DNA from: Tachypleus tridentatus
Taxonomy: Eukaryota > Arthropoda > Merostomata > Xiphosura > Limulidae
Assembly: GCF_004210375.1 (NCBI RefSeq)
Contig: NW_027467782.1
Span: 19,757,276-19,821,275 of the forward strand
Direction of reading: 5' to 3'
Length of the DNA: 64,000 bases
In this document: in pieces, positions 1-64,000 of the stretch
How the letters are laid out: each line of letters begins with the position of its first letter
Numbering within the stretch: position 1 is the first letter of the stretch
Position numbers and translations under genes: made by a program
The notes under the pieces: generated by a model
Told to the model about the DNA's origin: nothing
Database searches by the model: none
Seen by the model: only the letters and a program-made list of their open reading frames with translations

Positions 1-393
1 GGACCTGACAGAAATTTTTGTGATTCTATTCTTTACATAATAAGACATGGTTTGTAATTATTGGTGACCTAATGGAGGTCCTATGGGTTTTGTTCTTGAC
101 AGAATAAAAACAATTCTTAGTTGTTGAGATGTAATCTGCTATTAGGACCTCAAGATGGCTGTTTTGGTTCTGTTGTTAACAGAATAGAATTATTCTCAGT
201 TATTGAGATGTGACCCATTAAGACCTCATGATGACTGTTGTGGTTCTGTATATTCATAAGCTCATGCATAGAATGAATACACCAATTTTCCTTAATCTAT
301 AATAAATGTTTTACATGTAAAGACAATGTATTTTTCGTTTTTTGTGATTTGCTTTTGCTAATGCATGAATTGACAAAGTTGTTATTTCTCTAG
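1..393. repeat. Intronic or intergenic DNA with a degenerate 80-bp repeat
   Basis: No coding sequence is visible. Between about 64 and 250 a roughly 80-bp unit occurs about two and a half times. Each copy carries a 'gacct' block followed by a 'gacagaat' or 'aacagaat' block and then 'gttgagatg' or 'attgagatg'. The stretch lies just upstream of an ATR exon, so it is probably intronic. A pyrimidine-rich acceptor (ttatttctctag) ends it at 393. Confidence 0.5.
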
Positions 394-565
394 TGGACCC
401 ACATAATGATCCCAACTATAAGTCTGTTTATGACTTCCTGAAGAGTGTTCCAGAAGACCTTTTAGCTCCTTTGTTTGTCAAGCTTATGCTTGGGCTTTAA
501 TGTATTTAGAATTATCAATCAAGAATAACCAAGAATCATCAAGGCTACAGTTGGCTTTCTTGCAG
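394..565 (+). CDS. ATR: ATR checkpoint kinase, internal exon of the FAT region (partial gene)
   Basis: ATR is the nuclear PI3K-like kinase that senses RPA-coated single-stranded DNA and activates CHK1. This exon reads DPNYKSVYDFLKSVPEDLLA, then after a frame change QAYAWALMYLELSIKNN and finally LQLAFLQ. I align it, from memory of the family, to the ATR segment just before the conserved EPDGVAGV motif, where vertebrate ATR has a YQSVTRFLDLIP-like stretch and an AYTRAVMHFE-like stretch. The acceptor is ttatttctctag and the donor is cag|gtaaat. The reading frame breaks once between about 465 and 482 (one-base shift near 'cctttgtttgtc'); without the shift a TAA follows at once. Because introns and splice sites are kept, this looks like the real gene with a consensus error rather than a retrocopy, but a decayed duplicate is possible. 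Confidence 0.75.
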
Positions 566-1292
566 GTAAATAATTTTGAAATGATATCTCTTGTAATTTT
601 GTATAATGAAATATTAATACTACTAAGATTACATCACATGCCAGAATATTCTGTTTGATTTCAAATGACAAAGTAATAGTTTAAGGAAAACAATAGATAT
701 TGGTAATTTTGCATTGAAACAGATTTTAAGTGTGAATCTGCAGTGTGTGTTATGTGAAGTTGCAATATTCATGAGATGAATAGAAACCAAACTGTGTAAA
801 GTTTAATACTTACAATCTTTCAATGAGCTAATTGTATAATAAAATTCTGGGCTTGTACCTCAAACTCAGATTTGTGCTATAACTTTTGCTACTGTCAGAC
901 TTGCATCTTCTGTAGTACAACTTTACATGCACATATACATAAAATTATAGCTCTCAAAGAATATTTTCAGAGTACTCATGTTAAAATGTTTTATATTTTT
1001 ATTGTCTACACCTTTTCTCCTGATAATTTGGTTATTTGGTTCATATCAACAAAATTTCCCATTATTTCAATGGTACTGTCACAGGGCAGACTCAGTGTAC
1101 CTTATTTCTGATCCTGTGCCTCTCCTTACCTGTTAATGAACTTCAGAATCACTCTTTATAAGAATAAGGAATCTAAGAATATTCAGTATTCAAATGAAAA
1201 AATGTTTTTATATATATATAGGATGAATGCATTGTTTTTTTATTACTACTTTTTTCAGTTGTGATCAGTATGCATCTATTTTTTTGTCTTAG
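566..1292. other. ATR intron
   Basis: This AT-rich stretch of 727 bp lies between two ATR exons. It begins with gtaaat and ends with a long T-rich tract and ag (ttttttgtcttag). I see no gene, RNA or recognisable transposon in it. Short open frames on both strands look random. Confidence 0.6.
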
Positions 1293-1397
1293 AAACTGTA
1301 CATTCTCCTTGATGAACCAGATGGAGTGGCAGGAGTAGCAGCATCTCGTCAAGAAGACCCACACTTCATGATTTGATTCTAGGTCATGAAGCAACTG
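1293..1397 (+). CDS. ATR: ATR checkpoint kinase, exon with the EPDGVAGV motif
   Basis: The exon begins KLYILLDEPDGVAGVAASRQ and continues, after a one-base shift, as TLHDLILGHEATG. The DEPDGVAGV block followed by a charged stretch and an ILxHExxG block is a strongly conserved signature of the ATR FAT domain and is the best single piece of evidence for this gene. The acceptor is ttttttgtcttag and the donor is actg|gtatgt, which leaves a phase-1 end. The frame breaks at 'gacccacac': one more C in that C-run would restore the family reading and remove the TGA. A missing base in a homopolymer is typical of long-read consensus error. The next exon begins in the matching phase, which supports a real multi-exon gene. 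Confidence 0.85.
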
Positions 1398-1829
1398 GTA
1401 TGTAAAGTAAATATTTCTTTATGTATGTAACTGTTAACCCTTTCCAGATGGGTCATGGGTCAAAGGCCACATCATTGCACTTGTCAACTTACATTCCAAA
1501 TTTTATTGAACTACTATTTTATAACTTTATCTTCTTAAGTTTGGTATCAAACTGTATGTTAATATTTAAATTTTCATATTATACGTTATTTAAAAAGACA
1601 CCTAAACATCGATTTTTGTGTGTCATGATGTGTTTAATATATGTGTTTCTATCTGATTTTGAGTTATCTGTGAACTTTTAAATTTGGTTATTTGTTAATA
1701 ATTCAAATTAGCATATACTAAGGTAATTAGAGAACTGATTTTGTGGTCTTTATTTACTGAGTACTAACTTAAACATAATTAAATTTTATCCTGTGTGTAG
1801 TATTATCTACTAATTGATTTGTTCCCAGT

Positions 1830-1950
1830 TGGTACAGCAGTAAGTTTATAGATTTACAATGCTAAAATCAGGGTTCAATTCCCCTCGGTAGACTCAGCAG
1901 ATAGCCAGATGTGGCTTTTATAAGAAAACATACACACACACACACACACA
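1830..1950 (+). mobile_element. tRNA-derived SINE, family B, diverged copy
   Basis: The copy starts with a tRNA-like head (tggtacagcagtaag) and has a B-box-like block (gggttcaattcccc). It then has the family tail 'cagcagatagccagatgtggctttt' with a short deletion, and ends in a CA-rich tract. At least four other copies in the window share this layout. Family B has the consensus order tRNA head, 'ctaaaatcaggggttcgattcccct', 'cagcagatagccc', 'tgtggctttgctataag', then (CA)n. Confidence 0.75.
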
Positions 1951-3104
1951 CTAATTGATTTTGTTGTTTTATAAACTGGTAAGTCTATAACCTAGTTATT
2001 TTTGGTGAATTTCTGTTTTCTCAATCACTATGATTTTCTTTTACACAGATATACTATCCATTTATTTTATTAATTCAAGCTATGCTATTTTATTAATCTA
2101 TTCTATTACATTGTATCCAACATAAAATTTATACAATTATACACTTGTGCTTTTAATGTTTTAAAAAGTTGTCCAAAGATGATAAGTCTTCATGACAACA
2201 CTGGTATTACTGATGATGATCTTTTTGCTTCCAGCATCTCTCTTCATCCTCAGATAACTTAACTCTGGGTGTACAAGCTAAAGAGGCATATTGAAAACTT
2301 CTTAAACAGCTTACCTGTTTGCTGTGGATGGACATACTTTGTCAGCATTCAAAACTCTAGTAAAGTATAAAAGCAAAATGGGGTACAGTTGATTTCAGAT
2401 CTTGATAATGCCAATAGAAAGAAATAATTAATTAACATTATTGTTGAAGCCATTCAAGTTGCAGTACTTTTATGCAATGCTTAGTTGTGGTAGTTACACA
2501 TGAAAACTGGCTCTAAAAATAAACAAACTGATTTTTGCTAAAGCAGTGAAGCAATGTTTTACAGTTTATTTCTGTTGTTACCTTACAGAACATTGGGAGC
2601 TTTGGCGATGTAGGTACAAGTAATCTAAAGAGGAGTATAGGTGATGGACTTAAAGATGATGGAAATGTTTTAATTCCATCAAAGAAATATGCTTACATGC
2701 TAATTTTAGCTACAGCTTATGAAGTCTCTTTGACAAATCCTGTTTTTTTAAATATTGCCTTTAGAATTAAGAACTTAAAACTTGTATACTGTTATAATAT
2801 GCATTATTAGCTGAGATGTTTATGCTATTCTAATTGTTATAACAAATTAATTAAATTTTGATTGTGAGACACTAAGATCTTGTGTCATGCCAAGTAAGTA
2901 ATACTTTTATGATCAGTTTATCTTTTCAGAACAAGCATCATAGTGTGAGAATTGACATTTGCTCAGTAGGTAATACCCTCTTCTCTAACTCATTTTCCAT
3001 TGCATCAAGAGCTATGAAAGTTAACATAATTTCTTATAATGTTGTAATCACTCACACAAAGCATAACTTTATAGTCTTCGATCTCATTTGGTTACACATC
3101 CCAG

Positions 3105-3690
3105 AAATTGTAAATTTGTAAATCAGACCCAATGTGACATGCCCACATATCACATCCTCTTGTTTCAGAAATTGTAAATTTGTAAATCAGACCCAATGTG
3201 ACATGCCCACATATCACATCCTCTTGTTTCAGAAATTGTACCTTTGTAATCAGACCCAATGTGACATGCCCACATATCACATCCTCTTGTTTCAGAAATT
3301 GTAAATTTGTAATTTAGACCCAATGTGACATGCCCAATATATCACATCCTCTTGTTTCAGAAATTGTAAATTTGTAATCAGGACCCAATGTGACATGCCC
3401 ACATATCACATCCTCTTGTTTCAGAAATTGTAAATTTGTAAATTCAGATCCAATGTGACATGCCCACATATCACATCCTCTTGTTTCAGAAATTGTAAAT
3501 TTGTAAATCAGACCCAATGTGACATGCCCACATATCACATCCTCTTTGTTTCAGAAATTGTAAATTTGTAAATCAGACCCAATGTGACATGCCCACATAT
3601 CACATCCCTCTTGTTTCAGAAATTGTAAATTTGTAATGTAGACCCAATGTGACATGCCCACATATCACATCCTCTTGTTTCAGAAATTGC
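3105..3690. repeat. 64-bp tandem array, about nine copies
   Basis: The unit contains 'cccaatgtgacatgcccac', 'atatcacatcctcttgtttcag' and 'aaattgtaaatttgtaa', and repeats every 63-65 bp with few substitutions. Start points at 3124 and 3188 give a 64-bp period. The array lies in an ATR intron. Open frames across it on the minus strand come from the repeat and are not genes. Each unit ends its central part with 'cctcttgtttcag', which resembles a 3' splice site. Confidence 0.9.
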
Positions 3691-4518
3691 CAGTAGTTAT
3701 CGTGATGTTTAATACCACATTATGTGTGTAAATAATAGAAAGCCAACATTCTAAGGCTGGTGTAGAATCTCTAGCATCAGGAAACATTTGCTGAGGCTCT
3801 CTTGTTCTCTTAACATCTTTTTATATTTTGGTTTTTCTGATTTACTCTGTTCTGATACATGATGATAGTGACCTAATTTTAATTCACTAACTTGACAGGT
3901 CTTCTCTGCCAAAGAAAATCCACAGTCAATCTAATGAGACTCTCAACAAGTGGATTCATTGTGATTATCAAATAGTACTTCTGTAACGTGAAATCAGAAA
4001 AAAACATCGTGTTTAAGTGTGTATCTTTATTAATAACTGTTTATAGATACCCCTGTTATTCCATCCTTCATTGTATGCACTCAAAGAGATTTTTTGTGCA
4101 CTTTATATTTTAATGTGTTTAGTTATTCATTATGTAATTGGCTGTTAAAACCAATTTTTGTGTCTTAATATGAAATGTATATTCTTGCTCACATCCAACA
4201 AAAGGTCTGGAAAACTGGTGATCTTGAATAATTTCAGTGTTTTGAAATACTCTCTCTTGCTGCTGTTTATGAGGTAATTCTCATCAACAAAGTTTTGCAG
4301 GCACATGAATTCATATTTTTCTTTACTAACCAAACATTTCTTTCTGCTGTAATGGTACTGCTAGTGTGGGAATGTTTCTTCTATGTCATTCTGAAATCAA
4401 GTATTGTATTAGTTTCAGCCACAATTTCATATTTAGGGCTGAATTTCTCTGTTATTTTATTTTGTTGTAAATAATTTTATTTTACTCTGTGATGACGACA
4501 AAACCCATTCTTAGGGGA

Positions 4519-4641
4519 ATATATATGTAACGGTTGGTATGAGGAGAAAGCTCTCATGCACAACGATGACTGAAGAAGGTCGAAACACGTTCGTTCTTCT
4601 ACATAATGCTTTCTACCCATACCAACAGTTTTACATATATA
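4519..4641 (+). mobile_element. Short foldback element of Penelope type with hairpin motif
   Basis: Inverted arms 'atatatgtaacggttggtatg' and 'cataccaacagttttacatatat' enclose a core with 'acgatgactgaagaaggtcg' followed by 'aaacacgttcgttcttct'. The core motif (ACGATGAC, GAAGAA, GGTCGAAAC) recurs at 36107-36200 and 47455-47565, with a truncated form at 57204. It also resembles the 3' part of the Penelope-like fragment near 25490. Assignment to Penelope-like ends is an inference from that similarity. Confidence 0.55.
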
Positions 4642-5532
4642 ATTTTCTTTATACTGTGTAGTGTTTCAAATTTAATTTAAAACAAAAATTTATCAGAGTG
4701 TTATGCATCAAAAGTTAGATCTTTCAACCAGTTTTATTGTTTGACAATAAAGCTTGAAGCTCAGACAAGTCATAACTGTCGTTTTGACATAAAAATTGCC
4801 TTGTACCATTGTTTTGGCACCAGAGTTACAGTTTCACACTTAGATTAAATTTACTTGAATCTTTTGTAATGCTTTGAAACTACAACTCATTTTGAAAGTC
4901 CAGTTGACATTCAAACCAAATTTCATTGTTTTTTTAGTGTTTTAAAATTATTATTTTATTTTCAGATTCATAACCCCCATTTTACTTTACATTGCTTTAA
5001 TATTACTACTGATAATTTATGAAATGAATGTATTTGTCTCTTTTTTAATAGTAAGATGTATTTAAAGTAAAAAAATTACATGTTGATATATTTGGTACCT
5101 TTATATAGTGGTCTCTTTTGTTTGTTTTAGTTCATAAATTCATATATGTGTATATATACATGGGTGCTCTTGTATCTTAAGCTATTTGGCGTTTGTTAAT
5201 TTTGTTAATCCCCACATTGCTATTTTAACCTTGTGATAAAACAAGAATACATGAAGTCACCAAAGACAAGTGAAGATATCATTTCACATGTATTTCAGAT
5301 AACTTCTGGAACATTCTAATTAACAATTATTTAAATAGAAAGTTTTCTCCTTGGTCTTGTGGATATATATATACAACAAAAACTGTCATCATTATATCTA
5401 AATTTTAAATGATCTATTAGGTGTAACTTTTAGAACCTTTACTATTGTTAAAAAAGCAAATTTGTTGTTTTATTGCTTGGAAGTACTTAAATATAAGAAT
5501 CAAATGTGTTTATTAGATTGTTTAGGCAGAAT

Positions 5533-5727
5533 ATTCATGATGAAACTTTTGTGGAATGGACGGTATACTGCTTGTTGTGAAGACACAAGTGTAGATGATG
5601 ACATTTCAAAGTTTTCCGCCTTTAGCCTTAAAGACAAAAAAGCAGAAGACTTTCGAAACGTTGTCCCTACACTTGTGTCTCCACAACAGGCAGTAGCTAT
5701 CAATTCTACAAAGTTTCATCAAGATCA
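5533..5727. repeat. Foldback (hairpin) element in ATR intron
   Basis: Two imperfect inverted arms, about 5535-5632 and 5635-5725, pair along almost their whole length: 'tgatgaaacttttgtggaat' pairs with 'attctacaaagtttcatca', and 'ttgttgtgaagacacaagtg' pairs with 'cacttgtgtctccacaacag'. The right arm includes TTTCGAAACGTTGTCC. The hairpin explains why open frames appear on both strands here. It sits about 40 bp before the next ATR exon. The family is not recognised; it may be a retroelement terminus. Confidence 0.7.
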
Positions 5728-5765
5728 AATTGCTGAATTTTAAATTCTGTTATTATGTTTGATAG

Positions 5766-5918
5766 GTCAACTACAAAGATGCATTTTCCTGTTAAGTGAA
5801 AGAGCTGTAAAGTTAAATCAGACATGTACTAGTCACCATCAGGGTCTTCTTCGATGCTTTGATGGTTTAGATCAGTCAAGCACAGCACTTACCTATGCTA
5901 CTGGTCTCTAAATGAGAG
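5766..5918 (+). CDS. ATR: ATR checkpoint kinase, further FAT-region exon
   Basis: The acceptor is tttgatag. The phase-1 end of the exon at 1397 joins this exon to give G, then QLQRCIFLLSERAVKLNQTC and HHQGLLRCFDGLDQSSTALT, then YATGL. This matches the ATR block after the EPDGVAGV motif, where the family has a GLLRDA-CYDRAIQLEP-like stretch and then a GL-GQLSTVITQVNGV-like stretch. Near the start the sequence also reads KDAFSC in another frame, so a small frame disturbance there (net three bases) is possible. At the end, one extra base in 'ctctaaatgagag' would give LLNER and a donor at 5919 (ag|gttt). A possible next acceptor (atccaacag) lies at 5961-5969, eight bases before the gap. The kinase domain is not in the window. 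Confidence 0.75.
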
Positions 5919-5977
5919 GTTTAGGTTTGTTTGTTTTATGCACACTTTTAAGTTATTTTCATCCAACAGGAAATAGA

Positions 5978-6477
5978 NNNNNNNNNNNNNNNNNNNNNNN
6001 NNNNNNNNNNNNNNNNNNNNNNNNNNNNNNNNNNNNNNNNNNNNNNNNNNNNNNNNNNNNNNNNNNNNNNNNNNNNNNNNNNNNNNNNNNNNNNNNNNNN
6101 NNNNNNNNNNNNNNNNNNNNNNNNNNNNNNNNNNNNNNNNNNNNNNNNNNNNNNNNNNNNNNNNNNNNNNNNNNNNNNNNNNNNNNNNNNNNNNNNNNNN
6201 NNNNNNNNNNNNNNNNNNNNNNNNNNNNNNNNNNNNNNNNNNNNNNNNNNNNNNNNNNNNNNNNNNNNNNNNNNNNNNNNNNNNNNNNNNNNNNNNNNNN
6301 NNNNNNNNNNNNNNNNNNNNNNNNNNNNNNNNNNNNNNNNNNNNNNNNNNNNNNNNNNNNNNNNNNNNNNNNNNNNNNNNNNNNNNNNNNNNNNNNNNNN
6401 NNNNNNNNNNNNNNNNNNNNNNNNNNNNNNNNNNNNNNNNNNNNNNNNNNNNNNNNNNNNNNNNNNNNNNNNNNNNN
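5978..6477. other. Assembly gap of exactly 500 N
   Basis: A run of exactly 500 N, the kind of fixed-size spacer placed by scaffolders rather than a measured gap. ATR coding sequence lies on its left and telomere-like repeat on its right. Open frames that cross it are meaningless. Confidence 0.98.
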
Positions 6478-9400
6478 GGCCTGAGCCCTGGCCTGGCCTG
6501 AGCCCTGAGCCCTGGCCCTGGCCTGAGCCTGGCCTGGCCTGAGCCTGGCCTGAGCCTGGCCTGAGCCCTGAGCCTGAGCCTGAGCCTGGCCTGGGCCTGG
6601 CCTGGCCTGAGCCTGGCCTGGGCCTGGCCTGCCTGGCCTGGCCTGGCCTGGCCTGAGCCCTGGCCTGGCCTGAGCCTGGCCTGGCCTGCCTGAGCCTGGC
6701 CTGGCCTGAGCCTGGCCTGGCCTGGCCTGAGCCTGGCCCTGAGCCTGGCCTGGCCAGCTGAGCCTGACCTGACCCTGAGCCTGGCCTGGCCCTGGCCTGA
6801 CCTGGCCTGGCCTGACCTGAGCCTGTGAGCCTGGCCTGGCCTGAGCCTGGCCTGGCCTGGCCTGAGCCTGGCCTGAGCCTGCCTGGGCCCTGGCCCTGGC
6901 CTGGCCTGACCTGGCCTGGCTGGCCTGAGCCTGGCCTGGCCTGGCCTGGCCTGGCCCTGGCCTGGCCTGGCCTGGCCTGGCCTGGCCTGAGCCTGGCCTG
7001 GCCTGGCCTGGCCTGGCCCTGGCCTGGCCTGAGCCCTGGCCTGGCCTGAGCCTGAGCCCTGGCCTGGCCTGAGCCTGGCCTGGCCTGACCTGGCCTGACC
7101 TGACCTGAGCCTGGCCTGGCCCTGAGCCTGAGCCTGAGCCTGGCCTGAGCCCTGGCCTGGCCTGGCCTGGCCTGGCCTGGCCTGAGCCTGGCCTGGCCTG
7201 TTCCTGGCCTGAGCCCTGGCCTGAGCCTGGCCTGACCTGGCCTGAGCCTGGCCCTGGCCTGGCCTGAGCCTGGCCTGGCCTGAGCCTGAGCCTGGCCTGA
7301 CCTGAGCCTGGCCTGAGCCCTGAGCCTGAGCCCTGGCCTGGCCTGGCCTGGCCTGAGCCTGGCCTGAGCCTGGCCTGGCCCTGGCCTGAGCCTGGCCTGA
7401 GCCCTGACCTGGCCTGAGCCCTGGCCTGGCCTGGCCCTGAGCCTGAGCCCTGGCCTGAGCCTGGCCCTGGCCTGGCCTGGCCCTGAGCCTGGCCTGGCCT
7501 GGCCTGGCCTGGCCTGAGCCTGGCCTGGCCCTGGCCTGGCCTGGCCTGAGCCTGAGCCTGAGCCTGGCCTGGCCTGGCCTGGGCCTGACCTGAGCCTGGC
7601 CTGGCCTGGCCTGGCCTGACCTGCCTGGCCTGGCCTGAGCCTGGCCTGACCTGAGCCTGAGCCTGGCCTGGCCTGGCCTGGCCTGGGCCTGACCTGGCCT
7701 GAGCCTGGCCTGGCCTGAGCCTGGCCTGAGCCTGGCCTGGCCTGAGCCTGGCCTGGCCTGAGCCTGGCCTGAGCCTGGCCTGGCCTGGCCTGACCTGAGC
7801 CTGGCCTGGCCTGAGCCCTGGCCTGGCCTGGCCTGACCTGGCCTGAGCCTGGCCTGAGCCTGAGCCTGAGCCTGAGCCTGGCCTGACTGGCCTGAGCCTG
7901 AGCCTGAGCCTGACCTGGCCTGGCCTGTTGCCTGGCCTGGCCTGGCCTGGCCTGGCCTGGCCTGAGCCTGGCCTGGCCTGAGCCTGGCCTGAGCCTGGCC
8001 TGGCCTGGCCCTGAGCCTGGCCTGGGCCTGAGCCTGGCCTGGCCTGAGCCTGGCCTGAGCCTGAGGCCTGGCCCTGCCTGGCGGGCCTGGCCTGGCCTGG
8101 CCCTGAGCCTGGCCCTGACCTGGCCCTGAGCCTGGCCTGGCCTGGCCTGGCCTGAGCCTGGCCTGGCCCTGGCCTGGCCTGACCTGGCCTGAGCCTGGCC
8201 TGAGCCTGGCCTGCCTGAGCCTGGCCTGACCTGAGCCTGGCCTGAGCCTGGCCTGGCCTGGCCTGCCCTGGCCCTGGCCTGAGCCCTGGCCCTGGCCTGA
8301 GCCTGGCCTGAGCCTGGCCTGGCCTGAGCCTGGCCTGAGCCTGAGGCCTGAGCCTGAGCCTGGCCTGAGCCTGAGCCTGGCCTGGCCTGAGCCTGGCCTG
8401 AGCCCTGAGCCTGGCCTGAGGCCTGGCCTGAGCCCTGAGCCTGGCCTGGCCCTGGCCTGAGCCTGGCCTGGCCTGGCCTGGCCTGAGCCTGGCCTGAGCC
8501 TGGGTTACTGAGCCTGAGCCTGGGGCCTGAGCCTGGCCTGAGCCTGGCCTGAGCCTGGCCCTGGCCTGAGCCTGGCCTGAGCCTGGCCTGAGCCTGGCCT
8601 GACCTGGCCTGGCCTGGCCTGACTGACCTGGCCTGGCCTGGCCCTGAGCCTGAGCCTGGCCTGAGCCTGGCCTGAGCCTGAGCCTGGCCTGGCCCTGGCC
8701 TGAGGCCTGAGGCCTGGCCTGACGGCCTGGCCTGGCCTGGCCTGGGCCTGAGCCTGGCCTGGCCTGACCTGAGCCTGGCCTGGCCTGAGGCCTGGCCTGA
8801 GCCTGGCCCTGACCCTGGCCTGAGCCTGGCCTGAGCCCTGAGCCTGAGCCTGGCCTGGCCTGGCCTGAGCCTGGCCTGAGCCTGAAGCCTGGCCTGGCCT
8901 GAGCCTGGCCCTGACCTGGCCCTGGCCTGACCTGAGCCTGGCCTGGCCCTGGCCTGGCCTGAGCCTGAGCCCTGGCCTGGCCTGAGCCCTGGCCTGGCCT
9001 GAGCCTGGCCTGACCTGAGCCTGGCCTGGCCTGGCCCTGTTGCCTGGCCTGGCCTGGCCTGTTTACTGGCCTGGCCCTGGCCTGGGCCTGAGCCTGGCCT
9101 GGCCTGAGCCTGGCCTGGGCCTGGCCTGGCCTGGCCTGAGCCTGGCCCTGGCCTGGCCTGTTACAGACCTGGCCTGACCTGGCCTGGCCTGGGCCTGAGC
9201 TGGCCCTGAGCCTGGCCTGACCCTGAGCTCGGCCTGAGCCTGGCCTGGCCTGAGCCTGGCCACAGGCCCTGGCCTGAGCCTGGCCTGAGCCTGAGCCCTG
9301 AGCCTGGCCTGAGCCTGAGCCTGAGCCTGGCCTGAGCCCTGGCCTGAGCCTGACCTGAGCCCTGGCCTGGCCCTGAGCCTGGCCTGAGCCTGGCCTGGCC

Positions 9401-11300
9401 TGAGCCTGAGCCTGACCTGGCCTGAGCCTGAGCCTGGCCCTGGCCTGAGCCTGAGCCCTGGCCTGGCCTGAGCCTGGCCTGGCCTGGCCTGCCCTGAGCC
9501 TGACCCTGGCCTGAGCCTGAGCCTGACCAGCCCTGAGCTGGCCTGAGCCTGGCCTGACCTGGCCTGAGCCTGAGGCCCTGGCCTGACCTGGCCTGAGCCT
9601 GATGCCTGAGCCTGAGCCTGGCCTGGCCTGAGCCTGAGCCCTGAGCCTGGCCTGAGCCCTGAGCCTGAGCCTGGCCTGAGCCCTGGCCTGAGCCTGCTCA
9701 GGCCCTGGCCTGGCCTGGCCTGGCCTGAGCCCTGGCCTGACCTGGCCTGGCCTGGCCTGGCTGAGCCTGGCCTGAGCCTGGCCTGCCTGTGGCCTGAGCC
9801 TGGCCTGGCCTGAGCCTGAGCCTGGCCTGAGCCTGGCCTGAGCCTGAGCCTGGCCTGAGCCTGGCCTGGCCCTGGCCTGACCTGACCTGGCCTGGCCTGG
9901 CCTGGCCTGACCTGAGCCCTGGCCTGTAGCCCTGACCTGGGTACGGGTACCGGGGCCACGGTGCCTGACGCCTGGCCTGGCCCTGGCCTGGGTTTTTGCC
10001 CTGACTCTGGCCTGGGCCGGTGCCTGAGGTGCTGAGCCTGGCCTGGCCTGAAGCTGACCTGGCCTCGCCCTGGCCTGAGCCTGGCCTGGCCTGACCTGGC
10101 CTGGCCTGGCCTGGCCTGGCCTGAGCCCTGGCCTGGGCCTGAGCCTGGCCTGAGGCCTGAGCCTGGCCTGGCCCTGGCCTGCCTGGCCTGGCCTGGCCTG
10201 GCCTGACCTGGCCTGAGCCTGAGCCTGGCCCTGAGGCCTGGCCCTGGCCTGGCCTGGCCTGAGCCTGGCCTGAGCCTGGCCCTGGCCTGGCCCTGGCCCT
10301 GGCCTGGCCTGACCCTGGGCCTGAGCCTGGCCCTGGCCTGAGCCTGGCCCTGAGGCCTGAGCCCTGGCCTGGCCTGACCTGAGCCTGAGCCTGGCCTGGC
10401 CTGGCCTGGCCTGAGCCCTGAGCCCTGAGCCTGGCCTGAGCCCTGAGCCTGGCCCTGGCCTGAGCCTGGGCCTGGCCTGGCCTGGGCCTCTGAGCCCTGA
10501 GCCCTGAGGCCTGGCCTGGCCTGGCCTGAGCCTGAGCCTGGCCTGGCCTGACCTGAGCCTGAGCCTGGCCCTGGCCTGAGACCTGAGCCCTGAGCCCTGG
10601 GCCTGAGCCCTGGGCCCTGGGCCTGACCTGGCCTGGCCCTGGAGGCTCAGGCCTGACCTGGCCTGGCCTGACCTGAGCCCTGGCCCTGGCCCTGACCTGG
10701 CCTAATGAGCCTGGCCTGAGCCCTGGCCTGAGCCTGGCCCTGAGCCTGGCCCTGGCCTGGCCTGGCCCTGGCCTGGCCTGACCTGGCCTGGCCTGGCCTG
10801 GCCTGGCCTGTTTCTGGGGCCTCACTGAGCCTGGCCCTGAAGCCCCTGAAGCCTGGCCTGGCCTGGCCTGGGCCTGACTCAGGCCTGAGCCTGGGCCTGG
10901 GCCCTGACCTGGCCTGGCCTGAGGCTGCCAGCCTGGCCTGGCCTGGCCTGGCCTGGCCTGAGCCCCTGGCCCCTGGCCTGGCCTGAGCCTGACCTGACCT
11001 GGCCCTGAGCCTGGCCTGAGCCTGGCCTGGCCTGGGCCTGGAGCCTGACCTGGGCCCTGGCCTGGCCTGGCCTGGCCCTGGCCCCTGGCCTGAGCCTGGC
11101 CTGACCTGGCCTGTGGCCTGGCCTGGCCTGGCCTGGGCCTGGGCCTGGCCTGGCCTGGCCTGGCCTGGCCTGACTGGCCTGGCCTGGCCCTGGCCTGGCC
11201 TGACAGGCCCTGGCCCTGGCCTCAGCCCTGGCCTGGCCTATTTTCAGCCTGAGGCCTGGCTATAGACCTGGCCTGGCCTGGCCTGGCCTGGCCTGGCCTG
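6478..11300. repeat. CCTGG/CCTGAG array, telomere-like, left half
   Basis: About 4.8 kb made almost only of CCTGG (5-mer) and CCTGAG (6-mer), with CCTGA and CCCTGG variants. CCTGG differs from the arthropod telomere unit CCTAA by two A-to-G transitions and CCTGA by one. It abuts a second block derived from CCTAA by the opposite type of change. Long open frames rich in R, P, G, Q and A on the minus strand (for example 9063-9959 and 9698-10825) are by-products of a repeat free of stops. A few less regular patches occur, such as 9935-10035. I favour a nanopore-type miscall of the C-rich telomere strand; a true satellite is the alternative. Confidence 0.8.
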
Positions 11301-14300
11301 TTAATCCTAATTTAATTCTAATTTAATTTAATTTAATTTAATTTAATCTAATTTAATTCTAATTCTAATTTAATTTAATTTAATTTAATTCTAATTTAAT
11401 TTAAATCTAATTAATTTAATTCTAATTTAATTTAATTTAATTTAATTCTAATTTAATTTCTAATTTAATAATTTAATTTAATTTAATTCTAATTCTAATT
11501 TAATTAATTTAATCTAATTTAATTTAATTCAATTCTAATTTAATTCTAATCCTAATTCTAATTTAATTCTAATTTTCTAATTTAACTAATAATTTAATTC
11601 TAATTTAATTTAATTTAATTCTAATTCTAATTCTAATCTAATTCTAATTCTAATTCTAATTCTAATTCTAATTCTAAATCTTAATTCTAATTTAATTCTA
11701 ATTCTAATTTAATTCTAATTCTAATTTAATTCTAATTCTAATTTAATCTAATTCTAATCTAATCCTAATTTAATTCTAATTCTAATTCTAATCTAATAAT
11801 CCTTAAATTCTAATTAATTCTAATCTCTAATTTAATCTAATTTAATTTAATTCTAATTTAATTCTAATTTAATTCTAATTTAATTTAATCTAATCTAATT
11901 TAATCTAATTTAATTTAATCTCTAATTTAATCTAATTTAATTTAATTTAATTCTAATTTAATTCTAATTCTAATTTAATTTAATTCTAATCCTAATTCTA
12001 ATTTAATTCTAATTAATTTAATTCTAATTTAATTCTAATCTAATTTAATTTAATTTAATTTAATTTAATTAATTTAATTAATTAATTCTAATTCTAATTT
12101 AATCCTAATTCTAATTTAATCTAATAATTTAATTCTAATCTCTAATTCTAATTCTTCTAATTTAATTCTAATTCTAATTAATTTAATAATTTAATTCTAA
12201 TTCTAATTCTAATTCTAATTTAATCTAATTCTAATTTAATTTAATTAATTTAAATTCTAATTTAAAATTTAATTTAATTAACTCTAATTTAATTTAATCT
12301 AATTCTAATCTAATTCTAATTCTAATTAATTTAATCTTAATTTAATTAACTAATTTAATTAATAATTTAATTTAATCTAATAATTCTAATCCTTTAATTC
12401 TAATTTAAAATTTAATTTAATTCTAATTTAATTCTAATTTAATTCTAATTTAATTCTCTAATCTCTAATTTAATTTAAAATTCTAATTCTAATCTAATTC
12501 TAATTTAATTCTAATTCTAATTTAATTTAATTTAATCTCTAATTTAATTTAATTTAATTCTAATTTAATTCTAATTCTAATTTAATTTAATTTAATCTTA
12601 ATAATTTAATTTATTTAATTTAATTCTAATTTAATTTAATTCTAATTCTAATTTAATTCTAATTCTAATCTAATAATTTAATTTAATTTAATTCTAATTT
12701 AATTTAATCCTAATTCTAATCTAATTAATTAATTCTAATTTAATCTAATTTAATTAATTTAATAATTCTAATTAATTTAATTTCTAATTTAATTCTAATT
12801 AATCTAATTCTAATCTAATTAATTCTAATTCTAATCTTAATTCTAATTTAATTCTAATTTAATTTAATTCTAATCTAATTTAATTCTAATTTAATTTAAT
12901 TAAATTTAATTCTAATTCTAATTTAATTTAAATTTAATCTCTAATTTAATTCTAATAATCTAATTCTAATTCTAATTCTAATCTCTAATTCTAATCTCTA
13001 ATTTAATTTAATTAATAATTAATCTAATTTAATTTAATTCTAATTTAATTCTAATTTAATTCTAATCTAATTTAATTCTAATTTAATAATCTAATTTAAT
13101 CTAATAATTTAATTTAATTAATAATCTAATTCTAATTCTCTAATTCTAATTCTAATTCTAATCTAATCTAATCTAATCTAATTTAACTCTAATTTAATTC
13201 TAATTTAATTTAATTCTAATTCTAATTCTAATTCTAATTTAATTAATTTAATCTCTAATTTAATCTAATTTAAATTTAATCTAATTTAATTTAATTAATT
13301 AAATTCTAATCTAATTTAAATTAATTAATAATTTAATCTAATTTAATTTAATCTAATTTAATTTAATCTAATTTAATTCTAATCTAAATCTAATTTAATT
13401 TAATTTAATCTCTAATTCTAATTTAATTTAATCTAATTTAATTCTAATTTAATTTAATTAACTAATTCTAATTCTAATTTAATTCTAATCTAATTTAATC
13501 TAACTAATTAATCTCTAATCTAATTTAATCTCTAATTTAATTCTAATCTAATTAATCTTAATTCTAATTTAATCTAATCTCTAATTTAATTAATTCTAAT
13601 TTAAATAATCTTAATTTAATTTAATTCTAATTCTAATTTAATTTAATTCTAAATCTAATTCTAATCTCTAATTAATAATCTAATTTAATTCTAATTAATT
13701 AATTTCTAAATTCTAATTTAATTCTAATTCTAATTAATCTTAATTTAATTCTAATTTAATTCTAATTTAATTTAATTTAAATTTAATCTAATTCTAATTT
13801 AATTTAAAATTTAATTTAATCTCTAATTTAATCTCTAATTCTAACTTAATTTAATTTAATTTAATTCTAATTTAATCTCTAATTCTAATTTAATCTAATC
13901 TTAATTCTAATTCTAATTCTAATTCTTTAATTTAATCTCTAATTTAATTCTAATAAATCTAATAATCTTTAATTTAATTTAATTTAATTCTAATCTAATC
14001 TAACTTAATTTAATTTAATTAATTTAATTTAATTTAATTTAATTCTAATTTAATTCTAATTAAAATCTAATTTAATCCTAATCTAATTTAATTCTAATCT
14101 CTAATCTAATTCTAATTCTAATTAATTCTAATTTAATCTAATCTAAATTAATCTAATTTAATTTAACTCTAATTAACCTAAAATCTCTCTTAATTTAATT
14201 TAATTCTAATCTTTAATCCTAATTTAATCTAATTTAATAATCTAATTCTAATTTAATCTCTAATTTTAATTAATTTAATCTAATTTAATCTTAATCTAAT

Positions 14301-16148
14301 CTAATCTTAACTTAAATTTAAATCTAATTCTAACTTAACTTAATAATTCCTAATTTAATTCTAATCTAATCTAATCTAATCTAAAATCCTAATCTCTAAT
14401 TCTAATCTAATTTAATTCTAATTAATCTAATCTAACTAATTTAATCCTAATTTAATTAAATTTAAATCTCTAATCTAATCCTAATTTAATTCTAATTTAA
14501 TCTTAATCTCTAATTAATTTCTAATTCTAATTAATAATTAAATCCTAACTAATCCTAATTTAATCTCTAATTCTAATCAATTTAATCTAATAAATTAATT
14601 TAATAATTTAAATTCTAATTCTAATTTAATTTAATTTAATTTAATTAAATTTAAATCTAATAACTCTAATTTAATCCTAATCTAAATTTAAATCTAAACC
14701 TTAATTTAACTCTAATCTTAATTTAATTCTAATTTAAAATAATCCTAATTTAATTTAATCTAAATTAATAATTCTAATTTAATCCTAATTTAAAATCCTA
14801 ATCTAATTAACTAATTTTAATCTAACTAATCTCTAATTCTAATTTAATCTCTAATCCTAATTTAATCTAATCTAATTTAATTTAATCTAATTTAATCTCT
14901 AATTAATCCTAATTCCTAATTTAAATTTAATAATTCTAATCTAATTTAATTTAATCTAATTTAATTTTAATCCTAATTCTAATCTCTAAAATCTCTAATT
15001 TAAATTTAATCCTAACTCTAATCTAATAATCCTAATTCTAATTTAATCTCTAATTCTTAATTTAAATTTAATCTCTAATCTAATCTAAATTCTAATCTAA
15101 TTCTAATCTAATCTAATTAATTCTAATTCTAATTCTAAATTTAATTCTAATCTTAATTCTAAATCCTAATTTAATTTAACTTAAATCTCTAATTTAAATT
15201 TAATTTAATCCTAATCTAATCTAATCTTAACTCCTAAATCTAATCTTAATCTAATTCTAATCCTAATCTTCCTAATTTAATCTCTAATCTTAAATTCTAA
15301 TTAATTCTAAATCCTAATCTCTAATCCTAATTTAATTTAATTTAATTTAATCTAATCTAAATTCTAATCCTAACTCTAACTTAATCTCTAATCTAAATCC
15401 TAATTCTAATTTAATTTAATCTCTCTAATCTAACTAATTTAAATTTAATTTAATTTAATCTAATTTAAATTCTAATCTTAATTTAATTTAATTAATTTAA
15501 TTTAAAATTTAATTTAATCTAATTAATTCTAATTTAATCTAATCCTAATCTTAATTTAATTTAATTTAATCTAATTTAATTTAAAATTCTTAAATCTAAT
15601 TCTAATCTTAATTTAATTCTAATCTAATCTAATTTAATTTAATTTAACTCTAATCTTAACTTAATCCTAATTCTAATCTAATCCTAATCTAATCTTAAAT
15701 CTAATCTCTAATCTAATCTCTAACCTAATCTCTAATCTTAAATTCTAATTTAAACTTAACTTAATTCTATCTAAAATTTAATCTCTAATCTAACTCCTAA
15801 CTTAACTAAATTTAATCTAATCTTAACTTTTAACCTAATTTAATCTAATCCTAATCTAAATTTAATCCTAAATCTAATTCTAATCTTAATCTAATTCCTA
15901 ATCTCTAATTAACTAATTCTTAATCTAATCTAACTTAATTAATTCTAATCTAATCTAAAATCTAACTCTAATCTAACCTAATTCTAATTCTAATCTAATC
16001 TCTAATTTAAATCCTAATCTAACCTAATCTTAAATCTAACTAATCTAATTTTAATCCTAATTTAACCTTAAATCCTAATTTAACCTAATCTTAACTTAAA
16101 TCCTAATTTAACCTAAATTCTAACCTAATCCTCTAACTCCTAAATCCT
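11301..16148. repeat. TTTAA/TTCTAA array, telomere-like, right half
   Basis: About 4.8 kb of TTTAA, TCTAA and TTCTAA units with almost no G. TTTAA is CCTAA with two C-to-T changes; read on the other strand it is TTAAA in place of TTAGG. The mix changes along the block: almost pure TTTAA and TTCTAA near 11300, growing CTCTAA and CCTAA content after about 14000, and mainly CCTAA by 16080. This graded return to the canonical unit ties the whole block to the telomere. Confidence 0.8.
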
Positions 16149-16228
16149 AAAACCTAACCTAACCCTAACCTAATCTAAACCTAACCTAACCTAACTAACC
16201 TAATTCTAACCTAACCTAACCTTACCTA
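16149..16228. repeat. Canonical CCTAA telomere repeat at the subtelomere border
   Basis: Runs of 'cctaacctaacctaac' with a few CCCTAA and CTAA variants stand here, directly followed by ordinary AT-rich unique sequence at about 16229. The C-rich strand reads left to right, which is the orientation expected at the left end of a chromosome. TTAGG is the ancestral telomere unit of arthropods. Confidence 0.85.
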
Positions 16229-19200
16229 CTGAAATATAAGCAAACCTGGCTACATTGGAATCTGAATCCACTGAGTAATTTCCAGAATTGGAGACGTAAT
16301 AAAAATGTTTTTTATCTATTTAGCGTAATGTAAAACTTATATTTTATTTACCTTTATAATAATAAATAATACACATGAAAACCATAAATATAGTAGTTAA
16401 ATGGGTATCTTTATCAACTCTCAATTAAAACTATCTATTATTATAATGGTATTACTTCGCGAAATGATTGTTCGTTAATCAAAAATATAACAAAGAATAC
16501 AAAATAACATGCTAAAAGCACACATTGCCCTAGGACTATACAAATTTTCAGTCTTTCTTACTATTTAATAAACCCAATAAAAATTTAGCTAAACTTGCCC
16601 ATGTGTTTCCTGTTGGAATAACATTTACAGTGGAAGCAAAATAGACAAACTGCTATACAGAAAACAATATAACATAATATGCAGTGTGTTAGATTAAATA
16701 TTTGGATTTCTATTGGTTATAAGTAATATAGTTTTCAATATCAATAATAAATATTGAAAACTTGTGAAAGAGAAAATGTAATGTGTGGTGTGGCTAAAGG
16801 ACTTGATTTTCTAGTTTATCACTCTGTAATCAAATAAGATTGTAGGCCATAAAAATTATACTTTGTCTGAGTAATAACTGTATTATAATGAGCAACTTAT
16901 GTTAAATTTTGTACTTCTTGTAGATGTGGTAAATAAATAAGAAAAGGGGAAATACTAAAAGGTAAAACAACACAATTTGAAACAATGGAAAATTGAAGAC
17001 ATTTTAAATGTTGTCTTATAAAACTAGCAAATTAAAACTTTCCAAATTTGTATTACAAGCTAAGTTTTGTTACCAAGTTTATATTCCATGATAATAAAAG
17101 TAATTTAATTAAATTTTGAATATAAGTCAGTAAACTCTCATGACATGCCTCTATCAATATAATTAATGTAAATATGAAAGAACGAAAGCCCAAACACTGA
17201 CTCTCAGGAACTCCACAAATAACAAGGATGCAGTTTAAATAAGGCACTCAAGTGATCAATGTTTCTCTGAAAGTTTAAATAGTCTGAAACCAGGTACTAT
17301 ACATGTAAGCAATAAATATGTAAAAAGCCACTTATCACATAAGTATTTAATTTATATACTGAACTTTCAGAAAAACATGTCATTCATATACTGGTTGACT
17401 TGCCAACCCTTTATCTTTATTTATTATTACTTTCACTTTCATTTCTTTTGTATATTATCTAATATTTCCAGCTGTTATTTCATTCAGTTGATCAAAAATA
17501 ACAGTTCTTTTCCAATGTATGATACAAGTGATATAATATGGATGTTCACATAATGTAGGAATTACCTTTTTGTCCCCAACATTTTAGTTGGTCTTTTTTT
17601 TCATTCTAAATTTTAAGTTTCTTTCAGTTTGATCTATGTATATAACAAACTAAGCTAAAACTACGGCTTGTCAAAATTCCATCAGTTTTTATTTACTAGT
17701 ATTCTACAGCTTTCCTCACTACCAAAGTTGAATAAGTTGACTAAATTTCATTAAACAATGCTTATATGTCATCTTTTTTTTAACTATACATGTTCAGACA
17801 TTTTGTATTAGCCAAGAAAGATTACATACAGATATCTTGTTCCTAAAGCAAATAAAGGATCAGCATGATTGGTAGCAGGGATTCAAACCTGCAACCTGTA
17901 TATTACAAATTGAGTTCCCATGCCTGAACCACTAGTTAACATGTCAATTCTACTATTATGTGCCAAATACGCTGTTAGTATGTAAAATTATCCAAGGGAT
18001 TAGTAGGATAAAAGCTTGTAATATCTTTGCTATATTGTGAACACAAGAAGGCATAATGTTAGAAATTTAAAAGAAAAATGTCAAGATACCAGCAAAACTT
18101 GTTTTATAATTGTGATTGGTTTATGAAATGAGTTATTGTTATCACTAGTAGAGGGCAGCACTTTCTCAGATAAGGATATTTAACTACAGCCTCTAGGAAC
18201 AAATGGCACCTTGTTGGGATTTTATGTTTTAAAAAACTATTTTGATAAATTACTTTTAACCTATTTCATAGCTTTAAGCCACCCTAAATGTTACTTTAAA
18301 CTATATAACTATTCAATGTATTATATTTATTTCTAAATTCCATCTCTTTTCTCTGTATTAAGTCATCTGCATCTATTCTTCACAAATGTTAAACTGAAGA
18401 TAAAAAAGTGAAAAACAACATTCACTTATTAATAAGACAGGAATATGAAAATGTACTACAAATTAAAATATACATATGGAAAGAAATCTCATTTCCTATT
18501 CAGCCTTATTCAAAACTTAGATAATTTAAACTGAAGCAAATTACTTTCACCTGCTTTGCTTAATTATTAATAAAGACAACTTAAACTTCCAAGACTCAAT
18601 CAATAACTCAGAGTGTGGTATGTGACTAACATGGAAATTTTGGTCTATTTATATATATCACTATTCATTTTGGCTTATGTTGGTTTTTACTTACCTTAAT
18701 ATGGTAATAAATAAATGCTGGTTAAATTAAACTGCTGAATGGTACCCAAAATTTTTCAACAAATTGAATGACAAGTTACTTGAAATGTTTAAACTTTTTA
18801 AAGTTACATGAATCTAAGCAGATACTAAAAACTATAGAAATTAACTTACATTCCACTTACAAGAGTGTCCTAACATATGTTCAAAATCATGGAATCTTGT
18901 CAGATATTCACACAGATAGTGCCCAGCATGTTGAAGCTTGTTTATGTTTGTGCAGATGGTCATGGCACAACACCACTGATATAATGCAAAATTCTGCTTT
19001 ACCACATGTAAGAAAGGAGTGTATAATCCAACTTGAACTTTCAGACAGGCTGGAATCATGACTTATCTGGGTGATTACCTAAAAACACGGCATTAAAACA
19101 TTTAAACGTGAGGTACAGCTCAACACAAGTAATTGTTGATAAAAAACTTATTCTACATTTTCAAAGATTTTGCATCTCAAAAATTATATCCCAATAATAC

Positions 19201-19831
19201 CTTCATTTACTCTGAATATGTAAATGTAGATCAAAGTTATAAAATTGTAGGTTATGCTCTAATTAATATATATTAAATAGAAACTTATTTTTTCTATCTC
19301 ATTTTCTCAAAAAATATAATACTTTTTATCTGAACTAAAAAATGAAAACAAAACTACAACTACTTTTTTACCTTTAATCCACACATGAATTTTAATAGTT
19401 ACACAAAAAAACACAGCACAGAATTTGTTCACTAGCACATACTGTTACTCAGTTTTTTAAGTTTGGTGTTAAATCTTTCTTATGCAATACTTAAATAACA
19501 ATTACATACAAACAGAGACTTTGAAGAAGTTTAGTTTTTATTTTGTTGTTATTTAATATAACAACACCATAAACCTCACAACAACATAATTTGAAAAAAA
19601 AACAGACAGCTGTCAGTTAGGTTTGCACTTAGCTGAGCCAATTTTCTATTACAGTGAGCTTTAGAAAGCTCTATACAAGTCATACTTAATCACCAAACTA
19701 ATATCATATCTCTGTTACTATACACAAATGTTGAAAATTTTGTTTACAAAGAAGTTTTGCAAACAAGTTTCGATACATGAATTCAAATGTTATAAGTTTA
19801 AGACTGTGTCTTGAAATGTCAACTCTATATA
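16229..19831. other. Subtelomeric AT-rich DNA without a supported gene
   Basis: No gene can be supported in these 3.6 kb. Around 17868-17940 the minus strand has a degenerate tRNA-like piece with a T-arm (gcaggtttgaatccctgc), probably a SINE head. At about 18854-19046 the minus strand has an open stretch flanked by a possible acceptor (attccag) and donor (aat|gtaagt). It could be an exon, but I do not recognise the protein and it is too weak to call. Confidence 0.5.
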
Positions 19832-20533
19832 CAATGGAACGCCATTAAGCCGCGGACCAGTAAACCGCGAAATCGCTTAAGCCGCTGTAGCAAGTCTTGT
19901 CCCAAAATTTTGATGTATTAAATCTAGCTTTTAAAGTTTCTCACACTCTCCTTGTCTTTATAACTTCAAGGGATATTTAAAAGGATTAGCTTTAATTTGG
20001 GAAGTAAATAAAATATATTACAATAGAAATCGACCGTTAATCTACCTTATCCCTCTCTGTCAGCTTTATGGAGGCCGCCATTGTTTCCGAATCACACCTC
20101 TCCATACATTAAAGTTAATCCGCGGTAAATCCGTGAAAAAAGTGATCAATAATTAAAGTATTATTTTTAATTCGATAATCCGATACTTTTTATGGAATTG
20201 TATAAATATTGGCCACAAATCCAATAGAAATCACTTCAGTTTCTGAATTAATAGTGACCATATCATATTGACATGGCGGCCCGCATGTAACACGGGAAGA
20301 CGAAATTTTACAGGGAAAAGCGAACCATCGCAATGCATTGGTCGTTTGTATTAAAACGGCACTTGTCAATTGTATCTGAATAGTCTATACATTAATATTA
20401 TAATGATCACGCAATGGCCCGGATGAGGCTCTTCGGCGGAGCTGTTGGCGACTTCGGCTTTTCAGTCACACAGGTTTGAGCCGCGGTTAAGCAGGTTGAC
20501 CCCCAAATACCGCGGCTTAACGGCGCTCCACTG
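19832..20533. mobile_element. Tigger/pogo-like MITE, about 700 bp
   Basis: The ends are inverted repeats of about 26 bp: left 'caatggaacgccattaagcc' continuing 'gcgg', and right, read in reverse, 'cagtggagcgccgttaagcc' continuing 'gcgg'. The interior has no transposase frame and is richer in CpG than its surroundings. The CAGTGG start and long GC-rich inverted termini fit the Tigger/pogo branch of Tc1/mariner elements. The left flank ends in TA, as expected for a TA target; the right flank is CA, so the site may have mutated. A C-terminal Tigger transposase fragment lies at 34043-34705, but no direct link is shown. Confidence 0.7.
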
Positions 20534-21540
20534 CATTTCATCAAATTTTCACACACTTTACTTGTAGGATAACATTATTTTTGAATATGGATGTCTGTCC
20601 ACTGCATACAAATAAGAAAATAAAAAGAAACAGGCAAAAAACAATTACATGTTGTTATTATAATACAATATATGTATATATATGCAAGGTTTTTTAAGTG
20701 AATTTTCTGGATGCATATTCATTTCTAGTTATGTTGTTGGAATTTAATCAAAAATCTTTTAGGACAAACACTTTTAAAATTCAATTTTCATCTAAATTTG
20801 TAGCGTAAAAATCATTTTGGAAAAGCCAAGTTTAATAATATTATATGCGTTATTTTATGCTTAAGACATTTTTATTTTAAAGAAACAATACATGTGAATT
20901 AACTGCACCTCAACATTTGTTATTTCTATTTGAGTTTCAATTATGTCTGTTGTATAATTTTAAAATTTTGTTCAGAAACTAAATGTTTTGTTGAGTTCTA
21001 AGTATTTATGTGTTTGTAATTAAGCACAGATATACACAATAGGCTATCTTTGCTTTACCCACCATGCCTATCAGAACACAGAACCAATTTTCTAGCATTA
21101 AAAGTCCACAGACTGTGCTGCTGGTAATGGTGCAAGAATTCTAAGAAATCTGTTAAGAAGTGGAAAACATAGATAACTAATTCAAACTTTCCAAATAGGG
21201 TGTTATAAAATCATTCTGCTCTTAACAAGTGCATAAAAGGGATAACTGCTTGAAAATGTGATAAGTATTCATAATACCAATACTGCTATAAGAATATTAT
21301 TACAAGTTACACCTTTTACAGCAAGAAGGAATATTTTAAAAACAAGTACAATGTTTCTGTCACTCATGCAATCATTCTCAAGAACAAAAGTTTAATGATA
21401 GCAGCAAATGTTTTAATGTTCAGCAAATAGCAGACAGTATTTCCAATCAGGAGTGTCTACCTTAAATTAAGGTCATGGTGGGATGGACTGACCAGTGAAT
21501 ACAGCAATGTTATCCAAGGATAAATATGAAAAATTATTTT
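20534..21540. other. AT-rich DNA, nothing recognised
   Basis: About 1 kb of AT-rich sequence between the MITE and a dead non-LTR retrotransposon. I see no coding frame, RNA gene or repeat in it. Confidence 0.5.
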
Positions 21541-22340
21541 GATTTTATAACAGTCTATAGCTGCCGTTCAATATACCTCATGCTCGATGACTTATGTGAG
21601 AAATGAAAGTCATCGACATAGAGCCCATTTCTAATAGTGAGAAAGAGTTGTTCAGTGATGGCATTAATTTTATTCTGAAAAGTGTGAAACTCAGAGCACA
21701 GCCCTGACGAACTCATTGTTGAACCCACACAAACTTGGAATCGCCTGTCCATTAAAAAATTGTTTAATAAAATGGAAAATGGCCACATAACCCATATATA
21801 TGGAGGTCTTGCAAAAGGCCATACTTCCATATTGTATCATAAGCCTTCTCAATGTCAAAGAATATTGGTACAAGATGTTGTCATTTGAGAAAGGCTTCTG
21901 ATTGACATTTCAAGTCGAATCAAGCAGAACACGGTGGAGTGCTGTCGCCGGAATCCACACTGGGTTGGTGAAAGGAGGTTGTTTGAATCGAGGAACCAAA
22001 CAAGACAAGCATTAACCATCCTCTCTGAGGTCTTACAGAGACGGCTCATCAAAGCAATTGGATGGTAGTTTGAAAGAATCGTGGATCCTTCCCAAGCTTA
22101 GAGAAAGGTAGGACAATAGCCTGAACTAGGCATCAGGAAAACATTTTCCTGCCAGATCCAGTTAAAAATAATCATAAGAACAGCAAGAACAACCAGTAGA
22201 TAGATGGTGCAGCATGTCATAGTGTATATCATCAGGTCCAACCAATGTACTGTCAGACTAATGAAGGGCCAGTTTCAGTTCCACCAGTGTAAAGGGACGA
22301 TTATAGTTATGGAGACAATCACCTTGAAAGGAAAGAGGTG
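21541..22340 (-). pseudogene. Reverse transcriptase of a non-LTR retrotransposon (Jockey-like), decayed
   Basis: Read on the minus strand, pieces in shifting frames give RPFTLVELKLAL, NYHPIALMSRLCKTSERMVN, LSPTQCGFRRQHSTV, a YGLLQDLHIYGLCG-like stretch, DRRFQVCVGSTMSSSG and GLYVDDFHFSHKSSS. They follow the usual order of non-LTR reverse transcriptases: the YRPI-L block, the LSPxQCGFR block, the fingers/palm segment, the DRxFxVxVG block, and the catalytic xxDD box, here YVDD. Several frameshifts and stops make it non-functional. It continues directly from the endonuclease fragment at 22503-22911, so both come from one inserted element. Confidence 0.8.
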
Positions 22341-22502
22341 ATTGCTCTGCCCAAGTCTTGATGGTAGAGGAACAAACAGAAGTGCTAAATACCCAGCAAA
22401 AGCTTTAACCTAGAGTATCAGTTACTTCTTGGCCATCAGACAACAAGATCGAGAGGAGGACAGAATTATATTGACTTTTCAAATGGTCAGTATCTCTCAA
22501 GA

Positions 22503-22911
22503 TTATTGAAAATCATCACTGCCTTGTGGATTATTGTCAACCCTCCATGAAAATTGGGAGAATAATGAAGGGGAGCAAATTGAAATTTCAATAGCAGTAA
22601 AGGACTGACTAGGTGCATGAAAATAAGTAGAAGAACCAGTATTGAAAAGAGAAAGGTTGTGATCAGAGAGCTTACGCTCTACAGAGCGACCCCTCCTATC
22701 AATATCAGCGCTTCCCAGAGGGCAGCTGGTCAATGAGAGAATCAAGGTCCAATTGATCATAGGTTTCTCCAGACAACAGGTAGAGAGAACAAATAGTGAT
22801 GGGACAACCCAAGTAAACACGGATCGCCACGGCCACCAAGGGTGTGTCGCATGGCAAAGAAAGGGTGGGCACATGCCAATCAACCAACAGTGCTATCCAT
22901 GAACTTGTCAC
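22503..22911 (-). pseudogene. Apurinic-like endonuclease domain of the same non-LTR element, decayed
   Basis: The minus strand gives ITICSLYLLSGE and YDQLDLDSLIDQLPS in one frame, then GSADIDRRGRSVERKLSDHN, LSLFNTGSSTYFHAPSQS and ISICSPSLFSQFSWRVDNN in another. This is the order expected for the exonuclease-endonuclease-phosphatase domain that nicks target DNA in Jockey-type elements. The segment that normally carries GDFNxH before WGS is missing at the frame change, so a catalytic block is lost. It lies just upstream of the reverse-transcriptase part. Confidence 0.75.
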
Positions 22912-24283
22912 TAAATAAAGTTATGACCTTAGGTCAGTACACATGAATACAAGTTAGAAGATGATATGCTTCTATTGAAGAACAAATAGCCTTTCAAACA
23001 GTTTCAAAACTTAATTTCCAAAACTGTATGAATCCAATGCATACCTGTTCTTCCTATGGTTTCATGGAGTGTGTACTGCTCTTCAGGAACTGCATAAGAG
23101 CTGGACTTGATGGCATAAATGTTTCTTAAAAAATGAAAAGTATTCTTAATGTAAGAAAACCACTTTCATACTGAAGTATATTCTAAGGTTTGCTTTGACT
23201 TTTCTTGAGCAATAGTGAAACGATCACATTAAACATTTTTAATGGTTAAAAAAAGGCAAATGACAATCTAATTGTATGTGAAATAATTTTAAAATATTAT
23301 AATAATTTAACATAATATCTTATAACACTTGAATACACAAAAACTTTTCAAAGTCAGAATTCATTTCATCTTCATTTAGAAACTGTGAAAGCAAAAGAGC
23401 ACATTTATATTAAACCAGAAATTAAGTCTAAACATATTACAAGCTCAATCTGTTTTATAAATAAAATACTATTAGCATGCCAAAAAAGTTCCTCAGAGCA
23501 GTAAATTTGCAAATTAATACAAAGTAATTCCTTTGAGTCTCAACAGAAACAAGAACCATAACTTAAAGTTTCAAATTACAGGAATAGATCTACAGTTTAA
23601 ATTTTACAAACAGCAAAATAATTTTTTTGTTATTTCAGTGATACTGGGAACAATAAAATGTGTGTTATACAGCATTACATTTTTCTAATGATGTATGTAC
23701 ACCCAGTACCAATGTGGAAATTACAAGGACATGTGGGGTCCCAACTGTTGCACCATAAGGAAATGTTTTGCAACACCGTTGGGTAAATCCCCTTGTAGCA
23801 CCAAACAGATTTAAATGTCAAGTCAGATAAATCCAATGATAGTATCCAAAGAGTTTTTAAAAATCCCATTTGCTAGAGTATAGAAAGGTTGGATGAGAGA
23901 AAGCAAAATATTGTTATTAATGGACTTGCAAACAATCTGTACTCTAGTTAAGGTCACTTCATTTTCTGTTACAATCCTGTTCTTATTGTGTAAGAAAGGA
24001 TAGTATTTATTCAAAAGTATTCAAAGAGCTACAAGGATTACTTCATGAATGGAAGGATTGAATCATAGGAATGGGTTAATCATACAGTCTAAGTTCAGTT
24101 GAAGTGCACCTTATAAGTTATGTTCAAAATTGAACTGAAATTTATTATTCATGCATGTTAATAACCTAGACATTAAAGCATATTTATAATTAAAAGTTTT
24201 ATATTATCTGATGTTCATGATTTAATTTGTTAGGTATGCAGCTTTGTGCTCAGCAGAAAACAAAGTAACATTTTTATTACTTG
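22912..24283. other. AT-rich DNA with one possible exon
   Basis: Apart from the small candidate exon at 23045-23124, I see no supportable gene. Open frames on the minus strand at about 23675-24014 lack family similarity that I recognise. Confidence 0.45.
23045..23124 (-). CDS. Candidate internal exon, unrecognised
   Basis: On the minus strand, 80 bp lie between a T-rich acceptor (cattttttaag) and a strong donor (aacag|gtatgc). Only one frame is open, giving NIYAIKSSSYAVPEEQYTLH and then ETIGRT. I do not recognise a family. The evidence is splice-site fit and open frame alone, so it may be chance. No partner exon is secure nearby. Confidence 0.25.
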
Positions 24284-24420
24284 ATAAATATAATTACCAA
24301 AAATAGAGAAAGTTGTTATCTCTATTTGCAATTATTTTATTATTATAGTGACAATTGATTTAGTCATAGTTTTGATTAGACTGCATAATCCTAGTCAATG
24401 TAAACACTGCCTGAAGGTTT

Positions 24421-24541
24421 GTGTGTGTTTCTTATAGCAAAGCCACAAAGGGCTATCTGCTCAAATCACCAAGGGGAATCAAACCCCTGATTTTAGCGCT
24501 ATAAATCCAGAGACATACCGCTGTACTAGCAGGGGGCTGCC
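24421..24541 (-). mobile_element. tRNA-derived SINE, family B (first duplicate)
   Basis: On the minus strand: tRNA-like head 'ctgctagtacagcggtatg', B-box block 'ggtttgattcc', body 'gagcagatagccctttgtgg', then 'ctttgctataagaaacacac'. It matches the family B layout found at 53453-53572. Confidence 0.85.
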
Positions 24542-24690
24542 TGAAGGTAACCAATAAATATAATTACCAAAAATAGAGAAAGTTGTTATCTCTATTTGCA
24601 ATTATTTTATTATTATAGTGACAATTGATTTAGTCATAGTTTTGATTAGACTGCATAATCCTAGTCAATGTAAACACTGCCTGAAGGTTT

Positions 24691-24811
24691 GTGTGTGTTT
24701 CTTATAGCAAAGCCACAAAGGGCTATCTGCTCAGATCACCAAGGGGAATCAAACCCCTGATTTTAGCGTTATAAATCCAGAGACATACCGCTGTACTAGC
24801 AGGGAGCTGCC
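24691..24811 (-). mobile_element. tRNA-derived SINE, family B (second duplicate)
   Basis: Same element as the copy 270 bp to the left, carried by the tandem duplication rather than inserted independently. Confidence 0.85.
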
Positions 24812-25086
24812 TGAAGGTAACCAATTACATTTTGCAGTTCTGAACAGTTCTCTCATGCAAGTAGCAGTAAAATACATGCTACAATAGCGTGAAGAGAGAA
24901 TCTTCAAGTCATTTCGACGTAGACCACAAATTATTTGTAGCCACTGGAAAAGGTTATATTTAATAAACAAGCAATACTGTCATCATAAACTGAGACAAAT
25001 ACCCTAATAATACAATACTTTTTATACGTATGATGTAACGTAGGTTTTTCCATACCTACTCAAAGTTTAAGAAATCCATTTAATTC

Positions 25087-25262
25087 TGACCTAACCTAAC
25101 CTAACCTAACCTAACCTAACCTAACCTAAACCTAACCTAACCTGACCTGACCTGACCTAAACCTAAACCTGACCTGACCTGACCTAACCCTAACCTAAAC
25201 CTAAACCTAAACCTAAACCTTACCCTAACCTAACCTAAACCTAACCTAACCTAAACCTAACC
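25087..25262. repeat. Interstitial telomere tract (CCTAA with CCTGA variants)
   Basis: About 175 bp of CCTAA, CCTAAA and CCTGA units, with C-strand orientation matching the terminal block at 6478-16228. It lies about 9 kb inside that block. Three- and four-unit runs of CCTGA are interspersed with CCTAAA. It ends directly against a sequence beginning 'cccactgcaatgtgggtcc' that occurs again at 26064. Confidence 0.9.
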
Positions 25263-25355
25263 CACTGCAATGTGGGTCCTATTTCTTCAGTCACCTCCAA
25301 AACCAAAACCTATTATGATCCCACACTGGGATATTTTTAGTGCAATGTAAAATAT
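25262..25355. repeat. Direct repeat, left copy, beside Penelope fragment
   Basis: The sequence 'cactgcaatgtgggtcctat' followed by 'ttcttcagtcacctccaaaa' and 'gatcccacactg' recurs at 26064-26165 in the same orientation. The two copies flank the Penelope-like fragment. They may be element termini or a local duplication. Confidence 0.75.
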
Positions 25356-25470
25356 TAATGAACAGTCACTTAAATGAACCATTAAATTCTGATTATTAGT
25401 GAAGATAAGGTTTTCTTGATGACAAGAAACCTACTTGAAACAAAAATGTATTTCAGAAGAGTTAGAATGG

Positions 25471-26045
25471 GTATTGACACTTTTAATGATAAGTGGAGAA
25501 CAACATTTTGACCTTCCTAGGAAACCTTCAGATTAATAGAGAAAGTTTGCAACTGAACAATGCTGGGCACGTCTTAGAGACGAGAGTATAAACAAGTACA
25601 GGATTGTGAATTGGTGTTTCAGTTGGATGTAAGGTTATTAATTAGTATAGTGTTCCCTTATATTAGTTTAATTTTAATTTCAGTTGTTGTATAAATAGGG
25701 TTTCTTTGATTTTGCATTTGTTTCCTATTTTGCATCTGGATGTTTCCAATGATAATGTGTTTATTACATTTGTAGTGTTCAAAACGTACAAAGGTGTTTT
25801 TTTTATTTGAATCTAGTTTCCATATTTCTGTTTGTTTCCCCAATATAGAAGTCATGGCAGTTGTTGCATTGTATTTTATAAATCATGTATGTAGTTTTTG
25901 TGTGTAAAAACATGTCCCACATTGTTTTCACATGTAGGAAATTGTGGGCTTGAGCACCCACATCTCACTGTCCTAACTTCTATTTCTAATTCTATATCTA
26001 TTGATACTCTATTTCTTATATGGGTCTGGTGAATGGAGGTTAAGA
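25471..26045 (-). pseudogene. Penelope-like element fragment with GIY-YIG endonuclease
   Basis: On the minus strand the frame gives KIQCNNCHDFYIGETEIWKL, then, with frame changes, FEHYKCNKHII, KCKIKETLFIQQLKLKLN and a stop. The pair CxxC followed by FYIGET is the GIY-YIG nuclease core of Penelope-like retroelements, followed by the usual EH and KIKE blocks. Downstream (25535 to 25471) the strand reads 'tctgaaggtttcctaggaag' and then 'gtcaaaatgttgttctcc', a degenerate form of the hairpin motif seen elsewhere. Frameshifts (for example around 25790-25820) show it is dead. No reverse transcriptase part is recognised upstream. Confidence 0.75.
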
Positions 26046-26063
26046 TTAATATACAGTGTATCC

Positions 26064-26165
26064 CCACTGCAATGTGGGTCCTATTTCTTCAGTCACCTCC
26101 AAAACCTAGGGTACATATTATGATCCCACACTGTAGGTTGTATCCTAGGATATTTTCAGTCAATG
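26064..26165. repeat. Direct repeat, right copy
   Basis: Second copy of the sequence at 25262-25355. It has an extra 'tagggtacata' before the 'gatcccacactg' block. It lies at the upstream end of the Penelope-like fragment. Confidence 0.75.
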
Positions 26166-26779
26166 CAGCATATTTTTATTTAATTTGTTTTTGAGTTATA
26201 ACAAAATAACACACACATCATTTCTATGATTACTGATATTCCATTTCTGCCTTTACTAATGCATCATTAATGAAAGAAAAGTTATAACTTGCAAGTGTCA
26301 AGGTTTCCCCATTTAAACCCATACAGTTCCCATGGAAGTATATAAACAAGCTTTTGAAACATATAAATATCAAAGATCCCAAAATAAGACACTGATAAAC
26401 TTAAATTATAATAGCTATTCTAATCAAATGATGCATACTTTATACCATACTCTACTTCCTACATAATTAAATTTTATTCACTTCTGAAACTCTTCCAACT
26501 AATACTACTAAAACTAATACAATAATTAAGTTTCATGCAGAATGACACAAAAATATTAAAATGATTAACATCAACAGATAATGCCTTTAAAAATTGTATA
26601 AACCTCACAAACAATATTATAAGTCAGTAAGAAAATAAACACTTTATTAACATTGTAAAAACTTCTAAGTATGAAACATTATTGTACTGTCAGTACAAAT
26701 ATTTAATACTAAATATTAAGGTAGGAAGCAAAATCATAATTCATGGTTTTTTTACAAATACTAAACTAACAAAATTCAT
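26166..26779. other. AT-rich DNA, nothing recognised
   Basis: About 600 bp of AT-rich sequence with no frame, RNA or element that I can support. Confidence 0.5.
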
Positions 26780-27375
26780 ACATACCTGGTTCACTACTTT
26801 ACCTGAACATCTGAGCAACATACATGCCTGGTTCACTAATTTACTTATACATCTGAACAACATAGATGCCTGGTTCACTACTCTTACTGATACATCTATA
26901 CAACATACATGCCTAGTTGACTGCTTCACTGGTACATCTATACAACATACATGCCTGGTTGACAATTTTATTGGTACATCTGTACAACATAATGACTAGT
27001 ATACTACTTTGATGATACATCTGAAAAACGTACATGTCTGGTTGGCTACTTTACTGATACCTCTGAAGACCATACGTGCCATGATGGCTGTTTCACAGAC
27101 ACCTTTGGACAACATACATGCCTGGTTCACTAATTTACCTATACATCTGAACAACGTACATTCCTGGTTGTGTATTTTACTAATACCTCTGAACAATATA
27201 CATGCCTGGTTCACTACTTTATTGATACCTCTGAAGACAATACGTGCCATGATGGCTGCTTCACAGTCACCTCTGGACAACATATATTCCTGGTTCACTA
27301 ATTTACCTATACATCTGAACAATGTACATTCCTGGTTGACAGCTTTACTTGTTTATCTGTACAACATACATTTAT
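26780..27375. repeat. 42-bp minisatellite, about 14 copies
   Basis: Units start with 'atgcctggttcactaattta' and contain 'atacatctgaacaacata'. Start points at 26824, 26866, 26909 and 26951 give a 42-43-bp period. A variant unit with 'gccatgatggctg' appears twice (about 27070 and 27250), which hints at a higher-order pattern. Because 42 is divisible by three, open frames arise on both strands; they look like repeat artefacts. Confidence 0.88.
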
Positions 27376-27499
27376 ATAAAATCTGGACAAGGTTGGAGTC
27401 ATCATTCAGCTAAAACAGTTTTATTTTTGTAATAGGGTGGTTTATATTTTGATGGGTTGGTTTCAGACATTTAAACCAGTTTAAGAAAAAGCTTGATAA

Positions 27500-29392
27500 G
27501 CAAATCGATGATAAGAGTTAAGCTATGTTTTTAATATGATAAGATGATAAGAGTTAAGCTATGTTTTTAATATGATAAAATGATAAGAGTTAAGCTATGT
27601 TTTAATATGATAAGATGATAAGAGTTAAGCTATGTTTTAAGATGATAAGAGTTAAGCTATGTTTTTAAGATAATAAGAGTTAAGCTATGTTTTAAGATGA
27701 TAAGATGATAAGAGTTAAGCTATGTTTTTAATATGATAAGATGATAAGAGTTAAGCTATGTTTTAATATGATAAAATGATAAGAGTTAAGCTATGTTTTT
27801 AATATGATAAGATGATAAGAGTTGAGCTATGTTTTAAGATGATAAGATGATAAGAGTTAAGCTATGTTTTTAATATGATAAGATGATAAGAGTTAAGCTA
27901 TGTTTTTAATATGATAAAATGATAAGAGTTAAGCTATGTTTTTAATATGATAAGATGATAAGAGTTGAGCTATGTTTTAAGATGATAAGATGATAAGAGT
28001 TAAGCTATGTTTTTAAGATGATAAGAGTTAAGCTATGTTTTAAGATAATAAGAGTTAAGCTATGTTTTTAAGATGATAAGATGATAAGAGTTAAGCTATG
28101 TTTTAATATGATAAGATGATAAGAGTTAAGCTATGTTTTTAAAATGATAAGATGATAAGAGTTAAGCTATGTTTTTAAGATAAGATCATAAGAGTTAAGC
28201 TATGTTTTTAAGATGATAAGATGATAAGAGTTAAGCTATGTTTTAAAAAATGATAAGAGTTAAGCTATGTTTTAAGATGATAAGAGTTAAGCTATGTTTT
28301 TAAGATAATAAGAGTTAAGCTATGTTTTTAAGATGATAAGAGTTAAGCTATGTTTTTAAAATGATAAGATGATAAGAGTTAAGCTATGTTTTTAAAATGA
28401 TAAGATGATAAGAGTTAAGCTATGTTTTAAAGATGATAAGATGATAAGAGTTAAGCTATGTTTTTAAGATGATAAGAGTTAAGCTATGTTTTTAAGATGA
28501 TAAGATGACAAGAGTTAAGCTATGTTTTTAATATGATAAAATGATAAGAGTTAAGCTATGTTTTTAATATGATAAGATGATAAGAGTTAAGCTATGTTTT
28601 AATATGATAAGATGATAAGAGTTAAGCTATGTTTTTAATATGATAAGATGATAAGAGTTAAGCTATGTTTTTAATATGATAAAATGACAAGAGTTAAGCT
28701 ATGTTTTTAATATGATAAGATGATAAGAGTTAAGCTATGTTTTTAATATGATAAGATGATAAGAGTTAAGCTATGTTTTTAATATGATAAAATGACAAGA
28801 GTTAAGCTATGTTTTTAATATGATAAGATGATAAGAGTTAAGCTATGTTTTTAAGATGATAATATGATAAGAGTTAAGCTATGTTTTAATATGATAAGAT
28901 GATAAGAGTTAAGCTATGTTTTAAGATGATAAGAGTTAAGCTATGTTTTTAAGATGATAAGATGATAAGAGTTAAGCTATGTTTTTAATATGATAAGATG
29001 ATAAGAGTTAATCTATGTTTTTAAAATGATAAGATGATAAGAGTTAAGCTATGTTTTAAGATGATAAGAGTTAAGGTACGTTTTTAAGATGATAAGAGTT
29101 AAGCTATGTTTTTAAGATGATAAGATGATAAGAGTTAAGCTATGTTTTAATATGATAAGATGATAAGAGTTAAGCTATGTTTTTAAAATGGTAAGATGAT
29201 AAGAGTTAAGCTATGTTTTTAATATGATAAGAGTTAAGCTACGTTTTTAAAATGATAAGAGTTAAGCTACGTTTTTAAGATGATAAGAGTTAAGCTATGT
29301 TTTTAAGATGATAAGAGCTAAGCTATGTTTTTAAGATGATAAGAGTTAAGCTATGTTTTAAGATGATAAGAGTTAAGCTATGTTTTAATAGC
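27500..29392. repeat. 1.9-kb minisatellite with core ATAAGAGTTAAGCTATG
   Basis: A conserved core 'ataagagttaagctatgttt' recurs every 26-37 bp, separated by variable spacers made of 'taagatgat' and 'taatatgat'. I estimate 55 to 60 units. Only rare substitutions occur in the core (for example 'ttgagc', 'ctacg'). The array ends inside a SINE fragment at about 29392. Confidence 0.92.
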
Positions 29393-29445
29393 TGAGCCCA
29401 CCGAGGGGAATCGAACCCTGATTTAGCGTTGTAAGTCACATAACG
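29393..29445 (-). mobile_element. tRNA-derived SINE, family B, fragment
   Basis: The sequence 'gagcccaccgaggggaatcg' followed by 'aaccctgatttagcgttgta' is the minus-strand T-arm and anticodon part of a family B head. The rest of the element is missing. Confidence 0.65.
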
Positions 29446-32014
29446 TATTATGTGTTGTTCAAGATATTTTGTTTTCGTATTGGTATGATTGATTTTTTTT
29501 TGCAGAAAGTGTAATTATTTTATTTGATTTTCAAAACGACTGTCATCCATTTGCGCTGACGCCTTATAACTTTTAAGTTATTGTCAAGTTAAATGTATTA
29601 AATAACTTTTTACTTACTTTCATCAGGCTAAACGAATTTGTACCCGTTGTGGGCAGACAAACCACAGTTAACCCATTATGTAGCTTTGTACTTAATTCTA
29701 AACGAACGAATCTGTAAAGTTACAAAAGAACCTAAACTTTCCTAGGGTTTGCTCATTTTCGCCTTTATTAATTGGAAAAAATTAATCACAAGTTGTAATT
29801 CTAAATTATAATCTACTTTATTAGGAAAAAAATATGCATATTCTAAAATAATTATGTGATTATGTTATGTGCTGTTTGTTTTATCTTATTTTGAAGGACA
29901 CGTCCCTTCTGATATGAATGTTTATATTGAGTTTGTACTTGATGTGTGGGTTAGTTATTTTGATAGCAACCTCGGGACGTTTGATAACTCTGATCTTTAT
30001 TCACCTACTATGTTAGGCCAGTTTTTAAAAAAATGCATGTTTAACATTCCTGCCTTCATCTTTTTAAGCAGCCTTTATTTATTTTTACCTTTGTTTTTTG
30101 TTTTTTTCATTCAAAGAAACAAATACTTCTGAATAAAAATGGTAAACAAAGTTGATTTGTTTTACCTTTTTTTTATTGTAAATTCTGTCTCATTCCACTG
30201 GAGAAATTGAACAGATTATTTCTTTAAATATAAATCCTTTCAAAACAAGCAACAATCATGAAAATAAAAATATGCCAACTTTCTTTGAAAGAAGGTATTT
30301 AAATGCAAGTAACTCTGGTATATGAATAACTTTTCTACTGATTTCTGTATTGTACAGCTCATATTTTATAATGAGCTTAAATTTCAATGCATAAGGAAGA
30401 TGATTAATTATTGCAGTTTACCCTTCATTTATTAAAATGTTCGTTCAGAACATATTGTTTCATTACTTGTTTCCTAGTTCTACATTCAGATAACTATAGA
30501 GATTTGTGGTTCTCTGTTTTGTACAGTTGTTTCCATAATCTTGTGTAAACTATTATTCTTCTCTCTTCCGACATTTTTCTAAAGCTGTTTTCATTTTGAA
30601 GCTTGACAGTTCTCTCCTCAGAAACAACTGATTGGTTCAATAGTTTTCTGATTCATTGTGATTTATTTAACAATTGATTATGGACCCTACTAAGAACAAT
30701 GCTAGTTTAGATTTATTATACCTTCTAATAAGTGAGTGATTGATCCAGTAGAGGTTGGAGAACATCTGGATGCAAGTGGTTGTTGCTCTATTAGGTTCAA
30801 CATTTTGTAACATATGAAGATAAGAAATAATAATATTTTGGTTACAAATGAAAAAAAAACAAATTTTTGAAGAGATGATGCAAGAATTGTGTGCTTTGAA
30901 TTGGGCAGTTGAGTTGAAGATAGTGGTTAGTTGAATGTTCAAGATAGGCATGTTTCCTATAGACAAAACAAGTGGCTACCAGAAAAAAACACACACCATT
31001 ATAAATATAAAAAACTTAAATTCACTTGAGTCTTGGAGAAACTTGGAGGTTTATAGAAGGTCAGTGTAGTTGGTTGGATGAGAGATTATGGAAAGGTATG
31101 AAACAATGTTGACTGAAAACATTAAAGTAAATTGTGAGAATTTATTCAAATATATTAAGGGCTAGCAAAACATTAGTATTGAAGTATGGCCTTTGAAAGG
31201 TGTTACAACTGCAATAGTTTTATTGTCTTAAAATGTTCTACAGTGATATGTGTACACTTGATGTCCATCTTTACAGAGTTGTCACAAAATGTTGTACGTG
31301 CTCTTACATAAGTGAACCATTTAATTAAAATTGGGTCACATTTTTTTATGCTTAAAATGTTGATAACCGCTGACTATAGATTTCTCTAAATCAAACACAA
31401 CATGAGATCTTATTCTAGAACCCATTATAAACACACCACTTGTATACAAGTTAACAGACAACATGATGTGTCATTAGTGGATAATATTTGTGTGAACACT
31501 TGATATTGTTCTTTTCAATACTTGTTTTATTATATGGCAACAAAAGGTTGTGTAAAATGACCCAGACATATATCTGTTTGGTAAATTTATTGTAAGTTTG
31601 ATCAAAGTAAGACTTTAACTTTTGTTTCCGAGTTGTAAAAAGTCTTCATATGATAGCAAAACATGAATTTTGTTTATTGTCCCTGGATAGTAGAATTATG
31701 TAAAACCTGTTATTAAAACCAATGCAACTATTGGATAGTGTTATTGTATAGCTATCTTATTAAATTCTACTTCTTCAATTTTACTAATCAAATTTAAACA
31801 ATATTCCTCAACCTGAACAGTTGCTAGATAGAAGCTAGATAGAACAACATAACATTAATTCTGAGCTATTTAAGATAAAAAACCTTTGAATAAGTAAAAA
31901 GCTTGTCTCGATGTTACCTACTCCAGGGCTTTGAAAGTAAGTTGAGGATTGGATATGTGAACCATTCATAACTTTGTTCTTGTTGTCAGCTAATGTTACT
32001 TTTCTTTATAATAG
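29446..32014. other. AT-rich DNA, no supported gene
   Basis: At about 29640-29705 there is a SINE tail of a third type, 'gttgtgggcagacaaaccac' then 'cattatgtagctttgtactt'. The rest shows only random short frames, including one of 87 codons at 29869-30132 with a hydrophobic end that I cannot assign. Confidence 0.5.
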
Positions 32015-32360
32015 GAAGTGATAAAAACTGCCTTACTAATTATAGACCCATTAGTCTTACATCAGTTGTGGGAAAGTTTTGGAAGTCTATTGAAAGAATT
32101 TTTGTAAAGTCACTTGAACTTTAGACTTTTAAGAATAGTCAAGATGGTTTCACTTGGGCAAAATCTTACCTTACTGAGATTTGACATTATTTGAAGAGGG
32201 TACAACATGTAGGGAAGGGTATAGATATGAATGCGGTGTATCTTGATTTATAGAAAGCATTTAATTAGGTAGTGCATAAAAACTTTGTTAAACAAGTAAT
32301 ATCTGTAGCTGTGTAGAATATGTTGGCTTATTGGGTAGAACATTGGAAGAAAGCAGAGTT
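32015..32360 (+). pseudogene. CR1-like non-LTR reverse transcriptase fragment
   Basis: The frame reads NYRPISLTSVVGKFWKSIER, then a stop, NSQDGFTWAKSYLTEI, a stop, VGKGIDMNAVYLDL, a stop, KAFN, and VISVAV followed by MLAYWVEHWKKAEL. This matches the fingers-palm order of CR1/L2-type reverse transcriptases (NYRPISLTSVVGK, SQHGFxxGxSCLTNL, VYLDFxKAFDxV). At least four in-frame stops show it is dead. Neither the YADD box nor the element ends are present. Confidence 0.75.
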
Positions 32361-32488
32361 ATTATTACTTTTCATACTAACAGCACATGCATACTAACTT
32401 TTGTTACCCTCAGAGTAACAGTAAGTGCACACTGTAACTGATTGCTACCCAGTGTTATAAATAAATAGTTTGGTGGCCTATGGAGAGT

Positions 32489-32595
32489 CACATTTTCCCA
32501 AACCATGAGAGAAACCAAATGACTTGTCTCTATAAAACGAGACTCCAAATATGAAGAAAGAACTTGGTTATGTTTTTGATGCTATTACCTTAACC
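32489..32595 (+). pseudogene. UROD: UROD fragment (duplicate of 33779-33888)
   Basis: This piece repeats, with a few changes, the UROD segment that lies 1.3 kb downstream: HFPKP, stop, EKPDDLS, then [16 protein letters not shown]. It carries the same TGA nonsense codon as the other copy, so the mutation is older than the duplication. It is followed directly by the tandem UROD block, skipping the enzyme's central region. Confidence 0.8.
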
Positions 32596-33207
32596 TGTTG
32601 TAGGTGTTTGAATCTAATGCTGACTTCCTTGGTCCACAACTCTTTGAGATATTTGCTCTTCTATATATTAATAGTATAAGAGAGAGTGTAAAATCCAGAC
32701 TACATTGTGTCTGTTGACTACCCCGTTAGTCAGGTTGAAGCTGGTGTCCAGATGTTGTAGGTGTTTGAATCTAATGCTGACTTTCTTGGTCCACAACTCT
32801 TTGAGATATTTGCTCTTCTATATATTAATAGTATAAGAGAGAGTGTAAAATCCAGACTACATTGTGTCTGTTGACTACCTCGTTAGTCAGGTTGAAGCTG
32901 GTGTCCAGATGTTGTAGGTGTTTGAATCTAATGCTGACTTTCTTGGTCCACAACTCTTTGAGATATTTGCTCTTCTATATATTAATAGTATAAGAGAGAG
33001 TGTAAAATCCAGACTACATTGTGTCTGTTGACTACCTCGTTAGTCAGGTTGAAGCTGGTGCCCAGACGTTGTAGGTGTTTGAATCTAATGCTGACTTTCT
33101 TGGTCCACAACTCTGAGAAATTTGCTCTTCTATATATTAATAGCATGAGAGAAAGTGTAAAGTCCAGACTACATTGTGAAGGACTTGATCAAGTTCCTAT
33201 AACTATA
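32596..33207 (+). pseudogene. UROD: UROD C-terminal-half segment, tandemly repeated four times (157-bp unit)
   Basis: Unit starts fall at 32596, 32753, 32910 and 33067, giving a 157-bp period; the last copy is partial. The unit translates as DYPVSQVEAGVQML, stop, VFESNADFLGPQLFEIFALL and YINSIRESVKSRLHC. This is the UROD region containing the AGAQxLQxFESxAxxLGPxxF and LPYI motifs. All copies share TAG where the family has a glutamine (ML-stop-VFES). The last copy runs on into EGLDQVPITI, the natural continuation, before a TGA. The repeat unit therefore came from coding sequence that was already dead. Confidence 0.8.
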
Positions 33208-33318
33208 TGAAACCAATAGAAATAGTCAGTTTAAAGCTGAGATTTTTGTAAGTTAAACTTTATTCACAGTTGTAATGTACTTATTACCTGTTCTGTAGTA
33301 GTATCTTTACACATTACA

Positions 33319-33376
33319 GATCTGTGGACTCAGCAGATAGCCCTTTGTGGCTTTGCTATATGAAACACACACATTA
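33319..33376 (+). mobile_element. SINE family B tail fragment
   Basis: The sequence 'gactcagcagatagcccttt' followed by 'gtggctttgctatatgaaac' and a CA tract is the 3' half of a family B SINE. The tRNA head is absent. Confidence 0.7.
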
Positions 33377-33481
33377 TGGCCATTTCCTTCAATGCTATAC
33401 ATTCATTACAAGTATTTATTGTTTTGTTTTTCTTCACATATAATCATGAAATTTTAAACATTGCATGATATTTTTGAAAAG

Positions 33482-34030
33482 ATGGCCCAGAACTTCTCTT
33501 CCCTCCTGAATGATACCATATTGCGGGTAGCTCGTGGTCAGAGGACGGAGTTCACTCCAGTTTGGGTAATGAGACAAGCAGGACGGTACTTGCCAGAATT
33601 TCGTGAAATAAGAAAATATTTCAGTTTTTTTTTTAACTTTGCATGACTCCTGAACTTGCTTGCCAGGTCACATTACAACCAATAAATCGTTTTAACCAAG
33701 ATGCAGCCATAATATTCTCTGATATTTTAGTCATACCACAAGCACTAGGCATGGCAGTCGATATGCTTCCTGGTGTAGGCCCACATTTCCCCAAACCATG
33801 AGAGAAACCAGATGACTTGTCTCTATTACAAGAAACTCCAAATATGAAGAAAGAACTTGGTTATGTTTTTGATGCTATTACCTTAACCAGGCATTGGCTT
33901 GAGGGTAGAGTTCCCCTTCTGGGATTTTGTGGAGCTCCTTGGACACTTATGGGATACATGATTGAAGGTGGGGGAACAAAAACCATGTCTAAAGCCAAAC
34001 GTAGGCTGTATGAGTGGCAAGTGTGGACTG
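33482..34030 (+). pseudogene. UROD: Uroporphyrinogen decarboxylase retrocopy, N-terminal half
   Basis: UROD removes four carboxyl groups from uroporphyrinogen III in cytosolic haem synthesis. The copy begins at ATG 33482 and gives [20 protein letters not shown], then [20 protein letters not shown] (substrate-binding MRQAGRY motif), then after a frame change at a T10 run (33625-33634) [30 protein letters not shown] (with the FSDIL aspartate), a TGA at 33799, then [40 protein letters not shown] and AKRRLYEW. It then stops resembling UROD. No introns interrupt a span that covers several exons in other animals, so it is most likely a processed copy. The C-terminal region lies upstream instead, in scrambled order. 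Confidence 0.85.
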
Positions 34031-34042
34031 TGATACAACTAT

Positions 34043-34705
34043 GAATTACGAAAACTTTATTTGATGACTGGTGAAAAAGCTAATTTTGTCCAACAGCTGA
34101 ACATTACTGCAAAGAAAACAAACAACTTGGACTTTAAAGCTTTGTTTTTATTAGGTAATGCACCAAGCCGTCTAACGGGACATTGTGACTTTTACTAAAA
34201 TCTCAAAATTCACTTTTTTCCATTCAATAGAACATGTCCACTGCAACCAACGGATCAAGGTGTCATAGCGACGTTTAAAGCTTATTATTTTAAGCGAACA
34301 TTTTCTCAAGCAAGAAAGGCTACAACTAGAGAAGCTGCACTATCTATGACTGAATTGTGGAAACATTACAACATCAGAAGTGCTGTCGAAAACATCAACG
34401 AAGCATGGTTCCAAGTTAGCAAGAGTGACACGAGAGCGACGTGGAAGCACGTTTTGCCTGATGGCGCAAGTCATTCCTTCGGCTTTGAGTCCGAAATTAG
34501 AGATATTTCCGAAGACGTCATCAAAATTGGACACATTATTTATTTCGAGTCTTTGGTCGTGACTAATGTTCGAGAGTGCATTTACACACATTCTCAAACT
34601 CTCGACAATGATACGCTCTTTAATATAGACCAAGATCGGGCATATCAGGAAGAAGAAGAAAGTCCAGATGGTAACGAAGGTGCTAGTGAAGAGCAGGAAG
34701 AATAA
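34043..34705 (+). pseudogene. Tigger-type DDE transposase, C-terminal part
   Basis: One frame of 221 codons, interrupted by one TAA at 34196-34198, reads LYLMTGEKANFVQQL, KKTNNLDFKALFLLGNAPSR, CPLQPTDQGVIATFKAYYFK, TELWKHYNIRSAVENINEAW and an acidic tail ending EEEESPDGNEGASEEQEE. This matches the second half of Tigger/jerky-like pogo transposases: the LLLDNAPxH block, the LQPxDQGVIATFK block, then the W-YNI--AI-NI--AW block. The first block reads LLGNAPSR, so a catalytic aspartate is glycine here; the DQG aspartate is kept. The copy is therefore inactive. It follows the UROD remnant with almost no spacer. Confidence 0.85.
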
Positions 34706-35160
34706 TTTATCTTACTGGAACTTGAAACAATGTTTCGGGCAGTGGAAACTGCTATATACTTAATTATGAATCATGATTCAGACCTGGAGTGCGGTTATAA
34801 AATGTCATTCGATGTTACCGAGAATTGAAATAAAGAAAAAGAAAATGGTGCAACCAAGAAGAGATAGATTTTCTTTAATCAGGAACATTTTAAAATTTTT
34901 ATTTTTTTCAAAATAAAATATTCTTTTAATTTTTCAAAATGACAAAAAATTCAAAAGTTTACAAATTAATATCGCTTTTATTTTACCTCATAACTATTTC
35001 TGTTTTTCTAACTAATCAGGCTTAATTATTTCTACTATGAAAAAATCCCTTATGATACCCACGTATCGTTATTTTTCCTATTGAAACTATTCCCCGTTCA
35101 ATGCGGTTGTGTTTCCCACGCATTAACCGCCCTGTACAAGGTTAGTTTACCGTTAGAAGC
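34706..35160. other. DNA between transposase tail and next unit
   Basis: This interval contains an AATAAAG-like signal at about 34829-34836, which could be the polyadenylation signal of the Tigger unit. Otherwise it is AT-rich with nothing recognised. Confidence 0.4.
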
Positions 35161-35161
35161 G

Positions 35162-35167
35162 TATAAA
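35162..35167 (+). promoter_or_regulatory. TATA box candidate
   Basis: TATAAA within 'agcgtataaatgcagag' lies 85 bp before the first ATG (35252) of the unrecognised transcript-like unit. The GC content rises from here. Confidence 0.4.
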
Positions 35168-35251
35168 TGCAGAGACGAATTGACATCAATAACCTCGTTT
35201 CATTCCTCGGCTAGTAGCTGAAGTGTTTAGACGTGAGAAGTTATCGCTGCC

Positions 35252-35975
35252 ATGTTGTCTTCATCGATCAGTTCAATCCTAGCGTCTCAGTTGACCCCAG
35301 AAAAACCAAAATTCTTCAGCGAGGCGGCATGTTACTGCAGCTTTCAACACTCCAGGACCATGCATATGTATGTAAACCATGCAAAGTAGATATTAACGTT
35401 CAATGCTCTCCTGCCTAAAGTTCACGTTGCCTGTACTCGATATTTATTAAGAACGTTCATTTGTCTTAACTCCTGCTTGAATTCGACATTCTCTGGAAAC
35501 AACAACTTTCACGTAACTCCATGCTGCTCACAGAATTCATTCCAAGACCACAGCATTGCCAACTAACTTTGTTAAAGTTGTGACCGAAGACAAACAAGTA
35601 GCTGATTTTATACTTAAACACGGATGTACCCTACAGTCTTTTCATTTTAGTGCCGAACGCCCCCAACATCGATCAACTAATCTTCAAAATGTCAAGTCTG
35701 TCAATCAGAGTACTTCTATTCCAGTAAGCTTCTCATCTTCATGTATGCCAATTATCTCTGATGCAAGCAGGAATACTTTAATTAATGCTAAGAAGAAAGA
35801 CAATGATTCTCCGACCTACGTAGACGTTACCTTTCAGCAGCGACTCAAACCAAAGAAGACAGCATCCTGCCAAGCTCAACCCACGCTCATTAAGACTGCA
35901 GACGTATCAACCGCTACAAATATCAACATCACGTTCAGCAAGAAGACACAAACTTATGCATCAAGCTGGGAATGA
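35252..35975 (+). pseudogene. Unrecognised transcript-like unit, about 240 codons, two frame breaks
   Basis: From ATG 35252 the frame gives MLSSSISSILASQLTPEKPK and FFSEAACYCSFQHSRTMHMY, then TAG at 35387. It reopens in the same frame (LPKVHVACTRYLLRTFICLN) to about 35560, where the second half takes over in another frame, open from 35517 to 35975: FVKVVTEDKQVADFILKHG, SFHFSAERPQHRSTN, YVDVTFQQRLKPKK and NINITFSKKTQTYASSWE. The second half has no ATG near its start. A TATA box lies upstream and AATAAA at 36005 downstream. Base composition is more gene-like than the surroundings. I do not recognise the family. It may be a gene with two consensus errors, a retrocopy, or a decayed element gene. 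Confidence 0.45.
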
Positions 35976-36004
35976 GAGATTATATTAATGTACTTATCTT
36001 GTGA

Positions 36005-36010
36005 AATAAA
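36005..36010 (+). terminator. Polyadenylation signal candidate
   Basis: AATAAA stands 30 bp after the stop codon of the unrecognised unit at 35252-35975, in 'gtgaaataaatgttaaac'. Spacing fits a short 3' UTR. Confidence 0.45.
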
Positions 36011-36106
36011 TGTTAAACATATTATATTTATAACACTACATCTAGTCCCATGAAAACTTTTAACAATTAGAATAATGTATAGCAATAATATTCAAACCAA
36101 TTTATA

Positions 36107-36200
36107 TGCAAAAACGGCTCGTTTGGGCTGAGAAAACACTTTACATAGAAGAGCGAACAACGTTTCGACCTTCTTCGGTCATCGTCAGGTTCACAAAGAA
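36107..36200 (-). mobile_element. Penelope-type terminus with hammerhead-like hairpin
   Basis: On the minus strand: 'aacctgacgatgaccgaaga' then 'aggtcgaaacgttgttcgct', then 'cttctatgtaaagtg' and 'gagccgtttttgcatat'. The order CTGACGA, a short stem (GACC/GGTC) with a GAAGAA loop, and GAAAC recalls the CUGANGA...GAAA core of hammerhead ribozymes reported in Penelope-like elements. There is one extra U before the stem, so activity is uncertain. Confidence 0.55.
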
Positions 36201-38055
36201 AACCCTTAGCAATCCCTTAGCACAGGAGGTGGGAGAAGTAGTGGTTTGCTATCTTCTCTCTGATAAGTAGCTCAAAATTAAAGATTGTGGCAGGTAGTTT
36301 CAGTAGCTTTTGCCATAAATACAAAATACTGTTTATGATTGTTTATCTTTGAGTAAAGGTTTGGTTTACACTTAAAGTAAGTGACTTATAAGCTGCTACT
36401 TTCTACAAAATCCATAAAGACATTTTGTAAACATAAACAATTACCACTTCCTCACCTACATTTTCTACAATGTGTAGTCGTATTTGTTTTCTTCTGATAA
36501 GTTCAGCTGCTGATGTCCAGTGCATGTCCAGTCATATCTAACAATGATGTCAGTGATGGTGTAAAGTTCAAAAATACAGAAATGTACATAAGTATCTGTA
36601 CTAGCCTGGCTCAGTTTTTTTTTTTCCAATCACACAATAGATACATTTCACAACAGTTAAATATAGCTAAAGATCAAATTGTAGAGTCTTGAGTATCAAT
36701 TTCAATTAGAGAATGTTTTAGTAAAACTCTACTTAAAGATTGGTTTAATGTTATACTTTATTTTTGCTTACTTCATGAATGAACCAGAATACATGTTACT
36801 AATAACTATGACACAGGTTTGACATGGAGGTGTAATTGTAATGAATTTCCACAGCCAAGAAAATTGTATTTGTAACACATGATGGGGTTGCTAATAACAT
36901 TGTGCTAACAAGTATCAAAAGTCCAATGCTCACTGAAATTTTGAAACACTGTTCAGCATAAAATGCTTTAGTATTTGTTTAAGTTGCATAATTGATTATA
37001 TTGCATAGTATAACTGAAATATTCTGCTTTCATACAATATTTGCATAACTTAAGTATCATTCTTCATCATTGTACGTGTTACCGTTGTTATGGCTTCTTT
37101 AGGGTATTTGTTATGACACCGCTAAATGAACAGTTAACAACTTTGGTTTCATTAGGGTATTTGATATGAAGCCACTACATTAACAGTTAACAACTTTGAT
37201 TTCATTAGGGTATTTGACATGAAGCCACTACATTAACTGTTAACAACTTTGATTTCAGTAAGGTATTTGTTGCGACATCTCTAAGTGAGATTAACAGTGG
37301 CTACCGTATTATGTTGGTTGGCGGTTTATGTAAATTTCTGTTTGTTAAACGGTGTGTTACCTGTGGATTATCGATTAATGTATATGTTTGAGAGACTGTC
37401 AGAAAAACCAACTTCAGTCATTAACTCTTTCACTGCCAAGTCCGACTGCAGTCGATCCTACGACTTTGTGACCTTTGCGACTATTGTCAAATTTTTATAT
37501 TGTCTTTTTTATTCATTTTATTCATGGACTGTGTAACTAAAATATCACTCATACTTATTGTATTCTTTGAAATATAAACCTTGATCAAACATTTTTTACC
37601 GTTCTAATATCGAATAAAAGAAACTATTTAGAAGCACCATACTTTTGTTAGAAAGAGCACAGGCTTTCTTGTGGTAAGTCTTAGAGCTCACACCGCTAAA
37701 AACCGGTGGTGGGCACGGCACAGATAGCCCATTCTGTAGCTTTGTGCTTAAAAAAGAAACATAAAAATAAATTTTATCTTAGTCTTTATCAGTACAAATT
37801 GTAGATAAACAGATATTTTATATGTAAACCCTAATACAATTTATACATTTTGGAGAAGACGAGAAAATTTCACCGTATGCTTTGTTCTAATAAAGCGATA
37901 TTTCTGACATATAAAATTCATCATAATTTATATGTTTTTGATGCGTTTGTTTGTAGGTAAGTAGAAAGCTTTGCAATAGACTATTTGTGCTGTGCGCACA
38001 ACGGTTAACAAAATTCGGTTTTTTAGTTCACAGACGTATTGTTGAACAATTAAGG
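36201..38055. other. AT-rich DNA with a 53-bp tandem repeat and a SINE tail
   Basis: Between about 37090 and 37300 a 53-bp unit ('gggtatttgatatgaagcc' ... 'cagttaacaactttg') occurs about 3.4 times, with starts at 37102, 37155, 37208 and 37261. At about 37690-37757 there is a third-type SINE tail ('cacagatagcccattctgta' 'gctttgtgctt'). An 83-codon frame at 37285-37536 is not recognised. No gene can be supported. Confidence 0.55.
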
Positions 38056-38325
38056 GTCCTGGCCTGGCTCGGTGGTTAAGGCGCTCGACCCATAATCTGA
38101 GGATCGTGGGTTCGAATCTCCGTCACACCAAATATGCTCGCCCTTTCAGCATCGGGGGCGAAATAATGTGACGGTCAATCTCACTATTCGTTGGTAAAAG
38201 AGTAGCTCAAGAGTTGGCGGTGGGTGGTGATGACTAGCTGCCTTCCCTTTAGTCTTGCACTGCTAAATTAGGGACGGCTAGCGCAGATAGCCCTCGTGTA
38301 GCTTTGCGCGAAATTAAACAAAATG
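38056..38325 (+). mobile_element. tRNA-derived SINE, family A, full length
   Basis: This is the most complete copy in the window. Its tRNA head has an A box (tggctcggtggttaaggcgc) and a B box (gggttcgaatctccgtcaca). The body is 'tcgccctttcagcatcgggg', 'cactattcgttggtaaaaga', 'gttggcggtgggtggtgatg', 'actagctgccttccctttag', 'ctgctaaattagggacggct' and 'agctttgcgcgaaatt'. Pol III transcription from the internal A and B boxes is expected. The mariner remnant begins directly after its tail. Confidence 0.92.
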
Positions 38326-38336
38326 AAGGAAAAACT

Positions 38337-39545
38337 ATCAGGTCATCCCATAGTAATTTTCAAAAATGTAATACAGAAATTGTATTATCATTTTTGTCTT
38401 TATAAAAGGCTTTAATGACTGAAATATGTAGTAAGACGTGTATAAAATGTTCACACAAATTAAAGAAACTAACCCAACTCCACTTTTAGATCATTTATCA
38501 AATAAACCATTATGAAGATGGATGTGTCTGAGAAGCACATTAAGCATATAATGCTTTATGAATTTAAAAAAGACAACCGTGCAGCCGAAACTACACGAAA
38601 TATTCAAGTTGTTTACGATGCGAAGCCTCTCAATGAAAGAAGATGTCGAAGGTGTTTTCAGAAGTTCAGATCAGGTGACTGCAATTTATGTGATGCGCCA
38701 CGATCAGGTCATCTTATATAGTTTAACGATGACTTGTTGCTGGCTGCACTTGATGGAGACTGTGCTGTAACTGTTAAAGAACTGGCACAGAAGCTAATTT
38801 CAAACCATTCAACATTTCACCGTCATCTACAGCAGCTAGAAAACGTTTCAAAACTTGGCAAAAGGGTCACACATGATTTGAAAGAAGCCAACCTTAGAGC
38901 AAGAGTGGACATTTGCACTTCTCTGCACTCTCGTAAATGTAACTCACCTTTTGGACAGGTTAATGACTGGAGATAGAAAATTGATATTTTATAAAAATTG
39001 TTAAGTGCCGCAGACAATGGCTACGTGCAGGTCGACTGGCTAAAGCACAGCCCAAAATGGACCACCACCCTAGGAAAGTCTTGTTAATCTTTCGGTTGGA
39101 TATTGTTTATGTGATTCACTTTGAATTGCTGCTATTAATGTAACGATTACATAAGACTTCTATTGTCAACAGTTAGAGCGCTCAAAGTTTGCACTGAAAG
39201 AAAGAGGCCTGCTTTGATCAGTTGTAAAGATGTTGTGTAACACCAGGATAATGCACGGCTTCATACAGCAAGGATCACATCTGTAAAGATTAAAGAGCTA
39301 GAGTGGAAAGATTTCCACAACTTCCTTATTCTCCAGACCTTTCCCCATCTGATTATCATCTATTCCGAAGTTTGCAGAACTATCTTGATGGAAAAGAGCT
39401 TGGAACACATGAAATTGTCAAAACTACCTTCTCTGCATTCTTTTCCTCCAAACCCTAATAATTCTATAGAAGTGGCATTCAGAAGCTTGTGAATCGTTGG
39501 CAGGAAGTAATTAATAATAAAGGAACATTACGTTTTCAATAAGAA
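38337..39545 (+). pseudogene. Mariner transposon with decayed transposase
   Basis: A mariner-like inverted end is visible at 38337 ('atcaggtcatcccatagtaa'). The transposase begins near 38518: KHIKHIMLYEFKKDNRAAET and RRCFQKFRSGDCNLCDAPRS (helix-turn-helix and SGDxxxxDxPRSG linker), then LLLAALDGDCAVTVKELAQK. After breaks it gives HQDNARLHTA and YSPDLSPSDYHLFRSLQNYL, with RWQEVINNKG near the end. This is the DD34D layout: the second aspartate (HQDNA) and third (SPSD) are kept, while the first block (normally TGDEKW) has become NDWR plus a stop. Many stops and shifts make it dead. A matching 3' inverted end was not found. Confidence 0.88.
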
Positions 39546-39873
39546 AATATATATTTCAATTCTTCAACAGTTACCATTAGAATGTGAAACACTTATATGA
39601 AGAAAAATAAAAATGCAGCGACCTATTGGCTAAATAACATATTCTTAAGTTTTATGTTACTATTATCAACAAAAGGAAAATTATGGCTCTATAAATTCAA
39701 CACTTTTGGGTTAACTCAAATAATCACAAACAAACCTTTTGCACGTGTTTATCCAGAGATGGCGCTTACCGACAACATAGGTTATATAATGAATCTTGAG
39801 CAATGCGAGTGACTGAGTTTCACTGAGCATTACACGGATAGTGTAGCACTGCTAACGATAAAACGTAGTCACC
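39546..39873. other. Upstream region of the GRHPR-like gene
   Basis: This stretch lies between the mariner remnant and the reductase ATG. It has no recognisable TATA box at a convincing distance. A 71-codon frame (39597-39812) is not recognised. Confidence 0.4.
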
Positions 39874-40981
39874 ATGACAAAATACAAAGTTTTTGTTACT
39901 AGGCCTGACATATCGCAGGAAGTGAACGACATGTTGAGGAAGGTATGTGATGTTGAATTTTATAAAGAACCCAAAACAATACCACGTGAGGCGCTTATTA
40001 AGGGTATTCAGGGAAAGGATATTATTTACTGTTCAACAACAGATATAATCGACAGTGAAGTACTTGATGCAGCTGGACAGCAACTTAAAGTAATCGCGAC
40101 CAATTCTGTCGGGTACGACCATATTGATATTGATGAATGCAGGAAACGCGACATCCTAGTAAGTAATACACCAGGGATACCAACTGATAGCGTTGCCGAA
40201 TTAACAGTTGCTCTTATGCTGATAACTGGGAGACGACTGTTTGAAGCTTCAAACGCTATAAAAAATGGAGAGTGGGTACATATGTGGGAGCCTTATTGGA
40301 TGTGTGGTGTAGGACTTAAAAATGCCACTGTGGGCATCGTGGGCATGGGAAAAATCGGTCAGGCTGTTGCCGAAAGAATTTTATCATTTAAGGTCAATAA
40401 AGTTGTCTACCATGATATACACAAACCTGTTGATGCTGTAGAAAGTATGGGAGCCCGCTTTGTAGAATTTGAAGATCTTCTGAGGGAGTCGGACTTCGTT
40501 CTGTGTACGTGCAATCTGACAGATAAAACAACAGAACTGTTTACTGCTAAGCAGTTTAACCTGATGAAATCTACTGCTATATTTATCAACACGAGCAGAG
40601 GAAAAGTCGTCCAACATGATGATTTATACGATGCCTTAAAACATGGAAAGATCCGTGCTGCTGGTTTGGATGTCATGGTTCCTGAACCGATACCAAAAGA
40701 TCACAGACTCACCACTCTTGGTCCTTCTACCCCACATAGGAACTGCAGAAGTAACAGTTAGACAAAATATGGCTAAACTCGCGGCAAGAAACGTCTTGTC
40801 GTATTGCGATGGGAAAGGTTTGATAACACCGATCCCAGAGTTAAAAGATGTTCAACACAAGGTGGATATAAAAAAACTAGACTCACTCCAAATAGTTACG
40901 TCAAGTTTGGATAAGAATGTAAGACGGTTTCTGTATTATTATTTTAATAGCAAAAATACTGCCTCTCTAAATAAGAGTTGA
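39874..40981 (+). CDS. GRHPR: Glyoxylate/hydroxypyruvate reductase-like dehydrogenase, intronless, one frameshift
   Basis: This is a D-2-hydroxyacid dehydrogenase of the GRHPR branch, which reduces glyoxylate and hydroxypyruvate with NAD(P)H. ATG 39874 (preceded by tagtcacc) opens 282 clean codons: TNSVGYDHIDIDECRKRDIL with NTPG at 98-101, the dinucleotide motif GIVGMGKIGQAVAERI (GxGxxG at 157-162), the substrate arginine in INTSRGKV (R242), and the VPEP glutamate (E271). The frame then shifts at about 40718-40721. Reading on one base later restores VLLPHIGTAEVTVRQNMAKL with the catalytic histidine (40733-40735) and a tail to TGA at 40979-40981. Compared with relatives, two or three residues seem missing at the shift, so a small real deletion is possible. 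The lack of introns suggests a retrocopy, though no poly(A) tract or target repeats are evident. Confidence 0.85.
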
Positions 40982-42762
40982 ATGTAATTATGTTGTTTGT
41001 TTTGTAAGTAGTTCGCTATTAACTAGTAACTAGCTCCCTTTCCTCTACTCTTACACTGCTAAATTAGGGACGTCCAATGTAAATAGCTCTCGAGTAGCTT
41101 CACGCGAAATTCCAAAAACATTCAAGCATCATGGACTTAATGACCAAGCACAATAAGCGTGGAAGTCTCCAAATCACAAGAACGGTTTAGGCCCACCTTG
41201 ATAGACACTGTGTAACAGGTCGAGCACAAAATTATGTCTGTAGTTACTTTCAAATTGTTCCTGTCTACTCACTCTTTTCTTGGATATCTTCATGCTTTGA
41301 CCTTCTCTGCCGAATCACAGGTGAAATCGTTCTATTTAAACTGAAAGATAAGCATTAAAAGATGATAGCGGAAAAATAAAAAAGTTGTCAGTTGTTTAAT
41401 TAATGATTCTGAGAATGTGGCTTTATCGATATGTACTGAATTTACTCTGAACGGTTAGATCTTAGTACTAACTAGTATGGAAACTTGAGAACGTTATATT
41501 TCACTTCGAATTTTATCAATTAGCAAGTGAAACTTGTTTCGAAATTCTATCAAAAAGATACGTCCAAAACCACCCTCTGTAGGAGTTACTGGATTGAAGT
41601 GACTTTTGCGATTCAACAAATTATAAAGACACCCTTGGCTCCTGGGAGACGTGTTAATAACAGAAGAATATATCGAACTTCACTTTCTGCATGTTAACAC
41701 GTTGGCTTGCAAGCTTATTTTACCGACACTTTTTAGGGTCCCATTAGTCATTTTACAATTACTTTTTTAGAAAGAGTGTATGTGTAGCCTTTGCGTCCAA
41801 GCCAATAAGTGGTCTTCTAAAAAGAAAACAGAGAACGACTCACCGGTGGTTCGAGTGAGAGTCAATGTGTTAATAATATCTTGGAATACTATCTATAAAA
41901 ATATAGATTATGGGATTTCGTCAAAGGCACTGATATATAACTGAAACTCAATTATTTATAAATTCTCCTTTGGTTATTAATCTTTGCTTGTAGTTCATTC
42001 CTGAATTTGTTGATGTATGTTGTATATAAACCAGGCTATTTTTGCTTTCAGATGGTTAGTTAAAGTCAAACTGTTTTGTCTGTCTCTAGCCAAATAACAT
42101 ATAGGATGTAATCACACACACACACACACACACACATATATACATACACTTAGTGGCACATGAAAATCTTGTTTTTCGTAGCGAATTGATATTGACACTG
42201 GAGGTGATCAGCTCACATGTATCCTACTTGGCATTGTGTATAATGTAAGACTTTTTTGTTGTTTTAATAACAGTTATCTAATGGTGTCTCAGAAGAGAAA
42301 CCAAACTACTTTCAATCAGGATTTGATGAAGATAATGCGAAGTTACAATAATGAATTTATTCTTACGTTTTTAATATTTGGGTGAAAGTAATCTATGCTT
42401 ATTTGCAGAAATTCATTGCTAATTCATCGATAACAAATACTTTGGCTAATTAACCTTTCTAACGAACAAACGCAGTAATTCTCACTGACTTGCATTGTAC
42501 TAAAACGTTTATTAACTCAATAATTCACTGATTCCGGAAGTTGTATTGTGTGTTTAGTTCTACACACGCCCCATCTCAAGGGAGAGGTGTCTACAGACTA
42601 AGAACACTAGAAATAGACTTTCGATACTTGTGGTGGGCTGACCACAGATGGCCCATTGTGCAGCTTTATGTTTATATACAAGCAAAGAAATTTCTATATA
42701 CTATAGGAAGCACCCAGATTTTACCTTTCATTAAATTTTCTTTTTTGTTTCATCGTGATAAG
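40982..42762. other. Noncoding DNA with SINE pieces
   Basis: At 41029-41118 there is the 3' part of a family A SINE on the + strand. A CA microsatellite lies at about 42114-42136. A third-type SINE tail lies at about 42620-42690 ('gtggtgggctgaccacagat' 'ggcccattgtgcagctttat'). No gene is supported. Confidence 0.6.
41029..41118 (+). mobile_element. SINE family A, 3' part
   Basis: The copy retains 'ctcttacactgctaaattag', 'ggacgtccaatgtaaatagc' and 'gtagcttcacgcgaaattcc'. The tRNA head and central body are absent. Confidence 0.8.
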
Positions 42763-43028
42763 TTTGTTTTGGAATTTCGCACAAAGCTACTCGAGGGCTA
42801 TCTGTGCTAGCCGTCCCTAATTTAGCAATGTAAGACTAGAGGGAAGGCAGCTAGTCATCACCACCCACCGCCAACTCTTGGGCTACTCTTTTACCAACGA
42901 ATAGTGGGATTGACCGCCACATTATGCGCCCCCACGGCTGGGAGAGCGAACATATTTAGCGCGACGCGGGCGCGAACCCGCGACCCTCGCATTACGAGTC
43001 GCACGCCTTACGCGCTTGGCCATGCCAA
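42763..43028 (-). mobile_element. tRNA-derived SINE, family A, full length
   Basis: In minus orientation it has tRNA head, 'gctctcccagccgtgggggc', 'cactattcgttggtaaaaga' and the tail 'gctttgtgcgaaattcc'. The head region is CpG-rich (gcgacgcgggcgcgaacccg). All blocks of the family are present. Confidence 0.9.
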
Positions 43029-43189
43029 TGCGAATAATAATTTAGCAACTTACATAAAATACGCCGAAAAGTTATCAATTTGATTTATTTTTGCCAGTTT
43101 AATTAGCTAAAACAGACATAAAAACTACCGAAAAAATGTCTTTCATTGTAATAACATGGACGAATATGAATCTTGTGGTTGTTACAAAA

Positions 43190-43425
43190 CCCAATTCGCA
43201 ATGTGCGGGTCGTGGGTCCGATTCTTTCTCACTGAACCCGCTCACTCTTTCAGCCGTGGGAGTGTTATAATATAATGGTTAACCCTTTATTCGTTGGTAA
43301 AGAGTAGTCCAAGAGTTAGAGGCGGGAGGTGTTGAATAGCTGCTTTCTCCCTAGTTCATCATTGCTATATTAAGATCGGTTAATCCAAATAGCTCTTGTG
43401 TAGCTTGGCGCGAAATTCAGAACAA
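43190..43425 (+). mobile_element. SINE family A, strongly diverged copy
   Basis: The blocks 'ctttattcgttggtaaagag', 'tagtccaagagttagaggcg' and 'tagcttggcgcgaaattcag' are recognisable. The head (gtcgtgggtccgattctttc) is mutated. It is older than the neighbouring copies. Confidence 0.75.
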
Positions 43426-44714
43426 ACCAACATAAACTGAATATAAATCCAAGGGTGCGAGGTAGCGCTGTTTTAGAGCCATGTAAAAAATCCGAAATGT
43501 ACATCATTAATATAGGCGTGCTTCTAAGCTTTTCGATCTAAGCGATAGTTCGTATCAGTTAGTAGATTTAACTATACATGCAAGTATCGTGGCAACAAGA
43601 TTAGTCTCTGTTTGCATGTTTACAGCTTTGAGGTTCACGTAATCAGAGATTACCGACTTGGAAATTGCACAGTCCACATAAGTGGTTGCAAAAATCTTCC
43701 CCCCTCCCCCATTGGGTGTGAAAAATCTACGCCTTTGGTTACGAGGTTACAAAAATTATCTTTAGGCTAATAGCTCAAGTCTTGAAACGATATCCCAGAA
43801 CAATTCTCATCCTACAGTCCTTCAATAATAATAACCGTTATATCAGACTTAATCAAAACCTTGAGAAAGAGTTCAGTTAATGTCAAGGAAATATTTGAAA
43901 AGTCGACACACACGGTTCACTACTTTTCATCAAGTTTCATATTAAATCTCACGTGATATAAAAGTACGTGCTACGTTACCTCGTACTTTAGTAACGAAAC
44001 TGTGATCAAGTTACGTTGTTTAAAGATCATTAAGAGTACGCGCTACGTTATCCCTTACTTTAGTAACGAAACTGTGATCAAGTTACGTTGTTTAAAAGGG
44101 GAGAAATGAAAACTTCAAAAACTAGAAAGTTATTTCACAACAAAAACATACTTTATAAAAGTACTAATCAGTCATATTTATTTACCTACTTTAATGTGAA
44201 TGTCACAATACTGCATACAGCAAGGAAAAGAAATCTCTTTGCACCTCAGTTTGTTTTCCCTTAGCTCGTTTTAAACTTAACACTTATGTTGTTGTTTTTT
44301 TATGTGCTTTCCTTACATGGTTACATACGTACTCACACTTATAATTAATCACTGTTGCATCAGGCCTTTTTTTTAACTATGTTCTTTATTTATTTGTACT
44401 ACCATTAGGAAGTAGATTTATGTTGAAATTCAAAACAATATTTGTGACCCAGGTTTACAACTTTGTAGAATGAATGGTAAACAGCAATGAATAAGGAAAA
44501 AAATAAACTATTTTGTTATCATTAAATGAACTTTACTTTATCCTTCTTTTCCCAAATAAGTTTTACAAAATATTTTCAATGAAACACACATCAAAACATT
44601 TGTGTGAAACGTAAAATTATTTTGGTACTTGGTAAGATTATTTGGGAATGAAGCTTATAAGACTGCACTTAAATTGAAAACTCTTATGACATTCTTCATA
44701 AATATTCATTAGTA
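43426..44714. other. Noncoding DNA with a 72-bp duplication
   Basis: At 43963-44106 a 72-bp unit occurs twice ('agtacgtgctacgttacctc' / 'agtacgcgctacgttatccc', each followed by 'gtaacgaaactgtgatcaag'). Nothing else is recognised. Confidence 0.6.
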
Positions 44715-44832
44715 TGTGTGTGTTCTTATAGCAAGCTACATCGGGCTAGCTGCTGAGCCCACCGTAGAGAATCGAACCTCTGATTTTATCGTTGTAAATC
44801 CGTAGACGTACCGCAGAACTAGCGGGGGGCTA
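44715..44832 (-). mobile_element. tRNA-derived SINE, family B
   Basis: The minus strand has head 'ccccgctagttctgcggtac', T-arm 'gaggttcgattctctacggt', and tail 'gctcagcagctagcccgatg' followed by CA repeats. Confidence 0.85.
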
Positions 44833-45256
44833 TTCACTAGTAATATCCAGAGGATGTATCAAAGAAACAATAAAAATATATAAAAATAAAAAAATCCAAG
44901 TTGTGATGATTGAACAGATATCTTTTGCCGTTGGGCAAAGTTGAGAAGAATGAATAGCTAACAGACGTACGCAGGCTCTATTATCAGTGGAAACACCCAA
45001 TAATTAATGCATGGAATGAAGCAAACTTTATAAAAGGATCACATCAGGAACAGAAATTTCTGAATATGGGGTTAAAATGATAAAATCTGAGCACTTTCGA
45101 AAGATGGACTCGTTTTTTTCAGGATCAGCCTTTCGAAAGCACTCAGGTTACAAGACTTTTGAACACGTGTGTTTTTCTGACATTTATAAACATGTCATGA
45201 AGTATTTACATGAGGTATGAAACATACGTCAGCAAACATTGGAAATGGTCTAACTG

Positions 45257-45756
45257 NNNNNNNNNNNNNNNNNNNNNNNNNNNNNNNNNNNNNNNNNNNN
45301 NNNNNNNNNNNNNNNNNNNNNNNNNNNNNNNNNNNNNNNNNNNNNNNNNNNNNNNNNNNNNNNNNNNNNNNNNNNNNNNNNNNNNNNNNNNNNNNNNNNN
45401 NNNNNNNNNNNNNNNNNNNNNNNNNNNNNNNNNNNNNNNNNNNNNNNNNNNNNNNNNNNNNNNNNNNNNNNNNNNNNNNNNNNNNNNNNNNNNNNNNNNN
45501 NNNNNNNNNNNNNNNNNNNNNNNNNNNNNNNNNNNNNNNNNNNNNNNNNNNNNNNNNNNNNNNNNNNNNNNNNNNNNNNNNNNNNNNNNNNNNNNNNNNN
45601 NNNNNNNNNNNNNNNNNNNNNNNNNNNNNNNNNNNNNNNNNNNNNNNNNNNNNNNNNNNNNNNNNNNNNNNNNNNNNNNNNNNNNNNNNNNNNNNNNNNN
45701 NNNNNNNNNNNNNNNNNNNNNNNNNNNNNNNNNNNNNNNNNNNNNNNNNNNNNNNN
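45257..45756. other. Assembly gap of exactly 500 N
   Basis: Second fixed-length scaffold spacer. The bases on either side give no clue to the missing sequence. Frames spanning it are artefacts. Confidence 0.98.
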
Positions 45757-46789
45757 TTCATATGTCCTAATGTGTTATTAAATACAGTTATTGTGAAGGA
45801 AAAAAAGAAAATTTATTGAATTTTTAACATGATACAGGATATTTGAATACTTTTAAGTTATTTGCTTGAATCATTTCATAATATTCATTATGAAGAATGA
45901 AGATTTAACAATCTGCATTAAACAGAAGTTTATTTATACATTGCTATTTATCTTTAGTTAAGAAATTTTTACATTTTTTATGTTAGAGATTCCACCTTTT
46001 GATTTCCCATCCTGTGTTATAATCCTTGTACAAATTTTACAGTCCTAGTTATTCCCTTCCTTGGTGATCAAGTCTGTATGTATATCTTCCCCCTTAAATA
46101 GCTGATTGGCAAATAGCAGTATTTTACATCAGCTGTTATTATCTTTGAAGAAAGTTCACTGAATAAAGTAAATTAACATTTTTCCAGGGATATTTTTAGA
46201 ATGATACAGTCATGTTCACAAAGCTCTCTTTGCCTTCAGTTGAAGGTTTACTGTTAGTAATAGGGATAACACAAGACGAGTGTGTAAAAATATTTTATAT
46301 ATCAATTTTTTTACTTCCAATAAAAAAACTTGCTTACAAGAAAACGTGGACATTTCACACTATTAACTCATCACCTCTTTTGTATGCCTTTTTTCAAGGA
46401 GCTACCACTAATAAAAATGGCCATTCTGAATTTTTATAGTTTATTAACTAAATGTGTAATAATCACACAATCTCACATTTTCTTATTGTAGTAAGAGAAC
46501 AAAAAGTGTATTATACATACAGCTGTGATTGTTTCACAGTTTTGGTTTGGAATGTTTAAAAACGAGTGGTGTTCAATTTGAAGGTTTTGCAAGTTAAACA
46601 AAGGAAATTTGACAATTTTTTAGATTATGAAATGTATTTTTAACTTTAATACTTTGGTCTACTTTCATCATTTTTGGAGTAGTGATCAAGTTCACACAGT
46701 AGATCGTTCTTTTGTCAATTTTCAAAAAGTAATTTAGAGAACTATGCAAGAGTCTGTTGGCTGTGGTTTGTATATTTGTACATAAATTT
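45757..46789. other. AT-rich DNA, nothing recognised
   Basis: About 1 kb with short frames only. One 75-codon frame (46212-46439) is open on the + strand, but I cannot assign it. Confidence 0.45.
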
Positions 46790-48010
46790 TCACAATGTAC
46801 TACGAGAGACTTTGTATGCTGCAGTAATTATTAAGTTTTGTATTGATTGTATTTTATTTATGTGTTTCAGACCTATGTTTAACCATAATGGAAATGCATA
46901 TTCGATAGTAGGTCGTATATATGTTTTGTAGATTTTTATTATGTTGTCTGGTGAGGTTTCTTGGTTTTTGCCGGTTAGACTATTTGCATAATTTCTGCGT
47001 TTCCAATTTTTTTTAAATATATTATTTGCATGTTTCACCCACGTTAATTTCGTATTGACGGTTAAATCTAACAGGTTTGTTGTGGTCTGGAGAAGTGTTT
47101 CGCTCGTGTGTAATTTGGAAGGATCTCTTTTATGTTTTGTTTGTGAATGTAACTAATTGATTTTTGGTAAGTTTGGTTTAATACAATATTTCTCACAGTA
47201 TTCTTCTATATTATCTAACAACAGTTGTAGATTTGTCGCTGTTACGGATGGGGTGGGAGCACTTTTCCAGACCACAACATCCTCCGCGAATTGTAATGCA
47301 TACTCCAAGTTTGGGTGTTTTAAGGGCATATTGATGAACAGAATAGGGCTAATTACCTCTCTTTGGGGGACACCAACCTCTGGAATAAAGGCGAAGGTTC
47401 CCCCGATGAAATAATAATTAGTGATGTCGAGAAAACCCACTTGTAGAGAAATATATGTTAAAACGGCATCGTCAGGTTTACAAAGGATGACCGAAGAAGG
47501 TCGAAATGTTGTTCGCTCCTCAACGTAAAATATTTTCTCAACCCAAACGAGCCGTTTTTGCATGTATAAGGTTTCCCTGAATTTATTTTCCAACTTCTAT
47601 CTTCCAGGAAGTTAGATAGCCAGGTGATCTGTGGTCTGTCTATTTATTTTCTGAATTCATTTTTAATTCTAGTGATTTTCAAGTTATTTCTAAACAATTT
47701 GATAGTCTATTACTAATTATTCTTTCGAGAATTTTTCCTACACAGCTGGCCAGGCTGATCGGGGGGTAATTGTTTGGTTTACTTGTTGGTTTTCCTTTTT
47801 TTATGGAACACAAAGACTATTGCTTGCTTCCAAAACACCGGGATGTATCCAGAACTGAGTGATAAGTTAAAGATTGCTGTTATGTGTACACACAGTCCCT
47901 GAACGCCTTTTCAAAAAGGAGAATGACTTGTATGTCATCGTTTCCTGGTGTCTTGTCTTTTGTAGATTTTATTGTTAGTTTCACTTCCTTTCCTGTTATT
48001 TGTTTGATTG
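46790..48010 (-). pseudogene. Non-LTR reverse transcriptase (Jockey-like), decayed, with a nested element
   Basis: Reading leftward on the minus strand: KDKTPGNDDIQVILL, a frame-shifted NNYRPISLASCVGKILERII-like stretch, WLSNFLEDRSWKIN, then after a nested insertion FAFIPEVGVPQREVISPILF, YALQFAEDVVVWKS, and a thumb segment KTYIRPTIEYAFPLWLNIGL ending in KIQSIQNLIITAAY. The order is that of Jockey-clade polymerases. The catalytic FADD box reads FAED here, so the first aspartate is lost. A Penelope-type terminus sits inside the gene at 47455-47565. Upstream it borders a family A SINE. The same start is repeated at the right edge of the window. Confidence 0.85.
47455..47565 (+). mobile_element. 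Penelope-type terminus inserted in the reverse transcriptase
   Basis: Inverted ends 'gttaaaacggc' and 'gccgtttttgcat' enclose 'atcgtcaggtttacaaag', then 'gatgaccgaagaaggtcgaa', then 'atgttgttcgctcctcaacg'. Compared with 36107-36200, the first block (atcgtcag...acaaag) is inverted relative to the hairpin core, so this copy has a foldback arrangement. Its insertion splits the host frame. Confidence 0.65.
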
Positions 48011-48262
48011 TTTTTGTAATTTCACGCAAAGCTTCACGAGGGCTATTTGCGCTAGCCGTCCCTAATTCAGCAGTGTAAAACTAGAGGGAAAGCCCTAGTC
48101 ATCACTACTCACCGCCAACTCTTGGACTACTCTTTTTACCAAAGAATAGAGGGATTCATCGTACATTATAATGCCCCATGACTGAAAGGGTGAGCATGTT
48201 TGGTGTGACGAGAATTCGAACCCGCGACCCACAGATCACGAGTCGAACGTCTGGACCCACCT
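48011..48262 (-). mobile_element. tRNA-derived SINE, family A (left arm)
   Basis: The minus strand carries head 'gtctggacgttcgactcgtg' extended by the outward 'tccaggtgg', then 'gcgggttcgaattctcgtca', 'tcaccctttcagtcatgggg' and tail 'agctttgcgtgaaattac'. Its mate is at 63659-63911. Confidence 0.88.
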
Positions 48263-48270
48263 GGATAAAT

Positions 48271-48530
48271 TGGTACATGCTCGAGCAAGTGTTGATTGTC
48301 ATAGAAGCGCGCGAAGTTACTTTTATTACACATGAGCGCGCAGTAGCTGATTTTCGTACATGTGCGCGCAGGGGCATAAATTGTTACATGCGCGCACACA
48401 AGTGCGAAAAATAGTACAAGCACGCATAAGTCCTTATTTTTGTAGATGCGCGAACAGGTGCGAAAATAGGTATATGCTCTCGCAAGTGTTGATTTTGATA
48501 CATGTGCGCGCATGTGAGTTTCAGATTTTG
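48271..48530. repeat. CpG-rich minisatellite, short block (left arm)
   Basis: Irregular units of about 28-33 bp carry blocks such as 'tacatgcgcgcacaagtgcg' and 'tacatgtgcgcgcaggggca'. Alternating purine-pyrimidine runs (TGCGCGCA, ATGTGCGCGC) stand out against AT-rich flanks. It is related to the larger block at 49785-50502. Confidence 0.8.
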
Positions 48531-49784
48531 TTTTCTTTACTATTTTCACGTGTGGATGATTGGAGTAGAGACAGTGATTTCTTCTTTCATTCAACAGATA
48601 TAGATATACAAGGATTAATTTGCTACATGGTTTAGTAACTGCTTATTTTGCAACAAGATATTCTGATTCTTCGATTGTTTGTGAATGGAGTTTTTCTCCT
48701 GCTACGTAACATAGATGAGCGTGTATTTGATTTTAAGAAAACAAATAATAATTTATTGTCTGCAGTATATTAATAAGCAATGTGAAATAGTTTTATACAT
48801 ATGATTCTGTACGCTTTTTTATACAACAAAGTAACAGGTTAAGAAGAATTTTATAAATCAAACGTTTTTCAATCCGCTTTTGACGGTGAGGTATGTAATT
48901 CTCTTCAGCGTCGAATAATTCCTGTAACCGATTTAAGTTTTATTTACAATGTAGGTGTCTTATACAAGGGTTCTAATGCAATATCAAAATGAAAGAACAC
49001 GTGAATTTATGTTGTAACTAGGGTTAACATTTTCTTACTTTATATAAAAAAATTCGAAATAATAGTATGTAGAATGTGATTCATGTAGTGAAATTATCTT
49101 GTTGATGTAATGTAAAAGCACTGAATTTTTCATATTATAATCTTACCCTTCCTCTGAAACAATTATTTGGTCTGTTGTTTTCTAATTATAAACAAACTAC
49201 AATTAATATTCCTTCATACTGCATGTGTATACAAATCTTCTGGCATACCAATTCTCAGGAAGTTACACGAAATACAACTTTTGTCAGAAATGAAGTTACA
49301 ATAAGATTGTTCTAAAAAACCACTCGGACAGTTTAAATCAAGTTCGTAATGTCAATACATGCTTCAATATCTTTTCGTCAGATCAAGCCAAAAGCAAGCA
49401 ATCCAAACACCCAAGGAAACATGTTGATCTAATCTGATTTATTGTTGATTTCCTTTCTTTTGAATAGTCTAACAAAACGATTCAAGAGTTGTTTGCTCTA
49501 TAAATTCCTTAAGTTTGAACGGAAATACTATAATGACAGCACTCAATCAACAGTATCCATTACCAATTGTAGTTTACTATTGTTTGACTAAACAATGAAA
49601 TTTGACCTTACTCTTATAACACCCATCCTTTTTGATTCTGTTCATTGCAGACAAAATCCGTTGTTTGATTAACATCTTTGCTAGCCTCTACATATTAAAA
49701 AAATAATTAGAAGCTTATAATAATTTTAATGAAAGCCAAAATAATGAATCCGTATTATTTGCTGAAATATGTGAACACCATTGT
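48531..49784. other. AT-rich DNA within the left arm
   Basis: There are no genes. At about 49624/49625 lies the point where the right arm carries an additional 315 bp. Confidence 0.5.
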
Positions 49785-50502
49785 ACCAAGTCACGCACCT
49801 GCGAGCGCATCTACAATTTTACTAACTTCGCGCTCATGAAAAAAATAAGCACCAGCGTGCGCATCTACCAAACAAGCGCCTGATCGCACATGTATGAAAA
49901 TAAGCAATTGCACGCGCATCTTACAATTTACGTACTAGCACGCGCATGTACCAAAATAAGCTCCTGAACACACATGCAGGAAGATAAACACTTGAGTGTG
50001 CATGTACGAAAATGAGCACTTGTGGGCACATGCCCCAAAATAAGCACATGCGTGCGCATCTTTTAATTTATGTACATGTAGGAATATTAATTTGTACACA
50101 TACAAGAACATGTACGAAAATAAGCTTTTGCGTGTCAATGTACAAATTTATGCACAAAATCAGCATCTTCGCGCTCATGTACGGAAATAAGCATGTGCGT
50201 GCGCATCTACCAATGAACGGAAATGGACGCTTATCTGTCAAATTACCTGCTAGCGCGCATGTAATAAAATAACCATTAGCTCGCGCATTTCCCAAAATGA
50301 CAAACTGCGCGATCATGTACCAAAATCAGCACCCGTGCGCCCATTTACGAAAATAAATACCTGCGGCGTAATGTATAAATATACGCATCTGCGCGCACAT
50401 ATATATGAAAATAATCATCTGCAAGCACATGTGTCAAAATAAGCATCGATTAATTTATGCGCATGCTCGCTCATGTACGAAAATAAGCACCTGCGTGCTC
50501 AG
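49785..50502. repeat. CpG-rich minisatellite, long block (left arm)
   Basis: About 720 bp of diverged units of roughly 28-32 bp built on 'gcgcgcatgtaccaaaataa' and 'gcacctgcgtgcgcatctac'. The GC-rich alternating part and the AT-rich 'aaaataagc' part alternate regularly. Units are too diverged for slippage, so the array is old. Open frames across it are not genes. Confidence 0.85.
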
Positions 50503-52850
50503 TTGTATTTTATTTTTGTATTCACTTGTGGATGAATTTTAGATTAATGTATTAAAACACAGATATTTGTTCCAGTTAAAAAACGCTATTGACTTCAGTT
50601 TTATCTGCAGAAGAGGTACAGATGTAAATTCATTGGGCTCTAGATTCACATGCACATCTAGTGATCGTTTTATCTCCAACATGACACTGTTCAAAGGAAC
50701 AATACAACCAGTGATAAATAAATTTGGACAGTTTTCTGACATCTTCCACCAGTGTCATTTCATTCACTTTGGTGGAAAATTGTTCTTTCCCTCCTTTCTT
50801 CCTGTTATTTCCAGTTCTTCCAGTTTGTCAACATACACAGAGTTGATATATCCACAGTTAAGATGCCCTGCTTATAGCTTTGTCCTTATTCAAACATGGG
50901 GAAATTATATATTTCCTGCCACCAGTGCTCATACTTTGGTAAGTTAGATATTTATGTCCTCTGTCATCTGAGTTACTTTAGATGAATTGAAAGTTAGTTA
51001 CTGATTGCTGCTTTTTTTTTTCTGGGTAAACTTAATTGTCTTGGATGTTCATTACTATTACTATTATAATCCTAATTTTTAGAAGTGCAGGACTTAATTA
51101 TGTGTCCTTCATTGTCCTTGTTAATTTAGATATCTGTTAAGTTAGACATTAATTATTAATGTGTTTTTTAAGGTAATTCTGGTCAATTTGCACATTCTTT
51201 ATTATTCCATACTTTGTGGGCTAGATACAATTAGATGGTTTGCCCATAAGATATTTATTAGTATTTTGTTAACTGATTATGCTTTAATAGTTTCTACGTT
51301 ACACAGCTTTACTACTTGTAGTATTTCAGTTATTCTGTCTGATTGTTTTTCATTATTGTTAACTGTATATCTTATTATCCTAATTTTCATCAGTGGGACT
51401 TCAAATCTTTCGACTTGTTATGTATTCATTTATTTCCCATGGCTAAACTTGATTTTGGCTACTTCAACGTGACAGAAACCGAATAGAAACCTGTGATACC
51501 AGAAACCTAATTTAATCCCAGTAATCTACACTTTATTGTTCTGCCCCATGGTGTCCACTTTATTGATAGCTGTTTGCAACTTTAAGTCCAATTCTCAAAT
51601 TCAAGACCCTACCATTCAGACTAACCTTGGCTCTAAGTTGTGTGGAGGTACAAACTTTTTTATGACTCTGAGTCTCTGCGCACTTCATTCTGTGGATTAT
51701 TGGCTCCTGCTTGCTTCCATCCATTTGAAGTCCAGAGACCACACTACTCTGCTCTAACAAGATGCACTATTGAATAGGATTCCTAATGATGGAGAGAAGT
51801 CTCTTCTTACCCTTCTCAATACCTCATTCAGTGATTAGTTCTTCTTTTCCACCTCAGTAAAGTTTAGCTTCCTCATTCATCTTCACGTTTGGAATGAATA
51901 ATTCACACATCCATCACCTTCCAATCTCTGGGCTACCATGGAGTGTTCACTCCATACCACCTTTATTGAGGTTCTTAAGCTTTGTCCCACTTCCCTCTAC
52001 TTCTGCTGGGATGGTGGTTGTTATGGTGCAATACAACATCTTCAAAGTAGTCACTTATATCATAGAGCCAGTGGTACCAATTCCAGGTCTCTGTGCTCAT
52101 GGTCACCACATTATGATTGTAGCTTTACATTTTCCTGGCTCCCTAAATTTGGTTTTAAATTGATTATATTCTCCCAAGTTTCTCCTCATGGAGTGGCCCC
52201 TCATTTTGTGGGTGTCAACACTTCAAACCTACATGTATGGCTTTAGTCAGTTCCATTGTCTCAGCCCAGTCTCTGGTTGAATGTGTTACATTTTTCCTTT
52301 CCTGATTCATCAAGCCTCTGTCCATGTCTATTACCACAGATAATCTTTTGATTATCATTTGAATTTGTCTCTTTCTCATTGTTTCTGCACTTCTCATCTT
52401 TCCCTATTATTCACCCAGTTGTTAAATAAAGACTTCTCCACTTCGATTGTGTCTGGCTATTGGGCGGCTTTACTGATTACCCAACATTTCATCTGGATTT
52501 ATTTTTCTTTCTTTCCCTCCTTTTATACATCTTTGAATTGTTTATTGTGATATCAGATATGTGTTAGTAAATCCATCACAGTGGTCACATACTTAATAAA
52601 ATAATTCAATATGAACGATCATATGGCGTCGCTACACGGGCGTCGTGTGGCTAAATGTAGGAGTTACTGCCATCTGTGATAGGTTTCTAAAATACCGTAT
52701 TGTAGGTGTGATTGGTTACGAGAATGTTAGTGTGGTCACTAGAGTTATCGTTCTTAGTAAAATAATTTCTTCTCTGTCAATCATGGGTTTCAGCAATTGG
52801 AAGTATATAATGTCAGGCTGTCACTCGAACGCATGGACGGGATTACTGGT
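50503..52850. other. Unassigned 2.3-kb region in the left arm
   Basis: This is compositionally distinct, pyrimidine-rich + strand DNA with several overlapping short frames, none recognised. At about 52421-52460 there is 'gttgttaaataaagacttct' followed by 'gtgtctggctattgggcgg', which resembles the polyadenylation part of an LTR. I cannot find a matching second LTR or pol sequence. The region is mirrored at 58767-61114. Confidence 0.4.
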
Positions 52851-52945
52851 TTGTTTGTTTAGTTTGTCTTGAATTTCGCGCAAAGGTACTCGAGGGCTAT
52901 CTGCGCTAGCCGTCCCTAATTTAGCAGTGTAAGACTAGAGGGAAG
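52851..52945 (-). mobile_element. SINE family A, 3' part only (left arm)
   Basis: This is a minus-strand copy truncated at the 'gactagagggaag' block, where it meets a short palindrome ('attgggtctg'...'cagacccaa'). Its mate is at 58674-58766. Confidence 0.82.
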
Positions 52946-53452
52946 ACAGATTGGGTCTGTTAAATCAGACCCAAAATCCAGTAGGCTTAGGTGACATTGT
53001 TCATCATACGTGGGAAAACAAAATTAAATGTTGTAATGAAGTTCATATTTTTAATTTCAGATCTCAATTCTTCATAAAACGCATGCACCGCCCTCTGTTG
53101 CACGTGGTTTAATGAAGGATTTGCTCATACCTGTTACTGGGTTTTAAAAATAACACATACGCTTTAGAAGTACTTGCTGCTTTTTGTTACAGAGCAAAAT
53201 CACAGTGAGTGATATGCTGTGCCTAACACCAGGAATCTAATCCGTAATTATAGCATTGTAAGTCTTTAAATTTACCATTGTTCCACCGGGTAACAATTCC
53301 GGGCGATAATCTGACTTGATGTATCTCCGGGTGTTGGGGGAGAGGGAAGAAACAGGACAAACAGTGGTATATTTTTAGTGAATGTCGTGGGTATACTTTA
53401 ACCCACAGTAAAAAGATGGAGAAAGTACTCACCTTATCTGTTTCTCTTTTGT

Positions 53453-53572
53453 CCCCCGCTAATACAGCGGTATGTTTACGGATTTACAATGCTAAAATCA
53501 GGGGTTCGATTCCCCTCGGTGGGATCAGCAGATAGCCCGATGTGGCTTTGCTATAAGAAAAAAACACACACA
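53453..53572 (+). mobile_element. tRNA-derived SINE, family B, best copy
   Basis: The head 'cccccgctaatacagcggta' is followed by 'gctaaaatcaggggttcgat' and 'tcccctcggtgggatcagca', then 'gatagcccgatgtggctttg' and 'ctataag', and a CA tail. The B box (ggttcgattcc) is intact. A family A SINE follows 12 bp later. Confidence 0.92.
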
Positions 53573-53583
53573 GTAATCGCTTA

Positions 53584-53850
53584 GGCCCGGTATGGCCAAG
53601 TGGTTAAGGCAATCCACTCGTAATCCCGAGAGTGGCGGGGTCGAATCCCCGTCACACCAAACATGCTCGACCTTTCAGCTATGTGGGCGTTATAATGTGA
53701 AGGTCAATCCCACTATTCGTTGGTAAAGAGTAGCCCAAGAGTTGGCGGTCAGCGATGGTGACTAGTTGCCTTCCCTCTAGCCTTACACTGTTAAATTAGG
53801 ACGGCTAGCACAGATAATCCTCATGTAGCTTTGCGCGAAATTTAAAAACA
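53584..53850 (+). mobile_element. tRNA-derived SINE, family A (left arm)
   Basis: It is full length, with head 'ggcccggtatggccaagtgg' and 'ttaaggcaatccactcgtaa', B box 'gggtcgaatccccgtcacac', and tail 'agctttgcgcgaaattt'. Its mate is at 57775-58038. Confidence 0.92.
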
Positions 53851-54269
53851 AAAACAAATCACTGTTTTAGTAATTAATATCCAGGGGTGAATATTTTTGT
53901 TATGCATCCATGATCATTTTCTCATTTTACAATTATATTAAAAACTTTAATGTTTCATAATCTAATTATATCAAAAATTTATTTTTAAAAAATTATTGTA
54001 TACGAGACATATCTATACCACTACTGAATAGTATTTCATAAGTGTAAGTAGATTTACTATACAAATTATCAAGAAAACCTTTAGATATGGGATTTAGAAT
54101 GAACTTTCAGCTCCATTTATAATAAGATATTATGAAAATGTATTTATTTCTATCTTTTAATACGTTTAATTATTTGCATATTGACCCATCTCTTTGCACA
54201 GTTCATCTGTGTCTTTCTCACATTGCAGGCTAGTCCTCGAAAGAACAAAGTCAACAATAGACAAGAGGT
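53851..54269. other. Innermost part of the left arm
   Basis: AT-rich sequence with no gene, ending at 'acaagaggt', where similarity to the right arm stops. Confidence 0.55.
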
Positions 54270-55315
54270 AATACTTTTCTCACATTCCTCGCATATCTGT
54301 TTATTGTTCAAATAACAAGCCCAGTGGTATTTTAATTACTGGCTGATAAAAGAAATATACAAACAATTCACAACACAAGTATAATAATGTGTTTTATATT
54401 TTAAAACTACTAATTAGAACACTGTGTTTCTCTTCCCATTTATTCAAATGACATACGAACAATGTGAAATATTATATCGTGGTCAATGTTGCTTACTTAC
54501 ACCATATAGTTAAACATGAAACAATGAAAGAAAACTTTACTTTTAAAACAAGTGTTGGTCACAATGAAGAACATTGTAAAATGTCTTCAGTATTACATCT
54601 TTAACCAATTATAAATATTATACTTCAACTAGTACGATTTTACATAATTAGTTTATGTAATGTAGATTGCGCTTAATAGCATATTTCATATATTATAGTA
54701 AATAATTCAGAAAGACAAATAAACATTAAATTGTAATTAAAATATAATAACATTATACTTTTATCATATTATTAAAGTTATTTGTAGAAATAAAATAAAT
54801 AACAAATGTGCACACAATAACTTCACAGCTCATGTTCTAATAATTACTAATCTTATTTACTGACTGTAATTCACATTTCACTGGATGTCAGAGCAGTTTA
54901 GATATATGATGTAACCCATATAGTGTTTTCAATAGATAAATAATTTATGTACAACTTGACTTTAATAACAAGAAGTAAATAATAAAACAACTAAAATGAT
55001 TTTTATCAAATAACCTGGAACTTTAGACAATTAAAAAAGGTTTGTGAAACAGGAATTGGCCTATAAATTTAGTTAACACAACTGTGTTCTTTAGTAGCAA
55101 ATCATATATTAAGAAGTTCTTTTAATTAACGTTTTCAGTGGGGTCGAACCCAACAGCTGTGTGGGTATGCGTCGTACTATACTTTATGGCCTAGGAAATT
55201 GTTGTACTCTATTTATTCTGTTTGTTTCGTAGTAGAGAGACATATATACGTATGAGGCATAATGTGAGTACTTCCATCCTTCATATACTACAACTTCTTT
55301 TTAAGTGAGTCGGTT

Positions 55316-55557
55316 GTTAGCCCACTGCACCTAGCCGTCCCTAATTTAGTAGTGTAAGACTAGACGGAAGGCAGCTAGTCATCACCACCCACCGCCAACT
55401 CTTGAGCTATTCTTTCTGCCAACGAATAGTGGTATTGACCGTCACATTATAATGCTCCCACGGCTGAAAGGGCGAGCATGTTCGAAGTGACAGGGATTCA
55501 AACCCACGACCTTCGGATTACGAGGCCGAGCACCTTAACCACCTGGCCATGCGGGAC
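55316..55557 (-). mobile_element. tRNA-derived SINE, family A (spacer)
   Basis: In minus orientation it has head 'cgcatggccaggtggttaag', 'gtgctcggcctcgtaatccg' and B box 'gggtttgaatccctgtcact'. The 3' tail is degraded ('tgcacctagccg' replaces the usual block). It has no mate in the arms, as expected for the spacer. Confidence 0.88.
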
Positions 55558-56019
55558 ATTTATATTTGCTTATTTTCTTTAGCTGTTTAACAAACCGGCA
55601 TTAGCAAAATTTTCTTTGCTTGGATAACTATAAAACTTTGATGTATCTTATCTGATGATCAAACATCCCTTTCGTCATGCCAAAATTTTAAACAGTAGAA
55701 ATTCTCTAACAAGTTTACATTTATGCTAGCTAGAAACTTTCTAATTAAAAACATTGGACTCATTTACGCACCACATAAAGTCAAAATGTGTTTTATTTTA
55801 CTTTTTATGAAGCATCAATACTGTCATGTTTGTATTGTTTTTGCGCTTTAGTTCAAATCGATAATGATGAATTTCGCAGCGCCATCTCGATGTTAAACTC
55901 CTTGCAAACAAATATTAAAATATTCGAATTTTAAATACAAAGGCACCCATAGATTAAGGACATCTGGTGGAGCCCAGTAATACGAACGAACACTTATAAC
56001 TCTGAAAGTCTGGTATTAA

Positions 56020-57200
56020 AGTGTATAAAGGTGTTTGGTTTGAGTTTAACTGTAAAAAGGTGTTTGGTTTGAGTTTTAAGTGTAAAAAGGAGTTTGGTTT
56101 TTCTTTAAAGTGTAAAAAAAGATGTTTTGTTATACCTTTAAGTGTAAAGAGGTGTTTGATTTTAGTTTTAAATGTAAAACATTGTTTGGTTTTAGTTTTA
56201 TGTGTAAAAGATGTGTTGTTATAGTTTTAAGTGTAAAAAGGTGATTGGTTATAGTTTTAAATGTAAAAAGGTGTTTGGTTTTAGTTTTAAGTGTAAAAAG
56301 GTGTTTGGTTTTAGTTTTAAGTGTAATACATTGTTTAGTTTTAGTTTTAATTGTAAAACATTGTTTTGTTGTAGTTTTAAGTGTAAAAAGTTGTTTGGTT
56401 TTAGTTTAACGTGTAAAAAGATGTTTTGTTGTAGTTTTACGTGTAAAATTGTTTGATTTTAGTTTTAAGTGTAAAAGGTTTTTGGTTTTAGTTTTAAGTG
56501 TAAAAAGATGTTTTGTTATACTTTTAAGTGTAAAGAGGTGTTTGATTTTAGTTTTAAATGTAAAACATTGTTTGGTTTTAGTTTTATGTGTAAAAAGGTG
56601 ATTGGTCATAGTTTTAAATGTAAAAAGGTGTTTGGTTGTAGTTTTAAGTGTAAAACATTGTTTTGTTGTAGTTTTAAGTGTAAAAAGTTGTTTGGTTTTA
56701 GTTTTACGTGTAAAAAGATATTTTGTTGTAGTTTTACGTGTAAAAAGGTGTTTGGTTTTAGTTTTAAGTTTAAAAAGATTTTGGTTTTAGTTTTAAGTGT
56801 AAAGAAGTGTTTGATTTTAGTTTTAAATGTAAAACATTGTTTGGTTTTAGTTTTATTTGTAAAGATGTTTGTTATAGTTTTAAGTGTAAAAAGGTGATTG
56901 GTTATAGTTTTAAATGTAAAAAGGTGTTTGGTTTTAGTTTTAAGTGTAAAAAGGTGTTTGGTTTTAGTTTTACATGTAAAAAGATGTTTTGTTGTAGTTT
57001 TACGTGTAAAAAGGTGTTTGGTTTTGGTTTTAAGTGTAAAAAGGTGTTTGGTTTTGGTTTTAAGTGTAAAAAGGTTTTTGGTTTTAGTTTTAAGTGTTAA
57101 AAAAAGGTTTTTTGGTTTTAGTTTTAAGTGTAAAAAGATGTTTTCTTATAGTTTTAACTGTAAATATGTGTTTGGTTTAAGTTTTAAGTGTAAAACTTTG
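56020..57200. repeat. 30-bp minisatellite, about 39 units
   Basis: The unit 'ggtgtttggttttagtttta' followed by 'agtgtaaaaa' repeats every 30 bp with variants ('ttgttttgttgtag', 'gattggttatag'). Because 30 is a multiple of three, one frame encodes a decapeptide repeat KVFGFSFKCK. The frame is broken several times and has no gene context, so I treat it as noncoding. It ends at 57200 against a Penelope-type terminus. Confidence 0.92.
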
Positions 57201-57203
57201 TTT

Positions 57204-57268
57204 GCAAACGTTGTTCGCACTTCTATGTAAAATATTTTCTCAACCCAAACGAGCCGTTTTTGCATATA
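57204..57268 (+). mobile_element. Truncated Penelope-type terminus
   Basis: The sequence 'caaacgttgttcgcacttct' followed by 'atgtaaaatattttctcaac' and 'ccaaacgagccgtttttgca' equals the distal part of the element at 36107-36200. The hairpin core is replaced by the 30-bp array on its left. Confidence 0.7.
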
Positions 57269-57774
57269 AACTAAATAATATTTTTCTAATTATATTTACT
57301 GATTATCATATTGCACAACATATATTTTTATTTTGGTCATTATGCCATTTTATAACCTCTTGTCTATTGTTGACTTTGTTCTTTCGAGGACTAGCCTGCA
57401 ATGTGAGAAAGACACAGATGAACTGTGCAAAGAGATGGGTCAATATGCAAATAATTAAACGTATTAAAAGATAGAAATAAATACATTTTCATAATATCTT
57501 ATTATAAATGGAGCTGAAAGTTCATTCTAAATCCCATATCTAAAGGTTTTCTTGATAATTTGTATAGTAAATCTACTTACACTTATGAAATACTATTCAG
57601 TAGTGGTATAGATATGTCTCGTATACAATAATTTTTTAAAAATAAATTTTTGATATAATTAGATTATGAAACATTAAAGTTTTTAATATAATTGTAAAAT
57701 GAGAAAATGATCATGGATGCATAACAAAAATATTCACCCCTGGATATTAATTACTAAAACAGTGATTTGTTTTT

Positions 57775-58038
57775 GTTTTTAAATTTCGCGCAAAGCTACA
57801 TGAGGATTATCTGTGCTAGCCGTCCTAATTTAACAGTAAGGCTAGAGGAAGGCAACTAGTCACCATCGCTGACCGCCAACTCTTGGGCTACTCTTTTACC
57901 AACGAATAGTGGGATTGACCTTCACATTATAACGCCCACATAGCTGAAAGGTCGAGCATGTTTGGTGTGACGGGGATTCGACCCCGCCACTCTCGGGATT
58001 ACGAGTGGATTGCCTTAACCACTTGGCCATACCGGGCC
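57775..58038 (-). mobile_element. SINE family A (right arm mate)
   Basis: Mirror copy of 53584-53850, with a 2-bp deletion in the 'taacagtgtaag' block and one base fewer in 'ccctctag'. Confidence 0.92.
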
Positions 58039-58050
58039 TAAGCGATTACT

Positions 58051-58170
58051 GTGTGTGTTTTTTTCTTATAGCAAAGCCACATCGGGCTATCTGCTGATCC
58101 CACCGAGGGGAATCGAACCCCTGATTTTAGCATTGTAAATCCGTAAACATACCGCTGTATTAGCGGGGGA
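58051..58170 (-). mobile_element. SINE family B (right arm mate)
   Basis: Mirror copy of 53453-53572, with intact T-arm 'aggggttcgattcccct'. Confidence 0.92.
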
Positions 58171-58673
58171 CAAAAGAGAAACAGATAAGGTGAGTACTTT
58201 CTCCATCTTTTTACTGTGGGTTAAAGTATACCCACGACATTCACTAAAATATACCACTGTTTGTCCTGTTTCTTCCCTCTCCCCAACACCCGGAGATACA
58301 TCAAGTCAGATTATCGCCCGGAATTGTTACCAGTGGAACAATGGTAAATTTAAAGACTTACAATGCTATAATTACGGATTAGATTCCTGGTGTTAGGCAC
58401 AGCATATCACTCACTGTGATTTTGCTCTGTAACAAAAAAAGCAGCAAGTACTTCTAAAGCGTATGTGTTATTTTAAAACCCAGTAACAGGTATGAGCAAA
58501 TCCTTCATTAAACCACGTGCAACAGAGGGCGGTGCATGCGTTTTATGAAGAATTGAGATCTGAAATTAAAATATGAACTTCATTACAACATTTAATTTTG
58601 TTTTCCACGTATGATGAACAATGTCACCTAAGCCTACTGGATTTTGGGTCTGATTTTAACAGACCCAATCTGT

Positions 58674-58766
58674 CTTCCCTCTAGTCTTACACTGCTAAAT
58701 TAGGGACGGCTAGCGCAGATAGCCCTCGAGTACCTTTGCGCGAAATTCAAGACAAACTAAACAAAC
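58674..58766 (+). mobile_element. SINE family A, 3' part (right arm mate)
   Basis: Mirror copy of 52851-52945, truncated at the same base, so the truncation preceded the duplication. Confidence 0.82.
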
Positions 58767-61114
58767 AAACCAGTAATCCCGTCCATGCGTTCGAGTGACA
58801 GCCTGACATTATATACTTCCAATTGCTGAAACCCATGATTGACAGAGAAAAATTATTTTACTAAGAACGATAACTCTAGTGACCACACTAACATTCTCGT
58901 AACCAATCACACCTACAATACGGTATTTTTAGAAACCTATCACAGATGGCAGTAACTCCTACATTTAGCCACACGACGCCCGTGTAGCGACGCCATATGA
59001 TCGTTCATATTGAATTATTTTATTAAGTATGTGACCACTGTGATGGATTTACTAACACATATCTGATATCACAATAAACAATTCAAAGATGTATAAAGGA
59101 GGAAAGAAAGAAAAATAAATCCAGATGAAATGTTGGGTAATCAGTAAAGCCGCCCAATAGCCAGACACAATCGAAGTGGAGAAGTCTTTATTTAACAACT
59201 GGGTGAATAATAGGGAAAGATGAGAAGTGCAGAAACAATGAGAAAGAGACAAAATTCAAATGATAATCAAAAGATTATCTGTGGTAATAGACATGGACAG
59301 AGGCTTGATGAATCAGGAAAGGAAAAATGTAACACATTCAACCAGAGACTGGGCTGAGACAATGGAACTGACTAAAGCCATACATGTAGGTTTGAAGTGT
59401 TGACACCCACAAAATGAGGGGCCACTCCATGAGGAGAAACTTGGGAGAATATAATCAATTTAAAACCAAATTTAGGGAGCCAGGAAAATGTAAAGCTACA
59501 ATCATAATGTGGTGACCATGAGCACAGAGACCTGGAATTGGTACCACTGGCTCTATGATATAAGTGACTACTTTGAAGATGTTGTATTGCACCATAACAA
59601 CCACCATCCCAGCAGAAGTAGAGGGAAGTGGGACAAAGCTTAAGAACCTCAATAAAGGTGGTATGGAGTGAACACTCCATGGTAGCCCAGAGATTGGAAG
59701 GTGATGGATGTGTGAATTATTCATTCCAAACGTGAAGATGAATGAGGAAGCTAAACTTTACTGAGGTGGAAAGAAGAACTAATCACTGAATGAGGTATTG
59801 AGAAGGGTAAGAAGAGACTTCTCTCCATCATTAGGAATCCTATTCAATAGTGCATCTTGTTAGAGCAGAGTAGTGTGGTCTCTGGACTTCAAATGGATGG
59901 AAGCAAGCAGGAGCCAATAATCCACAGAATGAAGTGCGCAGAGACTCAGAGTCATAAAAAAGTTTGTACCTCCACACAACTTAGAGCCAAGGTTAGTCTG
60001 AATGGTAGGGTCTTGAATTTGAGAATTGGACTTAAAGTTGCAAACAGCTATCAATAAAGTGGACACCATGGGGCAGAACAATAAAGTGTAGATTACTGGG
60101 ATTAAATTAGGTTTCTGGTATCACAGGTTTCTATTCGGTTTCTGTCACGTTGAAGTAGCCAAAATCAAGTTTAGCCATGGGAAATAAATGAATACATAAC
60201 AAGTCGAAAGATTTGAAGTCCCACTGATGAAAATTAGGATAATAAGATATACAGTTAACAATAATGAAAAACAATCAGACAGAATAACTGAAATACTACA
60301 AGTAGTAAAGCTGTGTAACGTAGAAACTATTAAAGCATAATCAGTTAACAAAATACTAATAAATATCTTATGGGCAAACCATCTAATTGTATCTAGCCCA
60401 CAAAGTATGGAATAATAAAGAATGTGCAAATTGACCAGAATTACCTTAAAAACACATTAATAATTAATGTCTAACTTAACAGATATCTAAATTAACAAGG
60501 ACAATGAAGGACACATAATTAAGTCCTGCACTTCTAAAATTAGGATTATAATAGTAATAGTAATGAACATCCAAGACAATTAAGTTTACCCAGAAAAAAC
60601 AAAGCAGCAATCAGTAACTAACTTTCAATTCATCTAAAGTAACTCAGATGACAGAGGACATAAATATCTAACTTACCAAAGTATGAGCACTGGTGACAGG
60701 AAATATATAATTTCCCCATGTTTGAATAAGGACAAAGCTATAAGCAGGGCATCTTAACTGTGGATATATCAACTCTGTGTATGTTGACAAACTGGAAGAA
60801 CTGGAAATAACAGGAAGAAAGGAGGGAAAGAACAATTTTCCACCAAAGTGAATGAAATGACACTGGTGGAAGATGTCAGAAAAACTGTCCAAATTTATTT
60901 ATCACTGGTTGTATTGTTCCTTTGAACAGTGTCATGTTGGAGATAAAAACGATCACTAGATGTGCATGTGAATCTAGAGCCCAATGAATTTACATCTGTA
61001 CCTCTTCTGCAGATAAAACTGAAGTCAATAGCGTTTTTAACTGGAACAAATATCTGTGTTTTAATACATTAATCTAAAATTCATCCACAAGTGAATACAA
61101 AAATAAAATACAAC
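58767..61114. other. Unassigned 2.3-kb region in the right arm
   Basis: Mirror of 50503-52850, with the same short frames on the opposite strand. No function is assigned. Confidence 0.45.
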
Positions 61115-61834
61115 TGAGCACGCAGGTGCTTATTTTCGTACATGAGCGAGCATGCGCATAAATTAATCGATGCTTATTTTGACACATGTGCTTGCAGATG
61201 ATTATTTTCATATATATGTGCGCGCAGATGCGTATATTTATACATTACGCCGCAGGTATTTATTTTCGTAAATGGGCGCACGGGTGCTGATTTTGGTACA
61301 TGATCGCGCAGTTTGTCATTTTGGGAAATGCGCGAGCTAATGGTTATTTTATTACATGCGCGCTAGCAGGTAATTTGACAGATAAGCGTCCATTTCCGTT
61401 CATTGGTAGATGCGCACGCACATGCTTATTTCCGTACATGAGCGCGAAGATGCTGATTTTGTGCATAAATTTGTACATTGACACGCAAAGCTTATTTTCG
61501 TACATGTTCTTGTATGTGTACAAATTAATATTCCTACATGTACATAAATTAAAGATGCGCACGCATGTGCTTATTTTGGGGCATGTGCCCTGAAGTGCTC
61601 ATTTTCGTACATGCACACTCAAGTGTTTATCTTCCTGCATGTGTGTTCAGGAGCTTATTTTGGTACATGCGCGTGCTAGTACGTAAATTGTAAGATGCGC
61701 GTGCAATTGCTTATTTTCATACATGTGCGATCAGGCGCTTGTTTGGTAGATGCGCACGCTGGTGCTTATTTTTTTCATGAGCGCGAAGTTAGTAAAATTG
61801 TAGATGCGCTCGCAGGTGCGTGACTTGGTACAAT
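61115..61834. repeat. CpG-rich minisatellite, long block (right arm)
   Basis: Mirror of 49785-50502. A few units differ, for example 'gtgccctgaagtgc' here against 'gtgcccacaagtgc' in the complement of the left arm. Confidence 0.85.
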
Positions 61835-61988
61835 GGTGTTCACATATTTCAGCAAATAATACGGATTCATTATTTTGGCTTTCATTAAAATTATTATAAG
61901 CTTCTAATTATTTTTTAATATGTAGAGGCTAGCAAAGATGTTAATCAAACAACGGATTTTGTCTGCAATGAACAGAATCAAAAAGGAT

Positions 61989-62303
61989 TGAGATCGTGGA
62001 AATTGGTGGTTAAGGAGATGTCAAAAGTTTCTTCAAATCTTAGGTATGACGTATGGAAGTATTGTCGTATTCCGAGTAGCTGCATACAGTTAATCACAAA
62101 TCATACTGAGATATTCATTCTAAAGGAACGAAAAGTTCATTGTATGTCAGGAAAATATGCCTTAACTCTTGAATCCACCACCATAGACTTGAATATTTGG
62201 AACACATAAGAGGGGCGATTTATTCTCGTGTATCTTTCTTAATCTGTCTTCTTCTACCTGTGTAAATAAACAAAAAAAAATGTGGTCTACACTTTTAGAT
62301 CAT
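61989..62303. other. 315-bp segment found only in the right arm
   Basis: Between 'aacagaatcaaaaaggat' and 'gggtgttataagagtaagg', which are adjacent in the left arm, this arm carries 315 extra bp. It includes a 73-codon frame (61988-62209), an AATAAAC-like signal and an A9 run near 62272. No target duplication is clear; only a 2-bp AT match exists at the junction. It may be an insertion here or a microhomology deletion in the left arm. Confidence 0.75.
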
Positions 62304-63404
62304 GGGTGTTATAAGAGTAAGGTCAAATTTCATTGTTTAGTCAAACAATAGTAAACTACAATTGGTAATGGATACTGTTGATTGAGTGCTGTCATTATAG
62401 TATTTCCGTTCAAACTTAAGGAATTTATAGAGCAAACAACTCTTGAATCGTTTTGTTAGACTATTCAAAAGAAAGGAAATCAACAATAAATCAGATTAGA
62501 TCAACATGTTTCCTTGGGTGTTTGGATTGCTTGCTTTTGGCTTGATCTGACGAAAAGATATTGAAGCATGTATTGACATTACGAACTTGATTTAAACTGT
62601 CCGAGTGGTTTTTAGAACAATCTTATTGTAACTTCATTTCTGACAAAAGTTGTATTTCGTGTAACTTCCTGAGAATTGGTATGCCAGAAGATTTGTATAC
62701 ACATGCAGTATGAAGGAATATTAATTGTAGTTTGTTTATAATTAGAAAACAACAGACCAAATAATTGTTTCAGAGTAAGGGTAAGATTATAATATGAAAA
62801 ATTCAGTGCTTTTACATTACATCAACAAGATAATTTCACTACATGAATCACATTCTACATACTATTATTTCGAATTTTTTTATATAAAGTAAGAAAATGT
62901 TAACCCTAGTTACAACATAAATTCACGTGTTCTTTCATTTTGATATTGCATTAGAACCCTTGTATAAGACACCTACATTGTAAATAAAACTTAAATCGGT
63001 TACAGGAATTATTCGACGCTGAAGAGAATTACATACCTCACCGTCAAAAGCGGATTGAAAAACGTTTGATTTATAAAATTCTTCTTAACCTGTTACTTTG
63101 TTGTATAAAAAAAGCGTACAGAATCATATGTATAAAACTATTTCACATTGCTTATTAATATACTGCAGACAATAAATTATTATTTGTTTTCTTAAAATCA
63201 AATACACGCTCATCTATGTTACGTAGCAGGAGAAAAACTCCATTCACAAACAATCGAAGAATCAGAATATCTTGTTGCAAAATAAGCAGTTACTAAACCA
63301 TGTAGCAAATTAATCCTTGTATATCTATATCTGTTGAATGAAAGAAGAAATCACTGTCTCTACTCAATCATCCACACGTGAAAATAGTAAAGAAAACAAA
63401 ATCT
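62304..63404. other. AT-rich DNA within the right arm
   Basis: Mirror of about 48531-49624, with no gene. Confidence 0.5.
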
Positions 63405-63655
63405 GAAACTCACATGCGCGCACATGTATCAAAATCAACACTTGCGAGGCATATACCTATTTTCGCACCTGTTCGCGCATCTACAAAAATAAGGACTTAT
63501 GCGTGCTTGTACTATTTTTTCGCACTTGTGTGCGCATGTAACAATTTATGCCCTGCGCGCACATGTACGAAAATCAGCTACTGCGCGCTCATGTGTAATA
63601 AAGTAACTTCGCGCGCTTCTATGACAATCAACACTTGCTCGAGCATGTACCAATT
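63405..63655. repeat. CpG-rich minisatellite, short block (right arm)
   Basis: Mirror of 48271-48530, with blocks such as 'ctcacatgcgcgcacatgta' and 'atgccctgcgcgcacatgta'. Confidence 0.8.
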
Positions 63656-63658
63656 TAT

Positions 63659-63911
63659 CCAGGTGGGTCCAGACGTTCGACTCGTGATCTGTGGGTCGCG
63701 GGTTCGAATTCTCGTCACACCAAACATGCTCACCCTTTCAGTCATGGGGCATTATAATGTACGATGAATCCCTCTATTCTTTGGTAAAAGAGTAGTCAAG
63801 AGTTGGCGGTGAGTAGTGATGACTAGGGCTTTCCCTCTAGTTTTACACTGCTGAATTAGGGACGGCTAGCGCAAATAGCCCTCGTGAAGCTTTGCGTGAA
63901 ATTACAAAAAC
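63659..63911 (+). mobile_element. SINE family A (right arm mate)
   Basis: Mirror copy of 48011-48262. The tRNA head begins 'aggtgggtccagacgttcga', the B box is 'gcgggttcgaattctcgtca', and the tail 'gctttgcgtgaaatt' runs into the reverse-transcriptase fragment. Confidence 0.88.
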
Positions 63912-64000
63912 AATCAAACAAATAACAGGAAAGGAAGTGAAACTAACAATAAAATCTACAAAAGACAAGACACCAGGAAACGATGACATACAAGTCATTC
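63912..64000 (+). pseudogene. Start of non-LTR reverse transcriptase (cut by window end)
   Basis: The frame reads KQITGKEVKLTIKSTK and then DKTPGNDDIQVI, the same N-terminal stretch as in the element at 46790-48010 but on the opposite strand. The TPGxDxI block precedes the polymerase fingers in Jockey-type elements. The window ends inside it. Confidence 0.75.

Follow-up and report, generated by a model that had tools for sequence, protein, structure and literature searches.

The window analysed here, 64,000 nucleotides of AT-rich DNA from Tachypleus tridentatus, contains two adjoining tandem arrays built from different pentamers, the second of which gives way to CCTAA beside unique DNA. The locus raises the question of whether these arrays are genuine repeats or a single telomere that was read in two different ways. 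TTAGG is the arthropod telomere motif (PMC8977481), and both pentamers can be derived from its complement, CCTAA, by one type of base change each. The evidence set out below makes it very probable that a TTAGG telomere was miscalled by nanopore sequencing into two strand-specific false repeats, which were then joined in the assembly.

Organization and base composition of the array

Two gaps of 500 N each, at 5978-6477 and 45257-45756, delimit a contig of 38,779 bases (6478-45256), whose pentamer array starts at the very first base. On the forward strand, a 4.8-kb array of CCTGG and CCTGAG units (6478-11300, the outer half) meets a 4.8-kb array of TTTAA, TTCTAA and TCTAA units (11301-16143, the inner half) at a sharp border at 11300, and a near-canonical CCTAA telomeric repeat (16151-16228) follows next to the unique DNA. 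TRF called CCTGG and GGCCTGAGCCT at 6478-11300, TTAATTCTAAT at 11301-16065 and AACCT at 16151-16228. The run (CCTAA)3 is found nine times on the forward strand, once at 16180 and eight times between 25090 and 25240, while (CCTGG)3 and (TTTAA)3 are found there 93 and 31 times; none of the three is present on the reverse strand. All of these runs therefore share one orientation, which places the chromosome tip to the left. A CCTAA/TTAGG array that ends in unique DNA, the hallmark of a TTAGG-type telomere, is present at 16151-16228. Since the gap at 5978-6477 lies directly outside the array, the array forms a contig end; its CCTAA part is correctly oriented at the border with unique DNA, yet the whole lies inside the scaffold. 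The order of CCTGG/CCTGAG, TTTAA/TTCTAA, CCTAA and unique DNA had been given in a preliminary description and is confirmed by the sequence and by TRF; the adjoining gap, which marks the contig end, and the gradient in the inner half were absent from it.

Base changes were counted by wraparound alignment to CCTAA, with the seven bases at 16144-16150 excluded from the counts. In the outer half, the two C positions are kept in 97.1% and 97.2% of the units (n = 887 each) and read T in 0.6% and 2.3%, and the two A positions read G in 66.9% (n = 888) and 89.0% (n = 887). The 433 bases inserted in this half are chiefly G (303) and C (117). In the inner half, the A positions are kept in 98.0% and 98.3% of the units (n = 922 each) and never read G, the C positions read T in 71.1% (n = 921) and 46.2% (n = 922), and the 415 inserted bases are chiefly T (372). 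G is absent from all 4,843 bases of the inner half, and TTTGG from both halves. On the opposite strand, the inner changes amount to TTAGG becoming TTAAA or TTAGAA. Intact CCTAA occurs once in the outer half and 53 times in the inner half, where 47 of the 53 copies lie at or beyond 14077, and the six-base variants account for 183 units (CCTGAG) and 169 units (TTCTAA). With spectra that complement each other in this way, no letter of CCTAA is lost from both halves; the spectra match the earlier claim that CCTGG is CCTAA with A-to-G changes and TTTAA is CCTAA with C-to-T changes. Read by strand, the consensus has A for G on the G-rich strand and G for A on the C-rich strand, the pair of changes that defines the known nanopore error.

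The changes are also distributed unevenly along the array. When the inner half is divided into ten bins, the outermost bin has 0.54 C per unit and the innermost 1.21, with little change across the outer five (Spearman 0.22 over 895 units, p about 1e-11). Because the inner half contains no G, this gradient is unlikely to stem from admixed CCTGG-type reads; it may instead reflect miscalling that increases with the depth of a read into the repeat. In the outer half, the number of A per unit shows no trend with position (832 units, p 0.92), and irregular bases are more frequent near the border (19, 2, 4, 7, 15, 34, 24, 61, 24 and 62 per 482-base bin, from the outside in).

Higher-order structure was assessed against 200 local shuffles, in which units were permuted within blocks of 80, and 200 global shuffles. 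The longest repeated block of units measures 53 bp in the outer half and 48 bp in the inner half, lengths reached by 48% and 16% of the local shuffles, respectively. Global shuffles reached them in 40.5% of cases for the outer half and in 0 of 200 for the inner half, an excess that we put down to the gradient. Across lags of 1-200, the highest z is 2.9 in the outer half and 3.0 in the inner half, and at lag 1 adjacent units of the outer half are less similar than shuffled ones (z -3.1). Neither half contained higher-order repeats or shared variant blocks beyond those of local shuffles. A satellite shaped by unequal exchange would be expected to show more structure, so the array does not have the organization expected of one.

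A short interstitial CCTAA/CCTGA array of 174 bp in the same orientation (25089-25262) provides a control within the contig. None of its 66 C positions is changed, and neither (CCTGG)3 nor (TTTAA)3 is present within it. One of its positions reads G for A in 6 of 32 units, arranged as two runs of CCTGA, and the array is consequently not an unchanged control for that class. The 8.9-kb stretch at 16229-25088 is thus flanked by two like-oriented CCTAA arrays (16151-16228 and 25089-25262) and is possibly an inserted or subtelomeric segment; the two frames scanned from it gave no Pfam match.

Origin of the two halves

An indication of the type of reads behind this assembly comes from a pair of inverted arms elsewhere in the window (47921-54273 and 57351-64000), which are 99.3% identical by blastn, are separated by a spacer of ~3 kb and extend to the window end. 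Their alignment shows 9 substitutions, 34 short indels (1-2 bases) and one indel of 315 bases, the latter a stretch (61989-62303) present in one arm only. Changes in the length of homopolymer runs of 2-7 account for 29 of the short indels; among the others are 2 short tandem changes and 3 indels that belong to neither class. Homopolymer indels far in excess of substitutions are typical of nanopore consensus and not of ordinary divergence. The arms themselves may stem from a genuine inverted duplication of recent date or have been produced during assembly. A search of 6478-16300 with two adapter oligos in both orientations yielded no nanopore adapter remnants: each oligo was compared with 100 shuffled versions and scored inside their range.

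The two repeat sequences, their complementary spectra, the gradient and the contig end can be read directly from the DNA, and from them we infer that the array comes from nanopore reads, which strand each half represents and that the halves were joined during assembly. The stretch 6478-16228 would be the left telomere of the contig, (CCTAA)n/(TTAGG)n, with a nanopore consensus misread differently for each strand. Reads of the C-rich strand, beginning at the chromosome tip, would have been called CCTGG and CCTGAG and would predominate in the outer half. Reads of the G-rich strand, entering from unique DNA, would have been called TTAAA and TTAGAA (TTTAA and TTCTAA on the forward strand) and would dominate the inner half, with more G called A the deeper such a read extends into the repeat. 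Because C-strand reads would start at the tip and G-strand reads would end there, early termination of reads could leave relatively more C-strand coverage in the outer part. A toy simulation of read truncation was run 300 times at each of eight settings, and every run gave relatively more outer C-strand coverage, a direction that is largely built into the assumptions of the simulation; the majority actually flipped in only 10-92% of runs, depending on the setting. The simulation fits the order of the halves without accounting for the exact join. The telomere would either measure about 9 kb, with a change of consensus strand midway, or measure about 4.5 kb and appear twice; the two halves are nearly equal in size, at about 887 and 922 units, which hints at the second case. 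Finally, the scaffolder may have placed the tip-bearing contig (6478-45256) inside the scaffold. The position of this contig beside a gap suggests a scaffolding mis-join, which for a contig of 38.8 kb is the simplest reading, the alternative being a real internal telomere.

The preliminary description had proposed a 5-mer version of the nanopore artefact left in an assembly, and this proposal gains support from the spectra, the published 6-mer errors, the gradient and the indels of the inverted arms. The argument for miscalling is that the change types segregate between the halves, that no structure exceeds local shuffles, that the inner half is graded and that the arms carry homopolymer indels. 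Several observations sit less comfortably with it. The reading does not account for the step that would join consensus of opposite strands, and the majority flips in only part (10-92%) of the simulation runs; the longest repeated block of the inner half exceeds that of all 200 global shuffles; nor does the reading account for the negative z at lag 1 in the outer half, where irregular bases also increase near the border; the control array at 25089-25262 has its own A-to-G change in 6 of 32 units; and among published cases, budding yeast shows no such errors, Caenorhabditis elegans shows a different one (PMC9414165), and comparable double-monomer arrays of Chenopodium have been defended with FISH (PMC10521516).

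The blocks could alternatively be real, either as derivative telomere monomers arranged in blocks, as claimed for Chenopodium, or as two telomere-derived satellites. The FISH and fiber-FISH case for double-monomer telomeres (PMC10521516) and the inner half's excess over global unit shuffles speak for such blocks, which we nevertheless regard as improbable: substitutions within each half are almost of a single class, structure past local shuffles is lacking, and, as would be expected of forms confined to one strand, the authors of that study state that the Chenopodium nanopore libraries never gave an array of derivatives only. A more specific form is decidedly improbable: in it, the telomere would truly consist of two derivative blocks, the outer with A-to-G and the inner with C-to-T changes, both having arisen through strand-specific changes in the C-rich strand, along the lines argued by the Chenopodium authors. 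A fold-back chimeric read, made of a template plus its complement, would set the two strands of the tip in succession, with a G-strand call next to a C-strand call; the outer half should then read CCAGG on the forward strand, but it reads CCTGG. With (CCAGG)3 found nowhere on the forward strand of the window, this candidate is contradicted by orientation, provided that the outer half represents C-strand calls, and we give it very little credence. Strand-biased deamination of the C-rich strand, of cytosine in the inner half and of adenine in the outer half, is scarcely credible. C-to-T and A-to-G are both formally deaminations of the forward strand, but two different activities would be needed on either side of a sharp border at 11300, the array at 25089-25262 is free of C-to-T changes, and unit lengths are altered as well (the 183 CCTGAG and 169 TTCTAA units), which goes beyond what deamination does. 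Deamination and two satellites derived from the telomere were the biological alternatives first offered for this array.

Other features of the window

Outside the telomeric array, the window contains two long tandem arrays, with units of 36 bp (27507-29232) and 30 bp (56019-57195), and two dispersed repeats. Copies of a repeat of ~250 bases, about 80-86% identical in most of the listed pairs, lie in both orientations at 38071-38323, 42762-43026, 47995-48249, 53589-53859, 55331-55552, 57762-58030 and 63671-63923, with a weaker copy near 43207-43432. A second repeat, of about 110-125 bases and 79-87% identical in the listed pairs, is found at 1818-1940, 24417-24536, 24687-24804, 44723-44828, 53448-53572 and 58050-58169.

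A Pfam scan of ten chosen frames gave matches for two (DDE_1 and 2-hydroxyacid dehydrogenase) and none for the other eight. The frame at 34199-34705 matches part of the DDE_1 transposase domain (E 5.6e-10). The other is a long unbroken frame at 39862-40981 related to glyoxylate reductase/hydroxypyruvate reductase, with 2h1s and 2gcg, both of that enzyme, as its best PDB matches. By eye, its C-terminal part seems to continue in another frame from about 40700-40760, and the frame is either a retrocopy or bears a residual consensus indel. The window gave no Rfam match to an RNA gene at the gathering score, and no tRNA or tmRNA in a search with bacterial settings.

Comparison with published telomeric repeats

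In 2022, Tan et al. (PMC9414165) reported strand-specific miscalls in nanopore sequencing, with TTAGGG read as TTAAAA on one strand and CCCTAA read as CCCTGG or CTTCTT on the other, and the known miscalls cited in the preliminary description (TTAAAA and CCCTGG) are as given there. In their account, the errors occur across several data sets, platforms and base callers, are absent from HiFi reads of the same samples and are attributed to similar current profiles, given for 6-mers. The 7-mer telomere of Arabidopsis shows like errors, S. cerevisiae shows none, and C. elegans shows CTTGGG in one of two data sets; it follows from the last two species that a 5-mer telomere need not show these errors. 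The open-access literature, covered chiefly through titles and the openings of abstracts, yielded no published account of a TTAGG form, and the accessible parts of PMC12134996 and PMC8977481 contain nothing on a 5-mer error. At five bases, TTAAA and CCTGG of the present array correspond to the TTAAAA and CCCTGG of Tan et al. The array described here resembles their errors in its G-to-A changes on the G-rich strand, its A-to-G changes on the C-rich strand and its location at an apparent chromosome end, here a contig end within a scaffold. It differs in that the motif is the pentamer TTAGG and not a 6-mer or 7-mer, that the six-base variants TTCTAA and CCTGAG are intermixed, and that both forms are fixed in an assembly consensus, end to end.

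If our reading is correct, the published class of errors also affects a telomere with a 5-mer motif and is able to persist in an assembly after scaffolding. A telomere finder that relies on exact TTAGG runs would detect no more than the final 78 bases here, and a catalogue of satellites could enter two false families from the array. A concern raised earlier was that the array might be annotated as an RPGQA-rich protein; a mechanical listing of frames does yield two RPGQA-rich ones, 298 and 375 aa long, within the array. The reality of such blocks is disputed in print, and a species that has this pattern together with both nanopore and HiFi data would therefore offer a direct test.

The opposing position is that of Belyayev et al. 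(2023; PMC10521516), who described double-monomer telomeres in Chenopodium, in which TTTAGGG occurs with TTTAAAA, supported them with FISH and fiber-FISH and disputed the artefact reading. The derivative monomers of Chenopodium, TTTAAAA and (C)CCTGGG, show the same two types of change as the array described here. The blocks claimed to be real in Chenopodium alternate with the canonical monomer, whereas here the two derivatives adjoin. Its authors state that they never encountered, in their nanopore libraries, an array made up of the two derivatives alone. Errors confined to one strand would be expected to give this result in single reads; the adjacency of both forms in the present contig would require a consensus drawn from both strands.
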